Positions 1 through 47,640 of a stretch of DNA of 47,640 nt are shown in pieces. The notes beneath the pieces are model-generated. The model ran no database searches, was not told the origin of the DNA, and was given only the letters and a program-made list of their open reading frames with translations. Location: the IMG/VR virus record IMGVR_UViG_3300035670_000351, positions 1-47,640 of that record; one strand, written 5' to 3'. The stretch comes from a virus. Each line of letters opens with the position of its first letter. The stretch's first letter is position 1. The position numbers and the translations under genes are program-made.

Positions 1-117
1 GTAGATTGACTTATGAAACCCACGGACTCTTGGGTATGAAGAATACCCTCGCCGACCGTGTTGGGATTTTTCCCATTCGTGAGAAATAACGATGATAAGA
101 TCACCGGTCTTAATCAT
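1..117 (-). CDS. Small SH3-like barrel protein, C-terminus cut by window edge
   Basis: Open frame of 39 codons starting at ATG 117 and running off the left edge. The N-terminus reads MIKTGDLIIVIS. This matches the x-x-G-D-L-[IV] opening of several small proteins in this window (127-360, 790-1023, 26290-26532), which I read as small SH3-like beta-barrels. Nothing catalytic is visible. It lies just downstream of and in the same direction as 127-360, so the two are probably co-transcribed. Function unknown. Confidence 0.6.
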   Translation of the reverse strand, partial: MIKTGDLIIVISHEWEKSQHGRRGYSSYPRVRGFHKSIY

Positions 118-126
118 TTTGATCAA

Positions 127-360
127 TCATAATTCATTTTTTAATAAAGTTTCTACAATATCACTTTGATCGATCCAAGAATCCCATATTTCTCCATCAA
201 TTTTCAAAACTTTCAAATTAAAAATCGGTCCAGGACGACTTTGCTGAGAATCATATCTTGGAATGTGGGGAGACTCCAAAGAAATTGATAATAATATTCC
301 TATAAACTTATCGGAACATACTCCTCTTAATGTAATTTGTACTAAATCCCCAGGCGCCAT
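127..360 (-). CDS. Small SH3-like barrel protein (PGDLV type)
   Basis: 77 aa starting MAPGDLVQIT. The protein is mostly short predicted beta-strands with a Gly/Pro turn, as in SH3-like small barrels; no catalytic residues or membrane segment are visible. It is one of a set of PGDLV-type paralogues in this window. It follows 362-628 with one base between them, so the two are probably translationally coupled. The specific role is unknown. Such proteins are common in large phage genomes as uncharacterised accessory genes. Confidence 0.65.
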   Translation of the reverse strand: MAPGDLVQITLRGVCSDKFIGILLSISLESPHIPRYDSQQSRPGPIFNLKVLKIDGEIWDSWIDQSDIVETLLKNEL

Positions 361-361
361 A

Positions 362-628
362 TTAACTCAACGGTTTAAGCCACCTGAATGGGACCCATCC
401 ACTACCACTCGGTACAAGTATCATAGCAAAACCCGTAGTATAAAAAGAATCGGGTACGTCAATAGTTTTGACAACTAATCCTACGTCGCCGAAATAAAAT
501 CTCGTATCTGTAGGAATAGTTTTTTCGAGTGGGATGCGAGAGTACGTCAACTTATAATCACCTTCAAAATCCGAAGTGATTAGTTGTCCACAAAAAATAT
601 TTTTTATAGGAGGTGACGTCGCTCTCAC
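362..628 (-). CDS. Small SH3-like protein ending GWVPFRWL
   Basis: 88 aa if started at GTG 628. The start is uncertain because no clear Shine-Dalgarno sequence is present. The C-terminal segment SGWVPFRWLKPLS resembles the ends of the proteins at 10332-10598 (GWLGEGWVRSI) and 26290-26532 (GWIPENKACIRF). It therefore probably belongs to the same small-barrel set, in which a Gly-Trp strand closes the barrel. It sits between the zinc-ribbon gene and 127-360 on the same strand. Function unknown. Confidence 0.6.
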   Translation of the reverse strand: MRATSPPIKNIFCGQLITSDFEGDYKLTYSRIPLEKTIPTDTRFYFGDVGLVVKTIDVPDSFYTTGFAMILVPSGSGWVPFRWLKPLS

Positions 629-637
629 CTCTCATAA

Positions 638-793
638 TTAACACGTAATTCGAGGAGCGCAAGCACAATTTATCGATTTACAAAAATTAGGTCCATTCAA
701 ATCGACTCCACAAGTCGGACAATGAGTAATCGTTTTGGTGTAATCTTTTTCATCGCGGGTTTTATTCTTAGCGTTTTTCTTCTGCTTTTTCAT
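638..793 (-). CDS. 51-aa zinc-ribbon protein
   Basis: ATG 793 to TAA 638. The N-terminal third is Lys/Asn-rich and basic. The rest carries a CPTCG knuckle (about residues 25-29) followed by C-x5-C-x-C near residues 38-45, a plausible treble-clef or zinc-ribbon site. The start overlaps the TGA of 790-1023 as ATGA, the normal coupling arrangement here, which supports a real gene. The basic tail plus zinc knuckle suggests nucleic-acid or protein binding, but this is inference. Confidence 0.6.
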   Translation of the reverse strand: MKKQKKNAKNKTRDEKDYTKTITHCPTCGVDLNGPNFCKSINCACAPRITC

Positions 794-1023
794 AATTTTA
801 CCTTTTTTAACATGAAGTCAAGAGTTCTGAATTTTGTACCGTTTTCCAGCAAAACAGTATATATTTTTTTCTCTTCGTCGTATTCTAAAATAACGCCGAC
901 TTTGTCAGCTAATAATTCACCAATAACGAAGCTGTTAGGGTCATCGACAGTCCTAATAAGATCGCCCGGCTGAAACTTCTGCCTCCTAATTCTTTTTTTT
1001 ATCTGTCTATCATCATTTTTCAT
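790..1023 (-). CDS. Small SH3-like barrel protein (PGDLI type) with basic N-terminus
   Basis: 77 aa. The first 16 residues are strongly basic. FQPGDLIRTVDD follows and opens a probable small beta-barrel with alternating strands (GELLADKVGVIL, IYTVLLENG). The PGDLI opening places it in the same family as 1-117, 127-360 and 26290-26532. It overlaps the upstream nucleotidyltransferase gene by 11 bases and the downstream zinc-ribbon gene by 4, so it sits within one operon. Function unknown. Confidence 0.65.
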   Translation of the reverse strand: MKNDDRQIKKRIRRQKFQPGDLIRTVDDPNSFVIGELLADKVGVILEYDEEKKIYTVLLENGTKFRTLDFMLKKVKL

Positions 1024-1969
1024 TTTCTGTCTTCAGTCTATTTTTATTGGCAATTAATGACATTAAGTCTAATTGGTCGTAAGAATCTAGGATTAAGGAG
1101 GCCATCAAAATATTTTCTGAATCCCAACGCCAAATCATTTCTTTGACTTTACCTTGTAGTTGTTTAATATTGACCTTGCGATCCCACATCGTCATTCCAT
1201 CTTCTGAATTAATCTTTTGAGCAAGTTTCAAAGCAGTCTGCGAAAGAAGTTTTTGAGATTCACTACTAATTCTAAGATCGTGGCGCATCGACCATTTTGC
1301 AGAACGCCAAATCAAGTTATCTTTATCGCCTCTATAAATTTCTAACTCTCCTTTTTTTTCACAATCAAACCAACGCTTAGTATAGTGAAATCCCTTGTTG
1401 TCTAAATAACATTGAGCATTAACGATATCAAAAGAATCAAGAATGAATGCTGGTTCATCAGTTACTTTTGTAATAGCTTGAATCAACAAGTTACCAAAGA
1501 AATATTCAACGCCCCAGCCAGCTAAAGTTGGACAACTTCCAGCTGGATACATGTCTAATACCTTGTAGTGCTCTATTTCTTTGTTCAAATAATTTACTAC
1601 TGCATTACTAACATCGTCTGTCCTAAAATAGAAATCAATATCGCCCGCGCCGGATTTCCAGAAACGATTTTTGAGTCTCAAGTCTTGTTCCTTGGGAATT
1701 CTAAAGGTAGGCATGACGAGATATTCTTCGACTCGATTTAACGGATCATCATTTTTATGTCGCGGCTCGCCATCGGGCAAAGTTCCCCACGCTAACTCTG
1801 AAAACAACCATCTACCAATAACTCTAGCAGAACCGCCTGATATATAGCCCCCGCGAGCTAAAACGCCATCGAGAGTATCTAAAACTCGTGGAATAAACAC
1901 TTTCGTTCGAACGAACTTTTTTCTAAGTAGCTGTGCTGGATTACATGAAAGTGTTTCAAATGTCAGCAT
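1013..1969 (-). CDS. Nucleotidyltransferase-fold protein
   Basis: 318 aa. Residues 44-49 (SGGSAR) followed by GDIDFYF with Asp110 and Asp112 match the G-[GS]-S and D-x-D signature of the pol-beta/nucleotidyltransferase superfamily. This is the arrangement used for metal-dependent NMP transfer. An insert of about 60 residues separates the two motifs. The C-terminal half is helical and unrecognised. It could be a terminal nucleotidyltransferase acting on RNA or a small molecule, or an aminoglycoside-type enzyme; the substrate cannot be told from sequence. It heads a run of small overlapping genes. Confidence 0.6.
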   Translation of the reverse strand: MLTFETLSCNPAQLLRKKFVRTKVFIPRVLDTLDGVLARGGYISGGSARVIGRWLFSELAWGTLPDGEPRHKNDDPLNRVEEYLVMPTFRIPKEQDLRLKNRFWKSGAGDIDFYFRTDDVSNAVVNYLNKEIEHYKVLDMYPAGSCPTLAGWGVEYFFGNLLIQAITKVTDEPAFILDSFDIVNAQCYLDNKGFHYTKRWFDCEKKGELEIYRGDKDNLIWRSAKWSMRHDLRISSESQKLLSQTALKLAQKINSEDGMTMWDRKVNIKQLQGKVKEMIWRWDSENILMASLILDSYDQLDLMSLIANKNRLKTENEK

Positions 1970-2004
1970 ACTTCTATTTTATCCCGAAGTTATCTAATAT
2001 TGCA

Positions 2005-2322
2005 CTAATCGAATCGTTTTGAAATCTTCATCCAAATTCCCCAAAGAACCGGGACTGCGATCCAATGAAGACACAGCATCCATGATATCGGCATTCCTGC
2101 ATAAAATATAGGATGAACAAATTTTCCTAACGTCCAAAAAATGGTTGGAAACAGAACATCTTCTATTATTTCCCACGCAACCGCAATCACCAACAAAGAA
2201 ATCCCTCCTTTCGTGAGTAATTTCTTTAGTTCGATCGCACTAAAATGTTGTACCTTGTGTTCGAGACGATGTTTACACCACAAAAAAGCTTTTTTCAAAT
2301 TAGAAAAAGTATTTAGTTTCAT
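2005..2322 (-). CDS. Two-span membrane protein
   Basis: About 105 aa from ATG 2322; a TTG lies two codons upstream. A basic, helical N-terminus precedes a hydrophobic segment (GISLLVIAVAW) and a second aromatic-rich stretch ending LHWIAVPVLWGIWM. These suggest two transmembrane helices with a Lys-rich tail. It is divergent from the endolysin gene at 2355. Size and topology allow a holin-like role beside an endolysin, but the opposite strand and lack of a recognisable family keep this speculative. Confidence 0.6.
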   Translation of the reverse strand: MKLNTFSNLKKAFLWCKHRLEHKVQHFSAIELKKLLTKGGISLLVIAVAWEIIEDVLFPTIFWTLGKFVHPIFYAGMPISWMLCLHWIAVPVLWGIWMKISKRFD

Positions 2323-2354
2323 AATCAATAACTATAATTTTAGGAAACGTAAAG

Positions 2355-3137
2355 ATGCACATACTTCGAAAAGGATCTAAGGGACAAGAAGTCGAAACGT
2401 GGCAAATCTTTTTGCGTGGATTTTCTAGTAAATCTAGTTTGACAATTACAGGTAATTTTGACGACGTCACAGAAAGAGAAACCAAAAGTTTTCAAAGTAG
2501 AAAAGGCTTAGTTGCAGACGGCGTTGTTGGTCCACAGACACTATCGATCGCCTTGAAATTAGGTTTTCCATTAATGGTTGATCCAGTGCAAGACGAAAAT
2601 GGTCCCAACTGGCCGCCGCAACCTAATACGACTTCCTTAGGATACGCTGACAGAGAAAAAATATTTGGAAAATTTTCATATGTATCGTCTCCGACGCAAA
2701 GCAATCCCGAAGCAATAACGATAACAGGAAATTGGTTAAATAATATTTCGCAGATACACATTCCACAATTATCGGGCATACCTGGCGCTCCGCGGAGTTC
2801 GACTGTTCCACTACACGCTAGCATCGCACCACAAGTTACCAAACTATTTCAAGCATGGCACGACGAAGGTTTAACGTATCTTATTTTGTCATGGGGCGGT
2901 TCTTGGGTGCCACGATTCATAAGAGGGTCTAGAACTATACTGTCTAATCACGCGTGGGGCACGGCATTTGATATAAATGTGCAATGGAATCATTTGGGTA
3001 CAGTTCCGGCGTTAAAGGGTGCAACGGGATCCGTCAGAGAATTAGTCGAAATTGCTTATGACCACGGGATGTATTGGGGTGGTTGGTTTGCTAAGCGTCC
3101 CGATGGTATGCACTTTGAAGCCTACAAGATTCTTTGA
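2355..3137 (+). CDS. Endolysin: peptidoglycan-binding domain + M15 peptidase
   Basis: 260 aa, no signal peptide. Residues about 1-68 form a PG_binding_1 domain (LRKGSKGQEV, then DGVVGPQT). The C-terminal half is an M15-type D-Ala-D-Ala carboxypeptidase or L-alanyl-D-glutamate endopeptidase. SNHAWGTAFD at 197-206 supplies zinc ligands His199 and Asp206, and GMHFE supplies His253 and catalytic Glu255. It cleaves peptidoglycan stem peptides at lysis. A TATAAT lies at 2333-2338, and AGGAAA precedes the ATG. It leads a short plus-strand run with two tagged proteins. Confidence 0.85.
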   Translation: MHILRKGSKGQEVETWQIFLRGFSSKSSLTITGNFDDVTERETKSFQSRKGLVADGVVGPQTLSIALKLGFPLMVDPVQDENGPNWPPQPNTTSLGYADREKIFGKFSYVSSPTQSNPEAITITGNWLNNISQIHIPQLSGIPGAPRSSTVPLHASIAPQVTKLFQAWHDEGLTYLILSWGGSWVPRFIRGSRTILSNHAWGTAFDINVQWNHLGTVPALKGATGSVRELVEIAYDHGMYWGGWFAKRPDGMHFEAYKIL

Positions 3138-3157
3138 TCGAATATTTATCTGTGTTT

Positions 3158-3742
3158 ATGATCTCGGAACTCGAATTAAAAGAACTAGTCTCAGAAATTC
3201 TAGAAGAAATTTTAGGAGAAGAAGAGAAAAAAAGCAAGGTTAACCCCTCTTATCTAAAAGGTTCTCCTGAAAAGAAAAAGAGAGAAAAAGAGATAAGAGC
3301 TCGAGCAAAGAAAGACACAGATGATCCATCTGCTTATCGACCTTTTTCTACGGACAAAGACCCAAAGACTGGTGAGCCAATAAAGACCGAACCATCTAAG
3401 TGGAATAAAAAATTTGAAAAGATGTTTGGCGAAGGAACAGAAGAACTTGATATCGATTCATTGCGAGAATTTATATCAGAAGTTCTTTTAAATGAAAAGG
3501 GCGACAGCGTCACAAAGGCTTTAAAGAACAAAGCTGAAAAATCTGGGGCTCCAATGAGCGCCTTGCGAGCAATCTATAATAAAGGTCTAGCAGCATGGAG
3601 AACAGGACATAGACCCGGCGCTTCTCAACACGCGTGGGCAATGGCCAGAGTCAATAGCGTATTAGCAGGCGGACCTGCAAGAAAAGTCGACGCAGCTCAA
3701 TGGAAAAAAATTAAAAAGCACCGTGGCAAGAAAAAGAAATGA
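3158..3742 (+). CDS. DUF5824-like phage protein with two copies of the shared amphipathic tag
   Basis: 194 aa from ATG 3158; a TTG at 3134 would add 8 residues. The N-terminus carries LELKELVSEILEEI. A second tag-like helix, SLREFISEVLLNE, lies in the middle. The last third (KSGAPMSALRAIYNKG, TGHRPGASQHAWAMARVNS) matches the DUF5824-type module found in many tailed phages. Between them is a charged, low-complexity Lys/Glu linker. The C-terminus is highly basic. The module is often near structural genes, but its function is unknown to me. The stop overlaps the next start as ATGA. Confidence 0.7.
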   Translation: MISELELKELVSEILEEILGEEEKKSKVNPSYLKGSPEKKKREKEIRARAKKDTDDPSAYRPFSTDKDPKTGEPIKTEPSKWNKKFEKMFGEGTEELDIDSLREFISEVLLNEKGDSVTKALKNKAEKSGAPMSALRAIYNKGLAAWRTGHRPGASQHAWAMARVNSVLAGGPARKVDAAQWKKIKKHRGKKKK

Positions 3743-4116
3743 AAAAATCATCTAAGATAAACGAACTTGGGGTGGCAAAGACTCACGTGGCTCTTGCCAA
3801 AATAAAAAAACAACTAGATGAACCTGTCGTTGGCATCGGTAAGGTTATTAGCGCAATTCAAAAAAGTCAAGATGTAGACGTCACAGGAGACGGTAAGGTT
3901 GACGATCAAGACAAAAAAGTACTTGATGACCTAATGGCACAGTTAAATAATATTGTAGCTTACGTTGGAGGCGCTGGCAGCGATATTCTCAATCTAAACG
4001 CAAGTTTAAGAAAAAATAGAGCAGCAGTAACTGCTATAGACGCCAACCTCGAAGAAAAAGTTCTTCGAGGCGTTCTTCGCGAGTTAATCAAAGAAGAACT
4101 TAAGCGTTCTCGATGA
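3739..4116 (+). CDS. 125-aa protein with EF-hand/dockerin-like loop and C-terminal tag
   Basis: The middle contains DVTGDGKVDDQD, a D-x-x-G-D-G-x-V-D-x-x-D calcium loop like those of dockerins and EF-hands. It is followed by helical segments. The C-terminus ends in LRGVLRELIKEELKRSR, the amphipathic tag shared with many proteins here. It overlaps the preceding gene by 4 bases. It ends exactly where the convergent lipoprotein gene ends (4116/4117). A calcium-dependent structural or adaptor role is plausible but unproven. Confidence 0.65.
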   Translation: MKKSSKINELGVAKTHVALAKIKKQLDEPVVGIGKVISAIQKSQDVDVTGDGKVDDQDKKVLDDLMAQLNNIVAYVGGAGSDILNLNASLRKNRAAVTAIDANLEEKVLRGVLRELIKEELKRSR

Positions 4117-6531
4117 TCACTGTTCCTCCTTGCAGGAATAGCTGATCTCCCATTTTTCTAGAACCGGCGTGTTCTTCTTGTCAGCGTCAACCTTAATGCT
4201 GACCTCTAGCTCCAGGAACTTCTTCTGGGCTTGAATCTTTCCAAGCACATTGTAGAGGTCAACCGGACATGGTGATGGTCCACTGGCCAAACAATCAGGT
4301 GATGCATTCGTCGATTTGGTCGACACAGAATACCAAGTTGCAGAAGAAAGATCCCCCTTCGTTCCTGCCGTCCTCACGCGGAATGAAACTTCTGTGCCCG
4401 GCGGTGTTGTTGAATCCCAAGACAAGAAACCCCAGACTGGTGTCTCGCCAGATTCACAAGTAGTTTCATAAGATTCCACTTTGGTGGTATCTAGATAACC
4501 CCCTGGACATTTTGGTGGATATCCACAGGCCGCATTATAGAAGAATCCCCAGTTGTCACCCTTGAAGCACTCAGCCTTATTGTAACTGGCGTTTGTGGAC
4601 GGGTTGACCATGACTTCGTCTCCATCGACCACGTTGCAGCTCTTCACGTTGCGACACTCACCGGCCGGAATAGCTTCATCGGTGTAGCAGTACTTCGCAC
4701 CTGGAAGCGATGTTGGTTCTGTTCCAAAATAACCTGATCCCTTCGGCATGATTGCGATCGGAATACCTTTCGGCGCTTCTTTGGACCCAGTGTTGCAGAT
4801 TGGGACGATCGGCGTGTTACCTGATTGACAGGTGAGGCCAACCCCGAGTTCAAAGTCTCCACACTTGTCATCGAAGTTTGGAGCCTCCCATTCTACGCAA
4901 TCACCGGCTCCCTTCTTGACTCCATCACAATAATTGTGACATGTATCGTGGACCGCATTGATACAGGTGGCATCCCAATCGCCCTTCCAACTCATGGGAC
5001 AAGCTCCGGGATTATAAACCTTGTATTGATCTACACACTTTTGGGTCCACTCACCGTCGTAACTCTTTTCGCAGGAATAATAGATCCAACCGTACTCAGG
5101 CTCATCCCAGCACTTTTGTGTCAATTCCCACCAACACTCGTAACGCTCTTCCCACCAGCATTCATACACATACTGAAGTTCCCACCAACATTCATATACG
5201 TAGATCTGTTCCCACCAGCACTCATACACATACCGGAGCTCCCACCAACATTCATATACGTACCTTAATTCCCACCAACATTCATATACGTACCGCAACT
5301 CCCACCAGCACTCGTAAACATAAATCTGTTCCCACCAGCATTCGTAGACGTAGATCTGTTCCCACCAACAGGTGTACGTGTACTCCCACCAACAGTTGTA
5401 ACACCACTCGCACCAGAAGAAGTCGCAGCAGTAACCCCATCCGCAGACGTAGGTTTGACGCCAGCCGCATTGGTAGATCTCGCGCCATCTCCAGCCACAG
5501 ACGTATATTTCTCTCCATCTCCACCCGCAAACATAAAATTCTCTCCATCTCCATCCACAAACGTAGAATTCTCTCCAGCGCCAACCGCAAACGTAGAATT
5601 CACGCCATCTCCAGCCGCATGTATAAATTTCTTTCCAGCGCCAACCGCATGTGTAAACTTCTTTCCAACGCCATCCACAAAAGTAGTAATTACGCCAGCC
5701 ACACTTGTAAGTTTCGATCCATTCGCAAACCTTCTTATATCCAATAATCCCCCAGTAACTACAGGTTTCGATCTGAGTATAAGGACAACACGTCTTGTCC
5801 CAATCACAGGTCTTCTTGACATTCGGATCGCAATCTTTAGTTAACCCCTTTTGATAGGTCAGGCAAGGTTCAACTTCACAAGTACCTGTATACTTCTTCT
5901 CGCAGCACTGAGGCTTCTCGTCACAGATCTTGTCAACACACTTGGTCTCACAACCTTTGATTAAACCTGCACCTTTGGTACAGATGTCATGAGAACAACT
6001 TTCTTGAGCTGGATCTTGACACTTCTGGTTCTGGTGGCATTGCGAACCATGCGTGCAAGGTTCTTTGGCTGCGCCTCCCTTGTTCGCCTTATCGATACTA
6101 TCCGCTGGAGTGCTAGACCAATTCCATGGCCACTTGCAGATAGAACCATCTGCTTTCCACTTCCCATCTTCTACCCACTTACTGCAGCGAGGATCGCAAG
6201 GATTATCAGTGCAAACTTTTTCAGAGGTTAGAGATAAAGGTTTGCCATCATCGTTTGGAATTTTATTAGATTGACTACCTTCACCACATTCTGACCATTC
6301 ACCGTCTACGCAGGTTTGAACACCGACATAACAACTTAAAACGCCTTCGTGTTCACCAAGAGTGACATGACAACCTCGTTTTTCGCCCGGTTCACACGAT
6401 TCTGGTTCATTACCACCTTGTGATGATTCAACGTCGTCTACAGGTAATTTTATGGAATCCTGAGTAGATTCTGAATTGTTTATGCACGAAAAGATCGCAC
6501 ATAAAGCTAGGACCAGGAAAGACTTTTTCAT
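4117..6531 (-). CDS. Cys/Trp-rich repeat lipoprotein
   Basis: 804 aa from ATG 6531. The N-terminus (MKKSFLVLALCAIFSC) is a lipoprotein signal peptide with a lipobox ending at Cys. Next comes a CEPGEKRGC...GVQTC...WSEC segment of a type common in Myxococcota/Bradymonadota exported proteins. A Cys-rich knot region follows, then two blocks of 10-residue repeats: about seven CGWRW[RK]E-type units and about ten CWWE-type units. The C-terminal part has a beta-sandwich-like stretch ending PVLEKWEISYSC. It is likely a surface-anchored, disulphide-rich protein. Possible roles are adsorption, exclusion or adhesion. It is convergent with and abuts the plus-strand run. Confidence 0.75.
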   Translation of the reverse strand: MKKSFLVLALCAIFSCINNSESTQDSIKLPVDDVESSQGGNEPESCEPGEKRGCHVTLGEHEGVLSCYVGVQTCVDGEWSECGEGSQSNKIPNDDGKPLSLTSEKVCTDNPCDPRCSKWVEDGKWKADGSICKWPWNWSSTPADSIDKANKGGAAKEPCTHGSQCHQNQKCQDPAQESCSHDICTKGAGLIKGCETKCVDKICDEKPQCCEKKYTGTCEVEPCLTYQKGLTKDCDPNVKKTCDWDKTCCPYTQIETCSYWGIIGYKKVCEWIETYKCGWRNYYFCGWRWKEVYTCGWRWKEIYTCGWRWREFYVCGWRWREFYVCGWRWREFYVCGWRWREIYVCGWRWREIYQCGWRQTYVCGWGYCCDFFWCEWCYNCWWEYTYTCWWEQIYVYECWWEQIYVYECWWELRYVYECWWELRYVYECWWELRYVYECWWEQIYVYECWWELQYVYECWWEERYECWWELTQKCWDEPEYGWIYYSCEKSYDGEWTQKCVDQYKVYNPGACPMSWKGDWDATCINAVHDTCHNYCDGVKKGAGDCVEWEAPNFDDKCGDFELGVGLTCQSGNTPIVPICNTGSKEAPKGIPIAIMPKGSGYFGTEPTSLPGAKYCYTDEAIPAGECRNVKSCNVVDGDEVMVNPSTNASYNKAECFKGDNWGFFYNAACGYPPKCPGGYLDTTKVESYETTCESGETPVWGFLSWDSTTPPGTEVSFRVRTAGTKGDLSSATWYSVSTKSTNASPDCLASGPSPCPVDLYNVLGKIQAQKKFLELEVSIKVDADKKNTPVLEKWEISYSCKEEQ
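5110..5706 (-). repeat. Tandem ~30-bp repeats encoding CWWE and CGWRW decapeptides
   Basis: Inside the lipoprotein gene the DNA repeats every 30 bases in two blocks. About 5118-5400 encodes C-W-W-E-x-x-Y-V-Y-E units. About 5410-5706 encodes C-G-W-R-W-[RK]-E-x-Y-x units. Neighbouring copies differ mainly at a few codons, as expected for expansion by slippage or unequal recombination. Confidence 0.85.
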
Positions 6532-6588
6532 TTTATAGATTATACAGACATTGAAAGAATTTAACAAATTCTTTTTTATGAAGCACAA

Positions 6589-6825
6589 TCATTCGTCGTC
6601 TTCGACAACGTAGAAGAAACCATTTTTGGTTCGAACGATCCAGTCATCGACTCGCAAAAATAATGTTAAATCTTCTATGGTAATTTCTAGTGGCGAAGTT
6701 CTATTGCCCGGTTCTAAAATTTTTAATTTAAAATTTTTCGATATAGAACCAGTAGTCAACCATTCATACAATTCAGAAAAATTTGTTCCCCTCCACTGAA
6801 GGGATTCTCCATTGAAGGGGAACAT
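6589..6825 (-). CDS. Small phage protein of the WxGxN / DWIVR type
   Basis: 78 aa. The N-terminus (FPFNGESLQWRGTN) and the later VDDWIVRTKNGFFYVV follow the layout of a widespread small phage protein family. In that family an N-terminal W-x-G-x-N is followed by a PGDW-I-[VI]-R-x-x-x-G-E-[FY]-Y strand pair. Here the PGD is LRVDD. The family has no firm function. It precedes the Cys/Trp lipoprotein gene on the same strand, with 57 bases between them. Confidence 0.6.
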   Translation of the reverse strand: MFPFNGESLQWRGTNFSELYEWLTTGSISKNFKLKILEPGNRTSPLEITIEDLTLFLRVDDWIVRTKNGFFYVVEDDE

Positions 6826-6839
6826 ATCGATACCGTTAA

Positions 6840-7496
6840 TTATTTCTTAGTATCTGTAAAAACGATATCCGATTTTTTCTTATCGAATTTCGCTTTGCGC
6901 GCATCCGCTGCTGCAAAAATTTGGTCTTCTGACATAGCGCTGATGCGCCTGTAGAACGCTTCTCGGGGGGCTGCAGCAGACCAATTACATACGCGGGCGC
7001 CACCATAGATGGAGATCGCTCCACGAATTGTTTTACAAGACTTCATGCCCAATGCGAGGTATCTTACTGCAACATTTGCAGAAATCTTTGTGCTTTCTAG
7101 AGTAGCAGCCTTCATCTGGTCGTATTCTTCTTTCGATACAAGTCCAGTTTTTTGAATCTGCCACGATGAACGAGCCTTGTGGATCGTTTTGCCGTTTACT
7201 GTGTAAGAATCGCACTCGTAAGGACGACACTTACCTTCGTGAACATTCTTCGCGAATTTTGATTCCCAAAATCCTTTAGTAACCAACAACATCGCAATGC
7301 TCTTTTTGTCACCTGGCCATGACTTCTCGCAACCTGGTACGTCATACTTATCGGAGCAAGTCGTCTTTGACGAAGCATCGTCAATCGCGGTAGCAATAAT
7401 TTCCATCCTTGCTGATCTTTCTTCCCATGTCTCCTTGTCAGAGTACGATGGCTCGAGAGATAACAGGAGCGCTGTAATGTACTTAATAAAATTCAT
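6840..7496 (-). CDS. Exported lysozyme/lytic-transglycosylase-like protein
   Basis: 218 aa. A hydrophobic N-terminus (FIKYITALLLSL) suggests a signal peptide. GFWESKFA around Glu78, followed by a Cys-containing loop and SSWQIQKTG, resembles the E-S-x-F and G-x-x-Q elements of the SLT/lysozyme fold. Paired cysteines suggest an exported disulphide-bonded enzyme. Proteins of this layout are familiar from Myxococcota-like genomes. A role in local wall cleavage at entry or exit is plausible. Medium confidence, because the motif is divergent. Confidence 0.55.
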   Translation of the reverse strand: MNFIKYITALLLSLEPSYSDKETWEERSARMEIIATAIDDASSKTTCSDKYDVPGCEKSWPGDKKSIAMLLVTKGFWESKFAKNVHEGKCRPYECDSYTVNGKTIHKARSSWQIQKTGLVSKEEYDQMKAATLESTKISANVAVRYLALGMKSCKTIRGAISIYGGARVCNWSAAAPREAFYRRISAMSEDQIFAAADARKAKFDKKKSDIVFTDTKK

Positions 7497-7618
7497 GAGG
7501 CCTATATATTCCTTTCTTTAGAACTAAATTAAAAAATCGATATAGATTTTTCTTTTTTGCTCTTCGTAGGTGAAGGTCAATATTAATACGAAGCTGTTAA
7601 GATTTACAAGGCTACGAT

Positions 7619-7966
7619 TTAGACGCGACCGTAGTAATCCTCCAACCTAACAACGTCGTCAAGCTCAGATGTCGAAACTTCAATAACATCGACGTCACCA
7701 TCGCAAGCTATCATCCTGTGAATCATTCCAGTAGGAATGTGCTGCGATTCACCCGGATTCATCTTGAGGATCTTCTTCGAACTATCTTTGCCAAGTTCCA
7801 GCGTCAAAATACCAGACTGCACCATTACAGTTTCATCCTTGACGTTGTGATACTGCAGCGACAAGCTTGATCCATTCGTTATGTGAAGAATTTTACCCAC
7901 ATATCGATCTGTCTCGGCCCAGATAATTTCATATCCCCAAGGCTTATCAATCTTTCTGTCTCTCAT
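7619..7966 (-). CDS. Cupin, mannose-6-phosphate isomerase type II-like
   Basis: 115 aa, a single cupin. KPWGYE near the N-terminus, HITNGSSLSLQYHNVKDE and PGESQHIPTGMIHRM supply the metal-binding His/Glu set typical of the C-terminal cupin of ManC/type II phosphomannose isomerases. The length fits a stand-alone isomerase-type cupin. It probably acts on a sugar phosphate, in line with the UDP-sugar pyrophosphorylase and epimerases elsewhere in the window. A hairpin with a TATAAT lies directly upstream of the ATG. Confidence 0.7.
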   Translation of the reverse strand: MRDRKIDKPWGYEIIWAETDRYVGKILHITNGSSLSLQYHNVKDETVMVQSGILTLELGKDSSKKILKMNPGESQHIPTGMIHRMIACDGDVDVIEVSTSELDDVVRLEDYYGRV

Positions 7967-7970
7967 TATT

Positions 7971-7990
7971 GCGATATCTAATTATATCGC
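7971..7990 (-). promoter_or_regulatory. Hairpin/-10-like element upstream of the cupin start
   Basis: GCGATAT and ATATCGC form a perfect 7-bp inverted repeat around a 6-nt loop. It ends four bases before the cupin ATG. On the minus strand the same DNA contains TATAAT. No Shine-Dalgarno sequence is visible. It could be a promoter -10 with an operator, or a translational operator. Confidence 0.35.
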
Positions 7991-8019
7991 TATGACTTTT
8001 TTGACCACGTTATATTCCA

Positions 8020-9012
8020 TTATATTCCATTAGGATCCCCGCTCCAATGAATTCTTAATAGCGGGTTTAGTTCTTCAGTGATATATTCGATGATAGATTC
8101 TTCTGAATTAAATTCCAGTTTTTTATCACGATGATACAAAGCCCATGTTTCCAATTGACGTAAAACGTCCATCTTAGATAATACTAAATCAGTTACGCCA
8201 TTGACATCAATAGCTTTTTGAAGATTATCTAGGTTCAACCAATTGCATTGTCGCGGACGAGCAGTCGTAGCACCGAATTCATTACCCAGTTCTCTAATCT
8301 TTAAGAAAATATGGTCTGCGGGTTCAAATCTCTTGGAACCAACGTAGGTTTCGTAAATTTTGGCAGCACCCCAAACCTGTCTAATCTTCTGCGGTGGTAC
8401 GCCGTTCATTATGGCAGATCCCACAGTACAGTGACTACTGGTGACATAAGGATAATCTCCCCAGTCGATATCTAAGTAAAATCCTTGGGCTCCCTCGAAG
8501 AGAATCTTGCACTCTTTAGAGCCATAAAACTCTTCGTACATATCGACTAGGTAGGGTTTCAATTCCGAAATATCTTTAGCTCTAATACCCTTTCGATCAT
8601 ATTTGTCTCGATACGCAGGACCATTGCCACGACGGGTAGTGCCGATCTTGGTATCCGAAGAATCTTCTTCTAGATGAGCTGGAGTGATTATGTGAGTATT
8701 GCTCGCGATAAAAACAAGATCATCAGTAACAATCCCGAGTTTTTCAAGTTCTATTAACTCATTAAAAAAATGCTCGACATTTAATACGCAGCCTGGACCG
8801 ATAAGACTTTTAATTCCATGAATCACTCCTGCAGGAATACTGTGAGTTACAATTTTCTTTCCTTCATGATATATCGTGTGGCCTGCGTTGTTGGAACCAT
8901 TGAATCTAACGGTATGAGTATAATTGCTATTTTTTACTAAGTGACTAGAAATTTTTCCTTTGCCACAGTCACCCTGTTGTAAGTCCAAAATAACGTCAGC
9001 ATATTTTATCAT
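8020..9012 (-). CDS. Adenylosuccinate synthetase family (PurA or phage PurZ)
   Basis: 330 aa, shorter than bacterial PurA (about 430) and near the size of phage PurZ. Visible family motifs are QQGDCGKGK (14-20, canonical GDEGKG), NGSNNAGHT, IGTTRRGNGPAY, FEGAQGFYLDID, YPYVTSS and NEFGATTARPRQ. The Asp of the P-loop region is kept (Asp15), but the following Glu is Cys. PurA joins IMP and Asp. PurZ joins dGMP and Asp to start 2-aminoadenine (Z) synthesis. Length and the altered NEFGATT region lean towards PurZ, but I cannot decide. A 10-bp direct repeat covers the stop codon. Confidence 0.8.
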   Translation of the reverse strand: MIKYADVILDLQQGDCGKGKISSHLVKNSNYTHTVRFNGSNNAGHTIYHEGKKIVTHSIPAGVIHGIKSLIGPGCVLNVEHFFNELIELEKLGIVTDDLVFIASNTHIITPAHLEEDSSDTKIGTTRRGNGPAYRDKYDRKGIRAKDISELKPYLVDMYEEFYGSKECKILFEGAQGFYLDIDWGDYPYVTSSHCTVGSAIMNGVPPQKIRQVWGAAKIYETYVGSKRFEPADHIFLKIRELGNEFGATTARPRQCNWLNLDNLQKAIDVNGVTDLVLSKMDVLRQLETWALYHRDKKLEFNSEESIIEYITEELNPLLRIHWSGDPNGI

Positions 9013-9356
9013 AATAATTTTCCTCTTTGAACTTGAAGATTCCGGAGAGCGTTTCGCTTGTCTTCCAATAAACGAATTTCTTCTTGTAGGTTTTTTTTAA
9101 TGTTTGTAAAAGACTTGATTCGTTCTTTCTCTTCGTCCTCTAGCTCAAATGCCTTACGGTCTTTCGTGGTTTGAAGTAAAACACAAATGACAGAACAAGA
9201 AATAAAGAAAAAAGCGAAACCCAAGATGTAGCCACCTAATTCATGAAAATTTTGTAAAAAACCTAAACTGACACCGATCATGCCAGATAACTTTCCCAAA
9301 GCTAAAAATAGTAATGCTGCTTTATTTAGCACAGCCATTTTTGAAAAAAAAGACAT
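9009..9356 (-). CDS. Membrane protein with C-terminal coiled coil
   Basis: 115 aa. Two hydrophobic segments (about residues 12-32 and 42-62) are followed by a charged coiled-coil tail (EEKERIKSFTNIKKNLQEE). The stop overlaps the purA/purZ-family start as ATGA, and its own start overlaps the end of 9356-9601. An inner-membrane location with a cytoplasmic coiled coil is likely. Function unknown. Confidence 0.6.
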   Translation of the reverse strand: MSFFSKMAVLNKAALLFLALGKLSGMIGVSLGFLQNFHELGGYILGFAFFFISCSVICVLLQTTKDRKAFELEDEEKERIKSFTNIKKNLQEEIRLLEDKRNALRNLQVQRGKLL

Positions 9357-9601
9357 TAGATTTTTTCCCTCAAAACTTTCCAGGCAGATTTGAGTGCTGG
9401 ATCTTTTTGTTCTTCACATAAAGCAAGAACATTCCATAGCGCGTTTTCTAAATCTTTTATTCTTTTTGCCATTGCTCTTTGCGACTCTAGCATGTTTTTT
9501 TTATGCTCTAGTTCCCAAGCTAATTCTCTTTGAAGTTCACCGAGCTCGCCAGGATTTTCTCCAAAGGATGGGCCTTCTGTATCATAAAGTCCTGTTTTCA
9601 T
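9356..9601 (-). CDS. Small coiled-coil protein
   Basis: 81 aa from ATG 9601; a GTG lies one codon upstream. Almost entirely helical and charged (ELQRELAWELEHKKNMLE), consistent with a coiled coil. The TAATG overlap with the downstream membrane protein suggests coupled translation and perhaps a complex between the two coiled coils. No family recognised. Confidence 0.55.
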   Translation of the reverse strand: MKTGLYDTEGPSFGENPGELGELQRELAWELEHKKNMLESQRAMAKRIKDLENALWNVLALCEEQKDPALKSAWKVLREKI

Positions 9602-9619
9602 CACATTAAACTCATTTTG

Positions 9620-9910
9620 TTATAAAATCATTTTTAGTTCATTAGAAAAGCAAACACCGATTCCTTGCGGCGTCAGTACTTTTATGCTAGCGTGTTGTAA
9701 AGAATTTTGCGTAACGTCGAGTACAATTCCTGGTTGGCCCGGAAGCCATTCAATCCAACGCTCGAATTCTCTAGCCAAATCTTCATCGAGAGGAGTCAGA
9801 TATACCGTCGGATTTACGTTCCCCGAATGAGGGAGAACCATATTCCCTGGTTTGAGATCAATATCCTTCGACGCCACAAAGCGTTCCACACTCCATACCG
9901 CACGTTTCAC
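9620..9910 (-). CDS. Small SH3-like barrel protein (LKPGNMV type)
   Basis: 96 aa from GTG 9910, which overlaps the preceding gene by 53 bases. The true start may be a GTG or ATG further in, before LKPGNMVLPHSG. LKPGNMV followed by GQPGIVLDVTQ and IKVLTPQGIGVCF matches the PGD-x-V small-barrel pattern seen elsewhere in the window. Function unknown. Confidence 0.55.
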   Translation of the reverse strand: MKRAVWSVERFVASKDIDLKPGNMVLPHSGNVNPTVYLTPLDEDLAREFERWIEWLPGQPGIVLDVTQNSLQHASIKVLTPQGIGVCFSNELKMIL

Positions 9911-10316
9911 ATGTGCAAATTCTAAAGTCTATCTCAACCATTTCATTATCAATAAAGCGTTCATCACACTGATTGTAGCAATCATCTTCCCCTTCATAAG
10001 CTTCACACCAACCTACACATGCTAACCAATCTGCGCAATCGGGTAAATCAAGACAATCCGAATGAACTTCCATACAATCGCCTGCTTCTAGAGAACGCAA
10101 ACAATCTTGACAATCCGTGTCGACGTATGTACCTTCGACATAGTCTTCTACTGGATACTCTTCAAATTCTTCGTCGATTGAATCAAGCTGCGAGATAATT
10201 TTCGGTTCGGTGCCAACGACGTGTTCTAAATTACTATAATCCAAGTTTGTTTCTGGACTCGTAAAAAAAGCAATAATGATGAGAGTTACGACAGTCGTTT
10301 TGATAATTGTTAACAT
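9858..10316 (-). CDS. Exported Cys-rich protein of myxobacterial-like pattern
   Basis: 152 aa. A hydrophobic N-terminus (IIKTTVVTLIIIAFF) is a probable signal or anchor, followed by an acidic linker. The rest carries about sixteen cysteines in C-x2-C, C-x5-C, C-x3-C spacing (CQDCLRSLEAGDC; CADWLACVGWCEAYEGEDDC). This resembles the expanded C-x-x-C/C-x3-C exported proteins of Myxococcota-type genomes. It is likely secreted or surface-attached and disulphide-bonded. Function unknown. Confidence 0.6.
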   Translation of the reverse strand: MLTIIKTTVVTLIIIAFFTSPETNLDYSNLEHVVGTEPKIISQLDSIDEEFEEYPVEDYVEGTYVDTDCQDCLRSLEAGDCMEVHSDCLDLPDCADWLACVGWCEAYEGEDDCYNQCDERFIDNEMVEIDFRICTCETCGMECGTLCGVEGY

Positions 10317-10331
10317 AATTTTTCTCTTTAA

Positions 10332-10598
10332 TCAAGTTATCGATCTTACCCAACCCTCGCCCAACCAGCCCTTTTGACCTTGTGAAGCCACGACTAGATA
10401 TGCACCGCGTTTCCACTCAGCAGACAAAAGTAATGATTCGTCTTCATTTGTTTTAGCGTCGATAACGATCATTAAATCATCGCTATTAACTGGTATTGCT
10501 GATTCGTCGTCGTGGTCGCAAAAGCGCCACAGGTATAATGTTTTTTCTTCAGTCTTACCTGTGACTAAAGCTCCTGGTTGTAGTAACGGTCCATCCAC
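10332..10598 (-). CDS. Small SH3-like protein (QPGALV type)
   Basis: 88 aa starting at GTG 10598. LLQPGALVTGK near the N-terminus and GWLGEGWVRSIT at the C-terminus match the opening and closing strands of the small-barrel set (compare 362-628). The middle (LMIVIDAKTNE, AYLVVASQGQKG) is beta-rich. Divergent from the metallopeptidase gene at 10670. Function unknown. Confidence 0.55.
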   Translation of the reverse strand: MDGPLLQPGALVTGKTEEKTLYLWRFCDHDDESAIPVNSDDLMIVIDAKTNEDESLLLSAEWKRGAYLVVASQGQKGWLGEGWVRSIT

Positions 10599-10669
10599 AA
10601 CAATAATCTAATCTCCTATTTACTAAATGGTTTACGCGACGAATAATTAATTTCCAAGGAAGATCGACC

Positions 10670-11221
10670 ATGGCTATTGTAGAAGAATACTCAAAATTAC
10701 TAGAAGAAACGAAAAAAGAATTTCCCGACTTTGAAATCATCGAAAAAGAAAAATCCGCGTTGATGAAGCTCATCGATGTGGCGTTGAAGATCATAACCTT
10801 TGGTCAGATGAAGCTCTTCATGACTGGTTTCATCACTGTGTTAGGAAATAAAGTTTATGTTCCCGGCAGTTGGGAAGACGCAACTGTAACTAGCAAGGCT
10901 GAGATCATTAGGCACGAAAGAGTTCACATGCGACAGTCAAAGAAATACGGTAGAGTTTTATTCTCGATCCTATATCTTCTTGTTCCATTTCCACTAGGTA
11001 TAGCTTACTTTCGTAAAAAGTTCGAACAAGAAGCTTATGAAGAGAGCTTCAAGGCTATTTACGAATATCATGGAGAAAAGGCTTTTACGCCTCGACTAAA
11101 AGAAAGCATGATTGCTCATTTTACTACCGCGCAGTACTTTTGGATGTGGCCTTTCAGAAAATCTCTTGAGATATGGTACGATGAAGCAGTAAAAAAAATA
11201 GTATCAGATAATCAAGATTGA
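10670..11221 (+). CDS. HExxH putative membrane-associated metallopeptidase
   Basis: 183 aa. HERVH at 82-86 is a zincin H-E-x-x-H motif; EQEAYEES downstream could supply the third ligand. A hydrophobic segment (VLFSILYLLVPFPLGIAYF, about residues 95-113) lies between them, so the protein may sit at a membrane. A strong AAGGAAG precedes the ATG. Peptidase activity is inference. The layout is also seen in DUF4157-like predicted peptidases. It is one of few plus-strand genes and is convergent with the nuclease gene. Confidence 0.6.
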   Translation: MAIVEEYSKLLEETKKEFPDFEIIEKEKSALMKLIDVALKIITFGQMKLFMTGFITVLGNKVYVPGSWEDATVTSKAEIIRHERVHMRQSKKYGRVLFSILYLLVPFPLGIAYFRKKFEQEAYEESFKAIYEYHGEKAFTPRLKESMIAHFTTAQYFWMWPFRKSLEIWYDEAVKKIVSDNQD

Positions 11222-11228
11222 TTCTAGT

Positions 11229-11927
11229 TCAAGACGATCTAAGGAGTACCTTAGAAAGTGAAACTCTAAATTTTTCTACAACGTCTGGAAATTGTTTGTC
11301 TCTTAATTTCGATTCACCGGTTTTTCCACCACCATGCCACGCGCCCTTTGGACAAAGTGTAAACCAAGAAACCGCTGTTCGCGGGTCGGTAGGCGAAAAA
11401 CCGCACCAAGTTTGTTCCGTTTCTACCAATAAAAATAAGGCGTCGGACTTCAAGCCAAGAGCAGCGAATTCTTCAACTCGCTTTTCGTAATCGTTCTGCC
11501 AGTCATCTCTACGACGACCCAGACAAGTTTTGCACTCAATTACTCCTACCAACTTATCCTCTTTCCAAAGAGAAACGTCTGGCTTCCGATAACCACCTTG
11601 AGGTAACTTCAAATTCTTTTCAGAAGATACGCTAATACCCAAGTGCGCCAATGCGTTTGTCCGAGTAATCGCATCAACTAGCATGTTCGTCGCTTCTGTA
11701 AAAACGTCAGCCATGGGTGGTTCTTTCGTTCTTCCTAAAACGCTCGACAAAGCTCGGGATCTCGATGCGACCTGATCCATGTATTCACAAATAGCAGTTT
11801 GGATTTCGCTAGAATTGATAGAACCCTCTGCATAGCTATCACATTTTTGTGCGTAAGTCATTAATTCGCTCGCCGGCTCGATCGACCAGTTCAAGTACGA
11901 TTTTGTGATTCGTTCAACAAGTTTCAT
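11229..11927 (-). CDS. PD-(D/E)XK nuclease-fold protein
   Basis: 232 aa. The N-terminal 100 residues are helical. KPDVSLWKEDKLVGVIECKT places Asp117, Glu131 and Lys133 in the D-x(n)-E-x-K arrangement of restriction-endonuclease-like nucleases, with GGYRKPD ahead of it. It probably cuts DNA or RNA. A role in host DNA breakdown, recombination or defence is possible. Upstream there is a TTGCAA/TATAAG promoter-like pair. It ends 7 bases from the convergent metallopeptidase gene. Confidence 0.65.
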   Translation of the reverse strand: MKLVERITKSYLNWSIEPASELMTYAQKCDSYAEGSINSSEIQTAICEYMDQVASRSRALSSVLGRTKEPPMADVFTEATNMLVDAITRTNALAHLGISVSSEKNLKLPQGGYRKPDVSLWKEDKLVGVIECKTCLGRRRDDWQNDYEKRVEEFAALGLKSDALFLLVETEQTWCGFSPTDPRTAVSWFTLCPKGAWHGGGKTGESKLRDKQFPDVVEKFRVSLSKVLLRSS

Positions 11928-11939
11928 GGTTATATTAAT

Positions 11940-11967
11940 CTTATACCGTTAATCAAGCAAATTGCAA
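11940..11967 (-). promoter_or_regulatory. Promoter-like -35/-10 for the 11927 nuclease gene
   Basis: TTGCAA (11962-11967), 16 bases, then TATAAG (11940-11945), 12 bases before the ATG. This resembles the TGCAA-type -35 seen at other starts in the window. The remainder of the 142-base gap up to the plus-strand gene at 12070 holds nothing else I can name except its ribosome site AAGAAGG. Confidence 0.4.
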
Positions 11968-12069
11968 TTCTGATAAAATGTTTCTAACTAAATTCACTAA
12001 TGAATTTATTAAATTAAGCGAAAGGACGAATAGGTATCTTTAAGGGAAAAATCCAGAAAGAAGGCGGCA

Positions 12070-12831
12070 ATGAAGTTTTTTAAAAGCGTATTGATTTCGC
12101 TAGTTTTTCTAGCTGTTGGTGCAGGTTGCTGTTCTTCTATAAAACCGGTGCCACCAATTCCTGATAATGTTAAAAATTTACAAATTGCAAGACACATTCA
12201 AGACGCCACGGTCGCGTTAGTAATGGGTCCTTCCGGAGAAAAATCGGCTTATTGCGCAGGAATTTGGGTAGATGAAAAACATATTTTAACTGCAGCACAC
12301 TGTGCTGAAGTTTTTGGACGTACTCTTTTCGATATATCTGAGGAAGAAGAATACGACTCTACAGGTGACTTAGTCGTTTTTGTCAACTATTCTGATTTAA
12401 AGGATGGCGAATTACCTCAAGATTTTGCCTGGGTAGGTGTCGTACAGAAAATAGATAAAAAAAGAGACTTAGCCTTAATTCAAAACATCAGTCAAACTTC
12501 AAAACATCATACTGCAAGATTGTCAAGAGAATCTATCGATGTCGGCGAAGTCGCGCACATCATGGGACATCCCATTGGATTACTATGGACATATACGAGA
12601 GGAACAGTCGCTGCGATTCGTAATCTACAAGGACCTATGATCGCCGAACAACGAGTAAGCGCGAAAGTCTTACAAGTTTCTGCGCCAATTTGGGTAGGAA
12701 ATTCTGGCGGTGGAGCCTTTAATTCTAATGGTGAACTAATCGGCGTTTGTTCTTGGATCGCTCTAAGAGCGCCCAGCGTAGGTTTCTTAATTCACAGAGA
12801 CGAAATTAAGTCTTTCATAGAAAGCGATTAA
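12070..12831 (+). CDS. Trypsin-like serine protease lipoprotein
   Basis: 253 aa. The N-terminus (LISLVFLAVGAGCC) is a lipoprotein signal with lipidation at Cys20. TAAHC gives His77, RDLALIQ gives Asp133 and GNSGGG gives Ser212: a complete S1 catalytic triad. No PDZ domain follows, so it is shorter than DegP. It probably acts in the periplasm or at the cell surface on host or phage envelope proteins. A good AAGAAGG ribosome site precedes the ATG. Phage-encoded exported S1 proteases are uncommon. Confidence 0.8.
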   Translation: MKFFKSVLISLVFLAVGAGCCSSIKPVPPIPDNVKNLQIARHIQDATVALVMGPSGEKSAYCAGIWVDEKHILTAAHCAEVFGRTLFDISEEEEYDSTGDLVVFVNYSDLKDGELPQDFAWVGVVQKIDKKRDLALIQNISQTSKHHTARLSRESIDVGEVAHIMGHPIGLLWTYTRGTVAAIRNLQGPMIAEQRVSAKVLQVSAPIWVGNSGGGAFNSNGELIGVCSWIALRAPSVGFLIHRDEIKSFIESD

Positions 12832-12832
12832 T

Positions 12833-13108
12833 TCAAACCTTAAGCAATTTTACTAACTTGGGTCGATCATCGATAGTAAAAGCGAACCATTGTTGTAAAG
12901 TTTCATCGAACGTATTGATAAAACCGCCGTCGCCAATTTCTTTTACGACGCAAATAGAATAAGCTTCTTTGCCATTTCTAAATCTACCGACGACCAATTC
13001 TGAATCAACTTTTCCTAAAAATTCGCGATTTACGACAGCGTCAGATAAATTACTAACCTTAAGTCCTCGCGATAATTTTCTTCCTACTTTTTCTTTTTTG
13101 TTAGCCAT
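12833..13108 (-). CDS. Unknown small protein
   Basis: 91 aa. Start chosen at ATG 13108 because GGAGAAAG lies just upstream; the longer frame from 13147 would overlap the glycosylase gene. The basic N-terminus (MANKKEKVGRKLSRGLK) is followed by a beta-rich body (ELVVGRFRNGKEAYSICVV). It overlaps the glycosylase gene by 8 bases, so it is probably coupled to it. No family recognised. Confidence 0.55.
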   Translation of the reverse strand: MANKKEKVGRKLSRGLKVSNLSDAVVNREFLGKVDSELVVGRFRNGKEAYSICVVKEIGDGGFINTFDETLQQWFAFTIDDRPKLVKLLKV

Positions 13109-13514
13109 GTTTCTTTCTCCAGTTCCAATATAAAACAAGCGCTCCATCGTTAGGTGGTTGATCGCCTAATTTATTTTTAAAAAATATTTCCCAAGACCTA
13201 GAAGCATAATCTCCGATCCCTGGTAATTCTACAACGTGTGACCAATCACCTTTAACGTAAGCTGACGTCATTCGAAAAAGTCTTTCAGTCCTTCTGTTTT
13301 GAAATCCTAAAGGTTTTATTAATTCTGAAACCTCTTCCTTGATCGCGCTAAGAAATTGATCGGCAGACTGCCATCTATTAAAAAATTCCGGTAAAACTTT
13401 TTCTATTTGTTTGCGCGTCGTACAATTCAACATCATACATGCTACTAAACATTTCCATTCATCCGGCCAAAGGTCTTCTTGAATCAATCCATATGGCGAT
13501 CGATAAGGGATCAT
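13101..13514 (-). CDS. HhH-GPD DNA glycosylase, MBD4-like
   Basis: 137 aa. The fold order matches the catalytic domain of MBD4 (mismatch thymine/uracil glycosylase). WKCLVACMMLNCT corresponds to WKLLIATIFLN, SELIKPLGF to SELLKPLG, and LPGIGDYASRSWEIFF (97-112) to the helix-hairpin-helix LHGIGKYGNDSYRIF. PPNDGAL keeps the catalytic Asp123. It lacks an Fe-S cluster and any methyl-CpG-binding domain. It would excise a damaged or mismatched base such as T, U or 5-hydroxymethyl-U. Overlaps the pyrophosphorylase gene by 4 bases. Confidence 0.75.
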   Translation of the reverse strand: MIPYRSPYGLIQEDLWPDEWKCLVACMMLNCTTRKQIEKVLPEFFNRWQSADQFLSAIKEEVSELIKPLGFQNRRTERLFRMTSAYVKGDWSHVVELPGIGDYASRSWEIFFKNKLGDQPPNDGALVLYWNWRKKHG

Positions 13515-14584
13515 AACAATTTACCAATATTCAATTTTTCGCTAGCCAGTATTAAATCTTTTTGATTCTTGATCGGAAAGAATCTATCTCGTCGTTCTAC
13601 CCTAACGAACATAGTATCATATGCTTCTGTAATTTCTTGAATTAAACGTTCGTGTTGAACGTAAAGTTTGTCATTAACGTTTTTCTGAACTCTATTCCAG
13701 GAATTACCCAATGGTTCGATATTTAAATTGGCGTTAAAAATAAAAGAATTCGTGTTCAACCATTTAAAGTTTTGCGGATTGGCGCAAGACAACCTAAACC
13801 CTTCGGCAATCTGTAATTGACCTCGTTCAATACACAAAACACCACCAGTATCGCCATCACGACGTTCGACAACTTCACAAGTAACGTTAGAGTTTGACAG
13901 AACATGCCAACCAATTAAAACTGGATCTAACGCGGCAAGTACGTTATCAACGTTTACAATCGCGACGTATTTACCACCATCATTGATGAAATTTTTTAAC
14001 AAACCAGAATTGGTAAGAGCAGGAAATATGTCGCCGTGGCCGCAAGGATACAAATCTGGAACCTCCCCGCTAAAAACAAAATCATTGTTGGGATAAAGAC
14101 GATAGGATTCGTATTGCTCTACGTATCGAATTCTTTTATGATCTATACCGATTTGTGAATTTACGTGGTCGGCTATTTGTTGTTTTAAAGACGGACTAGT
14201 TACGATCCAAATCGGTCCACTACCAATCGCTTGAAACAATTTAATCGTCAACAAAGAAAGACCCAAATCAGGCAATCTCAGCAACGCCTTTGGTTCACCA
14301 ATCCGCGTACCAGCTCCACCCGCTAAAATACAATAAGCAATCTCGCCTGAATCTATAGCAAACTGTCCCGCTTCGAAACACGCGTCTACCTCGCATGCTG
14401 TTCGTACACAATCCTCAGGTGGTTCAACTGCCGTCCATAAGCTATTATCTTGTGGACACAGAATTAATTCCAACAATTTAGATTCAGATAACCCGCCAGG
14501 TCTATTGACTATTTTTCTGACATCGTTTGGAATGGATTCCAGAGTCTTGCGATATCTTTCGATGAACGCTTCGTTTGATTTCAT
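13511..14584 (-). CDS. UDP-sugar pyrophosphorylase (UDPGP family)
   Basis: 357 aa. LAGGAGTRIGEPKALL (87 onward) is the nucleotide-binding loop of UTP-hexose-1-phosphate uridylyltransferases, with the uridine-site segment PCGHGD further in. VAIVNVDNVLA is the metal-binding strand and NTNSFIFN the sugar-site strand. It would make a UDP-sugar from UTP and a sugar-1-phosphate. With two extended-SDR epimerases and a ManC-like cupin in the window, it suggests a nucleotide-sugar supply for DNA or capsid decoration. A TTGTAA/TATAAT pair precedes it. Confidence 0.8.
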   Translation of the reverse strand: MKSNEAFIERYRKTLESIPNDVRKIVNRPGGLSESKLLELILCPQDNSLWTAVEPPEDCVRTACEVDACFEAGQFAIDSGEIAYCILAGGAGTRIGEPKALLRLPDLGLSLLTIKLFQAIGSGPIWIVTSPSLKQQIADHVNSQIGIDHKRIRYVEQYESYRLYPNNDFVFSGEVPDLYPCGHGDIFPALTNSGLLKNFINDGGKYVAIVNVDNVLAALDPVLIGWHVLSNSNVTCEVVERRDGDTGGVLCIERGQLQIAEGFRLSCANPQNFKWLNTNSFIFNANLNIEPLGNSWNRVQKNVNDKLYVQHERLIQEITEAYDTMFVRVERRDRFFPIKNQKDLILASEKLNIGKLL

Positions 14585-14591
14585 CGTCTTT

Positions 14592-14620
14592 ATTATAACG
14601 AGCGAAATAGAAAATTACAA
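14592..14620 (-). promoter_or_regulatory. Promoter-like TTGTAA-N17-TATAAT
   Basis: TTGTAA (14615-14620) and TATAAT (14592-14597) are 17 bases apart and end 7 bases before the ATG of the pyrophosphorylase gene. The -35 overlaps the stop codon of the Nudix gene. The mRNA would have almost no leader. Confidence 0.5.
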
Positions 14621-15145
14621 ATAACCAAGCTTTTTGAAAATCTTAAGATAATAATCACCAAAAAAGCCAGTAGCTAAGGTCGTTGCCGAACACCACCCTA
14701 CGTCACCTTCGTGTGAAGACTTTAGTTCACCATCGCAAGAATTAGCCAGAAACAAAAAGACTTGTTTCTCCATAAAGTAATCGACGGAAATCAACCTAAG
14801 TTCGTTAGCAATTAATCCCGTTTCTTCCCACAATTCGCGCACGGCGCCATCTTCTACCTTTTCACCTTTTTCAACTCGACCGCCCGGCAATCCAATTCTT
14901 TCTGAGTACTCTGCGTCGTAAACACAAAGAAATTTACCATCTGTTCTACGAACAATAATTCTTGTCGTTTTTTGGGCAGAAGAAATCTCAGCGTCCTCGT
15001 CAGTTAAGACGTTAGTCCTAGAAGATATCACATTCCTACCTGCGCGAATATTACCTGGCGCGTCGTTTCTGCGAGACGCCGCCATGGTATAATCACCAAC
15101 AACTTCACTTAATTTTCGGTGATTTCGGGTCGCCATACTTTGCAT
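14615..15145 (-). CDS. Nudix hydrolase with N-terminal extension
   Basis: 176 aa if begun at ATG 15145; ATG 15136 or 15088 are alternatives. The Nudix box G-x5-E-x7-R-E-x-x-E-E-x-G lies at about 89-111 (GRVEKGEKVEDG then AVRELWEETGL) and is complete. The first 55 residues are basic, probably disordered, and overlap the preceding gene by 41 bases. It would hydrolyse a nucleoside-diphosphate-linked substrate, perhaps an unwanted dNTP, a nucleotide sugar or a capped RNA. Substrate not evident. Confidence 0.8.
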   Translation of the reverse strand: MQSMATRNHRKLSEVVGDYTMAASRRNDAPGNIRAGRNVISSRTNVLTDEDAEISSAQKTTRIIVRRTDGKFLCVYDAEYSERIGLPGGRVEKGEKVEDGAVRELWEETGLIANELRLISVDYFMEKQVFLFLANSCDGELKSSHEGDVGWCSATTLATGFFGDYYLKIFKKLGYL

Positions 15146-15587
15146 CTAACTTTTTCTTAGCTAGCAATAACGCTTTTTTCAAATTTTTTGGATCTTTTTG
15201 AATCGCTTCTGCGTATTCTTGAGCAGCGACGTCCAGAACTTCATCAACCTTAGATTCTAGGCTTTTTCCCGTAATTTCTTCGTATTCTTCCATCCATGTA
15301 CTAATCATCTTTGCTAGAGGCTCAGAAGCATCAACGTCAGACTTATTTTTTTCTTTTGCATGCGCGGCGACTTTTTGTTTAAAATCATCGGGCAACAATT
15401 CTTCAAGCTTTGAACCTAAAGCTTTATCGATAGATTTTCCCATCTTTCCGAACTGTCTCGACAAAAAAGAAGAGAACCACTCATCAGGACCGCCTGAAAT
15501 ACCCAGCGCTTTACCGACATCTTTCAAGCCAAATTCTCTTAATAGAGATTCTCTTATGTATTTTCTTAATATTCGCTCATTCGACAT
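15105..15587 (-). CDS. Tagged helical protein
   Basis: 160 aa. Residues 6-20 (ILRKYIRESLLREFG) are the clearest copy of the shared amphipathic tag. The rest is helical and charged, with a Lys-rich C-terminus (AKKKLDAKYGDPKSPKIK). No signal peptide, membrane segment or known domain. It sits between the FEN nuclease and Nudix genes. Likely an abundant virion or scaffold-type protein by analogy with other tagged proteins, but this is inference. Confidence 0.65.
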   Translation of the reverse strand: MSNERILRKYIRESLLREFGLKDVGKALGISGGPDEWFSSFLSRQFGKMGKSIDKALGSKLEELLPDDFKQKVAAHAKEKNKSDVDASEPLAKMISTWMEEYEEITGKSLESKVDEVLDVAAQEYAEAIQKDPKNLKKALLLAKKKLDAKYGDPKSPKIK

Positions 15588-15605
15588 ATTGTTCTTAACT
15601 ATGTA

Positions 15606-16433
15606 TTATCCCCACAACATGTCAAAAGATTCAACAAACTTTGTCCACGAACCTTCGTTTACGATAGATTTAAACCCATGACTCTCAAAAACTGACCTAA
15701 CATCATTCCACTCCTTAACAGGCACCGTGGATGTCATTTCTAAAGCTTCTTCGTCCGTCCAATTTCGAAATGCGATGAGTTCGTAGTTTCTTTGAAATTG
15801 TTCAGCATGCCGAGGTTCGCTAAGAAACTTGGCCAACTTATCGGGATCGATCACTAAATCAGTAGCGATTTTGTCACCAACACCAGGAATGCCTGGGATG
15901 TTATCGGAACCATCCCCACGAAGAGACTTCCACGTTACATAATCGTAATCTATAGGCGCTTCTAGAAATTCTTTTTTAATTGGGTTCCACACTTTTACGT
16001 GGGAATATTCTTGAATTAATTGCGTGAAATCTGAGTCGTTGGATACGACAATCCAAGGTATGGCGGTGCTAGAATATTTAATCAAATTATAGATGGTATC
16101 GTCACATTCCGAAGTTGGATGCCGAACGACTGAGACTGGGAAATACTTGGACAGAAGTTCTACAATCTGATCCTTTTGTTTAAAGAATTTCTGGAGTTCT
16201 GTATACTTGGGGTCATCCTCCTCGACCCGCCGAGTTGCCTTGTATTCAGGAAGGAGTTCATATCGTTTGATCGGTCGACCCTCGAGGACGACATAGATAC
16301 GGGTGGGTTTGAATTGATCGACGAGAGACTTGAACTGCCTGAAAAAGTTGAAGACGACGGGCGCAGGGCCGGCCTGGAATCCCGAACGTGCACGGTGAGC
16401 TTGGTTCATAAAATCGATACATAGGATAGACAT
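15606..16433 (-). CDS. FEN-type 5'-3' exonuclease / flap endonuclease
   Basis: 275 aa from ATG 16433, preceded by GGAGCAG. CIDFMNQ near the N-terminus, RYELLPEYKATR, ECDDTIYNLI, SNDSDFTQLI and the helix-hairpin-helix GDGSDNIPGIPGVGDKIA are the metal-binding acids and DNA-binding elements of the PolI-5'-nuclease/T4 RNase H family. It would remove RNA primers and flaps at the lagging strand, alongside the DnaE polymerase encoded at the right end. Overlaps the ribosome site with the end of the PolX gene. Confidence 0.88.
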   Translation of the reverse strand: MSILCIDFMNQAHRARSGFQAGPAPVVFNFFRQFKSLVDQFKPTRIYVVLEGRPIKRYELLPEYKATRRVEEDDPKYTELQKFFKQKDQIVELLSKYFPVSVVRHPTSECDDTIYNLIKYSSTAIPWIVVSNDSDFTQLIQEYSHVKVWNPIKKEFLEAPIDYDYVTWKSLRGDGSDNIPGIPGVGDKIATDLVIDPDKLAKFLSEPRHAEQFQRNYELIAFRNWTDEEALEMTSTVPVKEWNDVRSVFESHGFKSIVNEGSWTKFVESFDMLWG

Positions 16434-16435
16434 AA

Positions 16436-17020
16436 TCACTGCTCCTTTACGTACTTCTTGATTGCGCCTTTCGTAATACGTTGCTCGGGTGGAACAAAAT
16501 CCATTTCGAGTAGATCAAAGAAATCTTGTTCTTCGTACACGGGCAATTGTGTTCCATCTGGCATCGTTGGCATACAATCGGTCATTCGGCCACCGCCAGA
16601 CATTTTCTTCCATCGGCCAAAAATCCCGGGGACGAAACCATGGAAGGCATTGCCATCAGGAGATGCGCCACTACCGGTTCGCATCATATATAGACCGCCC
16701 CAGTTTTCGGGTGTAGCCAAGAAAACATCGAGGTTCATTCCCTCCGTCAATCGGACACGAAGATACTTCGCCGACACCTTGGGCGTCCACGGAATAGCTC
16801 CAGGAACTCCAGGCTTGATGTGTTGACCAACTTCTTCCAGCAGCGCAATCAATTTTTCGCGACTGGCAGGGATACCACAAATTTCAATATCACCAACGAT
16901 TTCTTTTCGTCGACGAATCGAACCGGCAACTTCTACTCGATCCATCGAATGGACGATGTGTTCACGAACTTTATTTGCAATTTTTTCCGCCTCAACGAGG
17001 TCGATCTTTCCGATGCCCAT
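16436..17020 (-). CDS. PolX/pol-beta-type nucleotidyltransferase domain
   Basis: 194 aa. GSIRRRKEIVGDIEI (33-47) and LDVFLA (97-102) give the G-S-x-R-R and carboxylates Asp44, Glu46 and Asp98 of family X polymerases. ENWGGLYMMRTGS and the C-terminal LPVYEEQDFFDLLEMDFVPPEQR match the palm/thumb of bacterial PolX. The N-terminal 8-kDa helix-hairpin-helix region and C-terminal PHP domain of bacterial PolX are absent, so this is a minimal core. It may fill short gaps, for instance after the glycosylase encoded at 13101. Confidence 0.8.
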   Translation of the reverse strand: MGIGKIDLVEAEKIANKVREHIVHSMDRVEVAGSIRRRKEIVGDIEICGIPASREKLIALLEEVGQHIKPGVPGAIPWTPKVSAKYLRVRLTEGMNLDVFLATPENWGGLYMMRTGSGASPDGNAFHGFVPGIFGRWKKMSGGGRMTDCMPTMPDGTQLPVYEEQDFFDLLEMDFVPPEQRITKGAIKKYVKEQ

Positions 17021-17028
17021 AGATTCAT

Positions 17029-17057
17029 TCTATAGTTTCGTGGTACGAAATTGCATC
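17029..17057 (-). promoter_or_regulatory. Promoter-like GATGCAA-N16-TATAGA
   Basis: GATGCAA (17051-17057), 16 bases, TATAGA (17029-17034), 8 bases before the PolX ATG. It is a weaker relative of the GTGCAAA-N17-TATA[GC]T promoters found at 18355, 20400 and 20666. Confidence 0.4.
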
Positions 17058-17451
17058 AAACTAGTGGTAACCAAGCGCTCTTATTCGAAAATGATTTATA
17101 TAGCCAGCAACCTTGAGTTAACACATAAGCGTATTCATAATCACCTTCTACTTGGTACAAGTCTTCGAATTCATCGATGACTAACTCTTCACCACGATCT
17201 CTGTGATAAGCAGTCGTCCATCCATTTTTCGCAGGAGTTTCGAGGTCTTCAAATTCATGCTTGTCTCCAAGCGAAGGACGAAGAACTGAAATCGACCCCA
17301 ACGAAACGAGCGCTTTAACCTTGTCTTCGTCTGTGTAGTGTTTTTTCAATAAACTGCCCACGCCATCCGGATATCCGTCAAAGTGACAGTAAATACCTTT
17401 AATCTTACCTGAACCTTCGTCTTCGATTCCAATAAACGCATGAGTTGCCAT
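17056..17451 (-). CDS. Phage protein of the YCHxDGYPxGVG family
   Basis: 131 aa from ATG 17451, with GGAG upstream; the frame could extend to 17466. FIGIEDEGSGKIKGIYCHFDGYPDGVGSLL-type sequence (conserved core YCHFDGYPDGVG) is a well-known small phage/bacterial family in which a Tyr-Cys-His-x-Asp-Gly core is followed by KVxALVSLGSIS. Function unknown. It is coupled to the preceding gene, whose TGA lies within its leader. Confidence 0.7.
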   Translation of the reverse strand: MATHAFIGIEDEGSGKIKGIYCHFDGYPDGVGSLLKKHYTDEDKVKALVSLGSISVLRPSLGDKHEFEDLETPAKNGWTTAYHRDRGEELVIDEFEDLYQVEGDYEYAYVLTQGCWLYKSFSNKSAWLPLV

Positions 17452-17462
17452 GATATTCTCCA

Positions 17463-18170
17463 TCAATTCAACTTATAGATGTTGACGTAGTGCGAACCTT
17501 GTCCATCGAGCATTACGCGGAAAAGATAATTCGCCTCTTCCTTTACGCGACGTCGACGGTCGGTTCGGAGCACATGATTATATCTGTAAGAACCGCAAGC
17601 AGGCATTTCACCGTAATCAGTAATGTATGTTTCTGGAATACGAACGCACCGCGACTTACCGGCTTTGCGAAGATTTTTTAGATTGTCCTTGCCTACAGCG
17701 TGATAGATTCGCCAACCGATATATTGTTCATGTTCACGTTGCAGTCGGTCTTTGTGTTGTTCGGGCGATTCGACGGTGCATGTGATGCTTTCGGGCATGA
17801 TTGACTCGAGAATCTCTGCGACCATCATGATTGAACTAATGAATTTTTCGCGGAGCTGAAGTGACTTGATGGTCACATCGGTCGATCCATAGCGAAGATA
17901 AATTCTACGAGCATAATCGCGATAAATTCCACCGTCGACTTGCTTGTTTTCTTGCGACGTGTAAACGACGCACAATGTACAGCAAAAGTTATCATCGTCA
18001 TAATGAGATCGCTTGGGGTCAAGATAGAACTCATAGTGACACCCATCGTTCTGTTCGTTTACATGCGTCGCAAGCTTTTTATACCTCTCAGGCATATAAT
18101 TCATAATGCCGTGAGTAGTGACAACTGCGTTAGCTTGCTGAAACGCTGCAATTAATTTACTGCGATCCAT
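17463..18170 (-). CDS. Unknown protein, 235 aa
   Basis: No recognised family. Mixed alpha/beta with a Cys pair (NFCCTLCVVY), a basic stretch near the C-terminus (LRTDRRRRVKEE) and a final beta strand. No signal or membrane segment. Its end overlaps the leader of the YCHFDGYP-family gene, so the two are probably co-expressed. Confidence 0.6.
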   Translation of the reverse strand: MDRSKLIAAFQQANAVVTTHGIMNYMPERYKKLATHVNEQNDGCHYEFYLDPKRSHYDDDNFCCTLCVVYTSQENKQVDGGIYRDYARRIYLRYGSTDVTIKSLQLREKFISSIMMVAEILESIMPESITCTVESPEQHKDRLQREHEQYIGWRIYHAVGKDNLKNLRKAGKSRCVRIPETYITDYGEMPACGSYRYNHVLRTDRRRRVKEEANYLFRVMLDGQGSHYVNIYKLN

Positions 18171-18177
18171 GTTTTAC

Positions 18178-18348
18178 TCACTTCAAATATTGAGGAGGAC
18201 GTACCTTCGATAACTCGAATGCTTCTTTCGTTTTCTTCGTCGCTTCTTCTACTAAGTTTGCTTCATCCTGAAAATTCATCATTCTCAAAAAATATTTCAG
18301 ATTTTCAAGTTGACGAAGAGAATCTTCGTAATTCTGTGTCGTATCCAT
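18178..18348 (-). CDS. 56-aa helical protein with its own promoter
   Basis: ATG 18348 to TGA 18178. The product (starts MDTTQNYEDSLRQLENL) is a short helical, charged protein. The ATG lies exactly 6 bases from a TATAGT box that is 17 bases from GTGCAAA. The same geometry occurs at two genes around 20.4-20.7 kb, which supports a real, separately transcribed gene. Function unknown. Confidence 0.6.
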   Translation of the reverse strand: MDTTQNYEDSLRQLENLKYFLRMMNFQDEANLVEEATKKTKEAFELSKVRPPQYLK

Positions 18349-18354
18349 AATCTA

Positions 18355-18384
18355 ACTATAACACGCAAAGGAACGCTTTTGCAC
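18355..18384 (-). promoter_or_regulatory. GTGCAAA-N17-TATAGT promoter
   Basis: GTGCAAA (18378-18384), 17 bases, TATAGT (18355-18360), 6 bases, ATG. Identical geometry to the promoters at 20400-20429 and 20666-20695. The short distance to the ATG predicts a leaderless or nearly leaderless transcript. Confidence 0.65.
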
Positions 18385-18385
18385 A

Positions 18386-18685
18386 TCAACTTTCGTTCTG
18401 AAACATCACAACTTTAGGAAGACCATTTATCGTTGCAAGGCCTTCAGCGAGGAATTTCGGTTTAGGCGACCAATGTGTCCATTCGACATTGCGTTTTTTG
18501 ATGACGGTAATTAGTGTTGATTCTTGAAACCAATTCGTACCGATCGCTGAATACAAGACAGGTTCTCCTGCATCGTCAAAAAATCGGCCGCGAGCTTCAT
18601 TTTTCTGGCGTTCTTGCTCGAGCTCTTCCGGTTTTTTTCGGTACCAATAGCGGGTCCCTTTTGGGAGAAGGATCGTTTCATTCAT
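18386..18685 (-). CDS. Unknown small protein, 99 aa
   Basis: Basic N-terminal half (TRYWYRKKPEELEQERQ) and a beta-rich C-terminal half (STLITVIKKRNVEWTHW; GLPKVVMFQNES). Overlaps the Smr-domain gene by 8 bases on the same strand, so probably co-translated. No known family. The beta-rich part could be another small barrel. Confidence 0.55.
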   Translation of the reverse strand: MNETILLPKGTRYWYRKKPEELEQERQKNEARGRFFDDAGEPVLYSAIGTNWFQESTLITVIKKRNVEWTHWSPKPKFLAEGLATINGLPKVVMFQNES

Positions 18686-18917
18686 ACTCGTGCCATGTTT
18701 GGATTTTTAAGTATCCCGGATTTTTTGAATCGACTGCGAATATTTCTAGATCGTAATTTCTCAACACGGACCTAACTATCGACTTCATCTTCGGTGAATG
18801 TCCAGTGATGATATGGAATTCTTCATTTGCTCGCCAGTGGCTATTTATAAAAGAATGAATGAGACTTTCTACTTCTTCGTGTGCAATTCCATGAAGATCT
18901 AATGTCCTTATAGGCAT
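18678..18917 (-). CDS. Stand-alone Smr domain protein
   Basis: 79 aa. LDLHG (6-10) followed by a helix, then IITGHS (TGHS 38-41, canonical TGxG) and GYLKI at the end match the Smr domain of MutS2 and SmrB-type endonucleases. It is just the domain, with no MutS part. Smr domains cut RNA or branched DNA. SmrB-type proteins cleave mRNA at collided ribosomes, so a role in mRNA turnover or host take-over is possible. A 14-bp palindrome overlaps its predicted transcription start. Confidence 0.75.
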   Translation of the reverse strand: MPIRTLDLHGIAHEEVESLIHSFINSHWRANEEFHIITGHSPKMKSIVRSVLRNYDLEIFAVDSKNPGYLKIQTWHEYE

Positions 18918-18922
18918 ATATT

Positions 18923-18941
18923 TGCAACGCGTTGCATTATA
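18923..18941 (-). promoter_or_regulatory. TATAAT box followed by 14-bp palindromic operator
   Basis: TATAAT (18936-18941, minus strand) is immediately followed by the perfect palindrome TGCAACGCGTTGCA (18923-18936), which would cover the transcription start of the smr gene. This is the usual position of a repressor operator. No good -35 is visible; the region upstream is the tRNA 3' end. Confidence 0.45.
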
Positions 18942-18957
18942 TTAATACAAAATTTTG

Positions 18958-19228
18958 CTGATGGGGTAGGATTCGAACCTACACATCGTCGCATTACTTA
19001 CCACTTCAGTTTTCACTGCCGATATTGTCGTTCGTGGTCTGGACTATCCCATCATCCGTTCTGGATGGACCCATTATAGTCTCTGCACCTCCCGGTTTCC
19101 CGGTTTGGCTCAGGATTGCCATGCCTATTCGGCGAAGGGTTCCCTGAATTTTGAGTCTTTTCATCCAGGAATTCCTTCCTGGCGCTGCCGCGTGACAGTG
19201 CGAAGCCTTACCATTTGGCTACCCATCA
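18958..19228 (-). tRNA. tRNA-Asn(GUU) interrupted by a group I intron
   Basis: Exons are 19195-19228 (34 nt) and 18958-18996 (39 nt), joining to a 73-nt tRNA. Acceptor TGATGGG pairs with CCCATCA, discriminator G. D arm GCC/GGC with a GG-containing loop. Anticodon stem TCGCA/TGCGA. T arm GTAGG-TTCGAAT-CCTAC. The joined anticodon loop is CUGUUAA, giving anticodon GUU, with the intron between bases 35 and 36. CCA is not encoded (CAA follows). The gene reads towards the smr gene. Confidence 0.88.
18997..19194 (-). ncRNA. Group I self-splicing intron (198 nt, no ORF)
   Basis: Exon CUGU pairs with intron GCAG to form P1 with the required terminal U-G pair, and the intron ends in G. P2 is CCAGGAA/TTCCTGG. 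P3 is GACUC/GGGUC. P4 is UCAGG/CCUGA. A CCGG-GAAA-CCGG hairpin fits P6. P7 is GACUAU/AUAGUC within the conserved CAGAGACUA (R) and AUAGUCC (S) core. P8 is CAUCC/GGAUG. P9 is CAGU-GAAA-ACUG. The minimal size leaves no room for an endonuclease gene. Confidence 0.92.
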
Positions 19229-19425
19229 ATATCTTTCACTTCTTCTTTTTTCAATAGACCAAGCTCAATGAGCTCTTTTCCAGTTATAACTTTGAGGTTT
19301 AACGGGAATTGACTCCATTTTGCTTCATCTCTTGATACTTTATAACCTTTGATTTCAATGTATAAATTTTTCTCTATTAAGAAAAAGTCTGGCGTGTAAT
19401 AGGAATCTTTACCCTCAAATTGAGG
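19219..19425 (-). pseudogene. C-terminal remnant of a PD-(D/E)XK homing-type endonuclease
   Basis: A 68-codon open frame without a start codon begins right after, and in frame with, the TGA of 19426-19644. It ends at TAG 19219, inside the tRNA 5' exon. It encodes YYTPDFFLIEKNLYIEIKGY, the Y-x-P-D-F-x(8-10)-[IV]-E-[IV]-K-G catalytic core, then DEAKWSQFP and LKVITGKELIELGLL. This is typical of the C-terminal nuclease domain of phage homing endonucleases. The N-terminal half is missing. Its position beside an intron-bearing tRNA suggests the remains of the intron's mobility enzyme. Confidence 0.75.
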
Positions 19426-19644
19426 TCATTTATCGCGCGTGAGATAGAGAACACAGGCATACGCAATGCCGAAGTAAATCAAAAATGAAGAAAGGGTAAA
19501 AGAAGCAAGACCAAAAAATCCGCCAATTGCCCACGCGAGGCCACCGAAAGTAAATCCGAGAATCGGAGCGATGAGCGTGAACCTCGCAAGGGTTGGATAG
19601 ATTAATGATATCGCTATGAAACCGATGATGAACCAAATAGGCAT
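19426..19644 (-). CDS. Small two-span membrane protein
   Basis: 72 aa, almost entirely hydrophobic with Gly-rich turns (GFTFGGLAWAIGGFFGLASF) and a charged end (LTRDK). AGGAAAAGG precedes the ATG. Two transmembrane helices are likely. The endonuclease remnant begins in the same frame right after its stop, probably by rearrangement. Function unknown. Confidence 0.6.
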   Translation of the reverse strand: MPIWFIIGFIAISLIYPTLARFTLIAPILGFTFGGLAWAIGGFFGLASFTLSSFLIYFGIAYACVLYLTRDK

Positions 19645-19664
19645 TACCTTTTCCTTCTATTCTA

Positions 19665-20393
19665 TCAGAACTTCGTGGCATCGATCCATTGGACTTCGCC
19701 CTTGGCGTTCTTCACACCTGCGCGGGCATTGAATTTGCCGTAGTATTTGGAGACGCCGACCCAGAACACCTTACCAGTGAACCCATCGACTGTGACCTCG
19801 GTACCTTTGGCCGGGATTCGGGCCAGGAGCTTCTCCGCCTCCGACTTGAGGGCATCCTCCTTAGCCTGCTTCTTGGCGTACCGAGCAGCACGCTTGGCCT
19901 TCTCGGCCTCCTGCGCGGCCTGGCGAATCGCGTACTGGCGCTTGTCCTCAGCGATCTTAGCCTCGAGGACGGCCTTGTGGTGAGCCTCCCAGGTGGCCAA
20001 TTCATCGTAGACCTCAACACCGCTGTGAAGCAGAAGGTCGCCCATGGTGTCGACGACCGGCGCGAGGCTGAAGCCGTTGCGATGCACGAAGAGATTGGTG
20101 CAGTCGACCCAGGCGAACCGGTCGCCGATGTCCAGGGCCTCGACCTCAACCCAGGGCGCGTCGGTGGCGTAGGCACGGCTGCCGACGTGGTGGTGACGGG
20201 GCTTCTTACCCTCGTGGCCGAGGTAGACCAGGGCGTAGGTGCAGGTGGTGGACCGCATGTCTGTGTAGTCCAGTGTATCCGACCAATTGCGGGTCTCCGT
20301 GGTCGTCTCGATCCGGATGACTCGCCCGTGGTAGAGCGTCTCGGTGTTTGTGTAGAGGCCGTTGGCGTCACAACTGGTCTTCTTGATCGGCAT
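19665..20393 (-). CDS. G+C-rich gene: coiled-coil protein with KOW/SH3-like C-terminus
   Basis: 242 aa from ATG 20393, chosen because the GTGCAAA/TATAGT promoter ends 6 bases before it. The N-terminal half is beta-rich and His/Thr-rich. Residues about 140-200 are an Ala/Lys/Glu-rich coiled coil. The C-terminus (AKGTEVTVDGFTGKVFWVG and GVKNAKGEVQWIDA) resembles the G-T-x-V-x-V...G-x-V-F-W-x-G small domain common in actinobacterial proteins and their phages. The gene is much richer in G+C than its neighbours, with G/C-ending codons, a sign of transfer. Confidence 0.65.
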   Translation of the reverse strand: MPIKKTSCDANGLYTNTETLYHGRVIRIETTTETRNWSDTLDYTDMRSTTCTYALVYLGHEGKKPRHHHVGSRAYATDAPWVEVEALDIGDRFAWVDCTNLFVHRNGFSLAPVVDTMGDLLLHSGVEVYDELATWEAHHKAVLEAKIAEDKRQYAIRQAAQEAEKAKRAARYAKKQAKEDALKSEAEKLLARIPAKGTEVTVDGFTGKVFWVGVSKYYGKFNARAGVKNAKGEVQWIDATKF

Positions 20394-20399
20394 GGTTCT

Positions 20400-20429
20400 A
20401 CTATATCCTATTCGTTGATGATTTTGCAC
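20400..20429 (-). promoter_or_regulatory. GTGCAAA-N17-TATAGT promoter
   Basis: GTGCAAA (20423-20429), 17 bases, TATAGT (20400-20405), 6 bases, ATG. The whole stretch from TGGTGCAAA to the ATG aligns without gaps with the promoter of the upstream gene at 20666-20695, so it is a near-duplicate. Confidence 0.7.
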
Positions 20430-20434
20430 CAGGT

Positions 20435-20659
20435 TCAGTGAGAATCGATGCGAGTGGAGTGGTTCACCTCGGACCCCGGGGTGACCGCGTGGAGCTCGGT
20501 CCAGACGACGTCGTCGGAGCAACCACCACCGTAGACCGCTTGGTCCCGGAGTGACTCGAACTTGACCCGGGCCGAGGCCTCGTCGAGGAAGACGAAGGTG
20601 GCCGTGTCGGTGTTGGAGTAGGAATTTGCGCCCTGCTGCACAACGAAGATCTTGTCCAT
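20435..20659 (-). CDS. G+C-rich gene, unknown 74-aa protein
   Basis: Starts MDKIFVVQQGANSYSN. The body alternates strands and a helix (TFVFLDEASARVKFESLRDQ), with a Gly-rich turn and a final beta stretch. No family recognised. High G+C and the shared promoter link it to 19665-20393; the two probably arrived together. Confidence 0.6.
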   Translation of the reverse strand: MDKIFVVQQGANSYSNTDTATFVFLDEASARVKFESLRDQAVYGGGCSDDVVWTELHAVTPGSEVNHSTRIDSH

Positions 20660-20665
20660 GATTCT

Positions 20666-20695
20666 AGTATATCTCTTTCATTAGTGACTTTGCAC
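20666..20695 (-). promoter_or_regulatory. GTGCAAA-N17-TATACT promoter
   Basis: GTGCAAA (20689-20695), 17 bases, TATACT (20666-20671), 6 bases, ATG at 20659. It follows directly on a terminator (20697-20728), so this is the start of a new transcription unit. Confidence 0.7.
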
Positions 20696-20696
20696 C

Positions 20697-20728
20697 AAAA
20701 AAATCTATTGAAAGCTATTTTCAATAGA
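20697..20728 (-). terminator. Intrinsic terminator of the minus-strand unit ending at 20821
   Basis: On the minus strand TCTATTGAAA and TTTCAATAGA form a 10-bp stem around a 5-nt loop, followed at once by seven T. The stem is A+T-rich but perfect. It lies between the stop of 20821-21120 and the next promoter. Confidence 0.7.
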
Positions 20729-20790
20729 TAGCTGGTCAAAACTTTATCCACTTCTATCTTGTTGAAAGTCATTTTCAATAAAGCTGGTCA
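20704..20790. repeat. Two tandem hairpin units with shared flank
   Basis: Each unit has a TTGAAA/TTTCAA inverted repeat (20704-20728 and 20760-20780), followed on the plus strand by AGCTGGTCAA. The copy nearer 20704 is the terminator stem. The other has no T tract. They lie in the 161-base gap between 20659 and 20821, which otherwise holds only the promoter and terminator. Confidence 0.6.
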
Positions 20791-20820
20791 ACTAATTTAC
20801 CAGGACAAGTATTTAACCAG

Positions 20821-21120
20821 TTATACGACGATCCATTCATAGTCGTCTGGTTCCATTACGGATTCCCATCCGTCGTATTCGTCGATGCGATATTGTCGAC
20901 CTTTGAGTTCGCGAATTTGTAGTTCAGAAAATCTTCCCCACGATTCTTCTCTCAAGGTTTCAACGACTAGAACTAGATTAAGATCATGGCGCGGTATTCC
21001 GTAAACATCAAAATTACAAGACTTACCCGATAAAGCCGAGTACATTTCCATAGCCTTTTCAGAAAGTCCAAACCCGCCGTGGCAATCGTTAAAAACGACT
21101 TTGATTTTATGGTCGTTCAT
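20821..21120 (-). CDS. Conserved phage protein of the CHGGFGLS type
   Basis: 99 aa. VVFNDCHGGFGLSEKA, RHDLNLVLVVETL and the C-terminal RIDEYDGWESV match a small family widespread in phages and bacteria, whose members read N-x-C-x-G-G-F-G-L-S followed by R-x-D-P/x-L and I-x-E-Y-D-G-x-E. Function unknown. It ends 93 bases before an intrinsic terminator and is the last gene of the unit that includes isocitrate lyase. Confidence 0.7.
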   Translation of the reverse strand: MNDHKIKVVFNDCHGGFGLSEKAMEMYSALSGKSCNFDVYGIPRHDLNLVLVVETLREESWGRFSELQIRELKGRQYRIDEYDGWESVMEPDDYEWIVV

Positions 21121-21124
21121 TTAG

Positions 21125-21385
21125 TTATTCGGTCTTGTTTTCTACCAATCTTTTTAGATCTTCTTCAGAAACGGGTGGTGGACCATCTCGTAGAGAAAGT
21201 TCCAAGCCGCCAATTTGCTCAATTATAAAATTTAAGTGATCATTGAGATAAGGAACCCAAGACCAATCTTGGTGCACATGAATTCCGGATAAATCTGACT
21301 TATACAATTCTATCAATTTATCTCTAGTTTCTTTTAGGGTTGCCTGAGCTTTCAGAAACGACTCGCTCGATTGATTCGTATCCAT
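21125..21385 (-). CDS. Small helical protein downstream of isocitrate lyase
   Basis: 86 aa from ATG 21385, two bases from the isocitrate lyase stop. A longer frame to 21592 would overlap the lyase and is unlikely. Helical, with His/Trp in the middle (HVHQDWSWVPYLNDH) and an acidic end. No family recognised. Very probably co-transcribed with the lyase. Confidence 0.6.
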   Translation of the reverse strand: MDTNQSSESFLKAQATLKETRDKLIELYKSDLSGIHVHQDWSWVPYLNDHLNFIIEQIGGLELSLRDGPPPVSEEDLKRLVENKTE

Positions 21386-21386
21386 G

Positions 21387-22625
21387 TTAAAATTGTTCCT
21401 TTTCTGTTGAACCCTCGAGAGCAAGTGTCGATGAATTCCCTCCTGAAATAACCTGGGAAACTGTATCGAAATAACCCGTGCCCACTTCTCGTTGGTGTTT
21501 CGTGGCTGTATAACCAATCTTTTCTGCAGCAAACTCTGCCTGTTGTAGTTCTGAATACGCTGCCATCCCGCGTGACTTGTAATCGTGCGCAAGTTGGTAC
21601 ATACTATGGTTAAGTGCGTGGAAGCCTGCTAGCGTCACGAACTGGAATTTGTAACCCATGGCGCCTAATTCTCTTTGGAACTTAGCGATAGTAGTATCGT
21701 CGAGGTTCTTTTTCCAATTAAAAGACGGAGAACAGTTATACGCCAACTTCTTACCTGGGTATTTGTCGTGAATCGCCTCTGCAAAGAGTTTTGCTTGATC
21801 GAGGTTTGGCGTCGAAGTCTCCATCCAAATAACGTCAGCATAGGGAGCGTATGCTAAACCACGAGCTACTGATCTCTCTAGCCCAGTGCGGCACAGTCGA
21901 TGAAATCCTTCGGGCGTTTGACTGTTTGCAAGGATGAATTCCCTGTCGTATGGGTCGACATCACTTGTAATAAGATTTGCGGAATCTGCATCGGTACGAG
22001 CTACAAGAACGGTCGGGACGCCCATAACGTCGGCCGCTAATCTTGCTGCAGTTAGCGTACGGATGAATTGACTCGTGGGAACAAGTACCTTACCGCCCAT
22101 GTGACCACATTTCTTTTCCGAAGCGAGTTGATCTTCAAAGTGGACGCCTGCGGCTCCTGCCTCGATCATTGCTTTCATTAATTCAAACGCGTTGAGAGGT
22201 CCACCGAATCCTGCTTCTGCGTCGGCGACGATTGGAGCAAACCAATCTGTGCCTGATTTACCTTCGGCGCAATCGATTTGATCAGCACGATGAAGAGCAT
22301 TATTGATACGCTTGACAACGGAAGGTACGCTGTTTGCTGGATAGAGACTTTGATCAGGATACATTTCGCCAGCCAAGTTGGCATCAGCTGCTACTTGCCA
22401 ACCTGAAAGATAAATCGCTTTTAAGCCCGCCTTGACTTGTTGTACGGCTTGATTTCCCGTTAGCGCGCCCAAGGCGTGAACATATGGTTGTTCTTCCATC
22501 ATTTGCCATAGTTTTTTTGCACCATTTTCTGCGAATGTATATTGTACCTTTAGCGTACCACGTAACTTATCTACATCTGCGGACGAATAATTCCGCACGA
22601 TTCCCTTAAATCGTGTATTCTCCAT
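21387..22625 (-). CDS. aceA: Isocitrate lyase
   Basis: 412 aa, close to the bacterial length of about 430. [14 protein letters not shown] at 171 onward holds the catalytic Cys173 loop. [26 protein letters not shown] and NCSPSFNW are all present, so the active site looks intact. It cleaves isocitrate to glyoxylate and succinate, the first step of the glyoxylate shunt, allowing growth on acetate or fatty acids. Base use is like neighbouring phage genes, so it is settled here. No malate synthase is in the window. In a phage it would be an auxiliary metabolic gene. Confidence 0.95.
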
Positions 22626-22638
22626 AAACGCTCCTTAA

Positions 22639-23040
22639 TCAACCCGTTTTTAAATTTGCGATCGTACCATCAGGTAATGTAACTTTAATTTTGTCTGACG
22701 CTTCTTCTTCTTCAGGTAATGACATTATTTCAGTCGTCGTTTGTTGTTGCGCGTTATACCACTCGTTTGCGCGAGCGATTGCGGAATCAACAAGTTTTTC
22801 TATTTGTGAAGTAGCTCTATTCGTCAAAACATATTTTGCTTCTTCGGCAGATTCAAAAATTTCTCCTTCAACTTCGTTTAAAAGTATCGTAATCGAAGGA
22901 TTGGAACCTCCTTGCAAAACATAGTTTGTTTCTTCGCCGTGAAGAGTTCTTTTGACGATCTCTTCAACGATCATCATCGGATATACTTGCATCTTTTTGT
23001 TTAAAACGACAAAAAGAACTTGTCCTACCCGATACGTCAT
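22639..23040 (-). CDS. Phage protein of YRVGQVLFVV type
   Basis: 133 aa from ATG 23040. YRVGQVLFVVLNKKMQVYP then IVEEIVKRTLHGE form a small beta-barrel-like N-terminus. It is followed by a helical region and an acidic linker, then a short end, IKVTLPDGTIANL. I recall similar proteins in large T4-like marine phages near structural genes, without a known function. The start overlaps the TGA of the acidic protein gene by a few bases. Confidence 0.6.
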   Translation of the reverse strand: MTYRVGQVLFVVLNKKMQVYPMMIVEEIVKRTLHGEETNYVLQGGSNPSITILLNEVEGEIFESAEEAKYVLTNRATSQIEKLVDSAIARANEWYNAQQQTTTEIMSLPEEEEASDKIKVTLPDGTIANLKTG

Positions 23041-23042
23041 AA

Positions 23043-23489
23043 TCAACCTACCTCTTCTTCTTCGCTATCTTCTTCGTGCTCGTCGTCTTCATCCGGTAAA
23101 AAACCTGTCAATGGTACTGATGAAGGTTTTTTAGATTCAACTAAATCTTGGTTTATTTGAAATACCCCCATTGGAGGTGCAGCGATAGGCGCAACAATAT
23201 AATCAGGTGCTTCACCTTCTAAAGGTAATTTTGCTTGCTTGCACAACTTACTCATCTTATCCCACAAAAATGACTCAATCAATGTACGTTCTTCTGCTGA
23301 AGCAAGAGCCTCAGAGACAGTTTGCGAACCATCAGGTGGCAATAAAACGCTCATTAAGTCTCGTAAATGCAATAGTTCAAACTTAGTTAAAATAAGTTCA
23401 AACGTTTCATGCTTTTTAATTGCGGGTTCCTTAACCGGAGTTTGCTTCGCTCTAGTTTTTGCAACGGTTTTTGTTTTTGTTTTTTTCAT
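23043..23489 (-). CDS. Unknown protein, basic N-terminus and acidic C-terminus
   Basis: 148 aa. It begins with a Lys/Thr-rich stretch (KKTKTKTVAKTRAK), has a helical middle (LILTKFELLHLRDLM) and ends in a strongly acidic tail (DEDDEHEEDSEEEE). The tail could neutralise DNA-binding partners or act as a scaffold element. Not recognised. Part of the run 22639-23790. Confidence 0.6.
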   Translation of the reverse strand: MKKTKTKTVAKTRAKQTPVKEPAIKKHETFELILTKFELLHLRDLMSVLLPPDGSQTVSEALASAEERTLIESFLWDKMSKLCKQAKLPLEGEAPDYIVAPIAAPPMGVFQINQDLVESKKPSSVPLTGFLPDEDDEHEEDSEEEEVG

Positions 23490-23496
23490 TAGTTGT

Positions 23497-23790
23497 TCAC
23501 TCTGGTAATGCGGTCGCTTCAGTTAGTGCTTCGATGAATAAATCGTAGGTGTCTCTATGCGCGACACCTTGTTGAATCTTTAGGACCTTTAACGCGGCTT
23601 GAAGAGTTTTCATATCTAACTTATCAGTATACTCTTCAATGACCTCTTTCCGATCGCCCTTAAGAAGTTCAATCTCATTATCGATGGCCTCGATTTTAGT
23701 AATAAATTCCTTAACTAAATTACGTAATGCCCCCAATTCATCAGGTTGCATCGTTGCTACGTTATAATTTTTTGGTGCATTTTTTGGCAT
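23497..23790 (-). CDS. GapR/DUF2312-like DNA-binding protein
   Basis: 97 aa. PDELGALRNLVKEFITKIE, then IELLKGDRKEVIEEY, DMKTLQAALKVLKI and a final helix follow the coiled-coil-plus-hairpin layout of DUF2312. The best-known member, GapR of Caulobacter, clamps overtwisted DNA. Phage copies are common. It may bind supercoiled DNA near replication or transcription complexes. The start codon lies inside a perfect inverted repeat. Confidence 0.6.
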   Translation of the reverse strand: MPKNAPKNYNVATMQPDELGALRNLVKEFITKIEAIDNEIELLKGDRKEVIEEYTDKLDMKTLQAALKVLKIQQGVAHRDTYDLFIEALTEATALPE

Positions 23791-23809
23791 GTTGTCATGT
23801 TACAACATG
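23788..23809 (-). promoter_or_regulatory. Inverted repeat enclosing the start codon of the DUF2312 gene
   Basis: CATGTTGT and ACAACATG form a perfect 8-bp inverted repeat with a 6-base centre. The ATG of the gene at 23790 is part of one arm. No Shine-Dalgarno sequence is visible. Either an autoregulatory operator or an RNA hairpin that hides the start codon. Confidence 0.45.
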
Positions 23810-23822
23810 TTTGCTGTAATGT

Positions 23823-24890
23823 TTATGCGACAAGTCCTAATTGTTTTTTAATAGATTCCAGTTTCTTGTCATCTCCGGATTCGATCGCCGAAAGAACTGA
23901 ATCATAACTTTGAACAAATGGGTGATCATTCCCGAAAGCTTTTCTAGCGGGGTCAACATATTGTCGTATCTCTTTCACTGCTGCTTGAATCGAAGTTTTT
24001 TTGACACCTTCTAAAAATTTCTTTTCTGCTTCCTGCGTTGATAACTTTTGTTCAGGATCTAGTTTTTTAAAATCAGGTTTTTGAATCTTTTTACCTAATA
24101 TTTTTGCAAGATCATCAACGTTGTCAACTGCAAGAATCTCTAAAATTGGTTTAATTCTTTCTCCCAGAGTTTTTTGGAATATTTGTTGTGATGTTTTTTC
24201 GATGCCTTTTATTGTCGGCGAGCGAGCAATTACTGCATCAATGAATTTTTTGCTACCAATTTTATTAGACAACGAATCCTCGGTTTCGTCGGTTTTCTCT
24301 CTTAAAAGATTCACGTAAGCTGGCGCGTAAGAATCAAAAATACTAGACGGCGATTTGCTTGCTTTCGAATCCGAATCTCCACCGAGATATTTATCTGTCA
24401 ATCCACCCGTAGCTATACTTAAAATTGACTTAGCTGCTTTCGGCGCAGTCGATACGAATTTACCAGCCAGCACGGGTCCTGGAAAAGCAAAAAAAGCCAA
24501 CATTTTTGCGTCGGTTCCGAGAGCCGCGGCAGTGGCATCATAATATTGCCTATACTCGTTTTCAATAGCTTGTAGATCTGCCTTTTCTTTTTGAAAAATT
24601 TCATCGTAAGAATCTGTCAACCAAGGAACCAAAGTGGTCATTAACCCTTCAAACGCGACGTTCAATACTGTTAAACCGCTGCGCATAATTTCTTTTGTTT
24701 TACCCGCGACAGTTCCAACTACGTCTGCGAACGGTTGAATAAAAACCTTATATAAATCACCGCCGCTGCCATAACCAACGCCACCAGAATACATGCTAAA
24801 ATCGCCGACATATCCTCCGTCATCATATTCCTTGAGCGTTTCTAACGTATATTCACGAATTAATTTTTTAATTGAACGGCTGTTATTCAT
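23823..24890 (-). CDS. Tagged structural-type protein, 355 aa
   Basis: Residues 6-21 (SIKKLIREYTLETLKE) are a shared tag. A Gly/Tyr-rich linker follows, then a long helical body with a hydrophobic patch (MLAFFAFPGPVLAG) and a Lys-rich C-terminal domain. It resembles helix-rich virion or internal head proteins of large marine phages, but no family is recognised. Divergent from the nucleotidyltransferase gene at 24980. Confidence 0.6.
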   Translation of the reverse strand: MNNSRSIKKLIREYTLETLKEYDDGGYVGDFSMYSGGVGYGSGGDLYKVFIQPFADVVGTVAGKTKEIMRSGLTVLNVAFEGLMTTLVPWLTDSYDEIFQKEKADLQAIENEYRQYYDATAAALGTDAKMLAFFAFPGPVLAGKFVSTAPKAAKSILSIATGGLTDKYLGGDSDSKASKSPSSIFDSYAPAYVNLLREKTDETEDSLSNKIGSKKFIDAVIARSPTIKGIEKTSQQIFQKTLGERIKPILEILAVDNVDDLAKILGKKIQKPDFKKLDPEQKLSTQEAEKKFLEGVKKTSIQAAVKEIRQYVDPARKAFGNDHPFVQSYDSVLSAIESGDDKKLESIKKQLGLVA

Positions 24891-24979
24891 ACGGCATTGA
24901 TAATTATATCTTAACGTGATCTTGTCTTATATCTTTTAATAGTGATAATTTAAGATTATAATAATAACTATATAAATAA

Positions 24980-25585
24980 ATGGATGGCATAAGAATTGGT
25001 CTCGTACCCATGGCAGCGAAGCCTTATCATGCAGGACATGATGGTCTTGTCCGTTTAGCAGCAGAAGAAAATGATGCAGTAATGCTTTTTGTTTCAACTT
25101 CTGATCGTACAAGATCAGGAGAATTGCGCGTAAGTGGCGACACGATGCAGAATATCTGGTGGGATTTTATAGAACCCACATTGCCGTCAAACGTTACGCC
25201 AGATTATGGTGGTATTCCCGTTAGTAAGGTTTACGCAGAACTAGAAAAAGCAGAATCAAATGATTCAACCAATATTTACGTAATTTACTCTGATGAAGAA
25301 GACATCCTCAAATATACAGACGAGAATCTTCAAAAAGTAGCGCCGAGACTTTTTGCAAATGGTCAAATTAAACGTCGCAGTGTTAGTAGATCCGAAACGG
25401 TTCAAGTAAGTGGCACAGAAATGCGGGAGCTAATCGAAGACGGTGATTTAGTCGGTTTCGTAGCTTTATTACCTCCTGCGATTCGTAAAAATGGTAAAGA
25501 AATATTTGATTTATTGCAAGACGACATCGTCGGCGAGGGTTTGTTAAGAAAATATATAAAGACTTTGCTGGAGCATAGAGGGTAA
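24980..25585 (+). CDS. Cytidylyltransferase-like (NMNAT-type) protein with C-terminal tag
   Basis: 201 aa. KPYHAGH (H17-x-G-H20) and VSGTEMREL (144-149, canonical IS-[AG]-T-x-x-R) are the nucleotide-binding signatures of the nucleotidylyltransferase (HxGH) superfamily, closest in layout to NMN adenylyltransferases. The last 14 residues (LLRKYIKTLLEHRG) are a shared tag fused to an enzyme. It may transfer AMP or CMP to NMN, a pantetheine-type or a sugar-alcohol phosphate. TATAAATA, the T4-type late box, ends next to the ATG at 24971-24978, but the spacing is odd. Confidence 0.7.
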   Translation: MDGIRIGLVPMAAKPYHAGHDGLVRLAAEENDAVMLFVSTSDRTRSGELRVSGDTMQNIWWDFIEPTLPSNVTPDYGGIPVSKVYAELEKAESNDSTNIYVIYSDEEDILKYTDENLQKVAPRLFANGQIKRRSVSRSETVQVSGTEMRELIEDGDLVGFVALLPPAIRKNGKEIFDLLQDDIVGEGLLRKYIKTLLEHRG

Positions 25586-25586
25586 A

Positions 25587-25703
25587 ATGTTAGAAGACTT
25601 GAAAAGAACAATTCAAGACTTCCTAAAATTCCTTACTAAATTGCTGATTGGTCTCGCTCTAGTGTGTAAATGGATTTCTGATATGACATTAGCTGGTTAT
25701 TAG
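25587..25703 (+). CDS. 38-aa single-span membrane peptide
   Basis: ATG 25587 to TAG 25701-25703, one base after the preceding stop, with GAGGG upstream. Charged N-terminus (MLEDLKRTIQDFLKF) and one hydrophobic helix (LTKLLIGLALVCKWI). Tight spacing in the plus-strand run supports a real gene. Function unknown. Confidence 0.5.
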   Translation: MLEDLKRTIQDFLKFLTKLLIGLALVCKWISDMTLAGY

Positions 25704-25739
25704 TTGTACTTGGTCGATTATGCGTTTTAAATTATACGC

Positions 25740-26300
25740 ATGGCACACCTAGAAAAACCAGCTTCACGCAATCTATTTTTAGCTCAACAAGTAGACCAAG
25801 ATTCTATGAACGCATTGTCTAAAGCGATTTTAGACATTAGAGAACACGATGAATTTCTTCAAAAGATGTATCCGTTGTACGGTTTGAGTTACGAACCAAA
25901 ACCAATCGTAATTCATATCGATTCTTACGGGGGAGCAGTTTATCAGTGTTTCGGTTTGTTGTCAATTATGAAGGCTAAGGGTACACCCGTGAATACGGTG
26001 ATAACTGGTTGCGCAATGTCATGTGGATTTATGATCGCGATTCATGGTGCCCACAGGTCAATTCATAAACACGGTACGATGATGTATCATCAGGTTAGTA
26101 CTGGGGCATGCGGTAAGGTTGCTGATATCGAAGAAGATATCGTAGAAGCAAAACGCTTACAAAAAAAGATTGAAGACATGACGCTCGAAAATACAAAAAT
26201 TACAAAAGAAAAACTTGAAAAAGTTTATAAGAAAAAACAGGATTGGTATCTCGACGCAAAAGATTCCCTTAAATGGGGATGCGTCGACTATGTCATATAG
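25740..26300 (+). CDS. ClpP-like serine protease
   Basis: 186 aa. IDSYGGAVYQCFGLL, ITGCAMSCGFMIA with Ser94 (ClpP has SMAA) and MMYHQ with His117 match the ClpP/SppA crotonase-fold catalytic core. The region after His is helical, as in the ClpP handle. No Clp ATPase is in the window. In phages, ClpP-like proteins can act as head-maturation proteases or degrade host proteins. Its company of structural-type tagged proteins favours the former, but this is inference. Confidence 0.75.
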   Translation: MAHLEKPASRNLFLAQQVDQDSMNALSKAILDIREHDEFLQKMYPLYGLSYEPKPIVIHIDSYGGAVYQCFGLLSIMKAKGTPVNTVITGCAMSCGFMIAIHGAHRSIHKHGTMMYHQVSTGACGKVADIEEDIVEAKRLQKKIEDMTLENTKITKEKLEKVYKKKQDWYLDAKDSLKWGCVDYVI

Positions 26301-26532
26301 TTCAAAATACGCTAGAGGAGATTTAGTATCAGCAAAATCTGATTTTCCACTAGCGCTAAGAAATGGACCTGGCTATACTTTCGAGTATATTTGTCTAATG
26401 GAACCTAACTCAGTCGGTTTGATCTTAGATTATCGACTGGGTCACGGTTCCATTACATGGTTAAACATACTTACAAAAACTTCCAGTGGTTGGATTCCTG
26501 AAAACAAAGCTTGCATAAGATTTATTTTTTAG
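26290..26532 (+). CDS. Small SH3-like barrel protein (RGDLV type)
   Basis: 80 aa from ATG 26290, inside the end of the ClpP-like gene and preceded by GGGGAT. YARGDLVSAKSD and the final SSGWIPENKACIRF match the opening and closing strands of the small-barrel set (compare 127-360 and 362-628). Its end overlaps the convergent frame-broken gene by 11 bases. Function unknown. Confidence 0.6.
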   Translation: MSYSSKYARGDLVSAKSDFPLALRNGPGYTFEYICLMEPNSVGLILDYRLGHGSITWLNILTKTSSGWIPENKACIRFIF

Positions 26533-26786
26533 ATCCAGCACGTTTATATGCCTTGCTTCCAACGTCACTAGGGACTGATCCCTTCCATACAGTTTCTAAA
26601 GCCGAATCAACATCGATAGCTTTTGGTGTCATTTTCCCATTCGGATAACAAAGAAAACGTACGCCTTGATGTTTAATAAAAGGTCCAAAACCAGAAAGAG
26701 TTGTCGAATTATCTCTTCTGGCCAATCTGCTTCAAAGGTGCTTCTACTAGCAGAAGTTGAATGTATTCTTTTAATAAGTTTTTCAT
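26522..26786 (-). CDS. Tagged small protein split by a frameshift
   Basis: ATG 26786 overlaps the stop of the upstream nuclease gene as ATGA, the normal coupling here. It reads MKNLLKEYIQLLLVEA, a shared tag, but meets TAA at 26709-26711 after 25 codons. A second frame then runs to 26522 and encodes TLSGFGPFIKHQGVRFLCYP and ALETVWKGSVPSDVGSKAY, a compact basic protein with no good start of its own (TTG only). A +1 change between 26711 and about 26731 would give one tagged protein. It may be programmed frameshifting, a mutation or a sequencing error. Confidence 0.5.
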
Positions 26787-27586
26787 CGTTTTTTCTTTGC
26801 TTTTTTAGACGTTGAAGCGAGTAGTTCTTTAATGCTTTGCGGATCATCAAGAGAATATGGAGAATTAGCTTCTATTTTTAATCTTGGTTGCACTCTGATT
26901 CCTGCGCTAGCGGTAGGACGACCACCACTTCCTGCACGAGCCGCGCGAACTTCTAAAACGACAGATCCATTTAATCTAGGAACAGGAATGTTTGCAGGAT
27001 TATCTAAAAGATAAAAAAGACCTTGGCCTCCGATTTGGATGTAAGATGTGCCTTTTGATGCATAATGTTCAGCGATAAAATCAATACTAGATTCTAGTTT
27101 AGTGTTGATAGGAATTAATAAACCTGCATCAACTGCGTCCTTCCACGCTTGAGTCGAAAACCCAGACATGGGAAAACCATAGACTGGTTTTCCGACTCCT
27201 TTGCCTTTCTTGTTCAAGAAAGAACAAAATTTTTCAATTGCGCTTATAAGCTTAGATGAATCAGGAGAGGAATTTAAACTTTCAGCAATTGGCTCCATTG
27301 CCTCTATGTCTTTACCGGCAGCAAAGAATTTTCCATCTTTCATCCCAATTGATCCACCGCCCATTTGAGCGTTTCCATCCATTTTAACTTCAACGTTATA
27401 AACTTCTCCGTTGATTGTGATATCGGCGTCCGGGAGATTGGGATCGAAACCCGCTGTATGCTTCATTCTTCCCGATGCGCCGGCCGCTTTTATTGCGTTA
27501 AACACGATTTGTTCATACTCAGCGCCACCCTCACCAGACTTTTCAATTAAAACTGTTCTAATGTACTCTTTCAACAGGTCGCTCAT
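26783..27586 (-). CDS. Tagged PD-(D/E)XK nuclease-like protein
   Basis: 267 aa. Residues 3-16 (DLLKEYIRTVLIEK) are a shared tag. LPDADITINGEVYNVEVK places Asp53/Asp55, Glu66 and Lys68 in a PD-(D/E)XK pattern, followed by a Gly-rich segment and a mixed alpha/beta body. The C-terminus is Lys-rich. The gene overlaps the ligase-like gene by 4 bases, so a cutting and a joining type of enzyme may be made together. Nuclease activity is inferred from the motif only. Confidence 0.6.
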   Translation of the reverse strand: MSDLLKEYIRTVLIEKSGEGGAEYEQIVFNAIKAAGASGRMKHTAGFDPNLPDADITINGEVYNVEVKMDGNAQMGGGSIGMKDGKFFAAGKDIEAMEPIAESLNSSPDSSKLISAIEKFCSFLNKKGKGVGKPVYGFPMSGFSTQAWKDAVDAGLLIPINTKLESSIDFIAEHYASKGTSYIQIGGQGLFYLLDNPANIPVPRLNGSVVLEVRAARAGSGGRPTASAGIRVQPRLKIEANSPYSLDDPQSIKELLASTSKKAKKKR

Positions 27587-28842
27587 AGCTTGGTTCCTTT
27601 TCGTCCGTACTTAAATAGACCTAAAATTTGGTTTGCCGCAGCAAAACTCCCAGTAAATTTATAAGCGTTACCTTTGTAAATAAAAACAACCCCTTCGACA
27701 GGAGAAGTTATATTTTCCAAAGATTTCAATTTTTGCATTTGAGCGTTCAGTACACCCATCGCATTTTCATCGCCTGAGGCCTCAATAGCAGTAACGGCTT
27801 TTGAAACTTCGCTTCGTAATCTAACCACCTCATCTTCAGAATCATCGATCAACGTTGATTCAAGACCTTTTAACAGCTCAACGGCAAAGTCGTTGATGGC
27901 CAACTCGATTGGTCGTACGTAGCGCTTCATCCTATCAGGACACGATTTAATAAATTCAGTAATTGTTCCATGGTCGGATTTATCTGCAATTTTTTTAATG
28001 TCAATCAGGGTGGGAGAACCGGGCTCTGCCATGCAACGTTGGACTAACTTTTCCACTACTTCAGGTTCTAGTCCTAAAGCCTCAGCATCGAAGCGAGTTT
28101 TAACTTCGATATAGTCTCGCATCGTAGCTGATTCATCCAGACCCGTGTCCGTTAATTCTGTCATTATACGATCGATCGCTGTTGACAATATTGAGCCGTC
28201 TGAAAGTTTCTTCATGCGAACTAGCGCAGGACCTTGGACTTTCCACCCACGGACGTCGACAGCCTTCTGCATTCTTTCGACATTGTTCGTCAGAACGTCA
28301 ACGCTTCCGCCGTCGTCTTCGGCCATCTTTACTTCACCGTCTTCAAAACTAAATACAGGCCATCCGTGAAAAACGACGTTGTTCGAATCGTAATTAATGA
28401 CGTTGGGATTCTTTGTATAGATTACTTCCACAGAAAACCAACGATTGGCTTCGCGACCGAATACTCGAACCTTGGTTTTTTCTGGCAATGATCCGATGGC
28501 GCCATTCAAAACATTAAAGGCAGAATTAAAAGCTTCGGTTAGGTTTCCTCTACCTTTAAATTTTTCTGCTAATTGCGAAGCATCCATTCCGCCTCGAGGA
28601 ATATCGCTGCTGGTTCTCGCTACGCGGAGGCCTCCGCCCGATACGTCCCACGAAAAAACTAGGTTCAACCCGTCTAATTTTTCTGAAACTTTTTCTAATT
28701 CACCTGACGCGGCGGACGAAAGTATATCTACAATTTCGCCAAAAGTCAAGTCGCGATTATCATACAAATGTTGCAGATGCCCAACGGCACCTCCGCAAGT
28801 TAACAAATTTGTATTGCTATATTTTCTTCCGTCAATTTGCAT
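27583..28842 (-). CDS. DNA/RNA ligase-like nucleotidyltransferase (KLDG)
   Basis: 419 aa. EKLDGLNLVFSW with Lys55 is motif I (K-x-D-G) of covalent nucleotidyltransferases. RWFSVEVIY fits motif III, VEGVVFIYKG (382 onward) motif IV and AYKFTG motif V. About 200 residues separate III and IV, far more than in ordinary ligases. That insert is helical and contains the segments TLIDIKKIAD and SCPDRMKRYV. An N-terminal GGAVGHLQHLYDNRDLTF precedes the core. Related proteins occur in marine T4-like phages. Likely an adenylate-forming nucleic-acid ligase or a relative. Substrate unknown. Confidence 0.65.
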   Translation of the reverse strand: MQIDGRKYSNTNLLTCGGAVGHLQHLYDNRDLTFGEIVDILSSAASGELEKVSEKLDGLNLVFSWDVSGGGLRVARTSSDIPRGGMDASQLAEKFKGRGNLTEAFNSAFNVLNGAIGSLPEKTKVRVFGREANRWFSVEVIYTKNPNVINYDSNNVVFHGWPVFSFEDGEVKMAEDDGGSVDVLTNNVERMQKAVDVRGWKVQGPALVRMKKLSDGSILSTAIDRIMTELTDTGLDESATMRDYIEVKTRFDAEALGLEPEVVEKLVQRCMAEPGSPTLIDIKKIADKSDHGTITEFIKSCPDRMKRYVRPIELAINDFAVELLKGLESTLIDDSEDEVVRLRSEVSKAVTAIEASGDENAMGVLNAQMQKLKSLENITSPVEGVVFIYKGNAYKFTGSFAAANQILGLFKYGRKGTKL

Positions 28843-28927
28843 TTTCTTTAATTATCTTATTAATACAGCTCTCTGGATCACTTTTAAAATTATTTTCAAA
28901 AATGCGTACTAATCTTGCGCCTCCCAT
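28832..28927 (-). CDS. 31-aa peptide
   Basis: ATG 28927 follows the preceding TAA after one base, with AAGGTG upstream; the TGA lies inside the start of the ligase-like gene. Product starts MGGARLVRIFENNFKSD. Tight coupling on both sides supports translation. Function unknown; it may serve mainly to couple translation of the ligase-like gene. Confidence 0.5.
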   Translation of the reverse strand: MGGARLVRIFENNFKSDPESCINKIIKENAN

Positions 28928-28928
28928 T

Positions 28929-29225
28929 TTACACCTTGTCTTTTTCGTTTAGTTGATTACGCTCAGCTGTTTTTTTTGCTGATTTTAATTCATTCCTTAA
29001 ATGCTTAAGGACATTCCCATAGTGATCTCGCTTAGCAGATCCCCTTGGCAATTTATTTTTCCAATATTCAATATCTGCGCATCGACCTTCCAAATCCGAA
29101 ATGTGTTCTTCGGATCCCCAGGGCACTTTTCGATCGCCTGATATTTCTGCTTCTTTAAGCTTCGATCGTCCTTCTTCTAAAACGATCAATTTGATTAATT
29201 CTCTTAAGGCAGGTGTATACATCAT
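28929..29225 (-). CDS. Tagged small protein
   Basis: 98 aa, ATG 29225 or 29222. Residues 6-18 (ALRELIKLIVLEE) are a shared tag. The rest is charged and helical (IEYWKNKLPRGSAKRDHY). It overlaps the upstream gene by 4 bases. No other family recognised. Confidence 0.6.
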   Translation of the reverse strand: MMYTPALRELIKLIVLEEGRSKLKEAEISGDRKVPWGSEEHISDLEGRCADIEYWKNKLPRGSAKRDHYGNVLKHLRNELKSAKKTAERNQLNEKDKV

Positions 29226-29410
29226 ACTTCCCTTTCCGCTTTTTCTATCGCGTTCTTAAAAGCGCCCCAAACGTACATGCGAATATGATCATCGTTTACG
29301 CCAGTCGTAGAAGATAAATTAAAGTGTTTACGTAGGACTTCTAAGAATTGGGGCGTTATATCGACTTCTAACGTTCCGCCCTTCGGCAAAGGAATGTTTC
29401 TTTTTATCAT
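29222..29410 (-). CDS. Small conserved phage-type protein (TPQFLExxRKHF)
   Basis: 62 aa. A short N-terminal hairpin (PLPKGGTLEVDITP) precedes two helices (QFLEVLRKHFNL; DDHIRMYVWGAFKNAIEKAE). I recall similar proteins in large marine myoviruses, without a known role. Its stop overlaps the next start. Confidence 0.6.
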   Translation of the reverse strand: MIKRNIPLPKGGTLEVDITPQFLEVLRKHFNLSSTTGVNDDHIRMYVWGAFKNAIEKAEREV

Positions 29411-29427
29411 ATCGCGTCTCTCTTCTT

Positions 29428-29958
29428 TTACTTCTTTTTTGGGGTTATTGGCATTGGACCAGAGGTATCTTCTGAACTCGGAGCTTTGCTCTTTGCAACT
29501 TCGGGTGCCTTTATAACATTTGGCTTAATAGAAACTTTTTGTTTATCGGTCGTCTTTTCCATCTCGACACCAGCCGGTTTATCACCAGGGTCGATGGCTT
29601 CGGCTCCGCCGACTTCGCCCGTTACAATTTGCGAAATTCCTTTTAGAAAAGCTAATAAAGCGGTTTTTTCTGGCGTTTCTAGATCATCGAAGTATTTACC
29701 TAACGCTGCAGAAATATCTTTATCGTTAAAAGACTTGCCCGAACGAATAGAGTTTAATTTTTCAATAACATCATCAACGCTTACGTCGCCTTTTTTTAAT
29801 TTTTCTATTTCTTCACCGCTATCTGATTTTTCTGCCTCGTCGATAGTGGTAACTGCATTTTGCTTTTCTTTTTCTTGAAGAGCGCGCTTTTGCAAAGTAG
29901 ACTTCAAGCTAGTTTCGATGATATTAGAGATATATGAGTCTATTGTTGTTCTTTTCAT
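29428..29958 (-). CDS. Scaffold/prohead-core-like charged protein
   Basis: 176 aa. Helical and highly charged, with a helix at the N-terminus (TIDSYISNIIETSLKSTL) that is a weak tag match. A conserved-looking middle part (SVDDVIEKLNSIRSGKSF) precedes a Pro/Lys-rich disordered tail. The composition fits a head scaffold or internal protein. No sequence family recognised. Confidence 0.55.
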   Translation of the reverse strand: MKRTTIDSYISNIIETSLKSTLQKRALQEKEKQNAVTTIDEAEKSDSGEEIEKLKKGDVSVDDVIEKLNSIRSGKSFNDKDISAALGKYFDDLETPEKTALLAFLKGISQIVTGEVGGAEAIDPGDKPAGVEMEKTTDKQKVSIKPNVIKAPEVAKSKAPSSEDTSGPMPITPKKK

Positions 29959-29974
29959 AACTTCCCATTATTAT

Positions 29975-30370
29975 CTATGGCTGATCTTTAAATAGGTCGA
30001 TTGCTAACACGCAAGTTTTATTTTCATAGTCTATTTCAATAATTTTTAAATTTACGATATTAAAAGGACCAGGCACCTGAATCATTGCTTCCCCTAACGT
30101 CAAAATCAAAGAATAGATTTTTTTCTTAGTTAATAAATTAGATCCTATAAATTCAAAGCTTTTTTGCGTTAACGCCTTAATGTCTAATTTCGGATTATCA
30201 CCGAACTCGACGCCCAATAACTTACCAGTAAATAGTTCATCGTTATTAATAACGAGAGAAGCGAGAATTAACTGATCTTCTAATTTAGTTTCTTGAGTAG
30301 AATCAAACGCATCTTGTAAAGATTCACTAATTAATTCTTTGGGTTCGACGTATAGTGGATTATAGCTCAT
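29975..30370 (-). CDS. Unknown protein, 131 aa
   Basis: The N-terminus (YVEPKELISESLQDAFDST) is helical. The rest alternates strands and helices (LILASLVINNDELFTGKLLG; IVNLKIIEIDYENK). Overlaps the carbinolamine-dehydratase-like gene by 11 bases and is co-directional with it. No family recognised. Confidence 0.55.
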   Translation of the reverse strand: MSYNPLYVEPKELISESLQDAFDSTQETKLEDQLILASLVINNDELFTGKLLGVEFGDNPKLDIKALTQKSFEFIGSNLLTKKKIYSLILTLGEAMIQVPGPFNIVNLKIIEIDYENKTCVLAIDLFKDQP

Positions 30371-30749
30371 TTTCTATAGAGACACTATATACGACATCTT
30401 TAAAAAGGACATCGGCATGCTTAGCATATTCTTTATCTAGTTCGGTAACTAAATCAATATCTTTCGTGTAGATATCTAAAGCGACCTTATATTCACTTAC
30501 AGTAATGACTGCATGATGACCAATTTTTTGTTCATATTCAAAAAGTCCAAAGACAAATTGATTTCTTAGTTCATTAGAAACGAACTTAAATGATTTTCTT
30601 AATCTCTTGGGAGAATCAACTATCTCCCATTTGTCTACTGGAATTATCGCAAGACCATTCTCTAATGGTTGAATTGGTAATTTACCAAACGTCATCGGTC
30701 GGCGAGCTTTATCGATAAAAGCTTCATGAAGTTTTTTTAAATGAGTCAT
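30360..30749 (-). CDS. Pterin-4a-carbinolamine dehydratase-like protein
   Basis: 129 aa. WEIVDSPKRLRKSFKF, GHHAVITVSEYKVAL and DLVTELDKEYAKHAD follow the W-x(7)-L-x-[RK]-x-F-x-F, H-H-x(3)-x-x-Y-x-x-V and L-T-x-x-D-x-x-x-A-x-x-x-D layout of the PCD/DCoH family. The usual HHP is HHA. Such proteins occur in T4-like marine phages. The classical reaction is dehydration of 4a-hydroxytetrahydrobiopterin; an unrelated role is possible because no pterin enzyme is nearby, except the folate-using TS-family enzymes at 36.8 and possibly 39.8 kb. Confidence 0.5.
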   Translation of the reverse strand: MTHLKKLHEAFIDKARRPMTFGKLPIQPLENGLAIIPVDKWEIVDSPKRLRKSFKFVSNELRNQFVFGLFEYEQKIGHHAVITVSEYKVALDIYTKDIDLVTELDKEYAKHADVLFKDVVYSVSIENEL

Positions 30750-30772
30750 TTATTTACCAGGTTTTCTGTTAC

Positions 30773-31531
30773 TCAAATTAAAATCAATCCACCGACAACT
30801 GCAGATTCGCTAAAATTAGAGCCGTAAGTATAGATTTTTTTGTTACGATCAATTATGCAAGAACCGCCTTTATAACTCATATCGCGTTCTTTTCCTACTC
30901 GATTCGACACGATTATATTAGCGTCAGTTTCTTCCGAAAGTTCAACCCAAGAGTTGTCGGGATAACCATAATCGGATCCCCAGTTAGTTAACAAGGCTAT
31001 TGTATCTACAGAACCTTGCTTATAAAAGCGTTGTTCTGACTTGTAAAACTTATAAGATTCTCTATAGTTATTCATCACGTCGCGACACACTAAAGCTCCC
31101 AATCTACCTACAGGCGTTGATACGACTGGTGCTAAGGTTTCTGCAGATTCCGCCCACAATGCATCCGAACCCCAGTGATTATGTTTTTGAGAATTGCCAG
31201 CCAAGCCAGAAGGACCAACTATAGCAGCTGAATTATAAAACTTACCCTCTTTTAATTCTACATAACCAAAAACAACATGACAATTAAATTTTTTAGCGAG
31301 TGGAATAAAAGCCTCGGTTTGATAACCATCTCGTTCTTGACAAACTGAGGCTGCTTCTTCTTTTGAACGTAACACGTAACCGCTTAAACAAAGTTCGGGC
31401 AGTACCACAATTTTGGCACCTTTACCCGCTGCTTCAAAAACGAGTTGTTTAGCTACTGCTAAATTTTTATGAACGTCCAGCAGCTCAGGTTTAAATTGAA
31501 CTGCTGCAACTACGCAACTCGCTTGCGACAT
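30773..31531 (-). CDS. Carbon-nitrogen hydrolase (nitrilase superfamily)
   Basis: 252 aa. VLPELCLSGY (Glu46), NSQKHNHW (Lys116) and GALVCRDVM (Cys149) supply the Glu-Lys-Cys triad. It cleaves an amide or carbamoyl C-N bond; candidates are an omega-amidase-, carbamoylputrescine amidase- or glutaminase-type reaction. No NAD synthetase domain is fused. The NMNAT-like protein at 24980 makes an NAD-related role conceivable but weak. Unusual in phages. Confidence 0.8.
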   Translation of the reverse strand: MSQASCVVAAVQFKPELLDVHKNLAVAKQLVFEAAGKGAKIVVLPELCLSGYVLRSKEEAASVCQERDGYQTEAFIPLAKKFNCHVVFGYVELKEGKFYNSAAIVGPSGLAGNSQKHNHWGSDALWAESAETLAPVVSTPVGRLGALVCRDVMNNYRESYKFYKSEQRFYKQGSVDTIALLTNWGSDYGYPDNSWVELSEETDANIIVSNRVGKERDMSYKGGSCIIDRNKKIYTYGSNFSESAVVGGLILI

Positions 31532-31532
31532 A

Positions 31533-32468
31533 TCAGAATCCTCTTTCCTTTAGTTTTTTGCTTAAATAAACTCGGAAAGTTTCTAAGTCTTCTATCATCT
31601 CTGGGTGTTGGCGCATTAACTCGGCATCTTGTGGCGTAATAACAGGCTTTGTAGTCACACCACGATGCTTATAAGGAGATGCTAATTCGTCAATATATTC
31701 TTTCATGATTTCGAGAGTCGCCACTTGAACATCATCGAAGTTTTCATAACGAGTCTTGAATTTATCAAGAACTCGATTCATAAACTGCAATGAGCCATTT
31801 GGATTTTTAAATCCAAGTTCTACTGCCATTTTTTTCAATTTTACTTCGCCCTTTTGGTTACGACGCGTACGACCCGCTTGAGGATCAGATGAGTCAACCG
31901 CCTCTAGATCTTCATCTTTCATTTTTGTTAAAGTCTTTTTAAGACCCTTAACTTCAGGCGTTTTTGGACCAACTGCGATACCACGAGCTTCAGGATCAAG
32001 CTTTTTTACGGCAGCACCGGTAGCTAACTTAGGAGCAGGACCAGATCCCTTCCAAACCATTTCACCAGTTGCTGGGTCTTTTTGAAAGTATTCTTTTAGG
32101 GAACGCTTTGGCAATTCGATATTATTCAAGATGTTTCTAATCGCTAAACGAATCGTTTCCTCTATTTTTGCATTACTTTTATCCATCTGATCTTTTCCTT
32201 TGTCTTCTTCTTGCGATTGCATGGCATGCTTTAATGAGTCATAAACGTCTGGTACCTTATCGTCGGATAAATCATCAATCATCGCCATTAAAGTAACTTG
32301 TAATTCTTGTTTGTTGTTGGGCTTATAATCCGAATTGCTCGGATCTGTCAATGAGGCAGATGGATCTACGACTGGATTAATCTTAACCATATCTGGTCCT
32401 AACGCCTTGTTTTCTAGCAATGTTTTTACCATTGCTCGAAGTTGTGATTCTTTTAAGCGATTATTCAT
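31533..32468 (-). CDS. Tagged structural-type protein with two tag copies
   Basis: 311 aa. Residues 8-21 (SQLRAMVKTLLENK) and about 106-120 (ETIRLAIRNILNNIE) are both tag-like helices. The middle is Lys/Asp/Pro-rich. The C-terminal third (KLKKMAVELGFKNPNGSLQFM and MKEYIDELASPYKHRG) is a compact helical domain. No enzyme motif. It precedes the nitrilase gene by one base, so the two are coupled. Likely virion or assembly protein, by inference. Confidence 0.6.
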   Translation of the reverse strand: MNNRLKESQLRAMVKTLLENKALGPDMVKINPVVDPSASLTDPSNSDYKPNNKQELQVTLMAMIDDLSDDKVPDVYDSLKHAMQSQEEDKGKDQMDKSNAKIEETIRLAIRNILNNIELPKRSLKEYFQKDPATGEMVWKGSGPAPKLATGAAVKKLDPEARGIAVGPKTPEVKGLKKTLTKMKDEDLEAVDSSDPQAGRTRRNQKGEVKLKKMAVELGFKNPNGSLQFMNRVLDKFKTRYENFDDVQVATLEIMKEYIDELASPYKHRGVTTKPVITPQDAELMRQHPEMIEDLETFRVYLSKKLKERGF

Positions 32469-32734
32469 TTTTCACCTGAAAATTTTGCATCCGTCCAACG
32501 ACGACCAAAGTATAGAGTAAGTAGAGGAATAAAATAAGTAGAAGTCGCACCGACATCAAACGGCCTTAACTTAAGGGGGCCCACTTCTTCAAACATTGAA
32601 ACGACATACGCAGCCGTAGTAACTAAAAAAGAAACTGTTAAAAAAGTAACTGATAAAGAAGCTTGACCTTTACTGTTTTTAATCCAAAACCACGATGGTT
32701 TCGGTCTCTCGACGTTACTGTTTTCTTCAGCCAT
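32465..32734 (-). CDS. Two-span membrane protein (holin-like size)
   Basis: 89 aa. Two hydrophobic helices (LSVTFLTVSFLVTTAAYVV and TYFIPLLTLYFGRRW) separated by a short loop, with charged ends. The size fits small phage holin-like proteins. Its neighbours 32771-33705 look like lysis or envelope proteins. Overlaps the next gene by 4 bases. Function not proven. Confidence 0.6.
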   Translation of the reverse strand: MAEENSNVERPKPSWFWIKNSKGQASLSVTFLTVSFLVTTAAYVVSMFEEVGPLKLRPFDVGATSTYFIPLLTLYFGRRWTDAKFSGEK

Positions 32735-32770
32735 AATATCCTCGCATTCCTAAATATTAAAGATCTAGAA

Positions 32771-33313
32771 TTATTGCGAAGCTTTTGAAATTGCAAAAGC
32801 AGTTAATATCGTTAGCGCGATGCCACTCGCGGCACCAAGACCTACCCATGCGCCAGGATGCCATCTCGAATTTTTTTCGTCGTTAAGTCTTTTTACTTCA
32901 ATATCAAAACTTTTAATCATCGCATCTTTGCTTTTGATATTTGCTTCCATGATTTTTTTATCAGCGGTATATTCTGTAGCTTTATCGCTTAGTTGTTTAT
33001 CGCAATCTGCTTTCGATTGCGCAATAGCATTCATAACTTCGATATGAATTCTTTCTTCAAACATTTCGTACTCAACAATAATATTCGCGACGGCGGAAGG
33101 TGACAATAGTACACCTGTAAATGGAGCGCGTTGTCTTTTCTTCATCGGAGACAACGCCAATCCTGGATCTTTTTCACCAGGAATCAATGCTGGTGGAGGG
33201 ATATTAATAGCTTTTGGATCTGGGTCTGGTGACGGCACGCTTTGTGCCAAAACAACTTGTGGCGCTAAAAAAGACAAAAGAACGATTGAAGAAATTAATT
33301 TATTAATTTTCAT
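32771..33313 (-). CDS. Exported protein with C-terminal membrane anchor
   Basis: 180 aa from ATG 33313, chosen because GAGGA lies 6 bases ahead. The signal peptide is about residues 1-24 (ISSIVLLSFLAPQVVLA). A Pro-rich linker, the segment RAPFTGVLLSPSAVANI, a coiled coil (about 90-145) and a final hydrophobic helix follow. It may span the periplasm and return to the membrane. It is coupled to the TM-coiled-coil gene upstream. A spanin-like or tail-fibre-independent lysis role is possible. Confidence 0.55.
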   Translation of the reverse strand: MKINKLISSIVLLSFLAPQVVLAQSVPSPDPDPKAINIPPPALIPGEKDPGLALSPMKKRQRAPFTGVLLSPSAVANIIVEYEMFEERIHIEVMNAIAQSKADCDKQLSDKATEYTADKKIMEANIKSKDAMIKSFDIEVKRLNDEKNSRWHPGAWVGLGAASGIALTILTAFAISKASQ

Positions 33314-33315
33314 GT

Positions 33316-33705
33316 TCATTCCTCAGGCATGACTATTTTGAAACCGGTAACCTCAGCAAGTTTTTCAGCCAACTTATCAGGCTTACCACCAGTCGTTGAG
33401 ATGACCTGTTTGACTGCGGATTGCTTTTTTTCTTCAAAAGCGATCTTTGCCGTCTCGTATTCCTTCTCGATAGCCGCCATTCTTTCTTTATATTTTCTCT
33501 CATTCGCTTCATAACCTTTTCGCTCCTCTTCTCTAACTTTTTTAATTTCATCGAGTTCTTTTTGGTGAGATTCTTGCAGCGAGCGCACGATGTTTTCATA
33601 AGCGTCGACCTTCTTTCTATATGACGCGAAACCAAGAACGACGAACAAACCGATAGCTAGATAAGCCCAGTTGTTCTTTAAAAAATCTTTAAATTTGTCT
33701 ATCAT
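33316..33705 (-). CDS. i-spanin-like TM + coiled-coil protein
   Basis: 129 aa. A short N-terminus, one transmembrane helix (WAYLAIGLFVVLGFASY), then a long coiled coil (about residues 35-100) and a small C-terminal part. This N-in, coiled-coil-out layout is that of Rz-type inner-membrane spanins. The overlapping exported gene downstream is a candidate partner, although it is not a typical short o-spanin. Confidence 0.5.
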   Translation of the reverse strand: MIDKFKDFLKNNWAYLAIGLFVVLGFASYRKKVDAYENIVRSLQESHQKELDEIKKVREEERKGYEANERKYKERMAAIEKEYETAKIAFEEKKQSAVKQVISTTGGKPDKLAEKLAEVTGFKIVMPEE

Positions 33706-33711
33706 AAAACC

Positions 33712-33990
33712 TCAATTTGATTTTGGTGGATTTTGTTTAGACTTTGCATTGATACCCACTGAATCTAACGGGTCTTTAGCAGCATTGCGATTAGCTTGTG
33801 CTAATTTTAAAATTAATTCTTCGTGAGTGTTAAGCCTGTCGTTAAGCACCAATATCAATTCGGTAATTCTTTTTGATTCTTGCGCTATTAGAGTAACGCT
33901 CGAAATTAATTTATGAATATGCGAAGAAGAAACTATCGCATCTTCAATAAAATTTTCGATCATCGTTTTAAAAGAATTCTTTTGACTCAT
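33712..33990 (-). CDS. Small helical protein
   Basis: 92 aa. Three or more helices (MIENFIEDAIVSSSHIHKLI; ITELILVLNDRLNTHEELIL) and a Pro/Lys-rich disordered tail. Overlaps the RHH-like gene by 4 bases. No family recognised. Confidence 0.55.
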   Translation of the reverse strand: MSQKNSFKTMIENFIEDAIVSSSHIHKLISSVTLIAQESKRITELILVLNDRLNTHEELILKLAQANRNAAKDPLDSVGINAKSKQNPPKSN

Positions 33991-34289
33991 TGATCATTAG
34001 TCCCATTTATCATATTATACAATACGTCGGCTTCAAAATCGCTGACAGATTCTTTCTTTTTTCTGCGACGGGGACCTTCCGACAAAGTCGATCTTAGCTT
34101 TTTATCAATGATTGACTCAAAAATGGAGTGCGCCTTCGGCATTTCCGACACAACCATTTTTGCAAATTCATCAAACAACTCTTGCATCGACATGTTGTAT
34201 TTAAACAATTTCGATCTCAGAGCTATATGAGTATCTTTATCTAATTTAATGTGTACGCTTTTTTTATCGATGAATATATCTGATCTCAT
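33987..34289 (-). CDS. Ribbon-helix-helix-like protein
   Basis: 100 aa. SVHIKLDKDTHIALRSKLF then NMSMQELFDEFAKMVV gives a strand and two helices with the spacing of RHH/MetJ-Arc DNA-binding proteins. A Lys/Arg cluster (GPRRRKKKE) near the C-terminus adds positive charge. It could repress transcription or bind packaged DNA. One-base overlap with the next gene. Confidence 0.6.
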   Translation of the reverse strand: MRSDIFIDKKSVHIKLDKDTHIALRSKLFKYNMSMQELFDEFAKMVVSEMPKAHSIFESIIDKKLRSTLSEGPRRRKKKESVSDFEADVLYNMINGTNDQ

Positions 34290-34813
34290 TATGCACCTGG
34301 CGACATGCCGGCGCGATCTGCATCAGGAGATGGAAATTCCTCGTCTTCTACTTCTGACTTAGACTTTCCTATTTCAACACCGTAAATATCCATCAAATTT
34401 TCCTTGAATGCATCGACGACAGCAGGTTCATATCCCTTCACAAGGAAATTAATCGCTCGACGCAAAATTGTATTACGAACTTCTAACAATGCATCGTAAT
34501 TGTCGACCAAGCGCATTACGCTATCTAAAAAGTTTTCTACATCGATGTCTTCGCCAGTTAATTTCTTTGGTTCTTCTTTTTTCTCATCTTCTTCTGCTTC
34601 TAAAAGAAAACGACGAGTCATCATGCGAAAATCTTTTCCTTCCAATTTCGCATCTTTTGATTCGCTTTCATAATCGGCAAAATATCTATCGATTTGAGCA
34701 TCGAGAGAATCTTCCCCTTCTTCCTTCTTATCTTTCTCGCCAACCTCGAGAAGATTCTTTTGAATCTCCTCTACGATGAGACGACGAAGCTGGTCGACGG
34801 TTAAGCGAGACAT
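34289..34813 (-). CDS. Tagged acidic protein, 174 aa
   Basis: Start at ATG 34813, which overlaps the SOD-like stop as TGATG. Residues about 5-20 (VDQLRRLIVEEIQKNLLE) are a strong tag copy. The rest is acidic and helical, with a conserved-looking middle (ENFLDSVMRLVDNYDALLE). Translational coupling to the SOD-like gene suggests joint production. Scaffold or virion role inferred. Confidence 0.6.
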   Translation of the reverse strand: MSRLTVDQLRRLIVEEIQKNLLEVGEKDKKEEGEDSLDAQIDRYFADYESESKDAKLEGKDFRMMTRRFLLEAEEDEKKEEPKKLTGEDIDVENFLDSVMRLVDNYDALLEVRNTILRRAINFLVKGYEPAVVDAFKENLMDIYGVEIGKSKSEVEDEEFPSPDADRAGMSPGA

Positions 34814-35523
34814 CACTTCACCACCTGAGCGATGCCTTCGGCTTTTTTAACTCTTTCTTCAATAACGTTCCAGTTAAACTCTCTCATTTGGGCGATAAGG
34901 TATGACTTCTTATCAGCGAGATAATCGCGGTAATATGCATGCTCCCACATATCGACTACAATCACTGGATAGATTCCTACTGGCACGTGTCCGCTGTGCT
35001 CGTCGATCATGACGTTAACATACTTACGAAGAAACATATGATAACCTGTTACAGCCCAACCCGTCTTCGAAGCAAGTGCGCAAGCCATAAAATCTCTTTG
35101 CCAATCTTCAAAAGTACCGAAGTCTCTTTCGAGTCTCATGTACGCCATCGAGTCCATCACGATTTCTGAATGCGGATCAAAACAATTGGCGAAATATAAT
35201 TCGTGCAACCAAAGGGCGTTTAGATTAAACGTCTCATCAATTTTTAAAGATCTATATTGGGAATGTCGAGAATTTACGTCTGTTCTCTCTGCAGTATCTA
35301 GTTCAGCTGACACCTTATTGAACGACTCTACATATCCCTTATAGAGTTCTTCATGCGCAGTTTTGGTTTTTTGAGAAACGAGTTCTGAAACCTGCTTAAA
35401 CGGTTTTGGTTCATGAACGAATGCTTCGTCAAGCTTAGGAAGCGAAACAACAGTATCGCCAACGGCTTGCTTAACAAAGCCCTTTAACATTTCATCTAGT
35501 TGGTCTTTATCAATCAAGCTCAT
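34813..35523 (-). CDS. Fe/Mn superoxide dismutase-like protein
   Basis: 236 aa. His57 (KTAHEELYKGYV), His107 (LWLHELYF), Asp191 and His195 (DMWEHAYYRDY) reproduce the four metal ligands of Fe/Mn-SOD. The N-terminal 40 residues are extra and include DEMLKGFVKQAVG, a weak tag-like helix. SOD-like proteins are known in T4-like marine phages. It may protect against superoxide or be a structural adaptation. Overlaps neighbours on both sides. Confidence 0.8.
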   Translation of the reverse strand: MSLIDKDQLDEMLKGFVKQAVGDTVVSLPKLDEAFVHEPKPFKQVSELVSQKTKTAHEELYKGYVESFNKVSAELDTAERTDVNSRHSQYRSLKIDETFNLNALWLHELYFANCFDPHSEIVMDSMAYMRLERDFGTFEDWQRDFMACALASKTGWAVTGYHMFLRKYVNVMIDEHSGHVPVGIYPVIVVDMWEHAYYRDYLADKKSYLIAQMREFNWNVIEERVKKAEGIAQVVK

Positions 35524-35791
35524 ATTCGTCCTCCAAAGTTTCCTTGTCTAGTAAAAAATCTTCACCCTCAGGTGTCTTAAGTATAATGTCGCGGGGGCCA
35601 ACTGAAACGACGGTGTATAGAATCTGACTCTTCTTGTGTCTTATTTTTAGATCTTTAGAAATAACTTCTTTGTTTTCTCCATCGACCTTTGACTTAAAAG
35701 TTAAATCAACATCTTCAGAAAGTTTGGCAACTTTTGCTTGCCACTCCTCCCTCATGATTCTAATAATGTCTTCTTCTTGTAAATTCTTCAT
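35510..35791 (-). CDS. Tagged small beta-barrel-like protein
   Basis: 93 aa. Residues 5-18 (QEEDIIRIMREEWQ) are a tag-like helix. The rest is beta-rich (ILYTVVSVGPRDIILKTPEG) and ends in acidic residues, like an SH3-type small barrel. It combines the two recurring themes of this window. Overlaps the dCMP deaminase gene by 4 bases and the SOD-like gene by 14. Confidence 0.6.
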   Translation of the reverse strand: MKNLQEEDIIRIMREEWQAKVAKLSEDVDLTFKSKVDGENKEVISKDLKIRHKKSQILYTVVSVGPRDIILKTPEGEDFLLDKETLEDEYELD

Positions 35792-36228
35792 GGGATCTTG
35801 TTCTTAATTATAACATCACGCAGATTAAAAACCTTAATTCCAGCCGAAGTCAAAATTTCCAATCCTGAAGTATCTCTATACTGAATATCGTAAAACACCT
35901 TATCAATTTCTGCATTTACAATTAATTTTGCACAATTTCTGCACGGAGAATGCGTCAAATACATATGTTTCTTTTTGTGAAAATTAAAATCACATTTTAC
36001 TAGCGCGTTAACTTCTGCATGAATAAATCCGCTAAATCCAGGTTGTTCCGATTCCCTTTCATGCGGACCACCCTTATAGTTTCCGTTATAGCCCATAGAC
36101 AACATTTGTGAATTATCTTCTGACACTACAACGGCACCGACTTTAAGCGTTTCATCATATGAACGTTGCGCAACAAGTTTTGCAATGCCAATCCAGATTT
36201 CTGGCCAGGTTGGTCTTGACAGTTCCAT
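35788..36228 (-). CDS. dcd: dCMP deaminase
   Basis: 146 aa from ATG 36228, with AGAGGAAT upstream and one base after the TK stop. FIHAEVNAL (His70, Glu72) and SPCRNCAKLI (Cys96, Cys99) are the zinc site and catalytic Glu of cytidine/dCMP deaminases. KVGAVVVSEDN and MGYNGNYKG match phage-type dCMP deaminases. It makes dUMP, feeding TMP synthesis. If the TS-family enzyme uses dCMP, the two compete for the same pool. The symbol follows phage usage; it is not the bacterial dCTP deaminase. Confidence 0.88.
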   Translation of the reverse strand: MELSRPTWPEIWIGIAKLVAQRSYDETLKVGAVVVSEDNSQMLSMGYNGNYKGGPHERESEQPGFSGFIHAEVNALVKCDFNFHKKKHMYLTHSPCRNCAKLIVNAEIDKVFYDIQYRDTSGLEILTSAGIKVFNLRDVIIKNKIP

Positions 36229-36229
36229 A

Positions 36230-36790
36230 CTATTCCTCTGGGTTTGCGATGGATGGATGACATTTGGAACAACGCGGCTCGTAAAGCTCGCCACCGCCTA
36301 TTTCAATTTCATCACCACCAGTTTGTTTCTTGTACGTATAAAAGGCGTCTTTGTTACAAACGACACAAACTGCGCTTAACTTTTCTATCTTCGTCGCCCA
36401 AGGTAGCATCTTTTCTACTTCGTCGAATGGTTTACCTGTAGCAGATAAGTCGAGACTAGATACAACAACAGTATATCCACTTCTATACAGCCAGATTAGT
36501 ACCTCGGCGACTCCGGGAATCATAAACGCTTCATCAACTGCGATAACTTGAGGATTCTCTTCGAGCGAAGTTAGGTATTCAAGAATATCGCTTCCATATT
36601 CAACACAAACTGCTGGAATCTTCCAACCACCGTGTGTCGAAATGTTATCGACGCTATAGCGTGCGTCTAACATCGGTTTAAATGTAGCGATACGCTTACC
36701 TTGATATTTGTAACGATCGAGTGTTGACAATAGAGATGTCGTCTTTGCAGAAAACATCGGACCAGTATAAACAACAAAAGATGGATTCAT
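36230..36790 (-). CDS. tdk: Thymidine kinase (TK1 type)
   Basis: 186 aa. P-loop GPMFSAKTT (10-18; the usual Gly before Lys is Ala), VDEAFMIPG (Walker B/lid) and the zinc ribbon CVVCNKDA...CSKCH identify the TK1 family. It phosphorylates thymidine or deoxyuridine. Overlaps the TS-family gene by 4 bases (ATGA). Confidence 0.9.
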   Translation of the reverse strand: MNPSFVVYTGPMFSAKTTSLLSTLDRYKYQGKRIATFKPMLDARYSVDNISTHGGWKIPAVCVEYGSDILEYLTSLEENPQVIAVDEAFMIPGVAEVLIWLYRSGYTVVVSSLDLSATGKPFDEVEKMLPWATKIEKLSAVCVVCNKDAFYTYKKQTGGDEIEIGGGELYEPRCSKCHPSIANPEE

Positions 36791-37797
36791 GTCGTTCGCT
36801 CTTTTACAAAATATTCGTAACCTTTAAACATTGTTGATTGAAGCAATCGATTAGATTCATCTAAGCTATCTAACTTTAACAATCGGTGTGATACTAAAAT
36901 TTTACACCAATCAACCCAATATGAATCGCTCAAAGTAATTCGATCAAGACACCTTAGAACCGCAGTAGGAGTCATGCATTTACGTACTTCTAATTCCAAC
37001 TCGCACAGCGCCTCTAGTGGAGGCATGGTCGGCATCTGCGGCATCTCAACAACGTCTTGATAATCCCTACGCGTATCTTCATCAAGTATTTTTTCGACCA
37101 TTTTAAAGTGTCTCTCATAAACATGAAGAGAAGCGCTAAGGTGTGTATAAGACCCTAACCCAATTGGTCGACCAAGCTCTTGCGTTAATTGTAGGGCAAG
37201 TAATTCTTGAAAAATTGTGAAAGCGGGAACATCATAGGTTAAACCAAGAATAACGTCCGAAGATCGCATGGACGCGACCATGTGTACTTTATCATTACGC
37301 AAGAAAAATTGCAATGATAACGTGCAAGGTACATCTAGACTGGCCAATATCGAATCTTGTGGGGAACGAATATGAATAACAGCTCGACGCGAATCAGGAT
37401 CAGACTTTAATTCATTAACGATATATTCCCACTGCGTCCATGCTGCGTCGATACTAGACGCTATTCTTGCATGAGGTTTAAAAATTCTAGCGCCATAGGC
37501 ACTATTAGCTGTTTTACCATCGTCAGAAATTTTAGACCAAAACGCAGAGTAGTTTGAAATCCAGCTGGTAGAATCGTTACCACTAAGATACCAAAGTAAT
37601 TCTGCAACAAGATAGTGAATTGATAATTCTCTACCTTTGATGTATGGAATTCTATTTCGCGGATTTAGAATTTTAAATTGATATCCAAGAATTTCCTTGA
37701 CTTTCATCCCACGAGGGGAAGATACGAATTCAGGATCCGAATATACGTCGCGAAGAATGTCAACATAGGCTTCGGTAAAATTTTGATATACTTTCAT
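36787..37797 (-). CDS. Thymidylate-synthase family; dCMP hydroxymethylase-like
   Basis: 336 aa. DSRRAVIHI (136-), LDVPCTLSLQFF with catalytic Cys158, RSSDV (178-) and SASLHVYERHF define the TS fold. In RSSDVILGLTYDV, Asp189 stands where ThyA has the Asn (GLPFN) that reads dUMP. T4 dCMP hydroxymethylase has Asp at the equivalent place, and SLHVY-x-RHF also resembles it. I therefore favour a dCMP-directed enzyme, making hydroxymethyl- or methyl-dCMP with methylenetetrahydrofolate, over a plain TS. It lies in the operon with carbamoyltransferase and kinase genes. Confidence 0.75.
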   Translation of the reverse strand: MKVYQNFTEAYVDILRDVYSDPEFVSSPRGMKVKEILGYQFKILNPRNRIPYIKGRELSIHYLVAELLWYLSGNDSTSWISNYSAFWSKISDDGKTANSAYGARIFKPHARIASSIDAAWTQWEYIVNELKSDPDSRRAVIHIRSPQDSILASLDVPCTLSLQFFLRNDKVHMVASMRSSDVILGLTYDVPAFTIFQELLALQLTQELGRPIGLGSYTHLSASLHVYERHFKMVEKILDEDTRRDYQDVVEMPQMPTMPPLEALCELELEVRKCMTPTAVLRCLDRITLSDSYWVDWCKILVSHRLLKLDSLDESNRLLQSTMFKGYEYFVKERTT

Positions 37798-38756
37798 TTT
37801 GACAATCTCAATGAATTAATCAACTGCCAGTTTTCATCATACCACTTCATGGTTCTCTCGAGACCTTCCCAAAAACGAACTAAAGGCACATAACCCAATA
37901 ATTCATTCGTTCTGGAAACATCTGCCTGAGTGTGCATAACGTCGCCGGGCCGCCATGGTGCATCATGGTATTTCGCTTCTGGATATTTGGATAACAAGAA
38001 CTCAAGAATAGCTTTGTTCGTCGTTCTGTCTCCACAAGCTACGTTAAGTGGTTCGCCCTTTAACAAACCATCAGCTTCACCGCTTCTAATGCAGGCATCG
38101 ACTATGTTATCAACATAACACATGTCGCGCGATTGCGAACCATCACCATCAGACCTCATCGATCTATTCGCATGAATAGCTGTTAACCACGCTGACACAG
38201 CTGTCGCATAAGGAGAATCGCCTAATTGATTTGGGCCAAACACATTAAAGAAACGTAAGCAAACCGAATCCAATCCGTATAATTGATAATAGAGCTTTAA
38301 ATAATCCTCTATTATGGATTTCTGTAAAGCATATGGTGACTTTGGATTTTTCGGCGTTGAGGTAGGCGTTGGTAACTCGTCAGCGCCACCATAAACAGAC
38401 GAAGAAGATGCAAAAACGAACCTCTTTACATTGTCACGGCATGCATCCATTAATTTTAAAGTCGCGTTAACGTTTGTTTCGTGAGTCTCTAAGGGATACT
38501 CGACCGAATAACTTACGCGAGGAATAGCCGCGAGATGAATTACAACATCATAAGTTTTTGAACGAATTTTATTCAAGATTTTATCAGAGGCAAAATCATC
38601 TACATGTAAAGTACAGCCTTTAGGTACAAACTCCATGTGACCATTAGACATGTTGTCTACAATGTCAACCTTCACGCCGCGCGAAACTAATTCTTTCGTA
38701 AGGTTACTGCCAATAAATCCAGCACCACCAGTTACTAATGCATGTTCTATCTTCAT
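37794..38756 (-). CDS. Extended-SDR NAD-dependent sugar epimerase/dehydratase
   Basis: 320 aa. TGGAGFIGS (NAD loop), HLAAIPRV, SSSSVYGG, YALQK (Tyr-x-x-x-Lys) and RFFNVFGPNQ are classic extended-SDR signatures, closest to UDP-glucose/GlcNAc 4-epimerases (GalE/WbpP). It would epimerise a UDP-sugar. Overlap of 4 bases with the TS-family gene ties it to the modification operon. It may provide a sugar for DNA or surface decoration. Confidence 0.85.
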   Translation of the reverse strand: MKIEHALVTGGAGFIGSNLTKELVSRGVKVDIVDNMSNGHMEFVPKGCTLHVDDFASDKILNKIRSKTYDVVIHLAAIPRVSYSVEYPLETHETNVNATLKLMDACRDNVKRFVFASSSSVYGGADELPTPTSTPKNPKSPYALQKSIIEDYLKLYYQLYGLDSVCLRFFNVFGPNQLGDSPYATAVSAWLTAIHANRSMRSDGDGSQSRDMCYVDNIVDACIRSGEADGLLKGEPLNVACGDRTTNKAILEFLLSKYPEAKYHDAPWRPGDVMHTQADVSRTNELLGYVPLVRFWEGLERTMKWYDENWQLINSLRLSK

Positions 38757-38781
38757 ATTGTTTGCCTTTCGTAATCATATC

Positions 38782-39771
38782 TTACTTTTTCCAAAAAGAG
38801 TATATGTTTTTTTCGATTTCGTAAGTCATATTCTTAGATTGTTTTTTGGGTTGTTGCATCGCCCAAACGAACATATCTTTTATAGTTTCTCGCAGATCTG
38901 TTTCGTCTTTAAAGTCTAATAATTTATTAGCTTTTGAGTGATCGCAATATGCTGCATGCACTTCGTTACGCTTTTCCAAGTATATTTTTTTCGCGCTAAT
39001 TCCGAATTCTTTCGCAACATCGATGACAAGATCAGCTGCTTCGTTAATTGTATAATACTTGTCAGCGCCTATATTAAAAATTTCTCCGTTATATTCGGTC
39101 GACAATTTTTCGAATGGTTCCATATAAAACTTGATATCCGAAAAAGCACGAATTTGTGTACCATCGCCATACAAAGTCAAAGGTTCATTCGCCAAAGCTT
39201 GACGAATCCAAATACCAATGACGTTCCTATATCGATCCCAAATATTTTGATAGATGCCGACAACGTTGTGAGGACGAACTATGCTATATTGAAGATCAAA
39301 CATTTCATGCGCAAGTTTTAGATCCATCTCGACTGCATATTTAGCGATTCCATAGGGGTCTTCTGGCGTCGGTAATTGATCTTCTGTGAATGGTGGATTA
39401 CCGACCCCATATACCGCCATTGACGACGTATAAATTATTTTTTTAACGTTGCTATTAATACTAGCGTTAATAACGTTCGCGGAGGCAATTACATTGTTTG
39501 TGTAATTATAATTTCGGACGAATGGGCTTAAACCTTCTGCAGCGTACGCAGCAAAATGATAAACGCAATCTGGTTTTTCATTTCTAAAAATTTTTTCACA
39601 AGCTTCTCTATTAATCAAATCAACTTTATAAAAAACGACTTGACTTGGTACGAATTCTTTGTATCCACCGCTCAAATCATCGATACCAACTACTTTGTGC
39701 CCTTTGCTTAAAAGATGTCTTGCGAAATTTGCTCCCAATAAACCTGCTATTCCTGTAACCAAACATTTCAT
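38782..39771 (-). CDS. Second extended-SDR sugar epimerase/dehydratase
   Basis: 329 aa. TGIAGLLGAN, YHFAAYAAEG, TSSMAVYG, YGIAK (Tyr-x-x-x-Lys) and RPHNVVGIYQN are extended-SDR motifs. It is divergent from 37794-38756, so the two probably have different substrates. GGAGATAA precedes the ATG. Located directly after the TS-like and carbamoyltransferase genes. Confidence 0.85.
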   Translation of the reverse strand: MKCLVTGIAGLLGANFARHLLSKGHKVVGIDDLSGGYKEFVPSQVVFYKVDLINREACEKIFRNEKPDCVYHFAAYAAEGLSPFVRNYNYTNNVIASANVINASINSNVKKIIYTSSMAVYGVGNPPFTEDQLPTPEDPYGIAKYAVEMDLKLAHEMFDLQYSIVRPHNVVGIYQNIWDRYRNVIGIWIRQALANEPLTLYGDGTQIRAFSDIKFYMEPFEKLSTEYNGEIFNIGADKYYTINEAADLVIDVAKEFGISAKKIYLEKRNEVHAAYCDHSKANKLLDFKDETDLRETIKDMFVWAMQQPKKQSKNMTYEIEKNIYSFWKK

Positions 39772-39781
39772 TAGTTATCTC

Positions 39782-40435
39782 CTAGACATTATCTCCACAC
39801 ATAGCGTCGAATAATCCTATGAATTCATTCCAGCTAGAAATACCTTGTGCAGTAGAACAATATACTGACATTTGAAGATTTTTGTAATCAGAATAGACAG
39901 GTTTAATAAAAAATTCAAAAATCGTCAAGATATCAACAAGCAATTCATTTTTTATATCTGACGCCCTAAACACCAACTTAGGACCTGAATTCAAATAGTG
40001 AATAAGGTTTAAACAAGTAACATCTAACGCAGAAGAAGTTTCACTAACAAAATAATCATCAAATCCGTTGACAAATCTTACCATGCAGCGTCTTGTAGTT
40101 GGCTTCGTAGCGAGATGCGTTTTAATATCGCTCAATAACTCAAGATATTTTTTACGATTTTCTCTTTCACACGCGACAGTATAAATCGTTGAATTTAAAG
40201 TTTGCAATTCCAACAAAGAACGCAAACTTGGTCGATCATCAACGAAGCTTAAAAAATTTTGGGGATCAGTATTTTGATTCAAAAAAGCATTACGCTTTAT
40301 TTCGTAATAGTTAGCAAGACCTGTATCAATCTTTCTCAATTCATCGATAGCGCTATCACCGACTGGAATGTTTGCTAGTTCCAACCTAATCAAATAATCG
40401 TCGTTTTCAAATTCGGGATTTTTAATTACACGCAT
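39782..40435 (-). CDS. Divergent thymidylate-synthase-like protein
   Basis: 217 aa. Though unlike ordinary TS overall, it keeps the order of key elements of the 36787 enzyme. These are T-R-R at 114-116 (DSRR), LDVTC with Cys141 (LDVPC, the catalytic Cys), RASD at 157-160 (RSSD), and Asp168 exactly 11 residues after that Arg, as Asp189 is in the other. The N-terminal region is shorter. Three bases separate it from the carbamoyltransferase gene. It may be a specialised base-modifying enzyme or an accessory subunit. This match is my own reading. Confidence 0.55.
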   Translation of the reverse strand: MRVIKNPEFENDDYLIRLELANIPVGDSAIDELRKIDTGLANYYEIKRNAFLNQNTDPQNFLSFVDDRPSLRSLLELQTLNSTIYTVACERENRKKYLELLSDIKTHLATKPTTRRCMVRFVNGFDDYFVSETSSALDVTCLNLIHYLNSGPKLVFRASDIKNELLVDILTIFEFFIKPVYSDYKNLQMSVYCSTAQGISSWNEFIGLFDAMCGDNV

Positions 40436-40438
40436 ATT

Positions 40439-42208
40439 TCAACCATCAAAATCGCAAAGATAAAGAAGCGGAAGCTTATGACCCAATTCTTTCGCCTTAT
40501 CGAATTCAAATTTAAAACTATCCATGACGCTATCTAAAGAATATACGATTGGACGTCCATGCGCATTAAAGCTAGTGTTGATTAAAGCTTTCGATTGTGG
40601 ATAAATGTCAGTTAAAACTGACGTCATAAACGTATCGTTATCGTCGATTAATTGAGGACGTCCTGACCACACATCTACGCCTGGATACTTGTGAGCAACG
40701 CCTCCATAATTTTGTAAATCAGGAGAAGTATAATCGTAAGTAAGAATCATAAATCGATCGGAGCCAATTACTCTATCGCTATTGTTGGTATTAAAAAACA
40801 GATCGACAACAGCGTTGAGCATAACAGGCGCCATTGGCATCACAGTGTCTCTTTCATTGATGTCGTTAATAATTTCGACGTTGGAAGTTGTCGGAATCGC
40901 TAAGGTAGTTGTACTGCACAAAGCTCTGGGACCATACTCCATTCGAGACTTTACAACATTCACTAATTCATTTGACTGTAATGCCTTTACGGTATCAGAG
41001 ACTGCCTCGTTTCTTTGTGTAGAAGAATAATATTTAATATGACTTCCATATGTAGCAAAATCTTCGGCAGAAATTTGGTCACGCCAGTTACTAAACGCAG
41101 GACGAATGCCCCACTTCAAATCGCCCCACTTAAATCCACCGACATGAGCCTCGTACATACCTACGCCACAACCCTGGTCGCCAGCAAGAGGAACGACAGA
41201 AAATAATCCTGGAATTTTATTTAAGGCTCTATTGTTTAACTTAACGTTATAAAAGATACCGCCTGCTAATGCCAGATGTTTCATCGAATGACGTTCAATC
41301 ATCTTTAACACGACGCCTTCGATAAGCTCTTGAATATAATGACCAATGATAATTCTCAAATCTCGGCCCGATGTATTTGGGGCAACAGATTCGATAACGC
41401 TATCGAAATGTTGTTTCCATTGTTTTTTGGTATTTGCTAGCGCGTGGAAATTAACCAAATTAGACTCGTCCTTCCAGTTCATTTCTCTACCATCAGGTGA
41501 CGTCACCATATTATCAAACATAGAGTCTGCTTTAGTTCTAGCTAGCTCTCTTAGAAGTTGTATAGAATCCCAAGACAGAACATTAGTAACGTGGGTTTCA
41601 TATCCCAAGAACTTATATTCATCTTGATTTTCTTTCATACCACAATACGAAGTTGCGTATTGATACATAAGACCTAGCGAATATCCATAACCGTGATATC
41701 TTTCGAGAAGTTTTAACTTCGAAGACTTATTACTAGCATCGAATTCATAAACACTAAAAACTTCTTGGAATGTACCGTAGCCATCTGCCGCGATAACATG
41801 AAATTTATCTTTTGAAGCAACAAATTTGTCAAAAGAATTTGACCATTTATCTCTCAAAAAGGAAACGGCCGACCATGCGTGAGCATCGTGATGAGTAAAA
41901 CCCTCGCTCAAAACGACTTTCTTTAAAGAATATTTTTTGACGAGATTGTCAAAGTGCAGTTTGTCAAAATACTTGTTTGATGAAGAATCAAAATCTAGCT
42001 TGTCAAACCAGTGAGAAACGAAAACAAAACTCCCCTCCGCGATTGTCACATTCTTTTCAATTTCATCAATAGACATCCGAGGATATGCGCTCGACGACTT
42101 GACACGATTAAGTCTCTCTTCTTCGTATCCAGTTGCCTTTTCGCCATCAAAATAGACTGCAGAAGCGTTGTGTCCTAGAGTTAGCATTAGAGCTGTTGTC
42201 GTTTTCAT
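40439..42208 (-). CDS. NodU/TobZ-type carbamoyltransferase
   Basis: 589 aa, full length. GHNASAVYFDG (12 onward), HHDAHAWSA (106 onward, metal-binding in the Kae1-like domain), LALAGGIFYNVKLN (312 onward), MEYGPRAL (423-430) and NTSFNAHGRPI are diagnostic. The N-terminal Kae1-like domain makes carbamoyladenylate from carbamoyl phosphate and ATP; the C-terminal YrdC-like domain moves the carbamoyl to a hydroxyl. A phage member of this family is reported to carbamoylate 5-hydroxymethylcytosine. The adjoining TS-family genes make that the leading hypothesis. Confidence 0.9.
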   Translation of the reverse strand: MKTTTALMLTLGHNASAVYFDGEKATGYEEERLNRVKSSSAYPRMSIDEIEKNVTIAEGSFVFVSHWFDKLDFDSSSNKYFDKLHFDNLVKKYSLKKVVLSEGFTHHDAHAWSAVSFLRDKWSNSFDKFVASKDKFHVIAADGYGTFQEVFSVYEFDASNKSSKLKLLERYHGYGYSLGLMYQYATSYCGMKENQDEYKFLGYETHVTNVLSWDSIQLLRELARTKADSMFDNMVTSPDGREMNWKDESNLVNFHALANTKKQWKQHFDSVIESVAPNTSGRDLRIIIGHYIQELIEGVVLKMIERHSMKHLALAGGIFYNVKLNNRALNKIPGLFSVVPLAGDQGCGVGMYEAHVGGFKWGDLKWGIRPAFSNWRDQISAEDFATYGSHIKYYSSTQRNEAVSDTVKALQSNELVNVVKSRMEYGPRALCSTTTLAIPTTSNVEIINDINERDTVMPMAPVMLNAVVDLFFNTNNSDRVIGSDRFMILTYDYTSPDLQNYGGVAHKYPGVDVWSGRPQLIDDNDTFMTSVLTDIYPQSKALINTSFNAHGRPIVYSLDSVMDSFKFEFDKAKELGHKLPLLYLCDFDG

Positions 42209-43464
42209 GTTGTCTCCTTCAATTGCAAATCAGAAACTTTGATAGCGTCGGCATCGACCAACGTACCATATGGTTTGCCCATAATGAGTTTATCATATCT
42301 TACACCCCACTCGTCTAATTGTTTTTTTGTTAGCTCATAAAGATTTTGATAAACCATCGCCACGTCGTTATTGAAACGTTTCATGCCGCGAGCTGTGTGA
42401 AGTACGATTTCATCACCACGATCATACAACTTATTAAGAGCATCGATGGCTACTGGAAAAGGTTCACACAAGTGATAGTTGCCACCTGTTTCGGTGCAAA
42501 TCGTGCCATCAATATCCCACACCCAAGATTTTTTGCCTGCGGGCAATACATTCATATGACGAGCGATTGAATGCCTTCCACCCGTTGGACCTTTAACGAT
42601 AGCAATTTCGTTAAAATCTTGCATCGCAAGTTTAATATAGTCCTTACGCGAGGACTTCGTAATACAAAAACTACCGCTAATTCGACAGTTGACCTCTAAG
42701 AGTTTTGGATTTCCGCTTGAATCAAACTTAAATTGTGCGAACCAAAAATATGGCAACTTCAACTTCGCAGCGATCGTTTTAATGTGAGTACCAATTAGTT
42801 CCCAATACTCAGGTGCGGAACGCCCATAAGAAGTTATTCCATCTCTAATTCTGGTACGAAGCCTAACATTCCAGTCTACAATCTCACCAGTAGGTGTTGA
42901 TACACAATCAACTGTAAATTCCTCGCCTGGTAAAAATTCGGTCACAACATCCATCGACGTAATTGTTTGCCAATCATCGATCGTGTTTTTTATTCGACGT
43001 GCTCCTTCGGCCGACGAACTATAACAAGGCTTAGCAAAAAGCTCGATATCGGCTGGTGCTTCAAAATGATTCTTTAAAACTTTTGGAGAAATATCCGGTA
43101 ATAGTTCATATAGTTTATTTTTGAATAAACAAGGCGCCAGATTCTCGCGACCAGGTATCATTAACTTATCAATGCACTCCAACGATTCCCAATTATCGTA
43201 TAAAAATTTTAGCATCTTACAATTCGTAACGAATACTTTGTCGATGCCATTATCTTTGATAAAAATCTCCAACCACGACAAAAAGTCAGTAGCAGACTTC
43301 CATGGATTGGGACATTCGAAGATATATTTTTTGTTTAGATAAGCTTGACCAGCATTAATGGTGTCATAATGACAACCATACACTTCATGTGTATTGAGTT
43401 CAGAAATACTACGAACCATCTCGATGGAACTTTCGTTCCCGTAAGTCAACAACAAAATTTTCAT
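42205..43464 (-). CDS. ATP-grasp domain fused to HAD phosphatase
   Basis: 419 aa from ATG 43464 (ATGA with the kinase stop). The N-terminal part has a Rossmann-like start (MKILLLTYGNES), a central ATP-grasp region (FAKPCYSSSAEG; VTEFLPGEEFTVD; KLLEVNCRISGSF). The C-terminal about 110 residues are a HAD domain (WVWDIDGTICTE, with D-x-D-G-T; VLHTARG). ATP-grasp enzymes join acyl phosphates to amines; HAD removes phosphate. In this operon it could add a group to a modified nucleotide and then trim it. It is coupled to both neighbours. Confidence 0.75.
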   Translation of the reverse strand: MKILLLTYGNESSIEMVRSISELNTHEVYGCHYDTINAGQAYLNKKYIFECPNPWKSATDFLSWLEIFIKDNGIDKVFVTNCKMLKFLYDNWESLECIDKLMIPGRENLAPCLFKNKLYELLPDISPKVLKNHFEAPADIELFAKPCYSSSAEGARRIKNTIDDWQTITSMDVVTEFLPGEEFTVDCVSTPTGEIVDWNVRLRTRIRDGITSYGRSAPEYWELIGTHIKTIAAKLKLPYFWFAQFKFDSSGNPKLLEVNCRISGSFCITKSSRKDYIKLAMQDFNEIAIVKGPTGGRHSIARHMNVLPAGKKSWVWDIDGTICTETGGNYHLCEPFPVAIDALNKLYDRGDEIVLHTARGMKRFNNDVAMVYQNLYELTKKQLDEWGVRYDKLIMGKPYGTLVDADAIKVSDLQLKETT

Positions 43465-43955
43465 CGTCGAACCTCGCACTGCTTTGCGATGAATTCTACA
43501 GCTTCATCGGTTGGATTTATCAAAAACTTATCGATCTTCAAAGCTGGAAAAATTTGTCGATAAGCTTCTTTAACTTTCTCGTTCTGTTCTTTCGTGACTG
43601 TCTCTTCTCTTTCGATCCATGGTCGATTGAGCTCCAGCAAAATCAACAAATAATCTAATTCCCTAAATCTATCTTCGATACCTTGCAAAATTTCTGGTGT
43701 GATATTGTTTCGATTAAAAACCTTGCCATACGCCAACTCTGAAACATACGATCGATCGTAGATAAACGGTCCAGGACGTCTATCGATATCATAGAAATAT
43801 CCGGTCAGGTAATCGAACTTGCCCTCGACGAATCCATAGCCTTTATGCATATGAATTACTTCGATACCTAAACGCTTACTCAACTTCTCACAAAAAGTTG
43901 ATTTACCTTGCTGCTCAGCGCCCTCAACGATAATACCACCAGTTTTGATTTTCAT
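43461..43955 (-). CDS. Deoxynucleoside(monophosphate) kinase
   Basis: 164 aa. GAEQQGKST (12-20) is a P-loop; IYDRSYVSELAYG is the DR[SD] substrate-site motif of the dNK/TMPK group. LLILLELNRPWIER is the lid-side region. It phosphorylates a nucleoside or nucleotide, perhaps the product of the TS-family enzymes, as T4 dNMP kinase does for hm-dCMP. Overlaps DnaE by one base. Confidence 0.75.
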   Translation of the reverse strand: MKIKTGGIIVEGAEQQGKSTFCEKLSKRLGIEVIHMHKGYGFVEGKFDYLTGYFYDIDRRPGPFIYDRSYVSELAYGKVFNRNNITPEILQGIEDRFRELDYLLILLELNRPWIEREETVTKEQNEKVKEAYRQIFPALKIDKFLINPTDEAVEFIAKQCEVRR

Positions 43956-46900
43956 TAGCTCTCCAAAATCTTAATCTTACTTACGAAAGTTTTGCATCCG
44001 AAACTATCAACTGTAACTTCAGAAATACAAACCGAATAAACGGGAATTTCTGTCTCGCCGTTCCACCCCCAGCAGAACAAACGTTTAATTTGTCCCGTAG
44101 GTCCCGAAGTTTCCAAGAGAAGATATGGTTTACCATTCTTCGTTTTCTTTTCCTTCACGCCCATCACCACGAACCAGTAGATGTCGCTGGCTTCGAGTTC
44201 GTCGATCGGCTTGATACTCTTCTCTTCAAATTTATTCAACAAATAATCCGGGACGAGTGTCGATGGATTAAAGGAACTAAGATACTTGATGCTATTGTCG
44301 ACAATTTCTCGTCGCGACCAATCATCGATATCTTGCGTTTCAATCAATAGATTGCGGAACGTCTCCATTCCCGCGGTTGGATTCTTCTTTGTCCACTTTT
44401 TGATTTCGTTATTTCGATTAACAAGAATCTCATGCATTTGTTTGTAGTTGTTGAAAGTTTTGTCGGGTCCAACGCAGTCCAAAGAATCAAACGCCTTAAT
44501 CGCAATGAGCGCTTCAAGGGCTCGTTTGTTAAACTTCGAATGTCGCCATTGTCCCGTTGGATACCACAACATTTCTTCGATAGAATTATACGGACGGTTT
44601 TCGATGACTTCTTCGATCGCCGCTGAACCTACGCCCTTACACGAAAGGAAACTAGGCATAAATCGCTTTCCATCAAGAATCGTCCAACTATCTGTTGCAT
44701 AATTAATGTCGATAGGAACGATCTTGTAACCTAGAGCCTTTACCTCGGAGAATGCTTTTGAACGCTTATCATCGCTACCTGACATGGATTCAAGATAAGC
44801 GCAAAGCCATTCTTCCTCGAAGTAAGTAAGAAGCCACGCACAATAGTACGAATCGATAGCATAAGAAACTGCATGAGAGGCGTTAAAACCATAACCAGCG
44901 AAATAAAGGATCTTCTCGAAAAGTTCATCTGCCACCTTCTCGGGAACTCCATTCCTAACAGAACCAGCGACGAACTCGTCCTTTGTTTTCTTCGCTTCGT
45001 CGAAGTTTGCATCTCGCTTCGCGGCTGTTCTCTTCAAAAGATTTCGACGAATCGTATCCGTCTCAGCCTCCGGAAAGCCCGCTACGACTGAGCACAATTT
45101 CATGATTGACTCCTGAAAAACGATACAGCCATAAGTCGGCTCAAGAACCTTTTTAATTAGTGGGTGTTGATAGTCAATCTTTTCAGGATTGTTCTTCGCC
45201 TCGAGGTATAGCTTGTCGACATTCGCCGCAAGAGGCCCAGGACGATAAATCGACGTTAGCGTAGCAATATCGATAATGCTTCTCGGTTTTGCCTTCATGA
45301 AAAGGCGTTGAGCGCCAGCGTTTGCTAACTGAAACACACCGGCGAATCGACCTTCGTGATAAACGTATTCATAAACCTTTTGATCATTAAGGTCAATATT
45401 TTTCGGATCCATGTGCCTATCGAACCACTCTCGAATTTGTGAGAAAGTAGGATTAGCAATTCCTTCACGACGTTGGAGGATTAGATGAATCGTGCGCTCG
45501 ATAATACGCAAAGTTTCAAGACCGAGTAGGTCGAACTTAATCCATCCTAGTTCTTCCAGATGTTTGTAGGTCATACCTTCGACCCAGGGAGTTTGTGGTT
45601 CGCCGCGCGCAAGAATCAGAGGCATTCTTTCCGCGATATTCTCGGAGATGATTACACCTCCCGCGTGGCGACCCAACGAACGATTCTGTTTAAAGAGAAT
45701 TTTAATCGGTCCGGCGACTTCGGGATGAGCCGCGATAAAATCCTGTAGAGACTTTGAGTACTTAATCGCATCCTCATAAGTCAAAACGAAAAGATTTTTA
45801 TCCGTTCCAGGTTTGAACAATTCTCGCTTGACGTCGTCTTCAATCGGCGCCATCGCGGCGTTAACCTCTTCGAAGGGAATACCGTAAAAGCGAGAAATAT
45901 CCTTGATCAAGCTCTTTAGTTTGAAAGTGTTATAGTTCGAAATCGGAATAACATTTTGACCGCCGAACTTTTCGCGGAGAAGCTCGAGAAGCTTATCTCG
46001 ATCCGAAATATCTGAATCGATATCAGGATAACCTTGACGAGCTGGATTCATGAATCGTTCGAACGGTAGATCGTACTCAATAGGATCGAGATTCGTAATT
46101 CCAAGAACGTACGCAACGAGGGCACCGGCGGCAGATCCGCGACCTGGGCCGAGAAGCATATTTTCTCTTGCAATATCAAGGATCGCCTTCATGGTAAGGA
46201 AGTAGTTCGAAAACTTCTTGTCACGAATGATTTTTAGTTCATATTTGAGTCTTTCGATGTATTCAGGCTTACCATCGAGGCCTCGCCAAACCAAACCTTG
46301 TTTACACGCTTCGACCAACGCCTTGTCTTCGGTTAATCCCTCTGGAATAACATAAGAAGGTAGTTTCATCGATCGATCGGGTTGGATATCTCCAATCTCG
46401 TTGTGCACGATATCATGTGTGCGTTCGATCGCATCACAAACGATCGTATCGTCGTAAAAAGACATGCCGGACGTCGTCTTACGGTACGTGTCCCAAATTT
46501 GATCAGCGTTCTTAGGATATAGCTCGCACTTCAATTCTTCAGGGGATTTAGGAAGAGAATTTGGATCAAAGCTTTGGTAATTCAACCAACCCAACTTCTT
46601 ATAGATTTCTCGCTCTTTCCAGTGCTCTGGTCTTGAATAGTGAGAATCGCAAGTAACTACGAGTTTATCGGTCAACGAATTACGCTTAGCAAATTCGATA
46701 ATGGCGCGATTCGCCAGATGCTGCGCTTCGAGTTTGTTAAACTGAATCTCGAGACAAACGTTTTCTTTACCGACAGCGTTCGTTAGTTTGTCGTAAGTAT
46801 TCCCCATAGAATTGAGGATCTTTTCGAAGAGGACAGCGTCGTCTAGCAAGTTGTATTTGAGATCGTCAAAAGAAACTTTTTGTAACTGTTCAAAAATATC

Positions 46901-47553
46901 ATAACACAACGGACCGCCAAGACACGCAGTGCTGACCATGAGATGTCCGCCACTCGCTGCCTCTTTTAGCATCGAATAATCGATTCGAGGAAACCTATAG
47001 AAGCCCTCCAGATAGCCTTTAGAAACTAAGTGAAATAACCTTTGTAGACCAATGGACGTTTTTGGAAGCACAACCAAGTGGTGTCTGCGCTTCACTGGAT
47101 CGTTGTATTTGCCCGACTTCGTCTCCTCCTCGTTTTCGATGGTCAAAGTAGACTCTTCGGTAGTTACATCGATAGTCTCGTCGTTGCTATCTACTACTGC
47201 CGTAATTGGTGTTATGATAGATTCGTCTTTTGCAGGTTTCTCTTTCGATTTTTCAAGATCCTTCTTCCATTGCTGTAAATCAGGATGCACGTACATTTCG
47301 CAACCAGGCACGAACTTAAACTTCTTACCTGATTTACGCAATTTTTCAGCATGAAGATATGCGTGACCAAATCCATTCATGTGGCCATGGTCGGTTAGTG
47401 ACCATGCGTCCATTCCATTTTCGATGACGTAGTTTATATGTTCTTGTGGCAAATCCATTCCATCAAAGGTCGTTACGAGAATCCGCTGTGCGAGTGCAGA
47501 CCGATAAACCGGTGGGGCACGCGCACGGGATTCTTTTTTTCTCCTGTGTTCAT
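43955..47553 (-). CDS. dnaE: DNA polymerase III alpha subunit (DnaE), frame-broken near the 5' end
   Basis: Start ATG 47553, preceded by AAGGA, encodes MNTGEKKNPVRV then RFIGLHSHSGFS, the first PHP motif. It meets TAA at 47473-47475. The main frame (47458-43955, 1167 codons) resumes with TTFDGMDLP and carries SLTDHGHMNG (PHP), LGPGRGSAAGA, PDIDSD (catalytic Asp, about residue 475), GRHAGGVII and a C-terminal OB fold. A -1 shift or a 5-nt skip at TCGTAACG restores one protein. Without it the PHP metal site loses its first histidines. Phage-encoded DnaE replaces PolB or PolA as replicase. Confidence 0.9.
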
Positions 47554-47564
47554 GATTGATTCCT

Positions 47565-47640
47565 TCATTTGCCTTCCCAATTTGGGATTAGATGTTTATA
47601 TCTTACTGCCAGATCTCTATACTTTGCACCATCAATTAAT
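47565..47640 (-). CDS. C-terminus of an unknown gene, cut by window edge
   Basis: Open frame to TGA 47565 with at least 24 residues, ending YKHLIPNWEGK. It lies 11 bases upstream of the dnaE start, so it is probably in the same operon. Too short to identify. Confidence 0.5.
   Translation of the reverse strand, partial: LIDGAKYRDLAVRYKHLIPNWEGK

Follow-up and report, generated by a model that had tools for sequence, protein, structure and literature searches.

Two strong and three weak sites in a viral DNA sequence of 47,640 bases appear to belong to a dedicated class of promoters with sigma70 geometry in large phages of the gp23 type, a reading to which we assign a probability of about 0.8. 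The sequence, here called the window, is a complete IMG/VR virus record. The very large phages that share this promoter are uncultivated so far and carry it before dozens of small genes.

A pattern scan of the window for GTGCAAA-N17-TATA[GC]T-N6-ATG gave three exact matches, all on the minus strand, at the ATG codons 18348, 20393 and 20659, where a preliminary description had placed them. Allowing up to two mismatches led to seven matches versus 2.24 expected, a number reached in none of 100 dinucleotide shuffles, and only those three sites were exact among the seven. The strong promoter of a predicted leaderless ORF of 74 aa (20435 to 20659, minus strand; homologues with 58-60% identity) extends from 20660 to 20697 on the same strand and scores 35.0 bits on the model described below. 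Its boxes GTGCAAA (20689-20695) and TATACT (20666-20671; pattern span 20666-20695) place the predicted +1 at the A of ATG 20659, and the ORF product had no Pfam or PHROG match. Similarly, a strong promoter of 33.7 bits (20394 to 20431, minus strand) precedes a predicted leaderless ORF of 242 aa (19665 to 20393, minus strand), with GTGCAAA at 20423-20429, TATAGT at 20400-20405 (pattern span 20400-20429) and the predicted +1 at the A of ATG 20393. Relatives of this 242-aa protein occur in viral contigs; it has no Pfam family and no relative among the known phage collection. From the -35 to the ATG both strong sites align without gaps, as had been claimed, with identity at 30 of 39 positions.

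The claim that all three sites are identical holds for the boxes only. In the case of ATG 18348 (site at 18349 to 18386, minus strand), GTGCAAA (18378-18384) and TATAGT (18355-18360; pattern span 18355-18384) are exact, but the score is only 10.2 bits, as compared to 35.0 and 33.7, and spacer and discriminator depart from the family. The site precedes a small orphan ORF of 56 aa (18178 to 18348, minus strand), which has no homologue in the fetched records. The N6 stretches of the three exact sites read AGAATC, AGAACC and TAGATT. Weaker relatives had been proposed before 17020 and 11927. The former, ATGCAAT-N17-TAGAAT-N6-ATG (17021 to 17058, minus strand), scores 11.1 bits and precedes an ORF of 194 aa (16436 to 17020, minus strand) with a weak match to the DNA polymerase beta thumb, below the Pfam cut-off; the latter scores -47 bits on the class model and is not a member. 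A further weak site, GTGCAAT-N17-TAAAAT-N6-ATG (1970 to 2007, minus strand; 15.5 bits), lies before an ORF of 318 aa (1013 to 1969, minus strand) that has an orthologue of 65% identity in the related record G001. A match at 47593 was rejected as a false positive because it lies inside a coding stretch conserved with record G008. By sequence, then, the sites at 20659 and 20393 are strong members, those at 1969, 17020 and 18348 are weak members and 11927 is outside the class. The presence of only two strong sites in the window is an observation that counts against the main explanation.

In order to follow the pattern beyond the window, 2.9 million viral contigs were scanned for exact matches (16 fixed bases), giving 91 stretches, with chance matches among the single hits and a few records rich in the pattern, up to ten copies in one stretch. 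In related IMG/VR phage records of up to 278 kb the exact pattern is repeated many times per record. The protein starting at 20393 led independently to nine loci, mostly in the same pattern-rich records. The pattern without the ATG, when reversed, had zero matches in 16 pattern-rich records, and in its proper orientation it occurred 111 times in the fetched stretches plus the window, with an ATG (104 cases) or a GTG (one case) exactly six nucleotides past the -10. A promoter model of 38 columns ending at -1 does not include the start codon; its first round of training used exact sites that had a start codon, and later iterations dropped the start requirement. It detected 479 distinct sites scoring 12 bits or more versus about 1-5 in reversed controls. 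Because these sites share descent or arose by duplication, site counts and p values are not independent. A lack of enrichment before other genes had been named as grounds for giving up the idea of a dedicated class; on the related phages enrichment was found, and both the dedicated class and its leaderless transcripts are therefore well supported by the sequences.

With the A of the ATG as +1, the logo shows C at -38 and GTGCAAAG at -36 to -29, followed within the spacer by T(T)C and GA(A); position -14 is G, positions -12 to -7 read TATA[CG]T and a discriminator [AG][AG][GA]ACC lies immediately 5' of the ATG. Sequence conservation ends about 55 nucleotides before the ATG. In the iterated model the -10 relaxes to TAnnnT. 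A pyrimidine at -1, A at +1, G at -14 and a purine-rich discriminator fit initiation by sigma70, and all four are found in the class sites. The sites also have sigma70-type geometry, with boxes 17 nucleotides apart and, counted from the start-codon A, TAnnnT between -12 and -7. The -35 consensus TGCAAA(G) is not close to TTGACA, its hexamer sharing three of six positions with it; because -35 boxes vary widely, this mismatch lowers but does not exclude recognition by sigma70. A description of the motif was not found in the open-access literature.

The start codon coincides exactly with the predicted +1 at 356 of the 479 sites and is at most two nucleotides away at a further 27. At 42 of the 479 the start lies 11-158 nucleotides downstream and has a Shine-Dalgarno match, and some class sites lead to tRNA genes that begin 4-13 nucleotides past the predicted +1. 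By a simple rule, about 49 of the 479 have no clear start or Shine-Dalgarno sequence, some of these being the tRNA genes. Shine-Dalgarno sequences precede 16 of 71 ORFs of the window as compared to one of 71 control positions; no such sequence is found before class starts at the predicted +1, where the promoter fills the 38 nucleotides 5' of the start. The position of +1 is itself a prediction, made from the sequence; if it falls on the first base of the ATG, AUG would begin most class transcripts. It is very probable that most class mRNAs are leaderless, as the preliminary description had expected, and they would be translated gene by gene without a Shine-Dalgarno sequence, whereas transcripts from a minority of sites would run into a tRNA gene or have a leader with a Shine-Dalgarno sequence.

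Clearly, the promoter is retained among relatives. Orthologues of the 242-aa protein were found in 12 records at 34-91% identity, with G005 and G006 being near copies, and the class promoter is kept in all 12, with the ATG at +1 in 11. In G008 the orthologue starts 43 nucleotides downstream, behind a GGAG leader. Genes homologous to the 74-aa ORF, found solely by tblastn within the fetched records, have the class promoter at their ATG in G003 and G005; a degenerate scan with the 74-aa protein gave no match. For orthologues of the gene at 17020 the site is strong in G001 (39.4 bits), intermediate in G008 (18.3 bits) and vestigial in G003 and G004 (2.7 and -3.1 bits), with the best score at the same offset in all four records. 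The orthologue of the gene at 1969 in G001 has a site of 5.6 bits at the offset seen in the window. The 484-kb phage LR756508, which is the capsid relative of best identity, lacks the class pattern.

Within the spacer, TC and GA are separated by a fixed distance (TC-N6-GA) and occur in two registers that differ by one base between the fixed boxes. The half-sites are coupled: 101 and 66 distinct sites are concordant versus 7 and 3 discordant (Fisher p = 2e-36, a value that assumes independence for sites sharing descent). Both registers were found in seven of seven records examined, and the six inner spacer bases vary while the flanking half-sites are retained. In the window, the second register is used at 20659 (TC 20686-20687, GA 20678-20679) and at 20393 (TC 20420-20421, GA 20412-20413), both on the minus strand, and TC-N6-GA is missing at 18348. 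A spacer hairpin was considered and rejected, since the N6 has no general internal complementarity and one weak outer pair was found in one register only. A direct sigma contact should hold one register, and the two registers are thus in better agreement with a separate dimeric protein. On this sequence pattern, we consider the odds even that TC-N6-GA, as a putative binding site, allows a dimeric regulator to control all copies jointly.

The proteins encoded downstream of the sites (n = 234) have a median length of 74 aa and fall into 123 families, mostly of unknown function. Class genes include those for DNA ligase, primase, 5'-3' exonuclease and AAA and RecA/DnaB-like ATPases, as well as a VWA/metallopeptidase protein, RtcB and SIR2. 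Sites are concentrated in islands of 53-60% GC in genomes otherwise of 40-42% GC, and the GC-rich islands with class sites are islands of small genes; no class sites were found around the gp23 (capsid) and sheath genes. Third-position GC amounts to 0.81-0.82 for class genes versus 0.34-0.35 for the remaining genes in G000 (with three class genes), G003 and G004, and it is also higher in G001, G008 and G009, by smaller margins. In G001, G003, G004 and G005, third-position GC and promoter score are correlated, and no correlation was found in G008 or G010. As a correlation only, the GC pattern agrees with strong early expression of genes that have adapted to a host rich in GC. It is likely that the class is read early in infection; this part of the preliminary description is borne out indirectly, by gene content and by the lack of sites near capsid and sheath genes. 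The early products would then be many small proteins, some replication enzymes and tRNAs. As clues to the host, WhiB was absent, and matches of the pattern in bacterial genomes, on three freshwater MAG contigs, were discarded, as the contigs have conflicting taxonomy and resemble misbinned phage DNA; two further matches are probably due to chance. The nearest capsid proteins, also set aside, belong to phages of unrelated hosts.

Multisubunit RNA polymerase domains (PF00562, PF00623) were absent in seven records, with positive controls, although very divergent subunits could escape such a search. With no such gene found in these records, transcription probably relies on the core enzyme of the host. 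In a search for single-subunit RNA polymerase the controls themselves gave no signal. That the host's primary sigma factor directs its RNA polymerase to the class is the somewhat favored reading of these sequences. A less probable explanation keeps the class and its leaderless starts but has them read by the phage's own split sigma70-family protein, so that the class would be middle and not early. Indeed, G003, G004, G008 and G009 encode an RpoD-like protein that extends no further than region 4.1, as well as a small region 4.2-like protein from a gene of its own (about 40 kb apart in G003 and G004). The distance of the class -35 from TTGACA favors this explanation, as does the recognition helix of the small protein, which is unlike that of RpoD at the positions that we take to contact the -35. 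However, G009 has few sites despite possessing both sigma parts, and early genes need to be read before any phage protein is made, with no other early class seen. Moreover, a more natural, late target is available. Among the 8-mers that precede genes outside the class, ATA[GC]TTAT has the highest strand asymmetry; ATACTTAT, which was seen in the strand-asymmetry test upstream of genes only and is not clearly enriched genome-wide, precedes sheath genes. The split phage sigma factor more likely serves ATA[GC]TTAT than the class promoters.

That the block is an RNA or translation element, such as a ribosome-binding cassette with AAAGG, would agree with its place directly 5' of start codons and with AAAGG in many copies, but AAAGG lies 13-18 nucleotides before the ATG, too far for Shine-Dalgarno pairing. 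The block has the geometry of a sigma70 promoter and is also found before tRNA genes and before genes that possess a Shine-Dalgarno leader themselves, which indicates a transcription element and makes a role in translation highly improbable. Just as improbable is that small genes are spread by a mobile or recombination cassette whose repeat is devoid of a regulatory role. Sites do cluster in the GC-rich small-gene islands and very similar copies recur between genes; however, 123 families lie downstream, the half-sites persist around variable inner bases, and the promoter is kept by orthologues 34-91% identical, with conservation ending as noted above. Chance resemblance among ordinary promoters, conceivable for 18348 alone with its boxes only and orphan ORF, is refuted for the class as a whole by shuffles, reversed controls and conservation in related phages.

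Several known systems resemble the class in part. The early promoters of T4, another gp23-type phage, are extended sigma70-type promoters present in many copies before small host-takeover genes, and the class resembles them in these respects. T4 early mRNAs have leaders with Shine-Dalgarno sites, whereas class mRNAs are predicted to be leaderless, and the box sequences differ. In phiKZ and AR9, early promoters consist of an AT-rich motif of about 10 nucleotides around the -10 that is read by a virion RNA polymerase, and AR9 leaders measure 26-491 nucleotides (PMC7598289, PMC5312081). As in those very large phages, genes presumed to be early are preceded by a single conserved motif; in contrast, a multisubunit RNA polymerase gene was not found in the seven records of class phages searched. 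The start-associated sequence of Cluster K mycobacteriophages, a 13-bp GGGATAGGAGCCC holding an AGGAG/Shine-Dalgarno core, was proposed to act in translation, and half of these sequences have an inverted repeat upstream (PMC3203893). Like the class, it is repeated just 5' of start codons of non-structural genes, but it lacks -10/-35 geometry, and a GGGATAGGAGCCC-type sequence is absent from the class consensus.

The closest precedents are TA-led leaderless bacterial genes, which have TANNNT a few nucleotides before the start (Zheng 2011, PMC3160421; Zhong 2025, PMC12340547), and the predicted leaderless SigA promoters of Cluster O mycobacteriophages (PMC4351075). The class shares with TA-led genes a transcript expected to begin at AUG and TANNNT about 12 nucleotides before the start (356 of 479). 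Those are host genes with a -10 only, whereas the phage class conserves -35, spacer, discriminator and exact distance. Cluster O genomes have a handful of operon promoters each, as compared to dozens of single-gene copies of one extended sequence. We regard the class, with its predicted leaderless starts, as a variant of sigma70-type leaderless promoters and not as a new kind of system.

Tentatively, these phages might follow a programme of two phases. Early on, dozens of single-gene leaderless promoters would be switched together through the spacer operator, and the codon usage of their genes would suit a GC-rich host. Late in infection, AT-rich genes led by Shine-Dalgarno sequences would be transcribed from ATA[GC]TTAT by means of the split phage sigma factor. 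This late phase would draw on phage tRNAs, a part of which would come from early promoters.

If the starts are confirmed, leaderless promoters would be unusually numerous and uniform in this one viral group. The class would also offer a natural test of competition between leaderless and Shine-Dalgarno mRNAs, since mRNAs of either kind come from the same promoter and the switch from one to the other is seen in an orthologous gene. The class promoter would allow gene starts to be assigned in phages with many unannotated small genes, and it hints at a regulator and a split sigma factor, both open to direct tests.

In the related phage record G004, an RpoD-like protein (L115:3263-4096, minus strand; L numbers denote fetched stretches) ends after region 4.1, and a region 4.2-like helix resides on a separate small cysteine-containing protein (L113:3739-4017, minus strand). 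Homologues of both pieces were found in G003, G008 and G009, and the two proteins would, judging from their sequences, constitute a split sigma factor.

Several copies of the phage class promoter occur on the contigs L180, L182 and L184, which are assigned to metagenome-assembled genomes of Proteobacteria, Gammaproteobacteria and Ca. Aquidulcis and which, because of these copies, are probably misbinned phage DNA. At four sites, G003 69991 (+), G004 210425 (-), G007 2122 (-) and G013 347 (-), the +1 of the class promoter falls on the ATG of an eight-codon ORF (METIKIGI) that is followed by a Shine-Dalgarno site and then by the real gene, making a leaderless upstream ORF possible.

In the window, at about 47470-47552 (minus strand), the DnaE-like DNA polymerase has an apparent start at 47552 (MNTGEKKNPVRVPHRFIGLHSHSGFS), followed by TAA, and its reading resumes in a different frame at 47458; this seems to reflect a frameshift, an assembly error or a broken start. 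A group I intron match at 19019-19205 (minus strand; E 6.6e-10) scored 44.3 bits, slightly below the Rfam cut-off of 50; tRNA-like sequence flanks it on either side (about 18955-19230), and ARAGORN detected no tRNA in this region.

A second motif, ATA[GC]TTAT, occurs upstream of genes outside the promoter class in G001, G003, G004 and G008, and sheath genes carry it upstream in G009 too. Its strand asymmetry before genes is strong (18 vs 3 and 15 vs 2), and the motif resembles T4 late promoters.

Follow-up and report, generated by a model that had tools for sequence, protein, structure and literature searches.

The window analysed here is the whole of the virus record IMGVR_UViG_3300035670_000351 (positions 1 to 47,640; 47,640 bases), which also carries genes for a head protease, an endolysin, a 5'-3' exonuclease and a DnaE polymerase. 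On its minus strand, positions 35788-43955 hold nine genes that follow one another without a break, the spacing between neighbours ranging from -65 to +25 bases; the single co-directional run of nine genes described in the initial annotation is therefore present. It lies within a longer minus-strand run, joined by overlaps or few-base gaps, that extends from the DnaE polymerase down to about 32771. The genes were called from open reading frames together with Pfam, PHROG, NCBIfam and PDB searches, and these family searches bore out the proposed thymidine kinase, dCMP deaminase, thymidylate synthase (TS)-family enzyme, two epimerases, carbamoyltransferase and ATP-grasp-HAD protein. The longer run is headed by the DnaE-type polymerase (1167 aa; 43955..47458, minus strand; PF07733, E 3e-57), which occupies the same place in lineages L001-L007. 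The adjoining P-loop dNMP kinase (164 aa; 43461..43955, minus strand) is a weaker assignment: the kinase claim is supported by the match to PHROG 761, thymidylate kinase (E 2.3e-10), but the Pfam AAA_28 match falls below the cut-off. A homologue of this kinase is found near the carbamoyltransferase in L001-L007, L011 and L025. The opposite end of the nine-gene run is formed by a thymidine kinase (186 aa; 36230..36790, minus strand; PF00265, E 5.7e-39) and a dCMP deaminase (168 aa; 35788..36294, minus strand; PHROG 174, E 1.4e-42). Since the kinase, the carbamoyltransferase, a small TS-like protein and the TS-family enzyme recur jointly in divergent phages, the grouping of these four genes is not due to chance.

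The TS-family enzyme of the run (336 aa; 36787..37797, minus strand) has Asp at position 177 (its residue 189) and Thr at position 147 of the E. coli TS numbering, while the Asn177 and His147 of dUMP-using thymidylate synthase are absent. The Asp reported earlier at the position that selects between dUMP and dCMP is thereby located. The numbering follows the E. coli ThyA sequence, on which the landmark residues fall as expected. Cys146, Glu58, Tyr94, Arg166, Asp169, Gly173, His207 and Tyr209 are also kept. In a metagenomic association study, positions 177 and 147 were the top two tied to cytosine modification (PMC8670742). Phage RB69 and its relatives have a different cytosine enzyme of the TS fold, one that makes 5-hydroxy-dCMP (PMC13390438). 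Their representative RB69 ORF048, a near-identical match to the solved structures 9iqc and 9iqu ('AfhB') in the PDB, carries Asn169, Val173 and Phe209, whereas both the 336-aa enzyme and T4 gp42 carry Asp169, Gly173 and Tyr209; for this reason hydroxymethylation is the better reading. Taken together, the residues point to a probable dCMP 5-hydroxymethylase. The nearest solved relative and best PDB match, MilA (PDB 5jnh, E 1.5e-45), also speaks for hydroxymethylation; against dCMP as the substrate counts that MilA is named a CMP 5-hydroxymethylase. In the TS-family tree the window enzyme is placed nearer to MilA, and the TS partner found in lineage L027 groups with T4 gp42, the deep branches of this tree being poorly resolved.

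The carbamoyltransferase (589 aa; 40439..42208, minus strand) matches PF16861 in its N domain and PF02543 in its C domain, and the motifs THHDAH, DG(Y/F)G, GPRAL and NTSFN are all present in the alignment. One phage enzyme of this kind has been expressed: it carbamoylates 5-hydroxymethylcytosine (5hmC) in DNA as well as hydroxymethyl-dCTP, and is inactive on 5-methyl-dCTP and hydroxymethyl-dUTP (PMC8670742). The 589-aa protein is 33% identical to that enzyme over 584 columns (E 2e-81). According to the same work, the positions that best distinguish the enzymes from modified DNA correspond to W408, G421 and R423 of TobZ (PMC8670742). At these positions the window protein has V, C and T (GPRALCSTT) and the assayed enzyme I, C and T (GPRALCNTT), in place of the canonical W, G and R (GPRALGNRS); the TobZ numbers were set via its GPRALG motif, the TobZ sequence itself lying outside the alignment. 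Furthermore, a tree places the window enzyme together with the assayed enzyme and the relatives linked to TS genes in a single clade of 16 rows, with 100/100 support. The outgroup consists of four other phage enzymes, namely two from cyanophages and those of XacN1 and C48C1, all of which lack the 5hmC-type signature and fall outside the clade. Because some of the outgroup branches are long, the signature is given as much weight as the tree. These data support the prediction that the 589-aa protein is a 5hmC-type carbamoyltransferase, while an identity of 33% leaves room for another acceptor, such as a 5-hydroxyl group or a sugar hydroxyl.

The same evidence bears on whether the run could simply combine ordinary dTMP supply with genes for the cell envelope or lipopolysaccharide that have nothing to do with it. 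The supply of dTMP is indeed served by thymidine kinase and dCMP deaminase, and sugars are the usual substrates of epimerases and of carbamoyltransferases of the NodU type. However, Asp177 and Thr147 argue against the use of dUMP, the carbamoyltransferase has the 5hmC-type signature and clade, and it is repeatedly linked to cytosine-type TS enzymes in many unrelated phages, so that such a composition is very improbable.

The gene that follows the carbamoyltransferase encodes a 217-aa protein (39782..40435, minus strand), here called miniTS, a small TS-fold companion that has no match in Pfam, PHROG or NCBIfam. Its AlphaFold2 model, built with 11 homologues, is confident (pLDDT 90.2, pTM 0.89), and the best Foldseek matches of this model are thymidylate synthases (E 2.7e-6). 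Upon re-alignment, the RB69-type dCMP hydroxylase (Z 11.9), MilA (11.7) and the T4 dCMP hydroxymethylase (11.4) are tied, and ordinary thymidylate synthases reach Z 10.6 and below; over all TS-fold entries the values are Z 9.8-11.9 for 170-192 residues at 3.7-4.4 A. Profile comparison of miniTS with the TS enzyme of its own operon gives a weak but real match (E 2.5e-5), and reciprocal genome scans return E 4.3e-5 and 5.8e-5. A PDB sequence search with the miniTS profile yields no TS match, and consequently the kinship rests on the fold and on the comparison with phage TS profiles. On these grounds the TS fold of the modelled protein is confirmed, in agreement with the initial annotation, which had called it a divergent TS-like protein.

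In miniTS, Cys141, Tyr85, Arg157, Asp160 and Asp168, which correspond to the catalytic Cys146, to Tyr94, Arg166 and Asp169, and to the cytosine-selecting Asp177, are invariant. In place of Glu58 and Gly173 of the folate-dependent members, Lys47 and Glu164 are found throughout, the Lys47/Glu58 match being based on helix position and motif spacing. As judged from the alignment, this set of residues would be neither that of a folate-dependent TS nor that of a hydroxymethylase. Arg115 and Arg116, the Arg pair of subunit exchange, are kept with one exception each.

Searches for miniTS alone, covering 2.9 million viral contigs and genome contigs, found it in 14 contigs, which represent 12 independent lineages when the window and its sister contig are counted once and near-identical contigs are merged. 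A carbamoyltransferase of the 5hmC type and a cytosine-type TS lie within a few genes of miniTS in all 12 lineages. The type of the TS partner varies (window type, T4 type and BF503_45 type), whereas miniTS stays with the carbamoyltransferase; in L027, for instance, the TS enzyme groups with T4 gp42 (100/99), and the carbamoyltransferase and miniTS are of the same families as in the window. A tblastn search with miniTS of 50,697 phage records found no relative, and miniTS was not found in Xanthomonas phage Xp15, Acinetobacter phage Effie or the L008-L014 group, all of which have the carbamoyltransferase. In Bacteroides phage BF503P1 the corresponding position behind the kinase gene is taken by a second TS of 268 aa, in which Glu58 and Gly173 are likewise missing; this protein is perhaps the counterpart of miniTS, maybe an older form. 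As candidates for a hidden second TS beside the carbamoyltransferase, gp40 of Xp15 and gene 400 of Effie were considered and discarded, neither being TS-like; the second TS of Effie, located elsewhere in its genome, is of the ordinary dUMP type. Among the genes of the run miniTS, to which the initial annotation assigned no role, is the most unusual, and none keeps company with the carbamoyltransferase more strictly. The locus and its relatives point to miniTS as a third member of the core gene set within one large branch of these systems.

Enzymes of the TS fold work as dimers, each active site being completed by Arg residues of the other subunit. A non-catalytic miniTS subunit that pairs with the hydroxymethylase, an arrangement compatible with the core pathway, is accordingly a tentative but real possibility, to which the retention of Arg115 and Arg116, the adjacency of the miniTS and TS genes in several of the contigs and the two cytosine-type TS genes of BF503P1, one of them without Glu58, all lend some support. 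The exchange of the TS partner while miniTS stays with the carbamoyltransferase speaks against it, as do the pairwise distances, in which miniTS follows the carbamoyltransferase (Spearman 0.70) better than the TS (0.54), these coefficients carrying no significance value. Moreover, a pure scaffold would not need the invariant active-site Cys, Tyr and Asp. A catalytic role for miniTS may be entertained as a plausible reading, although short of an even chance, and that of a partner or regulatory subunit may be held somewhat more cautiously.

Upstream of the carbamoyltransferase, an ATP-grasp ligase is fused to an EcbF-type HAD phosphatase (424 aa; 42205..43479, minus strand; PF15632, E 3.6e-14). 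All five loci of this fusion were found directly upstream of a 5hmC-type carbamoyltransferase; it is present in four of the six close lineages and is missing beside the carbamoyltransferase in L002 and L003. The ATP-grasp part resembles L-amino-acid ligases (E 1.3e-13) and D-Ala-D-Ala ligases, with 2pn1 at Z 20.1 for a model of pLDDT 63. The HAD part matches 1xpj (E 6.2e-8) and RB69 ORF051 (E 2e-8), a gene of the arabinosyl-5-hydroxycytosine cluster that has been solved as PDB 9iqw. Two SDR sugar-nucleotide epimerases lie between miniTS and the 336-aa enzyme: epimerase 2 (329 aa; 38782..39771, minus strand; PF01370, E 9.2e-47), which has the YxxxK and TGxxGxxG motifs and is confined to two lineages, L001 and that of the window, and epimerase 1 (320 aa; 37794..38756, minus strand; PF01370, E 4.6e-52), with homologues in the clusters of L001-L007, that is, in all close relatives. 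A UTP-glucose-1-phosphate uridylyltransferase is also encoded in the window. Given these ATP-grasp, HAD, epimerase and uridylyltransferase features, addition of a sugar or an amino acid is possible; the initial annotation likewise held that the ATP-grasp protein and the epimerases could add further groups. Since carbamoylation by itself would require neither the epimerases nor the ATP-grasp-HAD protein, the base finally made may be a larger one. No transferase for either addition was found; a glycosyltransferase was not seen in the run, and PF00534, the one such family searched, is absent from the window and the sister contig and occurs in G002 and G003 far from the cluster. The ATP-grasp-HAD protein and the epimerases are accessory genes.

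NodU-type enzymes carbamoylate sugars, which raises the question of whether the TS-family enzyme makes 5-hydroxy-dCMP, the base is then glycosylated with an epimerase-derived sugar, and the carbamoyltransferase acts on that sugar. The two epimerases, the uridylyltransferase, the homology of the HAD part to that of the RB69 arabinosylation cluster and a cyanophage carbamoyltransferase whose gene adjoins sugar kinase and nucleotidyltransferase genes would all suit such a route. Nevertheless, it is quite unlikely, as the 336-aa enzyme is without the Asn169, Val173 and Phe209 of the 5-hydroxycytosine synthase, the carbamoyltransferase has the signature and clade of the 5hmC type and not those of the other phage enzymes, and the run and window offer no glycosyltransferase in the searches described above.

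The supply of the precursor can be followed beyond the window. The sister contig, from the same phage, matches window positions 32442-47640 (15,199 bases) with 99.993% identity, continues past the window and encodes an all-alpha pyrophosphatase (PF08761) together with a separate trimeric-type dUTPase. Because a dUTPase is already present, the PF08761 protein may serve as a dCTPase, the activity that gp56 provides in T4. A MazG-type dCTPase was found in none of 11 records.

Two further features of the window concern DNA modification in general. An adenylosuccinate synthetase (8020-9012) matches a PurZ PHROG, and a 2-aminoadenine (Z) genome was therefore considered. Phage PurZ and PurZ0 have Ser at the position of the PurA Asp (PMC12884076). 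The window protein keeps this Asp (GDCGKGK) and scores 118.9 against the NCBIfam PurZ cut-off of 300; for both reasons the Z-genome was rejected. Palindromes in the window occur at observed/expected ratios of 1.01-1.02, which means that they are not avoided, with control stretches that are short; this may fit DNA that restriction enzymes cannot read, and is suggestive only.

Considered as a whole, the run probably encodes a cytosine-replacement pathway that would end in 5-carbamoyloxymethylcytosine in the virion DNA. In this pathway, dCTP would probably be converted to dCMP by the all-alpha NTP pyrophosphatase of the sister contig, after which the 336-aa enzyme, judging from its residues and family, would hydroxymethylate dCMP with methylene-tetrahydrofolate. 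The dNMP kinase and host enzymes would then give hydroxymethyl-dCTP, to be incorporated by the DnaE-type polymerase. The 589-aa enzyme would move the carbamoyl group from carbamoyl phosphate to the hydroxymethyl oxygen, at the level of the nucleotide or of single-stranded DNA, by analogy with the activity shown for its homologue. The order proposed in the initial annotation, hydroxymethyl-dCMP followed by carbamoylation, is supported by this computational evidence from the carbamoyltransferase clade and signature and from the TS-family residues. miniTS is expected to work with the carbamoyltransferase or its product and not with one particular hydroxymethylase; most likely it would bind (carbamoyl)hydroxymethyl-dCMP and either guide it or react through its conserved Cys. 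The ATP-grasp-HAD protein and the epimerases might, more speculatively, decorate the base further as an option or provide a precursor in activated form. The product would protect the DNA from restriction enzymes.

A variant of this pathway, which appears unlikely, treats carbamoylation as an activation step and not as the end product, with miniTS making a new cytosine hypermodification. The Cys of miniTS would add to C6, either in 5-carbamoyloxymethyl-dCMP or in the base within DNA, and expel carbamate, and a different nucleophile, which might be an amino acid provided through the ATP-grasp protein, would take the 5-methylene place, in parallel with the pyrophosphate-activated route of thymidine hypermodification. 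If true, cytosine hypermodification would gain a new class, served by an enzyme of the TS fold that does not depend on folate.

Several known systems resemble parts of the predicted pathway ending in 5-carbamoyloxymethylcytosine. T4 gp42 shares all mapped catalytic and selectivity residues with the 336-aa enzyme but is 28% identical and shorter (246 aa against 336 aa, the window enzyme having a longer C-terminus). MilA, the best solved relative, acts on CMP in the synthesis of the antibiotic mildiomycin, and the difference from it consists of Lys for Arg126, Ile for Trp80 and Ala for Ser167. The RB69-type 5-hydroxy-dCMP synthase has the TS fold, is the top structural match of miniTS in a tie with MilA and T4, and belongs to a cluster that shares the HAD family; unlike the window, that cluster makes arabinosyl-5-hydroxycytosine (PMC13390438), and its synthase keeps Glu58 and has Asn169 and Val173 where miniTS has Lys47, Asp160 and Glu164.

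The closest precedent is the MetaGPA study of Yang et al. 2021 (PMC8670742), in which a cytosine-type TS is likewise found with a carbamoyltransferase of the same signature and a dCMP deaminase. It differs in that a phosphoribosyl-ATP pyrophosphohydrolase domain is a frequent neighbour there, ATP-grasp and epimerase genes are unmentioned, and the enzyme was assayed in vitro, with the native phage base left undetermined in that work. miniTS could not appear in it, because it has no Pfam family. 5-Carbamoyloxymethylcytosine is known from this one in vitro work (PMC8670742), and a natural phage with the full gene set for this base was not found in the literature searched, most subscription journals lying outside it. 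Xp15, Effie and BF503P1 combine the carbamoyltransferase, the dNMP kinase and a cytosine-type TS; Xp15 and Effie also have a dCMP deaminase and, in the genome scan, are without miniTS. All three are cultured isolates in which the modified base can be sought directly. The core carbamoyltransferase activity is thus known, whereas the three-part set with miniTS is new, not being described in the literature searched; if miniTS is catalytic, an enzyme fold that is among the best studied would have been put to a new use.

The window carries two minus-strand sugar-nucleotide genes of the phage's own, encoding a UTP-glucose-1-phosphate uridylyltransferase (13511-14584) and a mannose-6-phosphate isomerase-like cupin (7619-7966), which may supply the two epimerases of the candidate cytosine-modification run. 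The same run continues, immediately past the dCMP deaminase and a 93-aa gene, into an iron/manganese superoxide dismutase-like gene (34813-35523, minus strand) that is kept in the related contigs L001-L006. The minus-strand gene at 8020-9012 encodes a short archaeal-type adenylosuccinate synthetase; PurZ, the name of its PHROG, is ruled out because the PurA Asp is retained (motif GDCGKGK). Separately, the phage encodes a nitrilase/carbon-nitrogen hydrolase family protein (30773-31531, minus strand; PF00795, E 6.6e-26).

Among the related loci, the carbamoyltransferase-miniTS-TS set, where miniTS denotes the 217-aa TS-fold companion, is also present on JAIPJN010000016.1, which is labeled as a Patescibacteria MAG and is probably a phage contig binned together with the bacterium. 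On contig L025, the carbamoyltransferase (715-2394) occupies two ORFs instead of one, with a gap at 1446-1558, reflecting a frameshift, an insertion or an assembly error.

In L009, whose record lacks the miniTS, a TS-family gene (7210-7998) overlaps the carbamoyltransferase gene, as in its kin L008, L010 and L013; its product, with Gln58, Glu169 and Lys209, is a cytosine-type TS with changed catalytic residues. In the cultured Bacteroides phage BF503P1, gene 40 (9456-10262) encodes a second cytosine-type TS, missing both Glu58 and Gly173; its annotation as a dCMP hydroxymethyltransferase is probably a misnomer.
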